Shown: positions 1 to 64,000 of the stretch, piece after piece
Position numbering within the stretch: position 1 is the first letter of the stretch
Layout of the letters: each line of letters opens with the position of its first letter
NCBI RefSeq assembly: GCF_037975245.1
Contig: NC_092569.1
Location: 29,162,168 to 29,226,167, forward strand
Reading direction: 5' to 3'
Length of the DNA stretch: 64,000 nt
From: Apostichopus japonicus
Taxonomy: Eukaryota; Echinodermata; Holothuroidea; Aspidochirotida; Stichopodidae
Notes under the pieces: generated by a model
The model's database searches: none
What the model was told of the DNA's origin: nothing
The model's input: only the letters and a program-made list of their open reading frames with translations
Translations under genes and position numbers: made by a program

Positions 1-249
1 CTAAGGGCTATTGTGAAGGTTATGGTACGTGAAGAGTGGAAGAAACAACGGGGTCCTCAGTCTGAATGTAAAACACACCTGGTGTGTCTGTGTCTGTTTA
101 GAGTAGTTTTGAGGAGCTGGGGGGGGGGGGGTTGAATTTGGGTTATCTGTGACGTTTCTGTTTGCTGATATGGATGATATATTTGCTGAACTCCAATGTG
201 TTTGTTAGTTTTGATCCTAATATCAAGTACTTATTGGAAAGAACCGTAT
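1..249. other. 3' flank of FReD copy 1 (segmental duplicate of 53333-53580)
   Basis: No coding sequence is visible. It matches 53333-53580 with about six substitutions and a slightly different G-run (near 121-133). It probably contains the 3' UTR, but no clear AATAAA is seen on the minus strand. The duplication extends left of the window. Confidence 0.6.
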
Positions 250-518
250 CTAGACGGGTCTTATCTTCATTTCTGTGTATTTGATGTGAAATTCACCTCC
301 AGGTAGTTCATACCAGCTTATGCTTGATTTATCATCATCTGCTGCCATATAGTTACCATTGAGGTTTGATAACCCACAGTTCTTGTACCACCAGGCACCA
401 TGCTTACTATCAGCACAGTTAATACGGCTTGATCTATCATTGTCCCTGTCAAAGGTAGTGAAGTCACATGTAAGATGAGAACTCAAAGCATAACCACCAG
501 GGGGACCTCCATCTATGT
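250..518 (-). CDS. FReD copy 1 exon 8: C-terminal FReD (P subdomain, ligand and Ca site) and stop
   Basis: Acceptor TTCACAG; the split Asp codon is completed by AC. It encodes DIDGGPPGGYALSS, then FTTFDRDND (calcium-binding loop), INCADSKHGAWWYKNC (last disulfide and ligand pocket), and ends KYTEMKIRPV stop. An extra cysteine in HLTCDF is absent from copy 2, giving five cysteines in the domain. About 31 of 89 residues differ from copy 2, although the flanks are almost identical. Confidence 0.92.
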
Positions 519-3500
519 CTGTGAATTAAACAAGTAAAGATATTCCCTTAGACTACAATCCATCACAATTAAGGGACCTATCACAATATAGACACATTAA
601 ACAATTAGTAAATATGATTGGATATATTAAGTTGAATCTGGGCAGTTCCGTAAACTCGGACGTACATTTCGGATAGTTTATTGGTTCATATCTCAATGAG
701 TTAACTTTTGAGATAACTTTTAATTTGGACATTGTGTGTCATCTGCCTTCCAATATTATTCTGTGGGGTTTTCATTTTTTACCTCCTTATAAGCCGCACA
801 AAATTGTTAAAAAAAAAAACACCCTGTGACGGACGTACTTAGAAAAAGTGTTTTTTTTTCAGATTGTAAATCTTATTGTAGATCGCTGGGATATGGAATG
901 TTAAACAATTAAAAGCTTACATGTATCATGTTAATAAGACCTTAAACTAGAATAAGCAGTAAACTCAAATTTAAATTTGATCACCTTCATGGGATATTTT
1001 TGCAAAGTTCTTGTGTGAACGACATACATTTTTTTATGATGGATTTACATCTGCAAATTGTACATCCGTCACAACACAATTGAGTTCCAATAAAGCAAAG
1101 TTTAATTTGTATATTGTAACGTAACTCCCTCTGTTTCACAACTATTATTCTTACAACCTTGCAGCATGTTCTGTAACTACGGATGACAATTTATCTCAAT
1201 ACTATACAGTACATATATATAGTAGTCAACATAAACCTGACACCTACAGTACAGAGACTATACAAAAAACATACTCTAGCCCTAAACGTTGGGGTAATAT
1301 ATAATTGAAGAATCTCCATTTTTCAACAAAAAACATTTGAACCACGAACCAAAAAAGTTTGGTGAATCCCTGCCAACTAAATTAATCCCTGTTAAAAAAG
1401 GTTTACATAATGAACTTAATAACAACCAAGTCAATGCCACATTCATTCAAATTGGCACCACCGAGTTGGCATCAACAATTCCAAAATATACCAAATAAGA
1501 AATTCATATAATTTGATTCATCCACATTTTTACCACTTAGCTGAGCCGTGCTACAAGATTTTGATCCATGCTGACCTTAATGACCTTTGATCTTTGACAG
1601 TATTAGTAGGTTTTGTACTCACCAAGGGCAACTTACATACAGTGTGTGTGAGATGAGACGCATCCTAGTTAACACCATGTGAGCCTGGCAACAAAGTCTT
1701 CAGTACTTATCAATGTTGACCTCAATGACTTTTTACCTCTTTACAATCAATAAGGGTTACTTATTTTAAGCAAATCTACATTCCACTTCTAAGTCTGTAA
1801 GTGCAAAGTTTACACTACTAAGTTAACCAGGAGCTATTGACCTCAAATGAACTTTGACCTTATGTTTAATCTCTGTGACAGCATACATCAAATATTACTA
1901 CACAGCAGGACATCCATGCTGAATCTCTGTGACAGCCTACATCACAAATATCACTACACAGCAGGACATATATGCTTAATCTCTGTGACAGTCTACATCA
2001 CATATTACTACACAGCAGGAGATTCATGCCTAATCTCTGTGACAGTCTACATCACATATTACTACACATCAGGGCATTTATGCTTAATCTCTGTGACAGT
2101 CTACATCACATGTCACTACACGGCAGGAGATTCATGTTTAATCTCTGTGACAGTCTACATCACATGTCACTACACAGCAGGATATTGATGCTTAATCAAT
2201 GTGATAGTCTACATCACATTATACTACACAGCAGGACATGTAGGCTTAATATCTTTGACAGTCTACATCACAAATCACTACACAGCAGGACATTCATGCT
2301 TAATATCTGTGACAGTCTACATCACATATCACAACACAGCAGGACATGTATGCTAAATCTCTGTGACAGTCTGCATCACATATCACCATACAGCAGAACA
2401 TGTATGCTAAATCTTTGTGACAGTCTACATAACGTGTCACTACACAGCAGGATATTGATGCTTAATCAATGTGATAGTCTACATCACATTATACTACACA
2501 GCAGGACATGTAGGCTTAATATCTTTGACAGTCTACATCACAAATCACTACACAGCAGGATATTTATGCTTAATCTCTGTGGCAGTCTACATCACATATC
2601 ACCGTACAGCAGGCCATGCATGCTCAATCTCTGTGACAGCCTACATAACGTGTCACTACAGAGCAGGATATTTATGCTTAATCTCTGTGACAGTCTACAT
2701 CACATGTCACTACACAGCAGGAGATTCATGCTTAATCTCTGTGACAGTCTACATCACATATTACTACACATCAGGGCATTTATGCTTAATCTCTGTGACA
2801 GTCTACATCACATGTCAGTACACAGCAGGATATTGATGCTTTATCAATGTGATAGTCTACATCACATTATACTACACAGCAGGACATGTAGGCTTAATAT
2901 CTTTGACAGTCTTCATCACAAATCACTACACAGCAGGACATTCATGCTTAATATCTGTGACAGTCTACATCACATATCACAACACAGCAGGACATGTATG
3001 CTAAATCTCTGTGACAGTCTGCATCACATATCACCATACAGCAGAACATGTATGCTAAATCTCTGTGACAGTCTACATAACGTGTCACTACACAGCAGGA
3101 TATTTATGCTTAATCTCTGTGGCAGTCTACATCACATATCACCGTACAGCAGGCCATGCATGCTCAATCTCTGTGACAGCCTACATAACGTGACACTACA
3201 GAGCAGGATATTTATGCTTAATCTCTGTGGCAGTCTACATCACATATCACTACACAGCAAAACATTTATGCTTAATCTCTGTGACAGTCTATATCACATA
3301 TCACTACATAGCAGGACATGCATCTTAATCTGTGACAGTCTACATTACATATCACCGTATATCAGGACATGTTTGCTAAATCTCTGTGACAGTCTACATC
3401 AAATATCACTGTTGTATTTGAGTCATGTTATATCTCAGCTTATCATTGTTAGCAAGTTGTTCTTGTCTTTGTGTGATACCTTAGCATGTCACTGTACGAA

Positions 3501-6500
3501 CATGGTTTCTATGTCTTTTCATTGCTGCATTGACTGTCATTTTGCTCGGTTTATGAACTGCATGTTATGTATTAGCATTTTCACTGTCAGTAGGCCTAAT
3601 TATGCTTGATTTATGTGATGTCTTTACAGATCACAAATGTGGGCCCAACTGGTTCAAAAAGTAATGGGCCCCTCAAATTCGGACCCAAAGAATGTGTCCC
3701 AAAATGCATTTGAGGTGGAAACAAAATGTGGGCAGACCTGGCCCAAAAAAGGGGCTAGGAAGTTTTTAGACCCAGATTGCCCCAAAATTTAGGCCTATAT
3801 GTACGGGCCAGCAATGAACTAACAATTCTAAACCAAATTTGGCTACAATCCAACTTAATGTTGCGGAGTTATTGCAATGTAAAGATTTTTAGGTTTGGCT
3901 CTATAATCTCATTAATATTCATAAGGTCAGCGTCAAAACCAATAGGGCACACCTTCTCATTATAACACACCTAAATATCCATCACTCCATCACGGCGGAC
4001 TTCAGCAAGCGTCACAGACGCACAAAAAACACACACACAAACTTGACTGCATAGGTTCCTCTGCTTCCAGCAAGGAACCAGAAAAATAAATGACATCCAA
4101 AGAAATAAAAAAACAGAACATGACATTTAATAGTACAGTGAAGTTGTATACAACAAACACAGAGAGAAACCTATAGTTTGGACAAACCTGCAGTTCCACT
4201 GTAATTTCCCAGTCCAGACAGTCTGTAATTGTCACTTTCATTGTTGATCCGGAACAAGTCAAACTTAGCGTAGTATGGAGCTCCATGTTTGTTCACCATA
4301 TCGATCCGAAGTTGATAGTCACCTTGATTGGTGAGGTAATACAACTTATCATTTCCCAACCAATATTCATGGTCCAGCACACCAAAGCCTTCCTTATAGC
4401 TGGTCCAGTTACGATAGAAGTCAACGGAGCCATCAACACGACGTTGGAGTACCTGTATATAATGTAAGAATGAAAAGATAATTCCAAATTATTTTCAATA
4501 ACATTTCAATGAGAAAGTGCATTTAACTTCTTTGTAGAACGAACCTAAGGATGACCTGTGAATGAGCAGTAACATAATCTTCCAAATTAAATCCATTCTG
4601 AACTGTAATTCACCCTTCTGTTAAGTGGCATGTTAGAGCAAAGTGAATTTCACCATCTTCTCACCATAGTTGATTGTTCACAGACCATGAATGAAAACTG
4701 TTCTAATGTCTGTGTGTGTAATAGATATTCAGACCAATGTTGGATACTGTTGCTAATGTCTGAACTCTGTCCCATTACAAATAATGGAATCTTACTTTCA
4801 AACTTCCATACTATTTGCTTTGGAACAGAAACACTTTTAATGATTTTGGGCTCAGCTCTGGTTTGAAATGATTACTTCAACAAACCAAAACTGGCCTCAT
4901 TTGCGGAGAGAATGGGCCTAGTATTGCGACAGACAGATTGCTTTTGTAATAAACTCTAAATCTATATCAAGAGAGCAAACCATCTACTCTGAATCTACTC
5001 TGACAATCCCCAATTCATAGACAATGGAATCAAACACTGCAATGATCTCAAGTGGACTTCTGGAGGTTCAAAGTTAGTAAAAGAAAAGTAAGAAGTAGAA
5101 ATTACTGGAAGTTTATTGTGTCAGAACTTGTTTCTTATTCCAACGGATGTTTATTTGTTTCTAGCAAATTCACTGCCACTTCAAATGTAGACCCATAGGT
5201 AGGAACAGAACCCCTGACCATTGCGTCACAAACTAATTCCGTACCAATCGACCAAAGTGATCCTGTTGACCAGTGTGAATGCGTAATATTAAAGGAACTG
5301 TCAATGAGAATGTGTGTATAACTATTGTACAGAGCACACTTCTGGTGCTTATAATCTGACAATATCCACAGAATAACGACACTTTGGAGGCAAACTTAAC
5401 GATATTTATGACATAGGATATCATACTAGAATTAAGGTCCATCCTCCTCCGTCAGTCATATTATACATATACAATATATCGTCTATACTATAGGATGTCA
5501 TACTAGACTTACCGTCCATCCTCCTTCAGTCATATTATACATATATACAATATATCGTCTATACTATAGGATGTCATAATAGACTTACCGTCCATCCTCC
5601 TCCGTCAGTCATATTATACATGTACAATATATCGTCTATACTATAGGATGTCATACTAGACTTAGAGTCCATCCTCCTCCATCAGTCATATTATACATAT
5701 ACAATATATCGTCTATACTATAGGATGTCATACTAGACTTACCGTCCATCCTCCTCCGTCAGTCATATAACATACAATATATTGTCTATACTATAGGATG
5801 TCATACTTGACTTACCGTCCATCCTCCTCCGTCAGTCATGTTACAGAAGACATCAAATGAATCCCCATTCCAGTTAGTTGGTTTGATTGTGTAGATGCCA
5901 TCGGTTGTATTACCAGCATTGAAGACATCCAAGCAGTCTTTCATCTAATAATTACATAACAAGTTACTTAATAGCAAGCAGGCAATCCATGAAGTGACAT
6001 ATCTTATCTTATTATGGATAATATATGACCTTTGACAGCAGTACACGATCATTCAGCTTTTTCTTCATACTTTTATTGGAGTATTAAAATAGCAAACAAA
6101 AATCCTACAGAACAATATCCTGAATGAGGAAGAAACATTAACGTCACATTGAAAGGTGTTTCCTCATCCTATATACACTGCAATGGACAGACATTTTGTT
6201 TGGTGGTAATTCATACAATCTGGAAGCATTGATGCCTTGAAACTTTGTGTCAAATGCATTGCAAATCTCTGACGATTCTAAGCTATAACAAACCGAATGT
6301 TCTAATTGGCTCTACTGATAGTGTTGATGATGCCAAGATTCATGAAATGCCAATCACAACATCAAGCCTTCTCTCCTACAAAGATGACGTCGTAACCGAA
6401 TAGTGTCATGGGTATCTTAACTATTGGATGACAAAGTGGAAAAAATATCCCAATTTCAGTTTTTTCTTCTATTCATTTACAGTATTCCAAGCTTATTTCT

Positions 6501-9500
6501 TTGCTGTTTCTGTGAGATCTCTCGTCTACACTGGAAGTGATAATTAACAGCCAATATACAGTATTGTACAGCAAGGCAATATCATAATTGCTCATATGTC
6601 ACCATCAAATTTTGAATCTTAAATCTTACTCCTCAAACACAATATTCTCTTACTTCAAAATTGTATGTAATTAAGTATGTAATTCTCACCACGATAGAAG
6701 GATCATCACCAGTAGTGGTTTCCATTGGGGTGGTCTGCACTGATTCGCTGGCTATCGTTAAAACAAGAAAACAAAACAAAAATATCTCGTTTTGCTGACT
6801 CTTTACATCAGGTACGATAATACAATCATGCTGTACTATCTAAGTGTGCTCAAATTTGAAGTACTTCAGACAGATCCTTTTAGAGATCAGCTCTGATAAA
6901 TACATACATCCACGTCAAGAGTAGGGCAACAGTAATATTGCTTGTCCATGCATACCAAAAGCCTACATGTATGTACGTCTCATGGCTTGTCTACCGTGCC
7001 AGCGTATTGACAAATTCTACCAACAATTCCACACTCTTAAAACATCCGGATCAAATTTGATTCATTCCGGATCAAATTTGATCCGGTTTCCGGATCCCAG
7101 GGGCACCGACCCCGTCCGGATCAAAATGATCCGGATTTCCGGATCAAAGAACAATGACCCCATTCCGGATCAAATTTGATCCGGCTTCCGGATCCCAGGG
7201 GCACCGACCCCGCCCGGATCAAAATGATCCGGATTTCCGGATCAAAAAAACAATGACCCCATTCCGGATAAATTTGATCCCGTTTCCGTTTCAAGGGTAC
7301 TTACGTTTTGGATATGTTATGAATAAGAAACAACATACAAATCTCAATAACTTGGCCATGTCTTTATTCTTTTTAACAACTTCGTTAACAAACAACTTCA
7401 ATTATTTCTACTTATAAAAAGAGGTTGATTTGGGTTACAATACTGATGAACAAAAGCGGAAATGGAAAAGTGGATGGAATGCGAGAGTTTTATCAAGGCA
7501 GCAAAAGTGTATACTATTTTTAGTTATATCCCTGTTATATATGTGACTTGTGACTTGTTGTGGCAATTTATGTGTAACTTTTTGCTTTTAAAAACTTTAT
7601 TTTCTAACTAGAATGTCTATGTCTTATGCTTTAAAATCTCCACTAAAGATATCCTACAATAGGTACAAATGTTAGAATATGCTTAAAAGAGATCATCTCC
7701 TGCTAACTTTAACCTTTGAAATCTACATATTGCAGGATAATGAAAAATTCTGAAAAATACTACTCCACCAGCCTCTCAACGAATGGTCTTACATTATTAA
7801 CCAAATAATGATACTTTGATGTATTTTGGTTTGTTACAAATAACTTAGTACTATAGAATGACACAACTTTGATATTGTACAACTTAACAATGGGTAAGAC
7901 TTTAAAATTGCATGCACAAAATCTTTGTTACATACAGCAGAAATGATAGAGATGTGATTTGTCATGGGAATAAGAAAATGTTTGTAAAAATAATTTCCTT
8001 ACTATGTTTACCTTTGCAAAATTTTATTAAATATTAATTGCATCGAATGTTCTATGTATTAAAATAAATGAAAATACTTTGAAAACTTAAGTATTTTACT
8101 GAACTACCAACATGTTTGGAAATGAACAAGTGCTTGAATTATCACGTATGAATGCTTGATGATGTTTCTCTTGTTACTTTAAGTGGCATAAGCAGGTTTT
8201 AGTTGGAGGAGGTGGTGGGGGCTGGTTAAGTTACCAATGCATCTCTCACTGTTTATGCTAGAAAAAACACCATCCCTCTATTCATCTTTAAAATCTGAAC
8301 AGCTCACACATAACAATGAGGAATTTTTGCAATTAAATTATGCAACCGGCTCACCCAAACTATTCCAGTGCAATTTGACCTGTCAATATTGAACATGAGT
8401 GGACAAACTGAACTCAAACTATGATAAATTTGTTATCTAAGATAATGTGATATCCATTAATACCATGACGGGTAAAAAAAGGTGATGATTGCTCAGTCTT
8501 CTGGTTCAGAAAGTTCTCAAAAAGTCCCAGGTGTTGTATCATTCTATTTCTCATGTATAATTGAATTCAAGTATTTTAAAACATATGTCAACTGTCTGCA
8601 GAAGTCATTGGCAAGGTAGCCCCTTTTTTTCAACTCTACTAAACACCTGCTCTGGTTGCTCTCTTGGTCGTCATGCCAAAACGAAAGGCTGTGGCTGTTG
8701 AACTTTTTCAAGGACAGATGGTATGTTTGTGCCAATCTATTGAAAAGATATATGAGAAATTACACATTTTTGTTTTCAAATTGCAACATTCTGACATACA
8801 AGGATACAACCATACATTGCCACAATTTTAAAATTTTGCAACCAGCTCCTCCTCATCATCATCTTCACCAACACCAACACCAACACCACCACCACCACCA
8901 CCACCACCACCATCACCATCACCATCATCACCATCATCACCATCACCATCACCATCATCATCATCATCATCATCACCAACACCTCCATCATCACCACCAC
9001 CACCATCTTCACTATCATCATCACCACCACCATCACCAACACCATGCATCATTATCATTGTGATTCTCAATCATTTCATAACCGTTAGGTCATTCTCTCT
9101 GAGAAACATATATGATTTTAAGAATGTGAGGCAACCTTCGTTAACTTAAAGTACTATAAATAGTAGAGTCATAAAAGAAAGAGAAAAAGCAGATTTGCAT
9201 GATTTTGAAGCTCAGTAAAATTGCAATCAACCTAACAGGTACCCAAGGAAAGGCTAGAAAAGGACTAGCAAAACACTCATACCATACTCTTATGGCCCAA
9301 TTAACGTTGATATATTATGTGTAGCCTACAACATGGCATTATTCACTCTTCTTAAGTCTTACAGCAACAGTAAGCTTAGCGCACTTCAGTTTGGGTTCCT
9401 GTTCGCCAAGTGACTGAGCTAGAATAGCACATGTATTGAGTAAAACTCTTACCATGCCATCTGTTGTGTATTTTCTGAGAGAATATCTCCCACAGAACTC

Positions 9501-12500
9501 TTCTTATTGTCTCTGATATTAAAGGCTCTGTGATACTCCAGTCTCCAGACACGTTACCATCGCTGAAAGAACACACTCCTCTGCATCATCTGTGAAAACA
9601 ATCATTGATATCGTTTTGAGCAACAAAAGTCACTAGATGCAAAAACTACATGAATGAATGAATGGATGGATGGTAGGCTGGATGGATGAATGAAAGACTA
9701 AATAAATAAATAAATACATTTTAATTTACCTGATGTCAATTCCAAATCTGTTGTGTCAACCAGCTTTGAAGGTTTATGAGGGTCGCGAACAGACTTCTTT
9801 GTCTTATTTTGGTCCTTTCTCCTCACGTATCGCAGTCGGTTTTCCGGGTAGCCTGTTGCTTCATGGCGACCTGTGCCAGCACAAAACTAGACTTCCTGAA
9901 ATTTAGCAAAGAAAACATATGATAGAAAAATGTTACTTCTCTAAAAATTCATTGTAGTAATACCTCCATGAAAGTTCATTTCTGCAATTTTTTTTTTTTA
10001 TCTGCAGACCTCATGCAATTAAGAGCCTATTCTTATCACAAGCGTACTGTACAGCACCCACTTTTGCACACAGTATGGTATATGAACACAATTTGAAAAG
10101 ACCTGTATTTGGCCAATTTTTCCTTACCTTTTCTTGCATTTTAAAACATATTGCCATAAATGAAGTTTACTGAACGTTTCAATACGGATCTCAGATCCTT
10201 ATGATCTATTTCCATGAACAGAATAAGAATTCAGAGAAGTTTCTGCATACCATTTAGTGTGTTATTTTGCCCCTCTTATTGCCATTACTAGGCAAGACCA
10301 TAAGCAACTTTATGCTAAGGTGCATCGGTATAAGCATTAACATAAAGCGGCATACCTGCTCGGTATAACCGGGTATACCTGAAATATTCGCGGAACCGCT
10401 ACTTCAAGCGTTGACTGTACTATTACACAATACCAGGAACCTATGGACACTAGCCTACAAATGTATTTGCGATTTAATGACGACTTTACCATTTCTGTTT
10501 TTTTCTTTTGCAGAAACTTATTTAAATATTGATTAAAATAAAAAAGTAAGAAAAATCAGTGTTGTTTTCATTTCAACGCAAAAGTACAGTTCAGTACACT
10601 CCACTACTGGGCCCAGTCCAACCACAACACTACAGTAGCATATAGGTCTATGCCTTATTTGTAAAATGATCACCTAATATACAGTAGAACATACAAGGGA
10701 AAGACTGTTTCCCACGTGGGAAACACTTGCCTACAGTACTGTAGGCAAGTCTTACATTACCTAAATCTAAATTACCAGGAACCCTTATTAGGCCTTGCCT
10801 GCCTTACTTATGTCATTCAATTTATTTGGTTATCGAAAAATTACAATCCACTTTGTGGTGAAGTAGCAACTGAACATTAGAACCCACCATACAGTAATAC
10901 TGTTTTCCCTGTAGCACCATAGAGGCTTCACAATAGTACTACATACTGTTGTGTGTAGGCATGTACAGTACTGTAGTATACTGTACAGTACAGTCAATCA
11001 AAAACCTAGCGTTTATATTTTTCACACCACACGCTACACACTATAGTGTACACTGTATAACGCTAGGCCAGAGTAAACCCGTGACGGAGTGAGCATAGCT
11101 TCTTCAAATCACTAACTTTATTGCGTATGATTAACACAACAAACGAAATGGAAAGTGCCTAATAACTCACCTTTGAAATTCTTGACGTACTTCTCCAATC
11201 CCCATTGAAGTAATTTTGCTTCTACGAGATCCATAAGAGCATTTCGTGAGTGCAAAATTTCGAAAAGATGGCGTCTGTGTAAGACCGTGTAGCGTACGTT
11301 CGAGCGCTGCAGGTCACATGATGTACATCAGCCAATAGCATCAAGCTTTACGTTTTGATCAGGAACGGTACATTGAAATGATACCATGCCTAATGAAATT
11401 GAATCGGGAATGGTTGAATTTTATCCGGGAATGGATTAAAATTATCCTGAAAAGGATGAAACTATTTTTATCAGGAATCCGGGTCACAAAAGTGACCCGG
11501 AAAAATTAAGAGTGCAAGTATTATGGTATAATACGGTAAACTAGGGATGGTTAGGGCATAACTGTTCTCTGATAGAATAGCTTTGATTAAACTCTCGCTG
11601 ATTTTTCTATTCTTCAGCTTTGGATTTTCATGGATGGTTTGACCGTTCTCAGAAATAGAGAGACTTTATACTTGCAAAGGTCGGGAGAATCTAACTGCTC
11701 GAAACAAGGAAAAAGTTCCCTTACTTACGACATGTGTTGAAGTTTACTGTATAATTCCCTGAACGGGTGCAATAACCCTCGAAAATGTCTGAAGAAACAA
11801 AGCTGATGTTTATTCGATCACATGGCAATTTTTGCTGTTTCCGTTAAGGCTTTGTAGATTATAATTGGGATTGAAAAGTGGTTACAGTTTGACTAAAGAG
11901 GACAGCGACTACAGTGTCTATAACTGCAACTACATATGTATAACACAGGAACACAGGGAGTCACCGTACACAAACAAAACAAGAGGGCAATCTACTGTCT
12001 TTGCGTGAAGTCAGGGTGGTATGGTGATCACAGTGAACCAATGCACAGCTCTGTATCTATAATATTATAGGTCTAACAATACAGGCTAACCATAGAGTTC
12101 TCACAGATCTCTACTCTATCAAATTATGGTAACTTTACCAATTTTAAAGTCATGTCTGTTTCAGTCCCAATAACTGAACATGTACACAGACTTAACGTTT
12201 CATTTGCTGGCAGTGAGCATTGAGTGGCGGTTCACGACTCAAGCTGCACAGTTTTAATAATTATTGTAACAAATCAAGGGGAAATAGTTTGTCATGTGAC
12301 ATATTTAAAGGAGCACAATTTGTTAACATAAAACAGTCGTTGTCTGTGCTCATTAGTCATTCAGTGTACAGGAGTGTGTTGTTAGACTATGGGTCATCAC
12401 AGCTATTGAAAATTAGGTCATGCCAGTCGACGTCAGGCAGGGGGAGGTCAGTCAGGGCAATGTGGGGCCATCATTTGAGTTTTACAGCAATAAACAAGCT

Positions 12501-15500
12501 ACCTCCAGTTTCCAATGCTCTGATTTTGCTCTCTCTACTGTACATCCTTAAGATGTAATGTCGGAATTTTGTTATTTGTCAATGTTATTAACACATTTCA
12601 GATCCAAAAAGTGTAACAAAAATCAATAAAAGACAATGTGGCAATGGTCTCAAAGAAAGAGGCTCAGGTGAACTTGTAAGCATGAATCCTTCCTTCTTCC
12701 CTTGGATAGGAGACCTCCCGTCACATTGTAAATAGTGATGAAAAAAATAAATATACAAATACAAATACTTAACATCTACATTTACTGTACCTTCCCTGAC
12801 AGTCGAGCCAGTTGTTTCACCACTTGAAGTTTGCTTTGGGGTGGTCTCCACAGGTTTGCTTGAGTACAGATTGGTGGCTATCAGTTGGTCAAAATAAATG
12901 TGAAAGGAAATAAAACACTGATTAAGAGATTTAAAAGTTGTTATTGGAAAGGTTTGAAAGAGCAGGTATATATGTATATATACTAATACAGACATTGAAC
13001 AGTTTTAACCAATTATGCAAAGTTATAAATGGAGAAATAATTTTACATGACACATGTGACATAGCTTAACGAGTAGGTCTTCGTGCATCGTTAATATATG
13101 TAGTTCAAGTGTGCAGGGGTCAGTTGAAAGACTATATGGGTCTTTACCACTGTTAAAGATTAAGTCATAACAGTGGAGTAGGGTTAGGTCATGTCGGTCA
13201 GTCGGGTCACGTCGTCAGTCGGGTCACGTAGGTCAGTGTGGTCATTGTCTGTCAGTTGGGTCACGTCGGTCAGTCGGGGCAGTGAGCAGCTAGCTTAAAG
13301 GATGGCTTAGGTACAGTATTAATGTTGATATGTTGTAGACTATTTAAACATGTATATATTTCTATCAATCAAGGTTGTAATTCTATTTCACAGTGGTAAT
13401 CATCTGAGTCTCATTAATTAAAGTGGCTGGACTAAGTAGTCTAACATGCAGAGACCATTGTTAAGTCAGTTCAGGTCGCGATACAATACAAAAACGTGAT
13501 AAAACACATGTACAATGTTGTGGCCTCTAATAATACGTAGTGAAACTTACAAGGAGTTAGAGTTTGTCATGGCAAAAATGGTGTTTAATAAAGACAACCA
13601 AGGATGCCATGCTGTTTATATCAACACAATTCAGATCCAAAAAGTGTAACAAAACTCATTAAAAGACAATGTGAAAATGGTCTCAAAGAAAGAGGCTCAG
13701 GTGAACTTGTAAGCATGAATCCTTCCTTCTTCCCTTGCATATACCTAACATCTACATTTACTGTACCTTCCCTGACAGTCGAGTCAGTTGTTTCACTACT
13801 TGAAGTTTGCTTTGGGGTGGTCTCCACAGGTTTGCTTGAGGACAGATTGGTAGCTATCAGTAGGTGAAAATAAATGTGAAAGGAAATAAAATACTGATTG
13901 AGAGCTTTAAAAGCTGTTATTGGAAAGGTTTGAAAGAGCAGGTATATATGTATATATATACCAGTACAGACATTGAACAGTTTTAACCAATTATACAAAG
14001 TTATAAATGGAGAAATAATTTTGCATGACACATGTCACCTAGCTTAACGAGGACGTCTTCACGCATCGTTCATATATGCAGTTCAAATGTGCAGGGGTCA
14101 GTTGAAAGACTATATGGGTCTTTATCACAATTGAAGATTAGGTCATAACAGTGGAGTAAGGTTAGATCATGTCGGTCAGTCGGGTCACGTCGTCAGTCGG
14201 GTCACGTAGGTCAGTGTGGTCATTGTCGGTCAGTTGGGTCACGTCGGTCAGTCGGGGCAGTGAGCAGCTAGCTTAAAGGATGGCTTTAGGTACAGAACTA
14301 ATGTTGATATGTTGTACACTATTTAAAAATCTATATATTTCTATCAGTCAAAGTTGTAATTCTATTGCACAGTGTGTACGTATGAAAGATACAACATAAC
14401 ATGATCACAAACGAGTCATATATGTGCTAAAAGTGATGCAAAAGAGAAGCTTCTTTATTTAATGTTACCGCAGCCCCTTTACCCTTTATACCCACATATA
14501 TTGCACGCCTATTTTGCAATGGTAGGTTCATTGGCAATGACGTGACGCTACCGTAATCAACTTGTTCCAAAAGTTGCCTTTCCTTATGCTCAAACCATGT
14601 CTGAAATCACAAAATTGACCAACTACAGATGCCACACAAAATGGCCACCATCACACTGCATACTTCTAATAGATCTTGATATTTTATCAATTCTTAAGAC
14701 AGCAATATCCTGTTCATAATTGCTAGCACAATTTACTGTAGCAAATTATGGTCACCAAAATTTCACTGAATGTTGTACTCAAAGTGGTGCATTAAAGTAT
14801 TCTATATATTTGAACTTTAACCAACTAATAAAAGAAATTGATTAGGATAAACTTTTATAAGCTGAGACTATTACAACACAAGAAAATAGTTAAGGGGAAT
14901 ATCAAAGTATAAGGGCCCTGTGGGTAGGGATGCACCGGATATCCGGTCCGGCCGGACTATCCGGCCGGATAGTGAGCAATTATCCGGTTCCGGTTTTTGA
15001 AAAATATCCGGCCGGATCTTTTTCAAAATTTGGCCTGAAATATTCCTTAAAAAGGTGTTGGTATTAAATCAATGTAAACTATTTCCAAAAATTAATAAAA
15101 ACACTCAAAGTAAGTAAAAAATTTGGTTTAACATGTTTAATTTAATTTTCTCAATGGTCTGACCCAGTTTCTAAAGATCAACCAAAATAATACAACTACT
15201 GTAATAATATAAAACTATATACAACAAATACAGTTTGCAGTGAAATCATTTCTTGCAGACTTCATCAGTTTAATGTTGTGCAGTTAAAATAGACCATTCA
15301 TGTACTTATCAGTCAAAATACTGTTCCATTGAATCTTTACTTTCCCATTATTGTTGGCATTCATGTTTTCTCTGAATTTTATGTGTGAAACAATCTCTTA
15401 TATGGTTAAATACATCTGATTATTTTTTAACAAACATGTGCATTAGGACCTTAGGAGGTCAAAACAATGGATCTTTTTGTGGACCACTACAGTCCATTTC

Positions 15501-18500
15501 CTGTCAAGAAAGCTGTCAATTGTTACTCCTTGTCTGTGGTCATGGCAAAATGCAATGTAATCTTGGCAATTTTATAAATAGATGAAGCAATGGACTAGAA
15601 GAGTTTCCACCAAATGGGGTGCCAGTTACAGAAAAAAACAGTATCTAATTTTCTCACAGAAAGAGATACAGTATCTCTTGTCACCATGAAAGTTCCTAAA
15701 AGTTCATGGTAAACCTAAATCATTAAGTGTTCTAATGAACATTCAATTCCATTTTAAAGGATAGATAAAAGATAGATAAGAAGTTTCTTCCACTTCTGGA
15801 AAAATACAATGCTTTTTTCTTTCCTTTTACAGAAAATATTGCAATGTAAAAATTTGTTACCAAATAATGAATAATAAAAGACAATTCTAATTGCAGATAG
15901 AAGTGTTATTACGAAAATTAAATAATCTTTTTATTCAGTATATATAAAGTATGAGATTTGTGAAATGTAGCTTCCCGTTTTAAAACAAACTTCATAGGTA
16001 GTTTGCAGTATTATACTGTATCAAGCTTGTCAACAATTATATTGTAGTTATTTTATTAAGGAATGTAGATTACACAACCTCAATGCATATTTAATCTCAT
16101 AAATGGGGTCTTAATTTCACCTTCTTTATAATATGCGTATACCTCTCCTAAGATTTGCTCCTTGTTTCATACTTCTACTTCTTCTTAATGATTTTCTTTT
16201 GTGTACTGTAATGAAAAAATCCGGTACCGGCCGGATTTTATCAGGCCGGATTTCATGTACTATCCGGCAAAATCCGGTTCCGGCCGGATCCAAAAATTTG
16301 GATCCGGTGCATCCCTACCTGTGGGGGTAAGTGTTGAGTCATTAGTATTTAACTCATCCAGTGATGGTTGCTCATTGTTGTATTCTAAATACAAGACATA
16401 TCCATAAGATTGCCGTGGAATCTTGAGTTTGTTTTGCCGAAAATATAAAACATAGCCGACAACTTCAGATGGTTAATTAATTATGAAAATTAGTAGTTAG
16501 AGATGAAGAACATAATGTGATTGTATATAAAACAAGAATATATTTTAATTTTATTATCTTATTTGTGTCATTAAAACAAAATAAATTGTTTCATAACTGA
16601 GTCTAACCCTGCAAATATAATGAATTCAACAAAACAATATATTTGTATCTTATTAGATGTTTGTGATATTTGAAATAATGTTATGGGAACTTTTAAAATA
16701 AATATAACATTTTGTTGTTGTTGGCTTTTTCTTATATCACTGGTTAAAAATTAGAAGTTCATAATGGGCACACCATACAGTATATTTGACATTGCTTTTC
16801 CATAAAGACGACATAAAATTGATTAAATAACCCTCGAACCGCCTCAATTAAAAAATCCTTTCACAATCTTACCGGTATTAATGTCAATGACTGTACAGTC
16901 CCTATCAAAGTCCTCCATGCAACATCAAATGTAAACGCATAAAGCACTACATGTTGTTAGCTTACGTGGTAGCTAGCTGGCATTGCATGTAACATTGGTT
17001 CAGATAATGTGAACAAAATATGATACTAATATCATTTAACCTGACTGCAGAAACTGGCTGAAGGTCCCGAAAAATATAAAAAGATTAGTGTAATGCGCAA
17101 GGAGAGTGGGGGGGGGCAGCAACGGGAACGCCCAATCACCATCAGATGTTATGTCGTCTGAGGATGGTCTAAGGAGTTAAACCCCTTTCCTTTATAGTGT
17201 TATAGTTCGCAAATTTTGAAATTTTTCAAACGCTTCAATTGTAACATACTTACATACTATATGTGTATGTAAATTAAATTAACACATTTGTGTATTATTC
17301 TATCTTTCAGTGGGTGGGTGGTGGGACTGGGGGAGGGGGGGTGCTTATATCCTTGATTTTATTAGGGGATGAATTTTATGTGTAACGCCCCTGACGAGGT
17401 CACCATGCCCTGACCTCAGTCGAGGATTATGACATTTTTGTTCGAGAAAGAATAAAACGACGCCTCCGGGCTGAGGGGATGGCCTTCAATAAAACGTCAA
17501 GCTCTTCCTAAATCGGTAACAGAATCCAACCCCCCCCCCCACCAACTTCCATATCCTGCGCACGCCACTCTAGTGGATTCTTCCTAAACTGTAACGGTTA
17601 GTGTATAGATTTAGTTTACTGCCTCGTTGTTGAACTCACCTTCTTTTGTAACATGGCCATTTGGTTTCGGTGCTGCCCCTGGGCATGGACCAGGATTGTA
17701 ACGCGCAGCTGTTGAACAAGAATCACATGAAACATTACAGGAATAGTTACGATAAATTTATCAACAAGTTTCATTTATATTTATATTTTATATTTTACAA
17801 GCGGGAAATTGTTCTAATTCTTTTTTAAATGTGTATCATTCATGTAATCGTTTTAAATTATTGAATCAAAATAAAGAAAACTTCAAACAAAAATGAGTTT
17901 CTTGTATGCTATGACAACGGAGAACTAAAGCAAATAATGTTAAATGACGTTTTCAGCATTGGCGTAGGAAGGTACTTTTGAGTGGGGGGGGGGGCTGAAG
18001 ACTGATGGCCGGCCTGGGGGAGGGTCTAAGGGGAGGGGGTGTCCCCCTCCCCTTTGGAAATCTTTTGCATTTCCAAGGTGGCCGCAGATGCAATTTGGTG
18101 CAATATAGCACACTTCAACACCCACTCCATTTTGTAAATATTTTGCATTTTCACCTGGTCTTAGATGCAATTTGGTGCTCCAAATGAGATTTTTTTCTCA
18201 TTTGGAAATGAAAAAAGGGTTTTCTGACTTGCGAAGCGGGAGGCGGAATGATACTTCAGCCCCTATATTTTTCACAGTATTGAGATGAATCACCTTGAAG
18301 TACAGTACAATACCCAGGCTCAAAACACATGGAACATCAAAACAGGCAAAATCGTTTTCTTGTATAAAAATCCCAAACTTTGAGGATTTTTCATTTCAAA
18401 ATATGGCAAAACACCCTCCTGATTTTTTTTGTACAAACAGGGTGGTACTATATCTCTTCCAGAAAAAATTTATCAATTTTTTTCAATTTGAAGCGTTTTG

Positions 18501-21500
18501 AGTTATTTGCCGTCAAAAGACGACCTCTTTTGTACATCGGAGCAACTTAACAACTTCAAAATTAATATTGAATTAATATTGAGAAGAGCTAGAACCCTAA
18601 AATTTGTTTAGGTGTAAGACCTTTATACTTATAATTAAAGTATAAAACCCTGACAGCTCTAACATGTTTACTTTGGAAAAAAAATTGGCATCAAAACCGC
18701 TACCTCATGATGAATAGCAACTTTAGAGTTGCACAACTTGCAAACATATTATAGGAAAGCATTGTAATCATTATTTTGTAATGTTTGTACTAGACATAAT
18801 AATCTCTGAAAGAATCAAGTACCCTAAAGCAATGGTTTAGGAGCAATTCATCACTAAAAATAGCACATTTTTTAGTGAAAAGTACAAAAATCGAATATTT
18901 TGACACTTTTAAGTTGACGTAACTCCACAAGACAATATATCTGTAGCCTTCTTTTTTATCTGTTCTATGGGATAGACTCTATAAGTATCTGTAATAGAAA
19001 GTTGGTGGAATGTTTAATTGCTGAGAAATGAGACCTCAAAAGTCAAGAAAATGCCAAATTGCCATGGCGGCGACAAATTGCAGAATTTCAAAGTGTGATA
19101 AATCTGCCAATTGTAAAGCAATGCAACTGACATTTTCAGAATATGCTTATTTCATGGTGGTCCAATGATACAAAAAAATGGGAATTTTTGGAGAGGGTGC
19201 AGCAACAGCCATCCGTGATTTGACACGGAATGACCCTTTTGTCTGTGGAAGCAAGGCCCCAGACCCGCATTCATATAGGATTCGACTTCAGTGACCCTAA
19301 AGTATATACTCCCCCTCCCTGTTTAAAATCATTCATAAGACTCCGGCCCATTGAACAAAAGTTCAGCCAACATTATTAATTTTATAAGTCTGGGAAACGC
19401 CTTTTAGATATATCATGGAGGTACCTCCATTGATATATCTACATAGACATAAATCCCGAGTCTAATTGCAAATACGCCTCGTTATGCACCATTTGAAGCT
19501 TATATAAGGCTTATTTTGGTTTGGGGGTGGGGTCTGGGGAAGAAAATAACCCAAGGCTCCTTCAAAGGAGCTATGCTATCTCCCATCTGCATTGTGGCTC
19601 TGATATGCCTCCTAGGAGAACGAAAAAGTCATGAAATAAACAGTTTCCAGAATCTCTATTGTTTATAGGCCTCGCCTATAGAATTGTAACACAAATAATA
19701 TTGCCTATACCAGGGGCTGTCAATTATTCTGGGAGGCAACCTTCCAAAGTTTTGTCAAAGTCGGGGAACAAATAACAAATACAAAGTTGTCGCTATTTGT
19801 TTGACAACTGCCCCTCCATATGTGTGTAGGAATTATGTTTGTTCGCAATTCGCTGAGGGTAGGCTTGCACTGTAAACCGGTTTTAGTAACGAAACCGGTT
19901 TTTGCCGACCGAATTTCGGTATTATTTGTTATTTTAAGGAAGCCGAAAATCCAAGAAAACAAAAACGAAATGTTTAATTGCAAACACTGGAAAAAAGAAC
20001 AAGTTAAAGTTTCCATCCATCATTTGTTGACTTTGGTTTCTCCTATTTAGTGATCTTCTTGCAATATGAAAGTAAATTGCAACAAGCGAAAGCTTTTCTG
20101 CTAGACGACATTGGCAACTACGATTGGCACACGCCATATACCAGTGTTTGGGTGTGGATAGCTAGGCCTAACATTAGGCTGTGCAGCCCTTATATGCGTG
20201 AATCATTTAGGTGACCTTGTAGTATTGAACTGGCCTTGGTTGCCAACGTTAGTAGTTGTGAGAGGTACACACTCAAATGACGAGATGCAGTTGAAAATAA
20301 ATTGTTATATCCAACGTGTTTGTCCTCTTTGTGTTGTTCTTATTATTTTACTTCAATTTAACAGTAAAGGATATGAAGAAAATCTTTTCAAACACATTGA
20401 GCACAGTTCGTGTTCAAAAAATGATCGTTAAAACTTGAAAGGTACATAGCGCAATCCACAATACAATACGACATGTACAGCCGCGCACGCAACTGGCCGG
20501 CTCAGAACACAGGCCTAGCAGTGAGAAAACATTTGAGCAGGGCTCTGTTAGTTGAACAACAAAGATGCAAAAAGTAACATTAGACCAATCACAGTCTATT
20601 ATTCACAAGATACACCTGGCGTCAGGCAGGCTTGAGCCAAGGAATACTCAAGGAGTTAAAATGTTGCATATATGGCTGGAAATTACAGATGTTGCTGTTG
20701 GACAAATTTTCTTTGTACGCTAATAGATTTTATTTTCTTTGCAAATTTCCTTTCACTATTTCTTATCAATTATCGCTAGACAATGCGACTCTCAGTTGGT
20801 TGTTCGTTTACGTTGATGAACACGTGTTTCCCATTTAACGTAAACAATTTATAATCTTTGCCCACCTATAATCCCCGCTTTTGCCAGCAATATATTTCAA
20901 CTTGTACTTGAAAGTGTAGACGTCAAATTCTCTTCACTCCTTGAAGAGAACTTTATTTTACCGCCAAGACACCACCCGCGAACATGGCTAGAGCCTCGTG
21001 CAATTGGTACCTTCGAACACTTTGTCAGCCACTACTGAATTTATTGGACAAATCATATTGTAAAGATTTTTTTTTACGATCTCCAATAAGTCATAATGGG
21101 GTTTACGCTCGGCCCTAATCTCCGAAAATATAACATCTTAATAGCGTGAATATGGGGGTAGAGCAATTGATTTTCTCGGGAGGGGTATTACATTAACATC
21201 TACGTTTAGGAAGATTCTCCATCTGGGCAAAATTTGTTATCTATTAATTCCAACGAATTCATTAGCAGTTTAAACAGTAAGCAACCGACCGAGCAAACCC
21301 TTCCTTAGTTAACAGAAATTCTTAGACGAATGTAAGTAAATAGTTAATGTCATTATCAGAGTAGTTTTCTCGGGTGATCGGGTTGAGCCGTGAGTTTTTT
21401 TCTGAACACAAACTTGAAATTCGTAAATTCGAAAAAACACAAGACAAACGATAATTGCACGTGATGTTAAAACTTTAAGAAAGAATTTCACTAACACATT

Positions 21501-22346
21501 TCTTTTCGACATTTTTACTTTTAAGTTAAGTTAACGTGGGTAATAAAAGAGAGTCATGAAGACAGTAACGTTTCTTGAATCTATTCTCCTTATTTTTTAC
21601 CCGTTACTGCGAACGAACTAGACTTTTACAGCAGTGTTGATATAGCTTCGAAAATACGCACACCTCCGTCAGAGATTTGATGTTTTCAATGAAATTCGGG
21701 AAGGGGAAAAAAACCGGTTTTTGAGCCAGAATCTGTTTTTTGCAAGAAAAAAAAAGACGGTTTGGGGTTTTCACGAAACCGTGCAAGCTTAGTTGGGGGA
21801 CTCTTCGATGAGCAATATCGAGTGAAACGAGTAAATATAATGACCCAAGCCTAGACCTATAGCTACCTTAAGTCGGATCGAACAACATAAATGTGTTTTT
21901 GGAGGGGGCGGGAGGGGGGGGGGGGCTGGCAACGCTGGCTTATAGTCCTGCAGTCCAATTGTGCTGGAAATATAGCATATAACATTTCACCTTAGCTCTT
22001 ATACGAACATAACTGGTATGACCTTGGGATCGTTGAAGGGAACTCCGTCATGTGGGAGATCTGGAGGTCCATCCCCAGAAGAAGAAAAGATAAATGTGAC
22101 GTTATGCATTTCTGAGGTAATCACTTGTAGGCTTTAAATTATGTATACCATTATGTCGACATGGTTGTTCCCAGAACACTATTACTGTTGTTCACTCATG
22201 GGCACTTAATGTATATCATTGTTAAAAAGGTACATTTTAGTAAAACTAAGCCTACCTTGAGACCTTCCTCCAAGAAGCAGAATGACAGCAATCAGAAGAT
22301 GAATAAGAAAAGGTGATCGACACTGCTTTAATCCTCCTTTCTCCAT
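250..22346 (-). CDS. Secreted fibrinogen-related domain (FReD) protein, copy 1, eight exons
   Basis: Predicted secreted lectin-like protein with a C-terminal fibrinogen domain; such proteins bind acetylated or glycan ligands and often act in invertebrate immunity (family knowledge). Exons in transcript order: 22346-22256, 17708-17640, 13853-13767, 12877-12791, 6751-6690, 5944-5816, 4452-4188, 518-250. All junctions are AG/GT and phases match (1,1,1,1,0,0,1); lengths sum to 1059 nt, giving 352 aa plus stop. Layout: signal peptide (about residues 1-31), Pro/Cys linker (31-53), two Thr/Ser-rich linkers (54-111), short linker (112-132), FReD (about 134-352). FReD hallmarks seen: KDCLDVF, GGGWTV, QRRVDGS, EYWLGN, FDRDND (calcium loop), NCA..HGAWWY, and C-terminal KIRPV. 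The paralogue lies at 53.6-63.2 kb. Resemblance to sea cucumber fibrinogen-like protein A is from memory. Introns are unusually repeat-laden. No TATA box or polyadenylation signal was identified. Confidence 0.88.
1871..3410. repeat. 54-bp minisatellite (about 28.5 units) in FReD copy 1 last intron
   Basis: The unit begins CTCTGTGACAGTCTACATCA, is 54 bp long and continues with CAC..ACACAGCAGG. Because 54 is divisible by 3, several frames stay open and mimic long ORFs (an 18-residue repeat with CDSLHH); these are not genes. There is higher-order structure: a variant unit with TTGATGCTTAATCAATGTGA recurs at 2183, 2453 (+270) and, in modified form, 2831 (+378), i.e. 5 and 7 units. Copy 2 has only 4-5 degenerate units at about 55173-55415. 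Confidence 0.9.
3411..4187. other. Intron sequence of FReD copy 1 with a short palindromic repeat-family end
   Basis: No exon is seen. It contains a CA-rich stretch and, near 4046-4073, a palindrome-like GGTTCC...AGCAAGGAACC also present at 55970-55998 and related to sequence at 33408-33434. It looks like the end of a dispersed repeat. Confidence 0.4.
4188..4452 (-). CDS. FReD copy 1 exon 7: central FReD (B subdomain)
   Basis: 265 nt, phase 0 in and phase 1 out. It opens VLQRRVDGSVDFYRNWTSYK and contains the family signature EYWLGNDKLYYLTNQGDYQL and HGAPYYAKFDLFRI. The acceptor is TATACAG and the donor GTTTGT. NWT is a sequon that copy 2 lacks (NWQ). About 12 of 88 residues differ from copy 2. 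Confidence 0.9.
4453..5425. other. Intron sequence of FReD copy 1, no further feature seen
   Basis: AT-rich intron with a close match to 56370-57420. The short open frames here are on both strands and are not conserved as codons between the copies. Confidence 0.5.
5427..5815. repeat. ~77-bp minisatellite carrying duplicated exon end and splice donor (copy 1)
   Basis: On the minus strand each unit contains ATGACTGACGGAGGAGGATG followed by GACGGTAAGTC, i.e. the last codons of FReD exon 6 (MTDGGGWT) plus its 5' splice site, then a TATA-rich spacer. GTCC marks occur at 5437, 5514, 5590, 5667, 5744 and the real exon at 5817 (steps 77, 76, 77, 77, 73). The GTAAG is intact at 5514, 5590 and 5744 and is mutated at 5437 and 5667. 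Copy 2 has two extra units. Confidence 0.85.
5816..5944 (-). CDS. FReD copy 1 exon 6: N-terminal FReD (A subdomain)
   Basis: 129 nt, phase 0-0. It starts MKDCLDVFNAGNTTDGIYTI and ends CNMTDGGGWT. It contains the first conserved Cys pair of the FReD and two N-glycosylation sequons (NTT and NMT). The donor is GTAAGT. The last ~27 nt of this exon with its donor are repeated five times in the downstream intron. Only about three bases differ from copy 2, one of them changing an amino acid (Gly/Ser). Confidence 0.9.
5945..6689. other. Intron of FReD copy 1 between exons 5 and 6
   Basis: Plain AT-rich intron sequence, collinear with 57720-58475 of copy 2; nothing further recognised. Confidence 0.5.
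6690..6751 (-). CDS. FReD copy 1 exon 5: short linker before the FReD
   Basis: A 62-nt exon, phase 1 in and phase 0 out, encoding ASESVQTTPMETTTGDDPSIV. The acceptor is CGATAG and the donor GTGAGA. The VQTTPMETT part resembles the Thr-rich repeats and may be a diverged member of that exon family. Copy 2 counterpart: 58537-58476. Confidence 0.8.
7045..7290. repeat. Subterminal palindromic repeats CCGGATCAAATTTGATCCGG
   Basis: Repeated CCGGATCAAA..TTGATCCGG palindromes with GGATCCCAGGGGCACCGACC spacers. A ~115-bp pattern is present about twice. The corresponding right-end region (11395-11500) has looser CCGGGTCA/CCGGGAATGG versions. This fits binding sites for a transposase near the ends. Confidence 0.7.
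8857..9053. repeat. CAC/CAT/CAA trinucleotide microsatellite
   Basis: A nearly pure run of CAC, CAT and CAA triplets. It yields polyHis, polyVal/Met and Gly/Asp open frames on the two strands, which are compositional artefacts. It lies inside the 4.5-kb element. Confidence 0.9.
9519..11234 (-). CDS. Candidate three-exon gene inside the TIR element (91 aa, SAM-like N-terminus)
   Basis: Three segments join in phase: 11234-11171 (MDLVEAKLLQWGLEKYVKNF then K, donor GTGAGT), 9870-9730 (acceptor GGCACAG; RHEATGYPENRLRYVRRKDQ, Lys-rich, donor GTAAAT), 9589-9519 (acceptor TTCACAG; DDAEECVLSAMVTCLETGVS, stop). Phases are 1 and 1; the total is 276 nt, 91 aa plus stop. The first exon resembles the opening helix of a SAM domain, but the rest of that domain is absent. 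The gene begins about 280 bp inside the right terminus and reads inward, as an element-borne gene would. An overlapping frame at 9376-9576 could instead represent another exon form. The function is not recognised. Confidence 0.4.
11515..12773. other. Intron sequence of FReD copy 1 (collinear with 58756-60015)
   Basis: No exon is recognised. It contains the start of the duplicated block (from ~12600) that includes the Thr/Ser linker exon. The open frames reported here read intron sequence and are disrupted in copy 2. Confidence 0.45.
12791..12877 (-). CDS. FReD copy 1 exon 4: Thr/Ser-rich linker, repeat unit 2
   Basis: An 87-nt phase 1-1 exon beginning ATNLYSSKPVETTPKQTSSG and ending TTGSTVRE, followed by donor GTACAG. 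It is nearly identical to exon 3; flanking intron sequence is duplicated with it (12.6-13.5 kb versus 13.6-14.4 kb). The duplication is present in both gene copies, so it predates the gene duplication. Confidence 0.75.
13767..13853 (-). CDS. FReD copy 1 exon 3: Thr/Ser-rich linker, repeat unit 1
   Basis: An 87-nt phase 1-1 exon (29 codons) starting ATNLSSSKPVETTPKQTSSS and ending STVRE. The acceptor is GATAG and the donor GTACAG. The many Thr/Ser/Pro residues suggest an O-glycosylated stalk (inference). It is a tandem duplicate of the exon at 12877-12791. Reading continues past the GTACAG donor to a stop in the intron, so the donor choice rests on phase consistency and on all four copies of the exon in the window sharing the site. 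Confidence 0.75.
14925..16317. mobile_element. Non-autonomous hAT element, 1393 bp, 8-bp TSD CCTGTGGG
   Basis: Ends TAGGGATGCACCGG and CCGGTGCATCCCTA are perfect terminal inverted repeats. CCTGTGGG flanks both sides (14917-14924 and 16318-16325). Subterminal regions are rich in CCGGCCGGA. The interior is AT-rich without a transposase. Copy 2 has the unoccupied site (GGGCCCTGCGTGGGTTAGTG near 61743). An 8-bp TSD and TAGGG termini are hallmarks of the hAT superfamily. Confidence 0.9.
16326..17639. other. Intron of FReD copy 1 after the hAT insertion
   Basis: AT-rich intron collinear with 61755-63099. It contains G-runs near 17108, 17325-17341 and a C-run at 17530 that differ in length between the copies. 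No gene is seen. Confidence 0.45.
17640..17708 (-). CDS. FReD copy 1 exon 2: Pro/Gly/Cys linker
   Basis: A 69-nt symmetric phase 1-1 exon preceded by a pyrimidine-rich AACAG acceptor and followed by GTGAGT. It encodes ARYNPGPCPGAAPKPNGH followed by VTKE. The single cysteine in GPCPG is free in the monomer model and could link subunits (inference). The counterpart in copy 2 is at 63165-63100, three nucleotides shorter and still in frame. Confidence 0.75.
17957..18272. mobile_element. 3'-truncated MITE of the CAGTGGCGTAGGAA family
   Basis: Starts CATTGGCGTAGGAAGG and follows the complete element at 40673-41045 through the G-run, CCCCCTCCCCTTTGGAA and GATGCAATTTGGTGC motifs, then loses similarity near TTTTTCAC. 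It marks the point where similarity between the two FReD duplicates ends on the copy 1 side. Confidence 0.75.
18273..19851. other. FReD copy 1 first intron, unannotated stretch
   Basis: AT-rich, with many stops in every frame. The short open frames here do not resemble any protein I recognise. No copy 2 counterpart is in the window. Confidence 0.4.
19860..21791. mobile_element. hAT-like non-autonomous element (TAGGCTTGCAC ends)
   Basis: The left end TAGGCTTGCACTGTAAACCG and the right end read in reverse TAAGCTTGCACGGTTTCGTG share an 11-bp core. Both subterminal regions carry AAACCGGTTTTT. Flanking 8-mers GCTGAGGG (19852) and GTTGGGGG (21792) are an imperfect 8-bp TSD. There is no transposase frame inside its ~1.93 kb. 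It lies in the first intron of FReD copy 1. Confidence 0.65.
22256..22346 (-). CDS. FReD copy 1 exon 1: start codon and signal peptide
   Basis: Begins with MEKGGLKQCRSPF, followed by a hydrophobic run (LIHLLIAVILLLGG) and RSQ: an N-region and core typical of a secretory signal, about 30 residues. It ends CAAG|GTAGGC, a phase-1 donor that fits the next exon. The start is the first ATG of this frame; the sequence upstream is AT-rich with no obvious alternative. The equivalent exon of copy 2 is not inside this window. Confidence 0.8.
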
Positions 22347-22399
22347 TTTGAACAAATCCAGAGGCGGAAAGGGAAAAACAATCTAAGTTTATCAAATGT

Positions 22400-24300
22400 G
22401 TCTTTTTCTGTGGTAAGTAGGTACGTATCATGTATGTCTTGCCGTTCTGTGATACTAATGGAGAATTACTGACCGTTTGCCAGTAGTTATTACCATTTTC
22501 ATAAAGCGTCCAATAAAGTCACCCATCCAATGTCTTTTAATTGGTCATGATGGTGGATGACGTATGTAATGTTTCATGCATATTCAAGTTCAACATTGTA
22601 AATATGGAGCTGGTTGTACACAATTCCGTATTCACATCATATCAATTAGTTGATCACGATGTAAGTCTGGAAGCTGATGAGCGGTCGATTGTTTTACAGA
22701 CGATACCCCAGACAATTTGAATATGCAATGAAAATTGCTTAGTCTCAATTGGCTGTTTATGCCTTCAATGCGCAGATAGATTGAACACAGCTAGTTAGAT
22801 TTGAAGCATTAATTCTCTTCTTTGTAAAACAAGTCTTGTGAAAATGATTGGTTGTTGCTGCCCTTCGAGGTTTCTACTTCCCCAGTCCCCCGCACACCCC
22901 CACCCCTTCCTACCATCCCTCGATTGAACTTTCTTCCTACGCCTCGGATACCACGATTCTCTTGAAAAGTGAACAAAACTATAAATAACGTTTTTAGCAA
23001 AACACATGTGTATCCGCATATATAGTTCGTAAAGGGAGACTTCTGGTAACCAATGAGCATGGCAGTAATGCCATTTATATATCACAACAATATTAGTGTA
23101 TCAGGAAAACTTGAATTCGCACGTGATATCTGTCTCACCTCGATCAGCCCTTTATTGTTCTACAGCTAACAGTGGGGGCGCAACAACTGTTTTGTACTGG
23201 GAGAGGGGGGGGGTAAGATGAAAAACTTCGCATTAAGAGGATTCCAAAATTCTTCCGACTGATTTAGGTAGGGGCATAGAAAGGGTAAAGTACTGTACGC
23301 TTGTTTAGCCAGTAGGTATGATTACCTCAAAAAACCTGAGCACGACTCAATTACCCTTGAAGGGAACATTTTTGTTTTCCAAGGCGACAGCAAAAAATTT
23401 TTTTTAACGTCATCGTCACGAAGTTATTATAAATTATTACCTTGAGATGGATATGAGATTGAGTGGTTTGACAAACGGACCAATTGACTACACTTTAAAA
23501 GGGTTAACTATGTAACTGACAATACGATCCAATCGGTAAGATGATTGGTTCAATATCAATTTGAATATTCATATAGCATCGGAAATGATAAATTTGATGA
23601 CATTGACGGAGATATTAAGATGGGTGTAAGAACTGGAGAGCTAAAAATTTGCACACACACAATAATTCGTGTACACTAGCAAAAGTTTGTTAAAATTGTA
23701 GATAGCACCATTTTGCATCTAAGCCCCCTTCCTAAACACATTTCTGGAAGAGAAGTTATTGGCATAGGCGTAGGAGGCGAGGGGAAGCCCCCCCCCCCCC
23801 AAAAAAAGAGAAAGATATTCCTGTGAAAATTCGGGCAATATTCTGATATTTGTTTCGGGCACTGCCAAAAATATATACAATAATCTTGTTTGATGAGAGT
23901 TATTAAGTCCGTATAAAAACTCAGCCTAAGGTAGTATTAGACTATAACGTTCTAAACGTTTATAACTAAACGTCTATAACCTTCTAAACGTGCCCGACTT
24001 ATCTGACATTGATGTTGTGGAGTTATGTGCATAGGGGGTGGCATGCCCGCATAGCCGACCCCCCCCCCAACACACACATACTTTTGACGCCAACTAGTGA
24101 AAATATTATACAGAAATATATTGGGAGACTAACCTGGAAAGTGAAAATCTTGTATACATAAGTTTCCTTCCAATGGTAGCACCAGTAGGCATCTAAGTTT
24201 AGCACCTTTTAATTTAGTAACACATTCTCAAAAGGTGATGGGGGTTTCACCAGTACGCCCTTCAATTTTGCTTACATTTTTCGGGCAAATCGTTCCATGA
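22400..24300. other. Region upstream of FReD copy 1, no gene seen
   Basis: AT-rich with several G- or C-runs (23208, 23790, 24060) of the kind found at ends of MITEs in this window (for example GGCGTAGGAGGCG at 23767). The minus-strand frames at 22795-23085 are low-complexity and not recognised. A promoter for the FReD gene should lie just above 22346, but no clear TATA box was found. Confidence 0.4.
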
Positions 24301-24309
24301 AAAATCAAA

Positions 24310-25255
24310 ACAAAAAAAGACCATAATCAGAGTTTGTTTATTTAATTTTTTGAGGTTGTTATGGCAACGGATTTTATTTTCCCTCCGGAGTTTACTCCAC
24401 AGTGAGAACACTGGGTACATGCATGGACGTCGCTAGAGAGGATTGGGGGGGGGGGTGTCTCTCCCCAAAACTTTGTAAAACTGATAAGAGTTGGAAAATT
24501 GGAGTGCGACAGTTGGATATATCGGCTGTCGCACTCTAGTGTATCTAGGTCTATTCAATTACTCCTGTGATTGTGCATGACCTAAAAATTGATAAATTTT
24601 TGGTCAAAATTGACCTTTTATCAGTCATATTTACCACGTTTTCCTTACCACTTTGAGAAATTGTATGCGAGCGTTCCACATTTGGATGTGCATATTATAT
24701 AGGCATGCATCGGTGTTTACATCGCATGCCGATAACATACAAATAATTTTCAGTGTTATTACCCTTCCATATTTGTTATAATTATTGGGGAAGTCTGTAC
24801 AATAGTAATGGTAATAATAATATAAGTTTAACCACTGAAATGCACATTGCAAATTATCTTTTTTTCAGTAGGTGCCCGAAAAGTTATCAGCATATTGCCC
24901 GAATTTTAAACAGTAAGCAAGCGGTGTCAATGACAATTATGTATTCATATACCTATTGTGATTGAGTGTTGTATAAAAAGTCGCAAGTCTTCTCTAGAAA
25001 ACTCAAAACTGTAATATAATATGGAAGTTCTTAATTAATTTCGTGGAAATGGGGCGTTTAATGATCGTCACGATCTTTCATAAAATATTCCATATTGATG
25101 AAAAAAACAAAAACAAAAAGACCATAATCAGAGTTTGTTTATTGACTTTTTTGAGGTTGTTATGGCAACGGATTTTATTTTCCCTGATACCAGTCGGCGA
25201 ACAAAACTTATAAAAAGGCTATTCCATGGAGAAAGTATATTTTTGGAATGATGAA
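24310..25255. repeat. Partial copy (A) of a dispersed repeat module
   Basis: CAGTAAGCAAGCGGTG at 24910 starts a block matching 26686 and 29050 (GACAATTATGTATTCAT, then GTTGTTATGGCAACGG and GATACCAGTCGGCG). The segment 24380-24600 (CCGGAGTTTACTCCACAG, GGACGTCGCTAGAGAGG) recurs at 26467-26670. The copy is broken at 25255 by other repeats and the hAT remnant. Confidence 0.65.
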
Positions 25256-25338
25256 ACCTTTTGCCCCTTTCTGTAATTCATGTTGAGACTAGTGGAACAG
25301 AGTTGTCTGATGATCGCTCAACGCGTGAAACTCTGAGT

Positions 25339-25446
<108 letters not shown>

Positions 25447-25573
25447 TAGAAAAATAGTAAAGTTAGCTAGTGCTAATGATAAAGAAAAGAAACACGACGT
25501 TTCGGGTATAAACCCTTTAACAAAGTGAGCAAAAAGACTACTAAAACTGTAAACAGCGAACGAAGAAAGATAA

Positions 25574-25614
25574 AATGGTCCAATGCACACACAATGTGTG
25601 TGCATTGGACCATT
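25574..25614. other. Short perfect hairpin GGTCCAATGCACACA
   Basis: GGTCCAATGCACACA is followed within a few bases by its exact complement TGTGTGCATTGGACC, then by repeats of CCATTGGGA. It forms a stem of about 18 bp. It may be a recombination product at the edge of a repeat; no function is assigned. Confidence 0.6.
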
Positions 25615-25858
25615 GGGACCATTGGACCATTGGGAAAAGACAAAATCACACCTGCAATAGCACACTGAGGGCATGGGCGTCAATCCAGGGAAGGGGGGGG
25701 GGGGCGGGGGACACGTCCCCCACACATTTCGATGGGGGACACACTATCAAATGACCCCTCCACACACACACACACACATACACACATTTGGTAAAAGAGT
25801 AGTGTCGTGGCTATAAGGACTTACACATCTCAGGATTCATATCATCGAATATCAATCA

Positions 25859-26279
25859 ATGTTGCTGAATGGAGAAATACAAACAGATCTCGTGCATTGG
25901 TACCCTGAGCTCTCCGACAATCTTAAGCTTAGTCTTCCTTTCTTTCGAGGCCAGTTCCAGTCGTCGTCGGTTGAAGGGTATAGACAAATATTCAAGTCGA
26001 TGAAACCAGCCGTACGGCCTATGTTTGGTGAAGTCGAAGCAGCTCTTGCGGTTGCTCCTCGTCTACCCTTCCAGTTCGACGGAAGCCGAGAGATCTTTTA
26101 GTGCGTTGAGGCGTTTGAAGACATGGATACGGAGCACCATGACTCAACAGAGGCTGAACCATGCGATGGTGTGCAATATTCACCGCGAACGTCTAGCCCA
26201 GTTGAAGCCTGGGGAGTTAGCAGAGAAGTTCGTTGGTTCCTCGGATTACAGACGCCGCATCTTTGGGCGATTCCAGTAG
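25859..26279 (+). pseudogene. hAT transposase C-terminus, frameshifted remnant
   Basis: The first frame reads through FRGQFQSSSVEGYRQIFKSM and FGEVEAAL. After a frameshift near 26040 the second frame gives VYPSSSTEAERSFSALRRLK, then RSTMTQQRLNHAMVCNIHRE. This is the conserved hAT dimerisation region (AERSFSALRRLK...R.TM...RL). Start and N-terminal catalytic parts are missing. It sits between a TA microsatellite and repeat module B. Confidence 0.8.
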
Positions 26280-26463
26280 AAAACTAGTGCGCTCCGTCAT
26301 TATCATAAGAGACAACACTTCATAGCTAGAGCCCAAGCCTGTACATATTTGTTGTTTAGTTGTAGATAGTGTCTGAAAGACGGTGCCCGTTCCCTAATAT
26401 TGGGGAAACGAAATAGGGAGTATATTCCGTGGCAGCGCATTCCATGTTACCTTGTTGCTGAGT

Positions 26464-26685
26464 GATACCGGAGTTTACTCCACAGTGAGAACACTGGGTA
26501 CATGCAGGGACGTCGCTAGAGAGGATTGGGGGGGGGGGGTGTCTCTCCCCAAAACTTTGTAAAACTGATGATATTTGGAAAATTGGAATGCGACAGTTGG
26601 ATACATCGGCTGTCGCACTCTAGTTTATCTAGGCCTATACATTTATTCCTGTGATTGTGCATGACCTAAAAAGAAAAATTGGCAC
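26464..26685. repeat. Repeat fragment shared with 24380-24600
   Basis: CCGGAGTTTACTCCACAGTG, GGACGTCGCTAGAGAGGATT, a G-run and TCTCTCCCCAAAAC match the earlier copy closely, including the pair GCGACAGTTGGATA and GGCTGTCGCACTC, a short stem. Confidence 0.65.
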
Positions 26686-28468
26686 TGACAATTATGTATT
26701 CATATACCTATTGTGATTGAGTGTTGTGTAAAAAGTCGCAAGTCTTCTATAGAAAACTCATAACTGTAATATAAAATGGAAGTTCTTAATTAATTTCGTG
26801 GAAATGGAGCGATTAATGATCGTCACAATCTTTCATAAAATATTCCATATTAATGAAAAAAACAAAAACAAAAAGACCATAATCAGAGTTTGTTTATTGA
26901 CTTTTTGAGGTTGTTATGGCAACGGATTTTATTTTCCCTGATACCAGTCGGCGATAGATAACCAAACTTATAAAAAGGCTAATCCATGGAGAAAGTACAT
27001 TTTTGAACTGATGAAAGAGGTATACAATGTAAGCTTCAAGTTGAAGTTTGAATTCATTTCCTATGCAACGTTTTCAGTTAACATCAGATTGATACTGGAG
27101 ACCAAAAGTGAACTTGAAGCAAGCAGATGTGGTGTCAGACGTACAATGATAAATTTGTTTCACGGTACTTGTTGTTGTTGTTGTAAGATACATAATAAAT
27201 ACTTCAAAATTTTGTTGCATTTAAAATCAAATACATCACAGCCATTGGCATATTGTGAACTTCACATCCTTTAAGGTAATTTATTTAAATTCATTTATAA
27301 CTTAATATAAATTCAAGTGCTTTCAACAGAGTTCACCGAACCGCTTATATCAGTTACTAATGATGTTTCATTGAGGAAAATTGGACTGTTCACACAATAT
27401 CTTTTATTTTAATCTGTCTCTGTTCTAATCATTTTAATTAATGAATTATTTGGTTTTCATAGGCTATGTATAATTGGTCCAAGGTATACATTTTATATAA
27501 TTTATACTGGAATAAAGAACTTAAGAAAAAAATATTGAATTGAAACAGCTAATCTAAATTCAAAACAACATAGTGTAATTAACCGTAGGAAAACAAACAT
27601 GTTGATGTTTACAAATTACATGTTAGTCCTGGGTGAAGGTTTCTTGCCAGCATGTATAGAATCAAATTATGAATGAACGTTGTGTGCCGCAAATATTCCC
27701 AACAACTTCGGTTCATATTTAGGCTTAATTAACAGTTGAAATCACAGTTAATAATCTTCCTCGTATATCCAAGTTGGCCTATACTTTGACTCTACGAGAG
27801 GAGGCTTTTCATTTAATTGCTGTGAATTTGAGTTAAATGTTTAAGAAGGTTAAAACCGAACAGTACTGTTTTATGAGTGGCGGTGGAAAATATTATGATG
27901 AACGTTTTTTTTCTGCGCACTAGAAAATCTTTTTTTACAAGCCTCGAGTGCTTAAAAAACCATTAAAAATGACTAGCTGTAATAACCATAATGCAAATAA
28001 TGCGTTGTGATTTCGATGATGTAACATGAGCAGTTTTCTTCATGCATCTGACATAATGTTTAGTAAGGGAGTACAACATATACTTGATCTTAGTAATACA
28101 GTGAAAATCAGTGTGATGTGACAGACAATACATTCACAATGACACAGGCTGTCCTGAAATGACCATTGACCTCAACAACAGGCTTCTTGTGCTTAATGTG
28201 ATAGATACATCAACATACTAAATATGACATCTGTCCTTGTTGAAAAATTTTGTAAATCATGGTTTCACAATTTGACGCATGGTGAACTCAAACGACCATT
28301 GAACTCCGCCCACAACATAAGGCTTCTTGTACTCAATGTGTTACAATTACATACCAAATATGCGATCTGTCCAAGCTACCCTTGCGATATTATGTTTAGT
28401 AAGGTGTGTTGGTGTAGAGAGATAGGTAAGAGAGGAGTGAAGTAAATGTTTGGCGTTTGTTGAACCCA
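26686..28468. repeat. ~1.78-kb direct repeat, copy B
   Basis: Matches 29072-30837 in the same orientation. Both copies keep an open frame of 80-87 codons (27011-27274 here; MKEVYNVSFKLKFEFISYAT) that I do not recognise, so it is not called as a gene. The module ends in a degenerate ~110-bp unit with TTTCACAATTTGACGCATGG and AGGCTTCTTGTACTCAATGT. Confidence 0.75.
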
Positions 28469-29050
28469 AACCAAATTGGGCTCCTATACGCCCATGGTTA
28501 TTAGTCTGCCCTTCCTTAGATCTGACCCCAAAACGGACCGAAATTGTGTGCTCGACAACCCCACCCCCCCCCTTTTTGTGCAAAGAATAGATATATTTTG
28601 CAAAGAAAGGTGTATGCATTATTGTATATTAAAAAGCAATGCTTTCTTTACTTTTATGACGGTGGCATTGAAGGCACATGTAGACGAGATGTAGAAGCAC
28701 TATGTTAGTATACCTCGACAGCGTGTCAATATATGTAACACAAGTGACATCCTGACGAAAATTTCCATTTCCTCAAGTTGCTTCTTGCACGTAACCTGTT
28801 TACATGTACAAAGTCATTGATATAGTTTATGCAAAATATCATTAACATGGTATATTGACATCACATTTAACATTTATGAGTTGTTGCGTTAGATAAACTA
28901 AACTTGACAACTTGACAATTACACTAACATGACATTTTGACTTAAATTATCAAATGGTCGAGATATCGCTTAACCCATACCATGGGAGTTGTTACCTGAT
29001 TATACCTATACACGGAAAGTCTTCACAATTAAGTGTCCTTTCAGAACCAA
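28469..29050. other. Spacer between direct repeats B and C, no feature seen
   Basis: AT-rich sequence with a C-run at 28560-28570. No coding or RNA feature recognised. Confidence 0.4.
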
Positions 29051-29071
29051 ACAGTAAGCAAGCGGTGGCAA

Positions 29072-30837
29072 AGACAATTATGTATTCATTTACCTATGGT
29101 GATTGAGTGTTGTGTAAAAAGTCGCACGTCTTCTATAGAAAACTGTAATATAAAATGGAAGTTCTTAATTAATTCCTAGTAAAAGGGGCCATTAATGATC
29201 GTCACAAACTTTTATAAAATATTCCATGTTAATGAAAAAAACATAAAAAACAGACCATAATCAAAGTTTGTTTATTGACTTTTTTGAGGTTGTTATGGCA
29301 ACGGAGTTTATTTTCCCTAATACCAGTCGGCGATAGATAACCGAACTTATAAAAAAAGGCTAATCCATGGAGAAAGTATATTTTTGGACTGATGAAAGAG
29401 GAATACAACGTAAGCTTCCAGTTGAAGTTTGAATTCATTTCCTATGCAACGTTTTCAGTTAACATCAGATTGATACTGGAGACCAAAAGTGAACTTGAAG
29501 CAAGCAGATGTGATGTCAGACGTACAATGATAAATTTGTTTCATGGTACTTGTTGTTGTTGTATGATACATAATAAATACTTCAAAATTGTGTTGCATTT
29601 GAAATCGAATATATCACAGTCATTGGCATATTAAGAACTTCACATCCCTTAAGGTAATTTAGTTATATTCATAAATAACTTAATATAAATTCAAGTGCTT
29701 TCAACACAGGTTTACCGAATCGCTTAATCAGTGACTAATGTAGTTTCATTGAGGAAAATTGGACTAATTCACACTATATCTTTTATTTTAATCTGTCTCT
29801 GTTCTAATCATTTTACTCAATTAATTATTGGTTTTCATATATATAATTGGTCCTAGGTATACATTTTATATAATTTATACTGGAATAAAGAAATTAAGAA
29901 AAAATATTGAACTGAATTGAAACAGCTCATCTTAATTCAAAACAATATAGTTTAATTAAACATAGGACACCAAACATGTTGATGTTTGCAAATTACATGT
30001 TAGTCCTGGGTGAAGGTTTCTTGCCAGCATGTATAGAATCAAATTATGAATGAACGTTGTGTGCCGCAAATATTCCCAACAACTTCGGTTCATATTTAGG
30101 CTTAATTAACAGTTGAAATCACAGTTAATAATCTTCCTCGTATATCCAAGTTGGCCTATACTTTGACTCTACGAGAGGAGGCTTTTCATTTAATTGCTGT
30201 GAATTTGAGTTAAATGTTTAAGAAGGTTAAAACCGAACAGTACTGTTTTATGAGTGGCGGTGGAAAATATTATGATGAACGTTTTTTTTCTGCGCACTAG
30301 AAAATCTTTTTTTACAAGCCTCGAGTGCTTAAAAAACCATTAAAAATGACTAGCTGTAATAACCATAATGCAAATAATGCGTTGTGATTTCGATGATGTA
30401 ACATGAGCAGTTTTCTTCATGCATCTGACATAATGTTTAGTAAGGGAGTACAACATATACTTGATCTTAGTAATACAGTGAAAATCAGTGTGATGTGACA
30501 AACAATACATTCACAATGACACAGGCTGTCCTGAAATGACCATTGACCTCAACAACAGGCTTCTTGTGCTTAATGTGATAGATACATCAACATACTAAAT
30601 ATGACATCTGTCCTTGTTGAAAAATTGTGTAAATCATGGTTTCACAATTTGACCCATGGTGAACTCAAACGACCATTGACCTCCGCCCACAACATAAGGC
30701 TTCTTGTACTCAATGTGGTACAATTACATACCAAATATGCCATCTGTCCAAGCTACCCTTGCGATATTATGTTAGGTGTGTTAGTGTAGAGAGATAGGTA
30801 AGAGGGGAATGAAGTAAATGGTTGGCGTTTGTTGACT
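29072..30837. repeat. ~1.77-kb direct repeat, copy C
   Basis: Collinear with copy B. By eye the left half (to about 29970) is visibly diverged with small indels, while the segment 29990-30680 is almost identical to 27610-28300. The open frame at 29392-29634 (MKEEYNVSFQLKFEFISYAT) parallels that in copy B. Confidence 0.75.
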
Positions 30838-30839
30838 TC

Positions 30840-31260
30840 AAATGACCTATGATCTCCACCAAAAGCAATAATAAGCTCCATAAATTTGGTATGGTACATC
30901 TACAAACCAAATATTAGATCTGTCCAAGGTTCTCTTCTTGCAATATCATGTTTACAAGGTTTTCACAATTTGACGGCTGATGACCCCAAAATAACATTTG
31001 ACCTCCACCAAAAACAATACGCTTCTTGTAATCAATGTGTTACTTCTACACACCAAAATGAGGTTTTCCCCACGCTTCTCTTCTTGCAATATCGAGTTAG
31101 CAAGGTTTTCAAATTTTGACCACTGGTGACCCAAAATGATCTTTGACCACTACCAAAGACAATAGGCTTCTTTCCCTCAATGTGATACTTCTACACACCA
31201 AATATGAGGTTTACCCATGCTTATCTTCTTGGGATATCAAGCTGGGCGTCACAAACGGGT
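30840..31260. repeat. Degenerate ~110-bp tandem repeat
   Basis: Units with TTTCACAATTTGACC, TGACCTCCACCAAAA, AGGCTTCTT and CACCAAATATGAG recur roughly every 110-130 bp, extending the tail of repeat C. No coding sequence. Confidence 0.6.
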
Positions 31261-31418
31261 CAATGATGTTTGATTATCAAACTTATTATTGTATATGGAA
31301 CTGACGAGTATCCCTTGATTTTCTCTACTATATCATCCACTTCGATAGAGTAGCAACGTATGACACTAGTTAAAACACAATAAAACCATCATCATTGGGA
31401 ATATATGCCAAATTTGCG

Positions 31419-31607
31419 GTCGATCCTCAAAGTACGGCTAAACCTGGATTGTAGCCCGATGGGGTCGATCCTCATAGTACGACGAAGACTTGATTTTAGC
31501 CCGACCGGGTCGATGCTCATAGTACAGCGGAGGCTGGATTGTAGCCCCACGGGGTCGATCCTCGTAGTACGGCGAAGCATGGATTGTAGCCCGTCGGTGA
31601 CGATAGC
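31419..31607. repeat. 45-bp minisatellite, four units, fused to a gag fragment
   Basis: GTCGATCCT (or variant) occurs at 31419, 31464, 31509 and 31554, with GTGACGATA at 31599: an exact 45-bp period. The unit contains ATAGTACG and GGATTGTAGCCC. Both strands stay open because 45 is divisible by 3. Confidence 0.9.
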
Positions 31608-31819
31608 GATTTTAACAACGCATAGGCTACCGGACCTACCACAGTGAGGAACGTACTCACGGCTCTGTCATCGCGTATGTTATTAGCCTGGAAGAATAAC
31701 GCTAGGCGTTCGAGGTAACACTCGTCACGCTCCTGTCCTTCTCTAAACTTGCCATAGAAATCGACATATGTTGAATTACACTGGCAGATGTTGGTGCTCT
31801 GATCGGACGAACTCGACAT
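31600..31819 (-). pseudogene. LTR-retrotransposon (Gypsy-type) gag N-terminus fragment
   Basis: The minus-strand frame reads YVDFYGKFREGQERDECYLE, then RLALFFQANNIRDDRAVSTF and LTVVGPVAYALLKSLSSP. The pattern LERL..FF.AN.I.DD...FLTVVG..AY.LL..L.SP is typical of invertebrate Ty3/Gypsy gag proteins. It then runs into the 45-bp repeat, so the protein is truncated. No RT, integrase or LTR is found nearby. Confidence 0.65.
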
Positions 31820-32084
31820 ACGTCAAATTATATTGACATAAGTCTAAGTAAATTGACACATGTCAGTTTTTCATGCTCTTATTGGACCACAATTGTCACA
31901 TGATATTTTCTAGTGCTTCGATGGGAAAAGACCTGTCAAATGTGAAAGAAATCTACAAAGGCCTTTGTCATATTAACTTGACATTTGTCGGTTTCTCATG
32001 CTCTCATTAGACGACAAGTGTCACATGTTGTTTTCTAGTGCTGCGATTGGAAGGAATCAACATATCAGCAAGGAATCAACACCA
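31820..32084. other. Short repeat-like spacer
   Basis: Two related segments around 31857-31920 and 31980-32040 share TGTCAGTTTTTCATGCTCT/TGTCGGTTTCTCATGCTCT and TTTTCTAGTGCT, so a ~120-bp unit is present twice. No gene. Confidence 0.45.
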
Positions 32085-32094
32085 AGGAGTGTTA

Positions 32095-32332
32095 GCTCAG
32101 TGGTTAACGCCGTTGCCTTCCAATCATATGGACCCCAGTTCGAGTCACTCCAAGTTTAATGTATGTCGTCAAGTTACAGAGTTGTTGACAACTGACAATT
32201 CATAATCATGGACATTAAATATGAATCTTAGAGACTGATTTCGGTCAGCTTGCGGCTTTGATAAGCCAATGAGGCTTCTTCCCGAGTTCCTGCTTGCAGG
32301 AGGATCTTAAATACATACAATACATACATATG
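32095..32332 (+). mobile_element. tRNA-derived SINE
   Basis: The head looks like a tRNA: GTTAGCTCAGTGGTTAACGC (A box) at 32101 and GTTCGAGTCAC (B box) at 32138, spaced as in tRNA genes. A ~180-bp unrelated body follows, and the tail ends AAATACATACAATACATACA. The pol III boxes and simple 3' tail identify a SINE. The tRNA fold is imperfect, so it is not a functional tRNA gene. Confidence 0.8.
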
Positions 32333-32339
32333 TGGAAGA

Positions 32340-33400
32340 GATCGACATATGTTGAATTAAAATTGACATATGCAGGTTTCGTGCTATCCACTTACCAATT
32401 TGGCGAGGTAGGTACGGCACATACCCCACAAATTTGGTGAGGAAGATAAGGCAAATACGATAATAATAATTTGGACATTATTACAATTATTTTAACTTTG
32501 CTATACATTTTGCAAAAATATAACACCCAGGGCACAGTCTGGAAACAAATCATTTGCCCACCCCTTCTGTCAGTGAGTACTCTGGACCCACTAGTGTCTT
32601 GACCCATCCATGTGACACTTGCTAACAATTCTGATTTTACCTCCAAGACACTTTCTTAACAGTATAGTCCACATGTAAATAGCAAAGTGGTCATTTTAAA
32701 ATCTGAACTTTCCACATCATCGTTTTTTATTCATACAGCATGCCCTATAGCAGCGTAACTTGTAATCTTCATTTGAATAAACCACTTCTCAAAAATCCCT
32801 AGCATTTGACCTCACTAAGTACTTTATGCTAGTTTGTCTGCATTGTAATCAAACATCATGAAGCAACGTATCATTATTTCATTTTCATATCGATCGCTGC
32901 ATCTCGGCTGGATGCGCCATCTTCTTTCCAAGCATCAAATTAAAATAGAATGGAATCCACTTTTCTCTTTCATTATAAACTGTTGCCTATAAAGTCAAAA
33001 ATCCATTTCGTGTTTACATATATTGAATCTGTATGATTTTCTTCATTATTACAGCAGCAAATTTCGCAATTCTACTATTATAATGAGGTGATGAAGTTGT
33101 CATGGCAATTGTCATCAGTTTCAAGATAGACAACCGTCCAATCACAGCTTGCTCATCGGTCGAACAGCATGGCCAAATGACGCTATGCATTCTATCTTGA
33201 TTCTTGCATTCTGAAATGATAATTCAAAACAAGATCAAAATTAAATTTCAGATTTATTCTGGATATCAAAAAGGTTTGAAAAATATATTTTTTTTTTAAT
33301 TCATTGAAGGGATGCTAAAATTTCATACAGTATTTGACATTGGTACTTAAAACCAATGTAAAACGGTTCAAAGTTTCAAAGTTCAAAGTACTTTGCACAC
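32340..33400. other. Intergenic stretch, nothing recognised
   Basis: AT-rich; no conserved reading frame or strong repeat seen. Confidence 0.4.
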
Positions 33401-33407
33401 CTTTTTT

Positions 33408-33500
33408 GGTTCCTTGCTTTAGCAAAAGGAACCTATGTAGTCAGGTTTGCGTGTGTATGTGTGTGTGCGTGTGTGGGTGTGTGTGCGTCTGTGACACTTG
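33408..33500. repeat. End of dispersed repeat with GGTTCC palindrome and (TG)n
   Basis: GGTTCCTTGCTTTAGCAAAA followed by GGAACC makes a hairpin, followed by a TG-rich run. A related hairpin with a CA/TG run occurs inside both FReD genes (near 4046 and 55970). It probably marks the terminus of a repeat family. Confidence 0.55.
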
Positions 33501-33589
33501 CTTGGGTACGCTCTATCTCAATAAGGGAATGTTGGATTGAGGCCAAACTTGAGCTATAGATCCGCCATATGGAGGTGTGCCCTATTGCT

Positions 33590-35110
33590 TTTGGTGCCTA
33601 CAAAGGTCACCAAAGGTCAGTTATGGTCCAAAAACCGAAAATATTAAAACTGCAATAACTGCCAGTGCCAATGTGCGACAAGGTTGATATTTTGGGACAA
33701 GTTGTGAACTGGTTAGGGGAACATTTTCAAACTTAACGGTCATGTGATCCGAGGTCACCAAAGGTCAATTAATGATAAAAAACTAGTTTTTTGCGATAAC
33801 TTGAGAACCAATTGTCCGTTAGGGTTGGAAGTTGCTTCAATGCAATCCAATTGTTGACCCGCATCTGGGTGACCTTTGACCTCAATTTGACCTGTGGTGA
33901 CCTTTACTTGTTTTGGTGATTTTAACACTTTCGATGCTATTTTCAGATGTCAAAGGTACCTTCTGATCATAAATGTCAATGGGTTGACCCCCGTGTGACC
34001 TTCGTGTGCGAAGTTATACAAGGTCAAAGTTAATTTTCAGACATTTATTGCAATAACCCCCATTGCCAGGTGTAACATGGTTGATATTTTTGGACAAGTT
34101 GCAAATGGTAAAGGGGAATATTTTCAAAATTAACGGTCATGTGATCCGAGGTCACCAAAGGTCAATTAATGTTAAAAAACTAGTATTTTGGGGGGAGAAA
34201 ATGGGCAAAGAAAAAATGTTTGAATTTTTATAGTTTGATGCTATATTCACGTCTCAACGATCTAAAATGTCAATGAGTTGACCCAAGGTGACCTTTGTGG
34301 GTTCAGTTATATGAGGTCAAAGTTAATCTTCAGACATTTAGTGCAATACCTCCCAGTGCCAAGGTGTGTCACGGTTAATATTTTGGGACAAGTTGTGAAT
34401 GGTATAGGGAAATATTTTCAAACTTAATGGTCAGGTGATCCCAGGTCACCAAAGGTCAATTAATGATAAAAAACTAGTTTTTTTGCGATAACTTGTGAAC
34501 CAATTGTCCGTTAGAGTTGGAAGTTGCTTAAATGTAATCCAATTGTCGACCCGCATCTGGGTGACCTTTGACCTCAATTTGACCTCTGGTGACCTTTACT
34601 GGTTTTGGGGATTTTTACAGTTTCGATGCTATTTTCAGATGTCAAAGGTACCTTCTGATCATAAATGTCAATGGGTTGACCCCCGTGTGATCTTCCTGTG
34701 CGAAGTGAATTATGTTAAAAATTAATTAATTAATGTTAAAAAAAGAGTGTTTTGGTGGGGAAAATGGGCAAAGAAAAAATGTTTGAATTTTTACAGTTTT
34801 GATGCTCAATTTAGGTCTCACCGATCAAAAATGTCAATTGGTTAACCTCCGGGTGACTTTTGTGTGTGAAGTTATGTATACAAGTTCAAAGTTAACTTTT
34901 AGACATTTAATGCAATTAAATCCCAATGCCAAGGTGTGACACGGTTGATATTTTGGGACAAGTTGTGAATGGGGTGGTGGAACATTTTCAAATTTAACGG
35001 TCATGTCATCTGTGGTCACCAATATTATCGTATCTGTTGACCTGCTTGTAGGTGACCTTATATTTCTTACATTTTCGACGCCATGTTCAGATCTCAAAAG
35101 TGCATTTTGA
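33590..35110. repeat. ~690-bp tandem repeat rich in TGACCT motifs
   Basis: GATAACTTGAGAACCAATTG at ~33797 and GATAACTTGTGAACCAATTG at ~34488 show a ~691-bp offset. GGTCACCAAAGGTCA recurs at about 33752, 34150, 34445 and, in part, near 35015. TGACCTTTGACCTC occurs exactly at 33870 and 34562. There are about 2.2 units with internal partial copies. No protein coding. Confidence 0.7.
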
Positions 35111-36050
35111 TCAAAATCCGGTCACAATTTGTGATCACAAAGTGTTGGCTATAACGTTGGTTACTTTACGGGTACATGTAGGACCACAATTACTTGGACT
35201 ACTTGAGCCCAATCTTGCTTGATAATATTATGTGTATTGTCATATACCCAAAGCAAAGAACCACAGTGCCCTTGGGCTCTTGTTTGTCTCTGTCATCATT
35301 TAGTCCCAAAAATACAATTTTGAAGCAAAACAGATTCAATCTATTTCACAAATTAAGCATCCATTTAATCAATTCAAATTCTTCTTACAAAAGGCTGGCA
35401 GGTGTTTACAGAGGCACTGTCCCTTCTTAGCTTAACCACAGACTGCATCACATCCAGACACACCGTTAGCTAGGCTGTTCGAAATGGAACCAAGCGATTT
35501 AAGAAAAATGGCCAGTTCAACACCAAAGCATTTCAAGCTTTAATGTTCTTGATAAACATCTCAGCATGAAACCCATGGGAGGATGATTAAGGTGGTTGAT
35601 ATTAGAGAATATGGAATAGGAATATGGCTGGTAGAATATCAATCTTGATGAATATTTAAAAGTAGAATATTAGCATATATCTATCAAATGTGCTCAAATG
35701 ACACGTAATCATTAATACATTGTGTGCTTGGGCAGGGAACTTTATCTCCATCGCCTCTCTTCACCCAAGTGTATAAATGGGGACTTGCGAGGTTACTTGT
35801 TAATATAGTTGCCTGCGCCTGTTTGTGGCTGCACCCTATGGGAATTCCCCAGGGGACACGTAGATGTGGTGCACTGTAGTGCCCCAGGAAGGATTGCTTG
35901 AATTGTGCACACGTTGGTGTGTGGGTGTGACAAGTAACCAATGAGTTATGTGAGGAGGTCTTTGGTCTCAAACAAGACTGTAAACCTTCAACTTCATAAT
36001 TCCTCTAATCTTTTCCAAGCAAATTTTAAAAAGAAGAAACCTTGCAATAA
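35111..36050. other. 3' flank of the RidA-like gene, no gene seen
   Basis: Contains an open minus-strand frame at 35684-35971 that is not recognised and has no plausible start context or family resemblance. Otherwise AT-rich. Confidence 0.4.
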
Positions 36051-36051
36051 T

Positions 36052-36084
36052 TTAAAGCTCAACAGTATTTTCAATGAGAAGCTG
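36052..36084 (-). CDS. RidA-like exon 6 and stop
   Basis: Acceptor ACCTTTAG in phase 0. It encodes QLLIENTVEL stop, in register with the family's C-terminal GALVEIEAVAL strand but poorly conserved. Confidence 0.6.
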   Translation of the reverse strand, partial: QLLIENTVEL

Positions 36085-39000
36085 CTAAAGGTGCCTTGAG
36101 AAGTTTCAACCATTAAAAAAGCATTTCCAGATATGGAGAGAGCTGCAAGCTGGACTGTTCAATGAACTAAACATGAAATTACAATGTAAAATACTGAATT
36201 TTTCCTGAGAAATTCCAAATACTGCTACCCATATAACACTTACCAATAAAAGGCCAGCTACTTTAAATGCTGAACTGGCAGGGAAGCTTTTGGGAAAATC
36301 TGTAAATTTAGAAAAAGAAATATGACAATCTTAATATTTCAATTCAAATTTAGGTCAAGCTGGTTGTGTTTGCAAACATATCGTTTGTCGTAATAATTGG
36401 CTTACAGGACAATAAATATACCGACAAATGTTATAGTCACTTGCACAAAGATGGAGACCAATTCTAGTACTGTCGGTATTTGAAGAATTCTTGATATGTA
36501 TATTAATACATCCTGATGTACAGCGATATGCAACAGGCCAATCACTGACTTGCATAGATATGTCACAGATATTACACAACGAACACCAACTATCTGTCAT
36601 TACGTCACAAATCTACTGTATACTATACTAAAGCTATAAGAGAACTACACAGCACCACACAACAACATACGATACATACTATCAATCTGCAGTTTTTTTT
36701 TAAGTTTGTTTTACGGTCACTAGCCTTGACGAACAGTGTTCTTTTTTCTAGAGTCCATCGTATGTAATATTATGTAATTCTTTGTTCTAACTTCTTTTGT
36801 CAGTGAGTTATGTACATATAAGAAATAAATTGACTTGAATTCAATTGAATCGAGTACATACTAGACACAACTCAAAGCTCAACATTTAACCTACCGTATG
36901 TCTACAAACTTACAGTATCAGAGCAGGTGACCTTCGCAAGTTCAATTCAAACCAGATCACTCTGATAGTGAGTTTGTCAGTATGATGCAAGTGATAAGGA
37001 TGTTAAGATTACTAAGAAATGACTAAGTAAGATTAGACAAACTTACACTGTCTGTAGACTTCATTCATTTTGGAAAAGTCATTGAGATCTGTGAGAAACA
37101 CTGTCGCTTTCACCACTAGGAGAAAAAGGGAAAAGGAACAATTTTTTTTCATATTGATTGCAAATCAGAGATTATTCACAAAGTGAAGTTGGTCTATTCT
37201 GTGTAACAAATTTAATGCTTCTTTAGAAGCTCCACTCAACATCTTCATAGGACAGCCCTTGGTTTCGAAGAACTCTGCCAATGTTGTTAAACGTCGTTAA
37301 ATGTTGTTAAAAATAAATCGTACAGAATGTAGGATATTGTCTGCTTCTGATAATAATTTCTTTCAAGCCTTAAAGAGCTCTATAATCCAACGGTTTCTCA
37401 AAATTTGGGAACATTGGCTCAGTAATGCTGCAGAATCTCAATAAGTATCTAACTACTCCTTGAGTAACCAGAACAAAGCAACTGAGCAAATTTTGTCAGA
37501 TTTGGATTAAATAACATAGATGTGAAATGTCATCGCAATTATTCTTTAGGATGTCGGCTGTAAAACTTACAATTGCTACAGTACCAGAAATGCGGCATTA
37601 CTCTCAAGCTTTCACACTTCTCTAAGCCTACAGCAAGCAATAATATGCTGATATTACTATTGGTGGTAAACGACTACAACAAGTCAATAGATTTTTTGGC
37701 GTATATATAGATCATGAACTTAAATGGTGTTACCACACTACAACTGTCTGTAAAAAAGTTACACAAAACACCGGTGTTTTAGCTAAGCTTAAGCATTATC
37801 TGCCACAACACATTTTAAAGATTCTCTATCAGACATTAGTCCAGCCACATATTACATATTATTGTAACATATGGTCTGGTACTAGATATACCAATCTGAA
37901 TCCCATTTGTATTACACAGAAGAGAGCTGTCCGCCATATAACACATGCCAAACCACGGGACCACACAAATCCTCTTTTTAAGCGTTCTAATTTGTTAAAA
38001 ACTGATGACATTATTTGGGTTAACCTTGCTACATTTGCTTATAAGGCATGGAATGGACTGTTACCAAATGCTTTTAATGACTACTTAATATGTAACAGTG
38101 ATATTCATCATTACAATACCAGATTTTCAGGCAATGCATATTATAACAGGTATATATCTACAATGGGGATGTTATCACTAAGGGCACGTACAATCAAAAC
38201 ATGGAATTCTCTATCAGACAATATTACAAATAAACCTTCCGCAAAATCATTCAGAAGAAACTTTATTCAAAAAATTATTGCATCTTAATTGAACATGAAC
38301 ATGTTCATTTTTTCTTATATATTTAGTTTACTTTTTCCTTTTCTTTACAGGGAGTCCTCTACTTTGTTAACCATCTGAAGGTTTTTTAGAGGACTTCCTA
38401 TCACATTGTATATATTCACGTGATAAACAAATAAATCAATCAATCAATAATATGACAATGTGATTCTGAAAACATTTACATTTTTCAACCAGTTATTTTC
38501 TCCTCTCCAGTCCCGGGTGTAACTGCACAAGTTGTTACTGTATACTTATTAGTTATTCAGGTCACAAATTAAAACACTTTCATTCTTAGACAACTTAACT
38601 TTAAAGTTAGTACCCTAATGACAATTTTCTCCGTACACATAACTTTGTGAATCGGTTTCCTTCCTATCAACTTTCACAGTAATGACTTAACTTCTGCCGC
38701 CGTTGTTGATAGAGCAGAATTCTAATCTACCAGTTGTACATGCACAACAACAACAATAAATTCTCTCAGCAATTAAATTATCGTAAATCTTGGTTCCTAA
38801 TTTTGTGCAAAGAAAATTGTTTCGAAAGTTTGAATATTAGGCACTGGCCTACATTGCTGGAATCTTACAAATTCTTCTTTAGTCAAACAGGCTTCTCAAA
38901 TGTATGAAAGTTTATTGTGTAGAACAAATTAATAGCATTAATTTAATACAGAGAGTCATGCAGTGAGCGTGTACTGTGCACTTACTTGCCGAGTCTCAGC

Positions 39001-39193
39001 TTCAATGCCTCCTGGTACTAACTTGAAGTTATTGTCAGGATCCAATCCCAACTGTCCAGAAAGATATGCCGTCTTTCCATCAATCACGATTGGGCTACAT
39101 TTTTATTCAAATAGAAAAAAAATGAAAAACAAATAAATACAGATTGATGAAAAGCATTCATGGTTCTCACCTGATGGGTATTGGAGCTGCCAT
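36052..39193 (-). CDS. RIDA: RidA (YjgF/YER057c/UK114) family protein, diverged and possibly decaying
   Basis: RidA enzymes hydrolyse reactive enamine/imine intermediates to release ammonia. Exons recognised in order: 39193-39171, 39094-38986, about 37285-37241, 37115-37047, 36299-36244, 36084-36052. Joined segments read MAAPIPIS, PIVIDGKTAYLSGQLGLDPD, NNFKLVPGGIEAETRQ, NIGRVLRNQGLSYEDV, VKATVFLTDLNDFSKMNEVY, FPKSFPASSAFKVAGLL and QLLIENTVEL stop: the YLSGQ.G.DP, VVKATVFL.D and FPA.SAFKVA motifs define the family. Oddities: the usual substrate-binding Arg in FPAR is Ser, the N-terminus is shortened, the usual VEIEAVA tail is altered, and exon 3 has no clean acceptor or phase-correct donor. 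It could be a pseudogene or a diverged paralogue. A LINE fragment occupies the second intron. Confidence 0.75.
36244..36299 (-). CDS. RidA-like exon 5 (active-site region)
   Basis: Acceptor TTTACAG, donor GTAAGT, 56 nt, phase 1 to 0. It encodes YFPKSFPASSAFKVAGLLL. The family has FPAR at this point, with the Arg contacting the substrate carboxylate; here the codon is AGT (Ser). Confidence 0.8.
36690..36850. mobile_element. Probable retrotransposon 3' end
   Basis: A TTGTTTTACGG...AATAAATTGACTTGAATTCAATTGAAT pattern ends in short GAATT repeats, as seen at 3' ends of CR1/RTE-like LINEs. It lies in a RidA-like intron. No coding frame. Confidence 0.3.
37047..37115 (-). CDS. RidA-like exon 4
   Basis: Acceptor TCTCCTAG, donor GTAAGT, 69 nt, phase 1-1. 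It encodes (V)VKATVFLTDLNDFSKMNEVYRQ, the conserved strand-helix of RidA proteins. Confidence 0.85.
37241..37285 (-). pseudogene. RidA-like exon 3 with defective splice sites
   Basis: The frame NIGRVLRNQGLSYEDV fits exactly the helix of RidA between ETRQ-AL.. and VVKATV. The 3' end reads GAAGATGTTGAGT: a GT donor here leaves phase 0 while the next exon needs phase 1, as if one G had been lost. No AG acceptor in the right phase lies just upstream, and the AL-K residues are missing. Suggests exon decay. Confidence 0.55.
37647..38445 (+). pseudogene. LINE (CR1/L2-like) reverse transcriptase C-terminus and 3' tail
   Basis: Open from 37647 to the stop at 38286. Motifs FFGVYIDHELKWCYHTTTV, ILKILYQTLVQPHITYYCNI, QKRAVRHIT and TIKTWNSLSDNI are the classic C-terminal RT/thumb region of CR1-group LINEs. 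The 3' end is AATAAATCAATCAATCAAT, a short tandem tail typical of this group. It is 5'-truncated, so dead. Inserted antisense to the RidA-like gene. Confidence 0.8.
38986..39094 (-). CDS. RidA-like exon 2
   Basis: Acceptor AATGTAG, donor GTAAGT, 109 nt, phase 2 in and phase 0 out. It encodes PIVIDGKTAYLSGQLGLDPD then NNFKLVPGGIEAETRQ. YLSGQLGLDP is the RidA family signature. Confidence 0.85.
39171..39193 (-). CDS. RidA-like exon 1
   Basis: ATG GCA GCT CCA ATA CCC ATC AG, donor GTGAGA, phase 2. It encodes MAAPIPI plus the first two bases of Ser. Joining to the next exon gives ISPIVIDGK, in register with the GPYSQAVLVDG region of typical RidA but with the usual ~10-residue leader missing. Confidence 0.6.
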
Positions 39194-39199
39194 GTTAAA

Positions 39200-40660
39200 T
39201 CAGGAATACAGTACTGGTAAGCTGACAGTCAGATTCTGTGGCAACACTGTGAACAGTAACCAGTTCGACGTGAGAATGATCACAAGAATTTCATTTGGTA
39301 TGAATCATACCTGAGTTAAAAATATTGTAGACTATGGACTACTGTATTTAAAATTATCCTTAATTGACTTTAGACTAGGCATATTGCTACATTACACTAT
39401 GACTAGTCACGTGTGTAACCATAGTTAGATTTCTTTGTAGGTTAAAGGGTGTGAAGACTCGCGCAAAAAGAAACGTCTAATGCCGGTAATCTGACCTTGT
39501 TTTGAACGAGGTGTAACACAAGTGTTAATCACCACCATCGATCCCAGAAAATACACACACAGCTTGCTACCGGACGTCGGTAATTAGACACTAGTGTACA
39601 GTCAGTACATACAGCTGCGGTCAATACCCACAGCACATGGTATGAACAATACAGCGATGGACATCTCAGGTCCAGCTAAAGATAACAAGGTATCACGTTT
39701 CAATACTGTTTGCATTTTGTAGCGACACAAACAAAACGTCACTTGCAAGCAAAAGGAAGTTAACTTTTTCAGATGGCCGCACGCGGTTTGGGGCGAGTCT
39801 TCAATGCCTTTAATGTTATGCTTTTCAAAATGTAAGGGATTTGGTTAGATTCTCATTTCATTTCATTTATTTTGTTTATTGTATTAGGGTATAGGCATGC
39901 ATGTGCATCGGAGGACACTAGAAAATCATTCAACTTGTTTTCTTCAAATTTTTGCAAACTATAACTGACCATTAAGGAAAAGTAAAGGAAAGAAACATTT
40001 ATTTAATAATTTATCATTACATTCAAATAAATGAGTATCTTCAGTGTCAGTACTAGGCCTACTTCAATAATTTATTTGTTCAGTCTAAGATTAAGAACTC
40101 TAACTTACTTTAGTGCACCAAAGTAACTTAGAGTTCCGCAGCAGAGGCCTAGCTATTATTATAGTGAAACACTACAACATAGGCTACATCTAAAGCTAGT
40201 CTAGTGCTAGACTCTGTATCGTAACCACGACCCTAAGAAAAAGAAGAATTAGTCCTGTGTCAAACTGCTTCAAGTTCATAGGGTTCAACCTAACCTAGGC
40301 TATAGCCTAGTATAGCTGATAATGCCTAAATAGTAAGACATTTTGACGTCAATATACTGTATAGGCCTAGACCTGACTAACTTCTGTATTATCATGATTA
40401 GGACCAAACGTAAGTTTAGGCTAATTCCTTGTAGACAGTAATGCATACAACATAACTTTTAGTGAATATTTATCTTTAATGGTCACAAACCGGCTGAAAT
40501 ATCAATGTACTTGCAGGATGAGAATATCTTACTTTCGACGCGACCCCTGACAAGACAACCTTAACGTAAAGTTTAAGAGCAACCAGCCTATTACAGGCCC
40601 CATTGAATTACACACTAACTGATAAAAGTAACATGATCTGTAAGTCTAGACGAGTTTCAA
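39200..40660. other. Upstream region of the RidA-like gene, possible divergent promoter
   Basis: The region holds a candidate plus-strand first exon at 39773-39831 (MAARGLGRVFNAFNVMLFK, donor GTAAGG) about 580 bp from the RidA-like start. The rest is AT-rich with no gene recognised. Confidence 0.3.
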
Positions 40661-40672
40661 CACAAACAGGAC

Positions 40673-41045
40673 CAGTGGCGTAGGAAGGTACTTTTGAGTG
40701 GGGGGGGGGGGGCTGAAGACTGATGACCGACCTGGGGGAGGGGTCTAAGGAGAGGGGGTGTCCCCCTCCCCTTTGGAATTTTTTTGCATTTCCAGATAGC
40801 CTCAGATGCAATTTGGTGCAATATAGCGCACTTCAACACCGACTCCATTTCGTAAACTTAATTTTGTATTTTCACCTGGCCTTAGATGCAATTTGGTGCT
40901 CCAAATGAGATTTTTTTTCTCATATGGATATGAAAAAGGGGTTTTCTGACTTGCGAAGCGGGGGGGGGCGGAATGATACTTCCGCCCTTCCACATTTTTC
41001 ACTGGGGGGCTGGCGCCCCCCAGCCCCCCGGTTCCTACGCCCTTG
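40673..41045. mobile_element. Complete 373-bp hAT-type MITE, 8-bp TSD AACAGGAC
   Basis: Ends CAGTGGCGTAGGAAGG and (reverse) CAAGGGCGTAGGAACCGG. The 8-mer AACAGGAC flanks both sides exactly (40665-40672 and 41046-41053). Internal G- and C-runs and GATGCAATTTGGTGC repeats. Same family as the truncated copy at 17957. Confidence 0.9.
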
Positions 41046-41266
41046 AACAGGACAATAAAGTGCCCATGCTTCCCACCACATAGATCATCATAAGCTAGAG
41101 AAATTGAAATAATCCTGTCACATGACATGGATTAATGCTCTCCCCGACAAGCTTTCAATTTTTGCAGGTATCGTCATAATCATACGCAATTAAAGGGAAA
41201 CAATCTCCGTCCGTACCTATACTATTAAATTGTTTTAATGGATAAACTGTTGCGGTTGCCTGTGGT

Positions 41267-41581
41267 CAGGCGCGTAGCCAGGAATTTGCCAAGGGAGGGG
41301 CGAAACTGTAAATTCGGCACTGCAATCTATAAGAGCCGTATCTCTATATACGGCTCTGCAAACTATCTAAGCGTAGCGCCACCATGTTTGGCGCGAAGCG
41401 TACAAGAAAATGTTGGCTGAAAATGCCTCCCAGATTGCTGGAAATGGCCTTGTAAGTTGCATCTTAGCATTTTCTCTTTTGAAAATACTAGCGATATCAT
41501 AAAAACATTAAAAAAAAATAATAAAATATGCTCAAGGGGGGGGGGTCGGCTGCCCCTTCGCCCCTCTTGGCTACGCGCCTG
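41267..41581. mobile_element. 315-bp MITE with CAGGCGCGTAGCCA ends
   Basis: Terminal inverted repeats CAGGCGCGTAGCCAGGA / CAGGCGCGTAGCCAAGA. Flanks CCTGTGGT (41259) and TCTGTGGT (41582) are an 8-bp duplication with one mismatch, fitting hAT. A G-run lies near the right end. Confidence 0.85.
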
Positions 41582-42750
41582 TCTGTGGTTTTATTTTGCC
41601 ACCGAGGACTTTCGTTTCCTTACAATTGAATTGGTAAAATTGTTTAACTTTCAAGGAGAGGACATTAAGCCAAATGAGAGTGGGTGAAAAAAGAAAAAAA
41701 AAACTTTCAAAACGTTTATTCAACAGTCCACTCTTAAAAGTGACCGATGTCTCTCCATAGTGTTATGAAATAGTATCAAGGTGGTGGAGCCTTTTCTTAG
41801 ATTTAAAAATTCCAGTTTCTCCATCAACTGTATAGCTTAGTCCATTGGTCGAAGATTATTACGTAATTTCACACAAGTTGTTTTTTACCAGGTCTTACAG
41901 ACTGCATGGCGTTAGTTCATTTGTTTATCAGGTTTGAGAACTTGAAAAACATAATTACAGTGTAGTGATATTATAATTATAATATATAAATATAATATAT
42001 ATAATTACAATATATAAATATAATATACCTCTATATAATCACCGATCGCCATTCTGGTTTTCTTCTTTTGATTAAACATTTTCAGATATTCTTTCATAGA
42101 TGAATTCTTAATAATTATTTACTTTGAAACAATCAGGGGCACAAAAGGCAAGTGCCCCGTTGCTTTGTGAATAACCTCAACCTCTTGGCTAATTACATGC
42201 GTAGCATTTATGTTACCCTTCTATGGGGGAATCGTGATACACACCTGGCGATGGGCACACAGCCACAGTCTCTAGGCAAGGGGCTGGGGTAAAGAGCGAA
42301 TTAGTCGGTTCGGTTTTGGGTTTTTCTTGCCCAGGTTCTTTCCTTGGTGACTTTTCCTTAAAAAGTACCTCAAACATGCCTTCTTCAATAAATTATAAGT
42401 GCCCATTCGTGGCGGGGGGGGGTGCCTTTTTCCCCTTTCTGTAATTTAAAAGTGATACTTCATGTACTTTCGTATCGACATTAAACTCAAACACACAATA
42501 ATAACGACAATAAGAGAAATTATAGGTCTCTGAAATGTATTCCAATGTATACGTGGGGATCCAAGTTTTGACGTCGTTTATCTTAACAAAATCGGTGGAA
42601 CATGGAGTTGCCATTTAAACTCCCTGGGTGTAGTGTGAAACCACTGAATTTATTATGCCATATAAAGTAATTGTTATACTTCTAAGCATATAATAGGCCT
42701 ACCATGGTACTATTAAACAATAGAAGACTGCCTCCACGATATGAGACAAT
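41582..42750. other. Intergenic stretch, no feature recognised
   Basis: AT-rich with a TATAAT-type low-complexity patch near 41970-42030. Two frames here are short and unrecognised. Confidence 0.4.
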
Positions 42751-42756
42751 GGAGTA

Positions 42757-42818
42757 ATAAAAACGGTTGGGCAAACAATACATAATTTAGATGCAATCAA
42801 CCGTGTTGGCCATAGTTA

Positions 42819-42899
<81 letters not shown>

Positions 42900-42970
42900 T
42901 ATAGTTTAACTATGGCCAACACGGTTGATTGCATCTAAATTATGTATTGTTTGCCCAACCGTTTTTATAT
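42757..42970. repeat. Long inverted repeat with (TA)n loop
   Basis: A left arm of about 70 bp (AAAAACGGTTGGGCAAACAA ... CATAGTTAAACTATAT) is matched without visible mismatch by its reverse complement ending near 42970. About 70 bp of TA/CA repeat separates the arms. Could form a strong hairpin or cruciform. Confidence 0.9.
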
Positions 42971-45080
42971 TACTATATATATATATATATATATATCCAT
43001 GAATCCATTTTATCGCAGAGATCACTTGTGTGATACAATAAAAGAGATATATCAATCGTATACATGCATGCAACAGAGCAAAGATAAATGAAAGAATAGG
43101 ATGATAAGAGAAGGTTGAAAAGAGGCAGTGTGTTTACTCATGAATCTTTCCAGCAATCAATAAAACGATGGTTTATAGAGAATCAAACTGATGCATGAGA
43201 GATTGCTAAAACTTATTAAAAATATGATATCCGATCATTCAACCGTTGACAATATAACCGTTATATCATTAAAGATATAGATCAGGGTAAAGGCAAAATC
43301 ACACCTGCATATAGCACACTGAGGGCATGGGCGTCAATCCAGGGGGGGGGGACGGGGGACACGTCCCCCAACAATTCGATGGGTGGAGGGTTTCGGTATA
43401 AGAGTAATACATATTCTCCCCTGTTATTTATTTCAGTCTCATTTCAATTTTTCGAATTTGTAAAGCAAACAGCAGATATCATATATATTAACAGCAGATA
43501 TCACATCAGTGAGCATGAAAATGGCGTTCCAGGATGAAGAACCTTCAAACTGTCTATGTGTGTAGTGTTCGGTTTCGGAAATATCTGGTATTTTTTTCAT
43601 TTCCTTCAACGAAGATTTAAAGTAGCCGTTATAAGAGGTTTTAATATTTGTACATCAATACATGGAAAAAGATCCTGACGGGGACAGCGGGAGGCGCCCC
43701 CACCAACTTTTTTCAATGGGGGGGGGGGGCATGATATACCGTGTCCCCACCAATTTGTCTTGACCAAACGTTGCACTTCAAATTCACCTATATTGAACTT
43801 TTGCGCAGTTTGATCCAGCGTTGTGCAAATGACATGCTATAAAAGACGAGAATTAATACTAATGACACTGTTAGGCGTGACTTCTCCGCTGAAGTATTAA
43901 CACATTCAATCATGTGAAACATAATCTATACAAGAGACTGGTAAATTGTGGTCAGCAAAACGGACTGAGTGCGAACAAAACAATCGTTAACAACTCACAT
44001 TGTGTGTTGCCAATTTGAGCTAGCTTCACGTCCAGTTCTCATTTTATTATATTTATCCACAGTTGTTAAATAGAGGACGGAAATCGCATTTGCGGCAGTC
44101 TATATTTTTTTTTCTGGGAGAGGACCCAAGACCCATCGTATACAAAAGTCTACTTGGGTTATTTGTCCCATGATATTGTTTGGTCGCGCTCCGCTTAGAT
44201 AGTATCCGAGAACAGACGCGCGTCCCCACTATTATCCAAGACGGATCTGCGCCCATGCACCAATAAATTAACTGTGTCTGAATCTTCGAAATTTCCCTGA
44301 CCAACATTCCTAAAATACTTCCCTCTACTCGTGCAATCTTGACCGGTCTGTCAGGGGTTGAAGGAGATTTTTCTGTATTGGGTTGTCCATATATGGAATT
44401 TTGTGCAACATTATGGGTATGTTTTGAAGTGAATTTATTTCACGAGAAATGTGAATTTTCAAATTCTGAACTAATAATGGGCTTAAAACCTTGAAAAGTG
44501 GGGCTGACCGATATTGTGGGATGCGACGTAGAATCACCTACAAAAGCAATGGAGATGCGATGAGGTCGAACATGATGTGTGACTGGTGACAATGGTCAAA
44601 AGGGTTATGGATGAAAAAAAAAGAAGGAAATACTTGGTTCTCAGGCAAAAGTGTACATTTAGTTGGTCATTTTCAAGCCCGAGATGTGCCATTTCCGGTG
44701 ATCGGGGGGGGGGGGGGTGTTTTAAACCAGAAATTTTCTAGTACGCTTTGCGCCAATCAATAAACGAGAGATTCAAAATCATCCAATCCTTAATTGCTAA
44801 CAGCCGTTTATTGCTAAAAATTAATTTAAAAAAATATGAATAACGATCACTCTTCCATTGACGATATAACTAGAATAGGCTAGCAGTTAAAATATAGATC
44901 GGGGAAAGAAATCTTGACCTTGTCATTCGACAAAAATTTCTGTTTCCACTCCAAGATTTGTCCGATGTTTATCCAATTGCTTAACCTTATTGGTATTGGA
45001 ACTGCTCGCAAAACCAATGTTTGTAGCATGCACACAGTAGTTGTTGGCAAACAGACTGTCTCCCTCTTTATATCAAATTC
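42971..45080. other. Intergenic stretch with MITE-end fragments
   Basis: ATGGGCGTCAATCCAGGG with a G-run and GACACGTCCCCCA at ~43328 matches 25673-25725, i.e. two copies of one repeat terminus. G-runs also at 43719 and 44705. No gene recognised. Confidence 0.45.
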
Positions 45081-45082
45081 AT

Positions 45083-45245
45083 AATTTGTTACATCAAGTT
45101 AATAATCTGTTTAATCAAATTAATAATCTGTTTAATCAAATTAATAATCTGTTTAATCAAATTAATAATCTGTTTAATCAACTTAAACAAGTTGATTAAT
45201 CAAATTAATAACATGTTTAATCAAATTAATTAATTAAATTAATTA
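45083..45245. repeat. 21-22-bp AT-rich tandem repeat
   Basis: AATAATCTGTTTAATCAAATT repeats about five times and then grades into a TTAATTAATTAAA palindromic stretch. Confidence 0.85.
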
Positions 45246-45249
45246 ATTA

Positions 45250-46550
45250 ATTTAATAGTCTAAGTAATCAAATTATGGACCAGATGACCAGAGAGGGGGA
45301 GTGGAATGGGGTGACTAACCGTTCGGCTATTCAGGGATGGTTCTAGAGTAATGGGGGAGGCCATTAGCCGCCAAATCAAAACCGATATTCAGCAATAGTA
45401 ATACAATAGTTGTGCCATTTTTCTACCTACGAGTGTTGTTATTGATAAGAGAGTAAACTAATTAGTTTCATTTACATTAACGGATGACTTGTCTTGTTAT
45501 TTCATATATAGTATCCAAGAAATAGGAATAATTTTAGGGCTTGTAATGTTTCTGTATGTATTGTGATTCACGAGATATTTAGTTTTAAAATATGCTTAAG
45601 CTCTATATTTGTCATTTAAGGCTAAATGACTGATGACGTCAGCTCGTCAGTGCATATAGCCCTAAATCTTAATGTTTTAACAATTGTATTAACTCAAGTA
45701 AAATTTTGTTCTTAATATCTTCATATACAAACAGCAGAGCACCATTGGTCAACATTCAACACTATTTATCATTGTTAAACTTTTAGAGTATTGAAGAAAT
45801 ATATTTCAGGCGGTAAGTCTTGTTTTCCTATTAAGTTTTTGTTTTCTCTCTGACGGACGAACTGAACAGGGTGTTATACTAAGTATCCCAGCCGCTTTAA
45901 TTGATAGGCCTCGGATGTATGAAAGGTTACTGGTTTTCTTAAATATTAAAAGTCTGTGGTAAAGAAACACAACCTGGGGTGATAACAGAGTTGTTTAGCG
46001 GTCTAAATGCCACAATTAATTATGTTGTGTCTACATTCATCCTTAAAGTTCTTTTCTGATGTTCACGTTCTTTGAATATTATGTCTCGTCATGATAATGA
46101 TCTCGTAACTGACTGTAAAACTGATAGTTGGGAATTTATAATCAATGGGCCTTATATGATTTACGGAAAAGTTTTATTCAGAACTTGGGATTAATCTCGA
46201 AACTTTGTCATGGGAGAGGACGCGAGGAGGGCGGGGGGGGGGGGGCGGGGTGGTATGGGCAGTGTCGTAACTAGGTCAGTGCAGCTGGTGTGGACTCATT
46301 TTGCCAGGGCCATATGGTGAGTATGACCGATAACCGCCTGAAGATAAGTGCTTACAATAAGAATATTTATTAGTTTTCTTAACAAAATGTTCAGTTCTTA
46401 AAGTTCTCTCATGATACTCCATCGAACTGAGAATTCAAACAAAACCATGTCCTCCACAGAGAAAGCCTCAGTATGCTATATCTAGGCGTCTGCGGTGCCG
46501 AAAATGTACACAATGTCTCAGCCAAATCAAAACCATGATTGGGCTTAGTT
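45250..46550. other. Intergenic stretch, no feature recognised
   Basis: AT-rich with a G-run at 46230. No coding or RNA gene seen. Confidence 0.4.
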
Positions 46551-46559
46551 GAATAAAGA

Positions 46560-49500
46560 CTCTCTTCTGGGGGCCCATTTCTATTGCTGCACCAGGGCTA
46601 GATCGCGCCCTGCGGTACCACTGGTGGGACTGTGGCAGGAAGTGGGGAAAGGGGAGGGGGAATTTATATTGTTCCATCAGGCTAGATCACGCCCTGCAGC
46701 ACCACTGGTGAGCCTGTGGCAAGTGTGGGAGAAGGGGAGGGGTAATTTCCATTGCTGCATCAGGCTAGATCACGCCCTGCAGCACCATTGGTGGGACTGT
46801 GGCGGGGAGTGGGGGAAGGGGAGGGGGATTTCTATTGCTGCATCAGGCAAGATCGTGCCCTGCAGTACCACTGGTGGGACTGTGGTAGGGAGTAGGGAAG
46901 GCGAGGGGGATTTCTATTGTTGCATCCGGCTAGATCACGCCCTGCAGCACCACTGGTGAGCCTGTGGCAAGTGTGGGGGAAGGGAAGGGGTAATTTCTAT
47001 TGCTGCATCAGGCTAGATCACGCCCTGCAGCACCACTGGTGGGACTGTGGCAGGGAGTGGGGAAGGGGAGGAAGGTTTCTATTACTGCACCAGGACTAGA
47101 TCGTGCCCTGCAGCACCACTGGTGAGCCTGTGGCAGGGAGTGAGGAAGGGAAGGGGGATATTCTATTGCTGCATCAGGCTAGATCGTGCCCTGCGGTACC
47201 ACTGGTGGGACTGTGGCAGGGAGTGGGGAAGGGGAGGGGGATTTCTATTGCTGCACCAGGACTAGATCACGCCCTGCAGCACCACTGGTGAACCTGTGGC
47301 AGGGAGTGAGGAAGGGGAGGGGGAATTTCTATTGCTGCACCAGGACTAGATCACGCCCTGCATCACCACTTGTGAGCCTGTGGCAGGGAGTGGGAAAGGG
47401 GAGGGGGAATTTCTATTGATGCATCAGGCTAGATCGTTCCCTGCAGCACCACTGGTGGGACTGTGGCAGGGAATGGGGGAAAGGGAGGGGGAATTTCTAT
47501 TGCTGCATCAGGCTAGATCGCGCCATGCGGTACCACTGGTGGGACTGTGGCAGGGAGTGGGGGAAAGGGAGGGGGAATTTCTATTGCTGCATCAGGCTAG
47601 ATCGCGCCATGCGGTACCACTGGTGGGACTGTGGCAGAGAGTGGGGGAAAGGGAGGGGGAATTTCTATTGCTGCATCAGGCTAGATCGTGCCCTGCAGCA
47701 CCACTAGTGGGACTGTGGGAGGGAATGGGGGAAGGGGAGGGGGAATTTCTATTGCTGCACCGGGCTAGATCGCGCCCTGAAGCACCACTGGTGGGACTTT
47801 AGCATGGAATCGGGAAAGGGGAGGGGAAAATTCTATTGCTGCATCAGGCTAGATCGAGCCCTGCGGTACCACTGGTGGGACTGTGGCAGGGGGGATTGGA
47901 AGGGGAATTTATATTGCTGCATCAGGCAAAATCGTGCCCTGCGGTACCACTGGTGGGACTCTGGCAGGGAGTGGGGGAAAGGGAGGGGGAATTTCTATTG
48001 CTGCATCAGGCTAGATCGCGCCATGCGGTACCACTGGTGGGACTGTGGCAGGGAGTGGGGGAAGGGAAGGGGTATTTCTATTGCTGCATCAGGCTAAATC
48101 GTGCCCTGCGGTACCACTGGTGGGACTGTGGCAGGGAGTGGGGGAAAGGGAGGGGGTATTTCTATTGCTGCATCAGGCTAGATCGCGCCATGCGGTACCA
48201 CTGGTGGGACTGTGGCAGGGAGTGGGGGAAAGGATTGGGGAATTTCTATTGCTGCATCAGGCTAGATCGCGCCATGCGGTACCACTGGTGGGACTGTGGC
48301 AGAGAGTGGGGGAAAGGGATGGGGAATTTCTATTGCTGCATCAGGCTAGATCGCGCCATACGGTACCACTGGTGGGACTGTGGCAGGGAGTGGGGGAAAG
48401 GATTGGGGAATTTCTATTGCTGCATCAGGCTAGATCGTGCCCTGCGGTACCACTGGTGGGACTGTGGCAGGGAGTGGGGAAGGGGAGGGGGATTTCTATT
48501 GCTGCACCAGGACTAGATCACGCCCTGCAGCACCACTGGTGAACCTGTGGCAGGGAGTGAGGAAGGGGAGGGGGAATTTCTATTGCTGCACCAGGACTAG
48601 ATCACGCCCTGCATCACCACTTGTGAGCCTGTGGCAGGGAGTGGGAAAGGGGAGGGGGAATTTCTATTGATGCATCAGGCTAGATCGTTCCCTGCAGCAC
48701 CACTGGTGGGACTGTGGCAGGGAATGGGGGAAAGGGAGGGGGAATTTCTATTGCTGCATCAGGCTAGATCGCGCCATGCGGTACCACTGGTGGGACTGTG
48801 GCAGGGAGTGGGGGAAAGGGAGGGGGAATTTCTATTGCTGCATCATGCTAGATCGCGCCATGCGGTACCACTGGTGGGACTGTGGCAGGGAGTGGGGGAA
48901 AGGATTGGGGAATTTCTATTGCTGCATCAGGCTAGATCGCGCCATGCGGTACCACTGGTGGGACTGTGGCAGGGAGTGGGGGAAAGGATTGGGGAATTTC
49001 TATTGCTGCATCAGGCTAGATCGTGCCCTGCGGTACCACTGGTGGGACTGTGGCAGGGAGTGGGGAAGGGGAGGGGGATTTCTATTGCTGCACCAGGACT
49101 AGATCACGCCCTGCAGCACCACTGGTGAACCTGTGGCAGGGAGTGAGGAAGGGGAGGGGGAATTTCTATTGCTGCACCAGGACTAGATCACGCCCTGCAT
49201 CACCACTTGTGAGCCTGTGGCAGGGAGTGGGAAAGGGGAGGGGGAATTTCTATTGATGCATCAGGCTAGATCGTTCCCTGCAGCACCACTGGTGGGACTG
49301 TGGCAGGGAATGGGGGAAAGGGAGGGGGAATTTCTATTGCTGCATCAGGCTAGATCGCGCCATGCGGTACCACTGGTGGGACTGTGGCAGGGAGTGGGGG
49401 AAAGGGAGGGGGAATTTCTATTGCTGCATCAGGCTAGATCGCGCCATGCGGTACCACTGGTGGGACTGTGGCAGAGAGTGGGGGAAAGGGAGGGGGAATT

Positions 49501-50715
49501 TCTATTGCTGCATCAGGCTAGATCGTGCCCTGCAGCACCACTAGTGGGACTGTGGGAGGGAATGGGGGAAGGGGAGGGGGAATTTCTATTTCTGCACCGG
49601 GCTAGATCGCGCCCTGAAGCACCACTGGTGGGACTTTAGCATGGAATCGGGAAAGGGGAGGGGAAAATTCTATTGCTGCATCAGGCTAGATCGTGCCCTG
49701 CGGTACCAATGGTGGGACTGTGGCAGGGGGGATGGGAAGGGGAATTTATATTGCTGCATCAGGCAAAATCGTGCCCTGCGGTACCACTGGTGGGACTGTG
49801 GCAGGGAGTGGGGGAAAGGGAGGGGGAATTTCTATTGCTGCATCAGGCTAGATCGCGCCATGCGGTACCACTGGTGGGACTGTGGCAGGGAGTGGGGAAG
49901 GGAAGGGGTATTTCTATTGCTGCATCAGGCTAAATCGTGCCCTGCGGTACCACTGGTGGGACTGTGGCAGGGAGTGGGGGAAAGGGAGGGGGAATTTCTA
50001 TTGCTGCATCAGGCTAGATCGCGCCATGCGGTACCACTGGTGGGACTGTGGCAATGAGTGGGGGAAAGGATTGGGGAATTTCTATTGCTGCATCAGGCTA
50101 GATCGCGCCATGCGGTACCACTGGTGGGACTGTGGCAGGGAGTGGGGGAAAGGGAGGGGGAATTTCTATTGCTGCATCAGGCTAGATCGCGCCATACGGT
50201 ACCACTGGTGGGACTGTGGCAGGGAGTGGGGGAAAGGATTGGGGAATTTCTATTGCTGCATCAGGCTAGATCGCGCCATGCGGTACCACTGGTGGGACTG
50301 TGGCAGGGAGTGGGGGAAAGGGAGGGGGAATTTCTATTGCTGCATCAGACTAGATCGTGCCCTGCAGCACCACTAGTGGGACTGTGGCAGGGAATGGGGG
50401 AAGGGGATGGGGAATTTCTATTGCTGCACCGGGGCTAGATCGCGCCCTGAAGCACCACTGGTGGGACTGTAGCATGGAATCGGGAAAGGGGAGGGGGAAA
50501 TTCTATGCTGCATCAGGCTAGATCGTGCCCTGCGGTACCACTGGTGGGACTGTGGCGGGGGGGAGGGGAGGGGAATTTATATTGCTGCATCAGGCTAGAT
50601 CGCGCCATGCGGTACCACTGGTGGGACTGTGGCAGGGAGGGGGAATTTCTATTGCTGCACCAGGGCTAGATCGTGCCCGACGGTACCACTGGTGGGACTG
50701 TGGCAAGGAGTGGAG
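46560..50715. repeat. 84-bp G-rich minisatellite, about 50 units with higher-order structure
   Basis: The unit includes TTTCTATTGCTGCATCAGGC, TAGATCG(C/T)GCC, a GGTACCACTGGTGGGACTGT block and GGGAGTGGGGGAAAGGGAGG. Units are 83-85 bp, so several frames stay open with a 28-residue repeat (WWDCGREWGKG, LLLHQARS, etc.). A ~234-bp block recurs unchanged at 47186, 48437 and 49023, and 47380-47802 recurs at 49217-49639. Not a gene: unit-length slips, three interchangeable frames and no splice or start context. Confidence 0.92.
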
Positions 50716-51299
50716 GGGGATTGCACATCACCTGTTTATTTCTGGCTATGGTTCTGGGCGAGTGGGCATACTAGAGAGTGGTATTGAGAAACCTCTTTTC
50801 TAAGGACAAGCAATTATCAGAGATTTTCCTGGCACCAGTTCATTGACTCAAGTCATTTTGTTATTTCTATATACCTGAAAGTTTAGTTAATTGAGCATTG
50901 CTTTTTACAACACTGGCGTGATGACCGTTTTTGCCCAAGGGTCTAGGTCATGGGTCAGTCTGCCCCTGATGATGACTTCCTGAAAATGGACGGAACAAGT
51001 AACCAAAGAACATGCACAGAAGTAGTATTGATAATTATCATGCTACATTTATTCAATGAATCTTGCACTAAGTAACACATAGATAAATACACACATACAC
51101 AATGAAGATTATAATATCTTAAATGAAACATGCTGCACAGTGTAATGAACTTCTTTAAAGCCCGGGCTGTGTAGAGACAGCAGTATGATGGACTCTGTAT
51201 AATATAGATACACAATGCTGCAAATATGACCTTTAAACCAACATGAAACAATACCGCAAATTCTCATTCTAAACAAACAAATATATTATCACTAGTCTT

Positions 51300-52255
51300 A
51301 TATCCTTTACATAACCCAACCGATGTAATAATTTTAACAACTTCACATAATCATCAACTGAGGTAATCATGAACTGGTTACCTATCTTACATAATCACCA
51401 TCATCATATACATGTAATCATAAACTACTTTCCTATCCCACATAATCATACATTCCTACTCCATGTCATAATAAACTACTTACATATCATACATAATCAT
51501 ACATTCCCAATCCATGTTATCATAAACTACTAACCTATCTTACATAATGATACATTCCTAATCCATGTCATAATAAGCTACTAACCTATCTTACAAAATC
51601 ATACATTGCTAATCCATGTAATCATAAACTACTTACCTACCTTACATAATCATACATTCCTAATCCATGTAATGATAAATTACTTACCTATCTTACATAA
51701 TCATACATTCCTAATCCATGTAATCATAAACTACTTACCTATCTTACATAATGATACATTCCCAATCCATGTCATAATAAACTACTAACCTATCTTACAA
51801 AATCATACATTGCTAATCCATGTAATCATAAACTACTTAACTACCTTACATAATCATACATTCCTAATCCATGTAATCATAAATTACTTACCTATCTTAC
51901 ATAATCATACATTCCTAATCCATGTCATAATAAACTACTTACCTATCTTACAAAATCAAACATTGCTAATCCATGTAATCATAAACTACTTACCTACCTT
52001 ACATAATCATACATTGCTAATCAATGTAATCATAAATTACTTACCTATCTTACATAATCATACATTCCTTATCCATGTTATCATAAACTACTAACCTATC
52101 TTACAAAATCATACATTGCTAATCCATGTAATCATAAACTACTTACCTACCTTACATAATCATACATTCCTAATCCATGTAATCATAAATTACTTACCTA
52201 TCTTACATAACTATACATTTTTAATCCATGTTATCATAAACTACTAACCTATCTT
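51300..52255. repeat. 51-bp minisatellite, about 18 units
   Basis: Unit CTTACATAATCATACATTCC + TAATCCATGTAATCATAAAC + TACTTACCTAT (51 bp; 17-residue open frame). A 204-bp (4-unit) higher-order period is visible: variants with AAAATCATACATTGCTAATC recur at that step. The left part is more degenerate. Confidence 0.88.
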
Positions 52256-52273
52256 ATACATACTGATATTTTA

Positions 52274-52935
52274 AGTGATATTTCTGCTGCTGGAGACTTT
52301 AATATTGATCTTTGTAAACCAGCCGCGAACTATTTCCTTAGTATCCTCACTGCCTGTGGCTTTCACCCAACTATTAACAAGCCCACCAGAGTCACTCCTA
52401 ACAGTTCTTCTCTTATTGATAATATACTTACAACTTAAATAATACCAATGCTGGTGCTAAGGTGAATCATGTTGGTGTTTTCACAACTGATATCAGTGAT
52501 CATTTTCCTATTTTTTTACACTCTATTTTGAAGTCAAGTTCTATTCCTGGTTATGCTCCAATTTACTCTCGCAATAATTCTAAACATAATATCCGACATT
52601 TTGCCTCCTGTATATCTAGCACTGATTGGAGTGAAGTTTTTCTTGCAAATAGCACAAACAGTGCATTTAATACCTTCAATAATAGTTTTAGCCAGGCTTA
52701 TTCAGACTGCATCCCACTGTATAGAGTACGGCAAAAGCTAAAGAATAATCAACCTTGGGTTACAAGTGGACTCCTTGTCTCAATTAAACGTAAGAATAAA
52801 CTGTACAAGACTTACTTAAAGTCACCAAATCAAGTTAACAAAGAGTCCTTCACCAAATATCGAAATATGCTCAATCACAGTATGCGCATAGCAAAGAGAA
52901 AACATTATACATGTATGCATATTCAACAGCTCTAA
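52274..52935 (+). pseudogene. LINE endonuclease-domain fragment (CR1/L2-like), frameshifted
   Basis: Frame 1: SDISAAGDFNIDLCKPAANY, then FHPTINKPTRVTPNSSSLID and NILTT. After a one-base shift near 52437: NNTNAGAKVNHVGVFTTDIS, DHFPIF, later QPWVTSGLLVSIKRKNKLYK. GDFN.D and SDH.P are conserved active-site motifs of the exonuclease/endonuclease/phosphatase fold of non-LTR elements. Both ends are truncated. Confidence 0.82.
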
Positions 52936-52991
52936 ACATAAACACTATTTTAAACAATGGTGAAAGTTTTTCAATTACCCTAACAACTTCA

Positions 52992-53160
<169 letters not shown>

Positions 53161-53580
53161 GACGACGTATCTGAACTTATACCTGTTTACACAATAGTAT
53201 ATAATATCATTGTTTCATAACTGATAAAAATACATAAGAATATGTGTCTGTACTTGTTTTCATTTCTAAAAACGAAGAAATTGCAAGTCCTCAGATGAAA
53301 AGAATCAACAGGTCCTCAGAAAAATTTCATTTCTAAGGGCTATTGTGAAGGTTATGGTACGTGAAGAGTGGAAGAAACAACGGGGTCCTCAGTCTGAATG
53401 TAAAACACACCTGGTGTGTCTGTGTCTGTTTAGAGTAGTTTTGAGGAGCTGGGGGGGGGGGGTTGAATTTGGGTTATCTGTGACATTTCTGTTTGCTGAT
53501 ATGGATGATATATTTGCTGAATTCCAGTGTGTTTGTTAGTTTTGATCCTCTTATCAAGTACTTATTGGAAATAACCGTAT

Positions 53581-53849
53581 CTAGACGGGTCTTATCTTCA
53601 TTTCTGTGTATTTGATGTTATATTGACCTTCAGGTAGATCAAGCCAGAATATGCTTGATAGAGCATCATTTGCTGCCATGTAGTCACCATTGAGGTTAGA
53701 TGTTGCACAGACGTTGTACCACCAGGCACCATGGTTACTATCAGCACAGTGAATACTGTATGATTCATCATTGTCCCTGTCAAAGGTACTGAAGGCATAG
53801 TTAAGATGAAAACTCAAACCAAAATCACCAGGGGAACCTCCATTGCTGT
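53581..53849 (-). CDS. FReD copy 2 exon: C-terminal FReD and stop
   Basis: 269 nt; acceptor TTCACAG. It encodes (D)SNGGSPGDFGLSFHLNYAFS, TFDRDNDES, HCADSNHGAWWYNVCATSNL, and ends KYTEMKIRPV stop. About 16 % nucleotide and 35 % amino-acid difference from copy 1, against ~2.4 % in the 3' flank. Confidence 0.92.
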
Positions 53850-56800
53850 CTGTGAATTAAACAAGTAAAGATATTCCCTTAAACTACAATCCATCACAAT
53901 TAAGGGACCTATCACAATATAGACACATTAAACAATTAGTAAATATGATTGGATATATGTTGAATCTGGGCAGTTCCGTAAACTCGGACGTACATTTTGG
54001 ATAGTTTATTGGTTCATATCTCAATGAGTATTTATATGAGATAACTTTTAATTTGGACATTGTGTGTCATCTGCCTTCCAATATTATTCTGTGGGGTTTT
54101 CATTTTTTACCTCCTTATAAGCCGCACAAAATTGTAAAAAAAAACACCCTGTGACGGACGTACTTAGAAAAAGTGATTTTTTTTTCAGATCATAAACCTT
54201 ATTGTAGATCGCTGTGATTTGGAATGTCAAACAATTAAAAGCTTACATGCATCATCTTTATAAGACCTTAAACTAGAATAAGCAGTAAAATCAAATTTAA
54301 ATTTGATCACCTTCATGCGATATTTTTGCAAATTTCTTATGTGACGGACGTACATTTTTTTGTGACGGACATACATCTGCAAATTGTACGTCCGTCACAA
54401 CACAATTGAGTTCCAATAAAGCAAATTTTAATTTGCATATTGTAACTTAACTCCCTCTGTTTCACAACTATTATTCTTACAACCTTGCAGCATGTTCTGT
54501 AACTACGGAGGACAATTTATCTCAATACTATACAGTACATATATATAGTAGTCAACATAAACCTGACACCTACAGAGACTATAAACAAAAAACATACTCG
54601 AGCCCTAAAATTTGGGGTAATATATAGTTGAAAGAAGCTCCCTTTTACAACAAAAAACATTTGAACCACGAACCAAAAATTTTTGGTGAATCCCTGCCAA
54701 CTAAACTCCATGTTAAAAAAGGTTTACATGATGAACTTAATAACAACCAAGTCAATGCCACATTCATTCAAATTGGCACCACCGAGTTGGCAACAACAGT
54801 TCCAAAATATACCAAATATGAAATTCATATAATTTGATTCATCCACATTTTACCACTTAGCTGAGCGGTACTACAAGATTTTGACCCATGCTGACCTTAA
54901 TGACCTTTGATCTTTTACAGTATTAGTAGGTTTTGTACTCACCAAGGGCAACTTACATACAATGTGTGAGACGCATCCAAGTTAACACTATGTGAGCCTG
55001 GGTAAAAAGTCTTCAGTACTGATCAATGTTGACCTCAATGACTTTTTACCTCTTTACAATCAATAAGGGTTACTCATTTTGGGAAATCTACATTCCACTT
55101 CTAAGTCTGTAAGTGCAAAGTTTACACTACTAAGTTAACCGGGAGCTATTGACCTCAAATTACCTTTGACCTCTCTGTGACAATCTATATCACATATCAC
55201 TACACAGCAGGATATTAATGCTTAATATCTGTGACAGTCTGCACATATAACTACATGTGCAGCAGGACATGTATGCTTAAACCCTGTGACAGTCTACATC
55301 ACATGTCACTACACAGCAGGATATTAATGCCTTATCTCTGTGACAGATATAGTCTGCATTACATACAGTATCACCGTATATCAGGACATGTTTGCTTAAT
55401 CTCTGTGACAGCTTATCAAGTTTTGCTCGTTTTGTGTGATACATTAGCATGTCACTGTACGAACATGGTTTTTATGTCTTTTCATTGCTGCACTGACTGT
55501 CATTTTGCTCGGTTCATGAACTGCATGTGTGTTCATGAACTGCATGTATTAGCATTTTCACTGTCAGTAGGCCTAATTATTCTTGATTTATCTTAACAGA
55601 TCACACATGTGGGCCCAAATGAAAAAAACATGGGCCCCTCAAATTCGGGCCCATAGAATGTATCCTAAAATGCATTTGAGGTGGAATCAAAATTTGGGAA
55701 TACCTGGCCCCAAAAAAGGGCTAGGAATTTTAGATTGCCCCAAAATTTAGGCCTTCATGTACCAGCCAGCAATGAACTAACAATTCTAAACCAAATTTGG
55801 CTACAATCCAACTTAATGTTGTGGAGTTAATGCAATGTAAAGATTTTTAGGTTTGGCTCTCTAACCTCATTAATATTCATAAGTTCAGCGTCAAACCCAA
55901 TAGGGGACACCTCATTACAACACACCTTCTCATTACACACAAACACACACTCACACAAACTTGACTGCATAGGTTCCTTTGCTTCCAGCAAGGAACCGGA
56001 AAAATAAACGACATCCAAAGAAAAAAAAAACAGAACATGACATTTAATAGTACAGTGAAGTTGTATACAACAAACACAGAGAGAAACCTATAGTTTGGAC
56101 AAACCTGCAGCTTCATTATAAGTTCCCAGTTCAGACAGTCTGTAATTGTCACTTTCATCGTTGATCCGGAACAAGTCAAACTTTTTGTAGTATGGAGCTC
56201 CATGTTTGTTCACCATATCGATCCGCAGTTGATAGTCACCTTGATTGGTGAGGAAATACAACTTATCATTTCCCAACCAAAACTCATGGTCCAGCTCACC
56301 AAAGCCTTCTTTATAGCTCTGCCAGTTACGATAGAAGTCAACGGAACCATCAACACGACGTTGGAATACCTGTATATAATGTAAGAACGAAAAGAATAAT
56401 TCCAAATTATTTTCAATAACATTTCAATGAGAAAGTGCATTTAACTTCTTTGTAGAACGAACCTAAGGAAGGATGACCTGTGAATGAGCAGTAACATAAT
56501 CTTCCATATTAAATCCATTCTGAACTGCAATTCACCCTTCTGTTAAGTGGAATGTTAGAGCAAAGTGAATTTCACCATCTACTACCATAGTTGATTGTTC
56601 ACAGACCATGAATGAAAACTGTTCTAATGTCTGTGTGTGTAATAGATAATTAGACCAACGTTGGATACTGTTGCTTATGTCTGAACTTTGTCCCATTACA
56701 AATAATGGAATCTTACTTTCAAACTTCCATACTATTCGCTTTGGAGCAGAAACACCTGCAATGATTTTGGGCTCAGCTCTGGTTTGAAATGATTACTTCA

Positions 56801-59800
56801 ACAAACCAAAACTGGCCTCATTTGCGGAGAGAACGGGCCTAGTGTTGCGACAGACAGATTGCTTTTGTTATAAACTTTAAATCTATATCAAGAGAGCAAC
56901 ACATCTATTCTGAATCTACTCTGACAATCCCCAATTTATAGACAATGGAATCAAACACTGTAATGATCTCAAGTAGACTTCTGGAGGTTCAAAGTTAGTA
57001 AAGAAAAGTAAGATTAAAGAGATGACGTAAAGACCGAAGGGAAGAATATCCATGACAGGTATTGCAACAATCTCCATGGTTACACAATTACATTAGAAAT
57101 TACTGGAAGTCTATTGTGTCAGAACTTGTTTCTTATTCCAACGGATGTTTATTTGTTTCTAGCAAATTCACTGCCACTTCAAATGTAGACCTATAGGTAG
57201 GAACAGAACCCCTGACCCTTGCGTCACAAACTAATTCCGTACCAATCGACCAAAATGATTCTGCTGACCAGTGTGAATGCGTGATATTAAAGGATTTTAT
57301 AACTGTCAATGAGAATGTGTGTATTACTATTGTACAGAGCACACTTTTGGTGCTTATAATTTAACAATATGCACAGAATTGTGAGGCAAACTCAACCATA
57401 TTTACGACATATAGGATATCATACTAGAATTAAAGTCACTCCTCCTCCTTCAGTCATATTATACAATATATACAATATATCGTCTATACTATAGGATGTC
57501 ATACTAGACTTACCGTCCATCCTCCTCCGTCAGTCATATTATACATATACAATAAATCGTCTATACTATAGGATGTCATACTAGACTTACCGTCCATCCT
57601 CCTCCATCAGTCATGTTACAGAAGACATCAAATGAATCCCCATTCCAGTTAGTTGGTTTGATTGTGTAGATGCCATCGGTTGTATTACTAGCATTGAAAA
57701 CATCCAAGCAGTCTTTCATCTAATAATAACATAACAAGTTACTTAATAGCAAGCAAGCAATCCATGAAGTGACATCTTATCTTATTATGGAAAATATATG
57801 ACCTTTGACAGCAGTACACGATCATTCAGCTTTTTCTTCATACTTTTATTGGAGTATTAAAATAGCTAACAAAAATCCCACAGAACAATATGCTGAATGA
57901 GGAAGAAACATTAACGTCACATGGAAAGGAGGTTCCTCATCCTATAAACACTCCAATGGACAGACATTTTGTTTGGTGGTAATTCACACAATCTAGCTGG
58001 AAGCATTGATGCCTTGATTCTTTGTGTCGAATTCATTGCAAATCTCTGACGATTCTAAGCTATTACAAACAGAATGTTCTAATTGGCTCTACTGATAGTG
58101 TTGATGTTTCCAAGATTCATGGAATGTACTTTAAATGCTAATCACAACATCAAACCTTCTCTCCTACAAAGAGTGACATCGTAACCGAATAGTTTCATGG
58201 GTATCTTTACTATTGGATGAAAAAGGGGGGAAAATATCCCAATTTCAGTTTTTTTTCTATTCATTTACAGTATTCCAAGCTTATTTCTTTGCTGTTTCTC
58301 TGAGATCTCTCGTCTTCACTGGAAGTGATTATTTACAGCCAATATACAGTATTGTACAGCAAGGCATTATCATAATTGCTCATATCATCATCAAAATTTG
58401 AACCTTAAATCTTACTCCTCAAACACAATATTCTCTTACTTCAAAATTGTATGTAATTAAGTATATAATTCTCACCACGATAGAAGGATCATCACCAGTA
58501 GTGGTTTCCATTGGGGTGGTCTGCACTGATTCGATGGCTATCGTTAAAACAAGAAAACCAAAAAAATATCTTGTTTTGCCGACTCTTTACATCAGGTACG
58601 ATAATTGAGTTATATACAATCATGCTGTACTATCTAAGTGTGCTCAAATTCGAAGTACTTCAGACAGATCCTTTTAGAGATCAGTTCTGATAAATACATA
58701 CGTCTCATGGCTTGTCTACCGTGCCAGCGTATTGACAAATTCTACCAACAATTCCAAGTATTATGGTATAATACGGTAAACTTGGGATGGTTAGGGCATT
58801 AATTGTTCTCTGATAGGATAGCTTTGATGAAGCTCTCGCTGATTTTTCTATTCTTCAGCTTCAGATTTTCATGGATGGTTTGACCTTTCTCAGAAATAGA
58901 GAGACTTTATACTTGCAAAGGTCGGGAGAATCTAACTGCTCGAAACAAGGAAAAAGTTCCCTTACTTACGGCATGTGTTGAAGTAATTACCGTATAATTC
59001 CCCTGAACGGGTGCAATAACCCACGAAAGTGTCTGAAGATACAAAACTGATGTTTACTCGATCATTGGCAATTTTGGCGGTATCGGCTTTGTGGATTATA
59101 CTTGGGATTGAAAAAAGTGGTTACAGTTTGACTAAAGAGGACAGCGACTACAGTGTATATCACTGCAACTACATATGTATAACACAATACGCGACTTAAG
59201 GGAACACAGGGAGTCACCGTCACAAACAAAACAAGAGGGCAATCTACTGTCTTTGCGTGAAGCTAGGGTGGTATGGTGATTACAGTGAACCCATGCATAG
59301 CTCTGTATCTATAATATTATAGGTCTAACAATACAGGCTAACCATAAAGTTTTCACAGATCTCTACTCTATCAAATTATGGTAACTTTACCCATTTGAAA
59401 GTCATGTCTGTTTCAGTCCCAATAACTGAACATGTACACAGACTTAACGTTTCTCTGGCTGGCAGTGAGCATTTTGTGTCAGTTCACGACTCAAGCTGCA
59501 CAGTTTTAATAATTATTGTAACTAATCATTTTGTCATGGGACATATTTAAAGGAGCACAGTTTGTTAACATAACACAGTTGTTGTCTGTGCTCATTAGTC
59601 ATTCAGTGTGCAGGAGTGTGTTGTAAGACTATGGGTCATCACAACTATGGAAAATTAGGTCATGACAGTTGACGTCAGGCAGGGGGAGGTCAGTCAGGGC
59701 AATGTGGGGCCATCATTTGAGTTTTACAGCAAGAAACAAGCTTCCTCTACTTTCCAATGCTCTGATTTTGCTCTCTCTACTGTACATCCTTAAGATGTAA

Positions 59801-62800
59801 TGTCGGAAATTTGTTGTTTGTCAATGTTATTAACACATTTAAGATCCAAAAAGTGTAACAAAAATCAATAAAAAACAATGTGGCAATGGTCTCAAAGAAA
59901 GAGGCTCAGGTGAACTAGTAAGCATGAATCCTTCCCTCTTCCCTTACATAGGAGACTTCCTGTCACATTGTAAATAGTGATGAAACAAATAAATATACAA
60001 ATACAAATACCTAACATCTACATTTACTGTACCTTCCCTGACAGTCGAGCCAGTTGTTTCACCACTTGAAGATTGCTTTGGGGTAGTCTCCACAGGTTTT
60101 CTTGAGTACAGATTGGTAGCTATCAGTAGGTCAAAATAAATGTGAAAGGAAATAAAACACTGATAAAGAGCTTTAAAAGTTGTTATTGGAAAGGTTTGAA
60201 AGAGCAGGTATATATGTATATATATACCAGTACAGACATTGAACAGTTTTAACCAATTATGCAAAGTTATAAATGGAGAAATAATTTTGCATGACACATG
60301 TCACCTAGCTTAACGAGGACGTCTTCACGCATCGTTAATATATGTAGTTCAAATGTGCAGGGGTCAGTTGAAAGACTATATGGGTCTTTACCACTGTTGA
60401 AGATTAGGTCATAACAGTAGAGTAGGGTTAGGTCATGTCGGTCAGTCGGGTCACGTCGTCAGTTGGGTCACGTAGGTCAGTGTGGTCATTGTCGGTCAGT
60501 CGGGTCACGTCGGTCAGTCGGGGCAGTGAGCAGCTAGCTTAAAGGATGGCTTTAGGTACAGAATTAATGTTGATATGTTGTAGACTATTTAAACATGTAT
60601 ATATTTCTATCAGTCAAGGTTGTAATTCTATTACACAGTGGTAATCATCTGAGTCTCATTAATTTAAGTGGCTGGACTATGTAGTCTAACATGCAAAGAC
60701 CATTGTTAAGTCAGCTCATGTTGCGATGCAATACAAAAACGTGATAAAACACATGTACAATGTTGTGGCCTCTAATAGTAACTTACAAGGAGTTATAGTT
60801 TGTCATGGCAAAAATGGTTTTAATAAAGTCAACCAAGGTTGCCATGCTGTTTTTATAAACACAATTCAGATCCAAAAAGTGTAACAAAAATCAATAAAAG
60901 ACAATGTGACAATGGTCTCAAAGAAAGAGGCTCAGGTGAACTTGTAAGCATGAATCCTTCCTTCTTCCCTTACATACCTAACATCTACATTTACTGTACC
61001 TTCCCTGACAGTCGAGCCAGTTGTTTCACTGCTTCTTGTTTGCTTTGGGGTGGTCTCTACAGGTTTGCTTGAGTACATATTGGTAGCTATCAGTAGGTCA
61101 AAATACAGACAATAATATCGTCTCAAGAAGAGATGATTTTTACCATGAATTAGCTAAGACAATACAAATTAGGCCTAGGTGTTCAGTATGTACGTATGAA
61201 AGGAACAACATAATATGATCACAAACGAGTCATATATATGTGCTAAAAGTGGTGCAAAAGAGAAGCTTCTTTATTTAATGTTACCGCAGCCCCTTTACCC
61301 TCCATACCCACATATACTGCACGCCTAGTTTGCAATGGTAGGTTCATTGGCAATGACGTGACGCTACCATAATCAACTTGTTCCAAAAGTTGCCTTTCTC
61401 CTTTTGCTCATAACCATATCTGAAATCACAAAATTGACCAACTACAGATATACATACAGTGCCACACAAAATGGCTACCATCACACTGCATACTTCTAAT
61501 AGATCTTGATGTTTTATCAAATCTTCACACAGCAATATCAAAGTTCATAATTTAGGTTCCTGGCAAAATTTACTGTAGCAAATTGTGGTCACCACACGCT
61601 CACTGGACGTTGTACTCAAAGTGGCGCATCAAGTATTCCATTTATTTGAACTATCACCAATCTTATAAAAGAAACTGATCACTTTTATAAGCTGAGCCAA
61701 TTACAACACAAGAAAATAATTAAGGGGAATATCAGAGTATAAGGGCCCTGCGTGGGTTAGTGTTGAGTCTTTTGTATTTAACACATCCAGTAATGGTTGT
61801 TCATTGTTGTATTCTGAATCCAAGACATATCCATAAGATTGCCGTGAAATCTTGAGTTTGTTTTGCCGAAAGAATAAAACATATCCGACAACTTCAGATG
61901 ATTAATTAATTATGAAAATGAGTAGTTAGAGATGTAGAACATTGTGATTGTATAAAAAACAAGAATATATATATATATATATATTATCTGATTTGTGTCA
62001 TTATAAACAAAATAAATTGTTTCATAATTGAGTCTAAATATGCAAATAGAATGAATTATTCTCATAGATGAAAAGGTAATTACAAAACAATATATTTCTA
62101 TCTTATTAGATGTTTGTGATATTTGAAATAATGTTATGGGAAATTAATAAAATAAATATCACATTTTTTGGTGGTTGGCTGTTTCTTATATCTCTGGTTA
62201 AAAATGAGAAGTTCATAATGGGCACACCATACAGTATATTTGACATTGCTTTTCCATAAAGACGACATCAAGTCGATTCAATAACCCTCGAACCGCCTCA
62301 AATAAAAAATCCTTTCACAATCTTACCGGTATTAATGTCAATGACTATACAGTCCCTATCAAAGTCCTGCATGCAACATCAAATGTAAACACATAAAGCA
62401 CTATATGTTGTTAGCTTACGTGATAGCTTGCTGGCATTGGATGTAACATTGTTACAGATAATGTGAACAAAATATGATACTAATATCATTTAACTTGACC
62501 GCAGAAACTGGCTGAAGGTCCCGAGAAATATGAAAAGATCAGTGTAATGCGCAAGGAGAGGGGGGGGGGGAGGCAGCAACGGGAACGCCCAATCACCATC
62601 AGATGTTATGTCCTCTGAGGATGGTCTAAGGAGTTAAACCCCTCTCCTTTATAGTGTTATAGTTCACAAATTTTGAAATTTTTCAAACGCTTCAATTGTA
62701 ATATACTTACATACTATATATGTGTATGCAAATTAAATTAACACATTTGTGTATTATTCTATCTTTCAGTAAGTGGGTGGTGGGACTGGGGGGGGGGGGC

Positions 62801-63165
62801 TTATTACCCTTGATTTTATTAGGGGAGGGATAGAATTTTATGTGCTACGCCACTGATGAGGTCACCATGCCCTGACCTCAGTCGAGGATTATGACATTTT
62901 TGTTCGGGAAAGAATAAAACGACGCCTCCGGGCTGAGGGGACGGCCTTCAATAAAACGTCAAGCTCTTCCTAAATCGGTAACAGAATTCCCCCCCCCCCC
63001 ATCAACTTCCAAATCCTGCACACGTCACTCTAGTGGATTTTTCCTGAACTGTAACGGTTAGTGTATAGATTAAGTTTACTGCTTTGTTGTTGAACTTACC
63101 TTCTTTTGTAACATGGTCATTTGGTTTCGGTGCTACCACTGGGCATGAACCAGGATTGTCACGAG
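53581..63165 (-). CDS. Secreted FReD protein, copy 2 (seven exons visible, signal exon not in window)
   Basis: Paralogue of the gene at 250-22346 with the same exon order and phases: 63165-63100, 60119-60033 and 61086-61000 (Thr/Ser linkers), 58537-58476, 57719-57591, 56369-56105, 53849-53581. Visible coding length is 965 nt (a split codon, 320 residues, stop). The FReD is complete: [65 protein letters not shown] and KIRPV. It has four cysteines, as in a standard domain. No frameshift or stop is seen, so it looks functional provided a signal exon lies beyond 64000. The 5' side is interrupted by a hAT remnant beyond 63378. Confidence 0.87.
55173..55415. repeat. 54-bp minisatellite, short allele (4-5 units) in copy 2
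   Basis: The same unit as at 1871-3410 (CTGTGACAGTCTACATCACA, CACACAGCAGG) but only four to five degenerate units. Confidence 0.85.
56105..56369 (-). CDS. FReD copy 2 exon: central FReD
   Basis: 265 nt, phase 0 to 1. Opens [20 protein letters not shown] and contains [20 protein letters not shown] and HGAPYYKKFDLFRI. Confidence 0.9.
57425..57590. repeat. Donor-bearing ~77-bp minisatellite in copy 2 (two extra units)
   Basis: Units near 57432 and 57517 precede the true exon end at 57591. The middle one keeps GACGGTAAGTC on the minus strand. Confidence 0.8.
57591..57719 (-). CDS. FReD copy 2 exon: N-terminal FReD
   Basis: 129 nt, phase 0-0: MKDCLDVFNASNTTDGIYTI ... CNMTDGGGWT; donor GTAAGT. 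Differs from copy 1 at about three bases, one changing Gly to Ser. Confidence 0.9.
58476..58537 (-). CDS. FReD copy 2 short linker exon
   Basis: 62 nt, phase 1 to 0: AIESVQTTPMETTTGDDPSI, V; donor GTGAGA. Confidence 0.8.
58756..60032. other. Intron of FReD copy 2 including the empty TE site
   Basis: At 58755/58756 the sequence AATTCCAAGTATTATGG is uninterrupted, where copy 1 holds the 4.5-kb element. No further feature. Confidence 0.6.
60033..60119 (-). CDS. FReD copy 2 Thr/Ser linker, unit 2
   Basis: 87 nt, phase 1-1: ATNLYSRKPVETTPKQSSSG, ETTGSTVRE; acceptor GATAG, donor GTACAG. Confidence 0.75.
61000..61086 (-). CDS. FReD copy 2 Thr/Ser linker, unit 1
   Basis: 87 nt, phase 1-1: ATNMYSSKPVETTPKQTRSS, ETTGSTVRE; acceptor GATAG, donor GTACAG. 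Confidence 0.75.
61087..63099. other. Intron of FReD copy 2 including the empty hAT site
   Basis: Near 61743 GGGCCCTGCGTGGGTTAG lacks the 1.39-kb hAT element of copy 1. A short (TA) run lies at 61968-61984 and poly-G/C runs at 62561, 62790 and 62991. The minus-strand frame 61344-61541 is intronic and disrupted in copy 1. Confidence 0.55.
63100..63165 (-). CDS. FReD copy 2 Pro/Cys linker exon
   Basis: 66 nt, phase 1-1, donor GTAAGT, acceptor TTAACAG. It encodes ARDNPGSCPVVAPKPNDH then VTKE. One codon shorter than in copy 1, with several substitutions, while the surrounding intron is very similar. Confidence 0.75.
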
Positions 63166-63730
63166 CTGTTAAACAGGAATCACATGAAACATTACAGGAA
63201 GAGTTACGATAAAATTTATCAACAAGTTTTATTTTAATTTACAAGCGGGAAATTGTTCTAATTCTTTTCTAAAGTGTGTATAATTCCTGTAATCGTTTTA
63301 AATGATTGAATCAAAATAAAGAAAACTTGTATGCTATGACAGAGAACTAAAGCAAATAATTTTAAATGACGTTTTCAGTCCGAGAAATAACCAGGTAATG
63401 GACCACCTTATTGCTGCAATAGACAGGTAAGCATACAGGGGGGTAGGAAGCTTCCAAAAATGTGAGGGGGGAACAACATCAGAGGGGCACTTTCTCATTC
63501 CATAACCACCACTCGTTATGCTATAAACCGATGCACATGCCGGCCAATGGCCATATCACTTAAATATATATGATGTGTTAGTATGCTATCAATACTGTTA
63601 TGGTGCACATGACTCTATCAACCTACATCTGTACTTCTCTCCATACATAATTTAGAACTTTCCACACAAAAAAAAAACTCCTCCTGTGTTTATTCCTTGA
63701 GTAAAAGTCTTTAGCAATCTCGGTTAAATC

Positions 63731-63965
63731 CTAGTCATCGGTTTTAGATTTGTGTACATTCAATAACATCAGACTGTTGTATCTCTTTTGTGATATTGTG
63801 CTTCTCAGATAATTCTTTAGAAGACGCTGTGTGGAGAACGATCTTTCAGCTGAAGCGGTACTTAAATGAGCCAACTGCCAACAAATATAAATGAATGAGT
63901 TTTGCAACTCTGAAAGTAAGGGCTGGACATTTGGGTGTTTCTGCTTTAGCAGAAATGATTGTGCT
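63731..63965 (-). pseudogene. hAT transposase C-terminus remnant
   Basis: The minus-strand frame gives FLLKQKHPNVQPLLSELQNS, FIYICWQLAHLSTASAERSF, STQRLLKNYLRSTISQKRYN and SLMLLNVHKSKTDD stop. ASAERSFS..R.LK.YLRSTIS..R.N.L is the hAT dimerisation domain. An in-frame stop appears upstream of FLLK, so only a remnant is visible (the rest may lie beyond 64000). It belongs to a different hAT family from the one at 25859-26279. Confidence 0.75.
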
Positions 63966-64000
63966 CATTGATGTAATTCTTTTTACATCAGGAAATTGCT

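Follow-up and report, generated by a model that had tools for sequence, protein, structure and literature searches.

What makes a single exon of a duplicated gene diverge far more than the intron and flank that adjoin it? The question is raised by two neighbouring genes of the sea cucumber Apostichopus japonicus with a lectin-like fibrinogen domain (FReD), for which a preliminary description offered two explanations: strong diversifying selection acting on the recognition surface, or gene conversion limited to the exon, with another paralogue as its source. FREPs are the most expanded gene family in farmed A. japonicus and have been tied to regeneration; a tandem cluster of 21 has been described in this species, and FREPs are up-regulated in visceral regeneration (Zhang et al. 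2017, PMC5638244). That report deals with the same species and gene family, its main text treating expansion and regeneration, with the terms 'gene conversion' and 'positive selection' absent from it.

The locus and its two genes

The window, the whole stretch of 64,000 nucleotides that was analysed (contig 9, C9:29162168-29226167), contains two tandem minus-strand genes, A and B, each ending in a three-exon FReD domain (exons E1 to E3). Their features are as follows.

1..249, minus strand: gene A 3' flank, with 6/248 differences from gene B
250..518, minus strand: gene A E3, the last FReD exon, placed by translation and splice acceptor; hypervariable
519..4187, minus strand: gene A intron 2, of which the ~300 bp beside E3 are 2.7% from gene B and farther parts 6-8%
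4188..4452, minus strand: gene A E2, the central FReD exon
5816..5944, minus strand: gene A E1, the first FReD exon, of the MKDC type
6690..6753, minus strand: candidate Thr-rich linker exon of gene A, upstream of E1; limits approximate, by eye
53581..53849, minus strand: gene B E3, the last FReD exon
56105..56369, minus strand: gene B E2, the central FReD exon
57591..57719, minus strand: gene B E1, the first FReD exon

The spliced FReD of gene A fits the Fibrinogen_C profile (PF00147) from position 3 to 220 of 221 (E = 1.1e-66). Its E3 encodes 89 residues and the stop, the first codon being split with E2, and the E3 frames of both genes are open. The candidate linker exon of gene A has a counterpart in gene B at approximately 58476-58538, with a translated match (6782-6636) that is 90% identical. 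Thr/Ser-rich linker-like candidates upstream of E1 were observed at 6636-6782 and 58422-58586 and at 12759-13806 and 60001-61033, one of which occurs twice per gene. No Ig-like Pfam match was found in seven minus-strand frames, chosen by hand from the region upstream of E1 in gene B, where gene models are incomplete.

Both introns of the domain harbour tandem repeats. Around 25 copies of a 54 bp unit lie in intron 2 of gene A (approximately 1843-3438) and are mostly absent from gene B, while a 77 bp repeat occupies part of intron 1 in each gene (5365-5815 in A, 57366-57590 in B). Exon 1 is partly repeated in several of the 77 bp units, which carry its 3' end (NMTDGGGWTV) and then a donor-like GT, and the length of this array is highly variable among the compared paralogues. 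Probing of the window at 35300-37600 and at 60000-63300 found 98% opposite-strand copies of both stretches at C9:28.72-28.75 Mb, and each of the two genes is matched by an inverted counterpart, gene A by A' (L009) and gene B by B' (L035). The inverted copy, which lies 0.4 Mb off at C9:28.72-28.78 Mb, may be a segmental duplication or a misplaced haplotype; the comparison of A with B is unaffected by its nature.

Divergence between genes A and B is concentrated in the last exon

Aligned with its counterpart, E3 (250-518 against 53581-53849) differs at 43 of 269 bases and 31 of 89 residues, exactly as counted by hand in the preliminary description. Its ranking of the neighbouring parts likewise holds: there are six differences over 248 sites of the 3' flank (1-249), three over 128 bases of E1, with one residue changed, and 21 over 265 bases of the intermediate central exon, where 12 of 88 residues differ. 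The figure of 2-3% given for the intron is accurate beside the exon (520-820, 8/295) but not for the farther introns, which differ by 4-8%, nor for the repeat array, which differs by more. The changes were also said to start and stop close to the exon borders, and the first lies at 515, the fourth base of the exon, and the last at 288, with the final 11 codons identical and the closest change in the intron at 551. Relative to the flank and near intron, E3 is strongly over-diverged (Fisher p = 1.3e-11).

The exons also differ in the kind of change they have accumulated, dN/dS between A and B (by NG86, a rough method at saturated codons) being 0.12 in E1, 0.71 in E2 and 2.85 in E3. In the last exon 33 codons are changed, 31 of them as replacements, through 39 nonsynonymous and four synonymous changes (replacement against synonymous, p = 0.026 one-sided). 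The synonymous rate of 4/56.3 (NG86; two codons are strictly synonymous) is about the level of the introns overall, so that the excess sits in replacements. For this pair by itself, selection without conversion is sufficient. Extended to the whole family, such an account would have selection acting alone after duplication, no tracts of E3 being exchanged and any semblance of shuffling being produced by convergence at a few favoured codons. In its favour, the strict synonymous rate between A and B (2/37.5) approximates the 4-8% divergence of the introns as a whole, with replacements several-fold higher.

Replacement changes and hypervariable codons across paralogues

A sample of the genome was drawn by scoring 150 E3-like exons of 839 first-look candidates, mostly on contig 9, and taking 33 among the closest of those scored, which with A and B gave 35 E3s. 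The subfamily thus sampled amounts to approximately 32 FReD loci, three of the 35 E3s (L037, L040, L041) being more distant. Pool statistics refer to 28 of the 35, having omitted these three, L023 and L039 (copies of L022 and L038), and the near-copies L009 (of A) and L035 (of B). The altered 5' ends of L029, L034, L038 and L039 were masked, and L013 was excluded from E2 rates.

In this pool, too, the replacement rate exceeds the synonymous one (piN 0.142, piS 0.087; bootstrap P = 0.009). Mismatch probability is at least 0.5 at 21 codons, and 30 of the 89 are invariant. At the 21 hypervariable codons, which were picked for being variable, heterozygosity at the first, second and third positions is 0.40, 0.52 and 0.21, against 0.057, 0.041 and 0.049 at the others. 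As the adjoining 110 bp of intron has a heterozygosity of 0.02-0.07 within intron types (defined below), the non-hypervariable codons are, third positions included, about as uniform as the adjacent intron, which suggests that the exon backbone is homogenised along with its surroundings and that diversity persists at the selected codons.

Such focal change, with highly variable first and second positions beside invariant codons, might be expected if a mutator, active in the germline or the soma, targeted the exon or particular codons and wrote new pocket codons directly, in the manner of a diversity-generating element. Multi-base changes fit as well, since 46 of the 127 replaced codons in six close pairs carry two base changes and five carry three. 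Selection, however, explains focal replacement, and the near-copy pairs A/A' and B/B' are not accelerated, which leaves such a mutator very improbable.

A predicted ligand pocket at the variable sites

The last exon had been described as carrying the ligand pocket and calcium loop, and alignment with FIBCD1 supports this prediction. Using contacts taken from excerpts of two published accounts (PMC3908420, PMC10825690), in a list assembled after the hypervariable sites were known, hypervariable codons make up 7 of 11 named ligand contacts but only 12 of the 69 remaining sites in the alignment (p = 0.003), and 7 of 12 contacts if Lys390 of site S3 is added (p = 0.006). The hypervariable sites include the equivalents of Tyr405, Arg412, Asn413, Tyr431, Ala432, His396 and Glu398. 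The calcium aspartates and the cysteine pair are kept as stated, the equivalents of Asp393, Asp395, Cys 401 and Cys 414 (sites 26, 28, 35 and 48) being present in 28/28 E3s, so the residues of the calcium site of FReD lectins are in place and a calcium site can be predicted. Together with the dN/dS of 2.85 between A and B and the excess of piN over piS among paralogues, the enrichment at ligand contacts supports the proposal of diversifying selection.

The same excess of replacement over synonymous change per site, in A/B and in the pool, argues against neutral exon-limited conversion, in which whole E3s would be imported from divergent paralogues and their differences would be unselected, as does the enrichment of ligand contacts among the hypervariable codons.

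FIBCD1, the ficolins and tachylectin-5A (TL5A) resemble these proteins, in what the published excerpts give, in having the domain by sequence, both calcium aspartates and the two cysteines, and are unlike them in the S1 pocket, where A and B have other residues in place of Tyr405, His415, Tyr431 and Ala432. The canonical S1 acetyl pocket formed by the equivalents of these four is accordingly absent from both genes: sites 39, 49, 63 and 64 read K/N, G/A, D/A and K/L in A/B, three of the four being hypervariable, and the 28 E3s hold one Tyr at 39, no His at 49, no Tyr at 63 and one Ala at 64. Because most of the canonical acetyl-pocket residues are lost, the ligands are probably unlike those of FIBCD1.

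E3 divergence is largely independent of flank divergence

Across the sample, mean pairwise E3 distances scarcely follow those of the flanks, pN being 0.13-0.17 and pS 0.06-0.09 over mean flank distances of 2% to 26%. Only in the most distant bin (0.3-0.6, 139 pairs), where part of the flank sequence cannot be aligned and the distant subfamily comes in, do the values rise, to 0.29 for pS and 0.20 for pN. The mean number of amino-acid differences is 21-23 per flank bin when pairs with an E3 distance of at most 3% and the three distant loci are excluded, and within the window's subfamily the correlation of flank distance with pN is weak (Spearman 0.20).

Individual pairs make the point more directly, since exon-limited peaks of divergence similar to that of A/B occur elsewhere, mostly at loci whose frames are open. 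Between L011 and L018 the upstream sequence differs at 41 of 4187 bases (1%), E3 at 26 of 264 (10%; 17 replaced codons) and the sequence past E3 by 2-7%; L011/L026 resembles this pair with 2% upstream and 1-3% directly past the exon. Such close-flank pairs could serve as natural experiments to tell selection from conversion. At flank divergences of 0.7-2%, 20 codons are replaced in L011/L026 and 22 in L020/L032, while A/A' and B/B', with flanks at 1-2%, have five and three base differences in E3 and only 4 and 3 replaced codons; the recent duplicate pairs L022/L023 and L038/L039 are identical in E3. Since core close-flank pairs are thus either identical or nearly so, or strongly divergent, E3 distance appears near all-or-none rather than clock-like, a disparity that counts against selection acting alone. 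In the distant subfamily, L037/L041 (C21, C15) is intermediate, with 16 E3 differences (6%) at a flank divergence of 2%.

Eight close pairs are heterogeneous in the number of replacements they carry relative to flank divergence (chi2 35.5, p = 9e-6), the ratio being 1.2 for A/A', 1.4 for B/B', 0 for the two recent duplicates and 3.5-8.7 for the four others; these pairs were hand-picked, without A/B, L011/L026, L018/L030 and L037/L041, and sampling error in the flank counts is ignored. Neutral import of whole exons would also yield exon-limited divergence and pool-level E3 distances despite nearly identical flanks; in view of the signs of selection noted above and the lack of any near-identical donor, detailed below, it is nevertheless judged highly unlikely.

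Control FReD clusters

Ten E3s from a FReD cluster at 32-33 Mb and ten from another at 16 Mb served as controls, compared over their aligned part only (from approximately site 11-20 on). In both, pN tracks flank distance (Spearman 0.42 and 0.58), and none of the nine pairs whose flanks are 2.6% apart or less has more than one E3 residue changed. As these two clusters lack it, the E3 pattern is not general to FReD clusters or to the assembly. In some close pairs of the 32-Mb cluster, at counts of one or two, synonymous rates are in excess of the flanks (for example L049/L052, 0.08 against 0.016, on very few sites), and such an excess is therefore not diagnostic alone.

An artefact of assembly or haplotype, in which collapsed or mis-joined copies give rise to mosaic genes, could draw on the inverted copy, which lies at a distance of 0.4 Mb, matches parts of the window at 98% and might be a misplaced haplotype. 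With the pattern recurring at other loci, mostly with open frames, and missing from the 32-Mb and 16-Mb clusters of the same assembly, this explanation is extremely unlikely.

Uncoupling of E3 from intron type

The end of intron 2 beside E3 falls into two types, X (18 loci) and Y (13 loci), to neither of which L019 or the three distant loci belong. E3 takes no account of this division: X and Y share 66 sites and have no fixed difference, and the between-minus-within distance is 0.0002 (p = 0.44), with some structure left in the 3' flank (0.065, p = 0.0005). Over 29 loci, differentiation between the types is near zero in the interval between -110 bp, relative to the acceptor, and approximately +370, a point roughly 100 bp beyond the stop. 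Among the BLAST matches listed, a segment of approximately 1.25 kb ends homology beyond -110/-120 in A/L013 and A/L015; because zero differentiation begins where this difference ends homology, exchange seems to reach as far as homology does. A reading of the X and Y introns as 30% point divergence was dropped, as BLAST shows presence or absence of the ~1.25-kb segment beside E3 and the alignment beyond it is forced; the 51 'fixed' X/Y intron sites are for the same reason largely structural. The 17 full genes are mosaic upstream as well, combining E1, intron-1 and intron-2 types in several ways. The E1 types MKDC and MTNC are ~22% apart and do not follow the intron types (gene A E1, 5816-5944; loci L009-L028).

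Linkage between E3 sites more than 6 bp apart is 0.036-0.043, where 0.037 is expected from sample size, compared with 0.14-0.31 in the 3' flank and 0.31-0.52 in the upstream 300 bp. The upstream value is high because of the two intron types, being low within X (0.04-0.14 beyond 6 bp), and near-zero linkage in E3 could stem from convergent selection. Some linkage nonetheless remains in E3, as judged from the variance of pairwise differences (p = 0.01) and from shared haplotypes (25 loci; p = 0.015). Rare multi-site tracts recur in genes of both intron types (p = 0.03 and p = 0.016, the second value being the lowest that 60 permutations allow), examples being L038/L027, on different contigs, and L036/L033. 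These tracts, and the lack of structure by intron type, are a further difficulty for selection acting alone. PHI-type tests gave p = 0.02-0.03 at 15 bp and were not significant at 30-100 bp.

Synonymous change offers a second approach to exchange. Strict synonymous differences in six close pairs without near-copies are more frequent in E3 than in flanks (15/263.7 against 80/3259, p = 0.004 one-sided); in the ten closest disjoint pairs the excess is marginal (14/499.5 against 90/5451, p = 0.05 one-sided), and as no close pair is omitted there, this result lowers the odds of selection with conversion and raises those of selection alone. An NG86 pS excess in close pairs (25.7/577.5 against 90/5451 in flanks, p = 3e-5) was rejected as inflated by multi-hit codons.

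A paralogue identical to one of the last exons, the donor for which the preliminary description proposed a search, did not emerge among the 35 E3s, near-identical ones occurring only in the inverted A'/B' or in the two other recent duplicate pairs. Among 32 core E3s, no near-identical exon was found in a differing context, the smallest distance in 347 pairs with flanks more than 10% apart being 6.8%. The proposal of exon-limited conversion is consequently upheld in one part: exchange is supported, less directly, by E3s independent of intron type and by close-flank pairs at pool-level distances, and the donor is missing. Taken together, the sequence patterns point to recombination between E3 and its flanks among loci, with weak support from the PHI-type and strict synonymous tests.

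Selection with exchange of short tracts

The best account, and a probable one, is diversifying selection on the pocket exon together with ectopic conversion, by which short tracts of E3 are reshuffled and the remaining sequence is kept homogeneous; its selection component is firmer than its conversion component, the family data adding exchange to selection with less certainty. Diversifying selection would favour novel residues round the pocket, probably for binding microbial glycans. Ectopic gene conversion among the clustered copies would swap short E3 tracts, and would also homogenise introns, 3' flanks and the exon backbone; in the exchange, either the E3 tract or its surroundings could be the moving part. 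Conversions erasing pocket differences would be selected against, so that divergence between recent duplicates would be confined to the exon. Recognition domains that share a uniform chassis would, in this way, come to form a germline repertoire.

Selection alone retains the A/B synonymous rate, the marginal excess in the ten pairs and the missing donor exon on its side; set against the unequal replacement counts of close-flank pairs and the tracts common to both intron types, it appears unlikely, though deserving of more weight than any other rival. An extension of the favoured account, by analogy, is that the clustered E3s form a mutual donor pool from which short tracts are converted into expressed genes during life, in coelomocytes, giving an anticipatory repertoire; this would be comparable in principle to the gene-converting immunoglobulin loci of vertebrates, and is considered improbable.

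Under the preferred combination of selection and conversion, the observed pattern is that expected of a recognition-protein repertoire, with fairly uniform introns and backbone and about 21 copy-variable positions, many round the predicted pocket, and one that can be read from an assembled genome at 21 named codons. Should the individual proteins prove to bind different microbial glycans, an immune repertoire would, at least in part, be the better reading of the FREP expansion. Few invertebrate recognition-protein repertoires on a constant scaffold are known.

Comparison with other diversified families

One echinoderm parallel, at the level of detail in the excerpts used, is the sea-urchin 185/333 (SpTransformer) family, likewise a clustered and diversified set of immune genes, encoding an unrelated protein. 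Diversity in 185/333 consists of mosaic elements and repeats. The FREPs of Biomphalaria share the fibrinogen domain and membership of a large, diversified invertebrate family. As excerpted, they differ in having IgSF domains (PMC7588048), not seen here in the seven frames searched, and a somatically diversified member (PMC3313920), and the molluscan precedent is best taken as an analogy for sea-cucumber FReDs. In Podospora, the excerpted account of the het-d/het-e WD-repeat genes describes concerted evolution by reshuffling of units together with diversifying selection at few surface codons; the units there are WD repeats within and between genes, as opposed to one exon across separate lectin-domain genes (PMC1805685). 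ASSET, as outlined for snake three-finger toxin genes, similarly involves conserved introns and switched exon segments, with targets thought to change, but swaps short exon segments for distinctly different ones, whereas here separate codons vary on a constant backbone (PMC2474615).

No description of a hypervariable FReD exon in holothurians was found in the titles and abstract beginnings that searches of one open-licence library listed. FREP expansion in this species, selection with concerted evolution (het) and exon-segment switching (toxins) are already known, and no account of the present pattern for holothurian FReDs appeared in those listings.

Further observations concern other parts of the assembly and of the window. 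The full COX1, on contig 35, reads TGA as Trp and has AAA (Lys under table 5) where Asn is conserved, as in the echinoderm code. A second, fragmented set of COX1 matches lies at C29:14745-31219. In the window, an 84 bp tandem array at 47262-50440 has plus-strand frames open for 90-240 codons, which may be chance.
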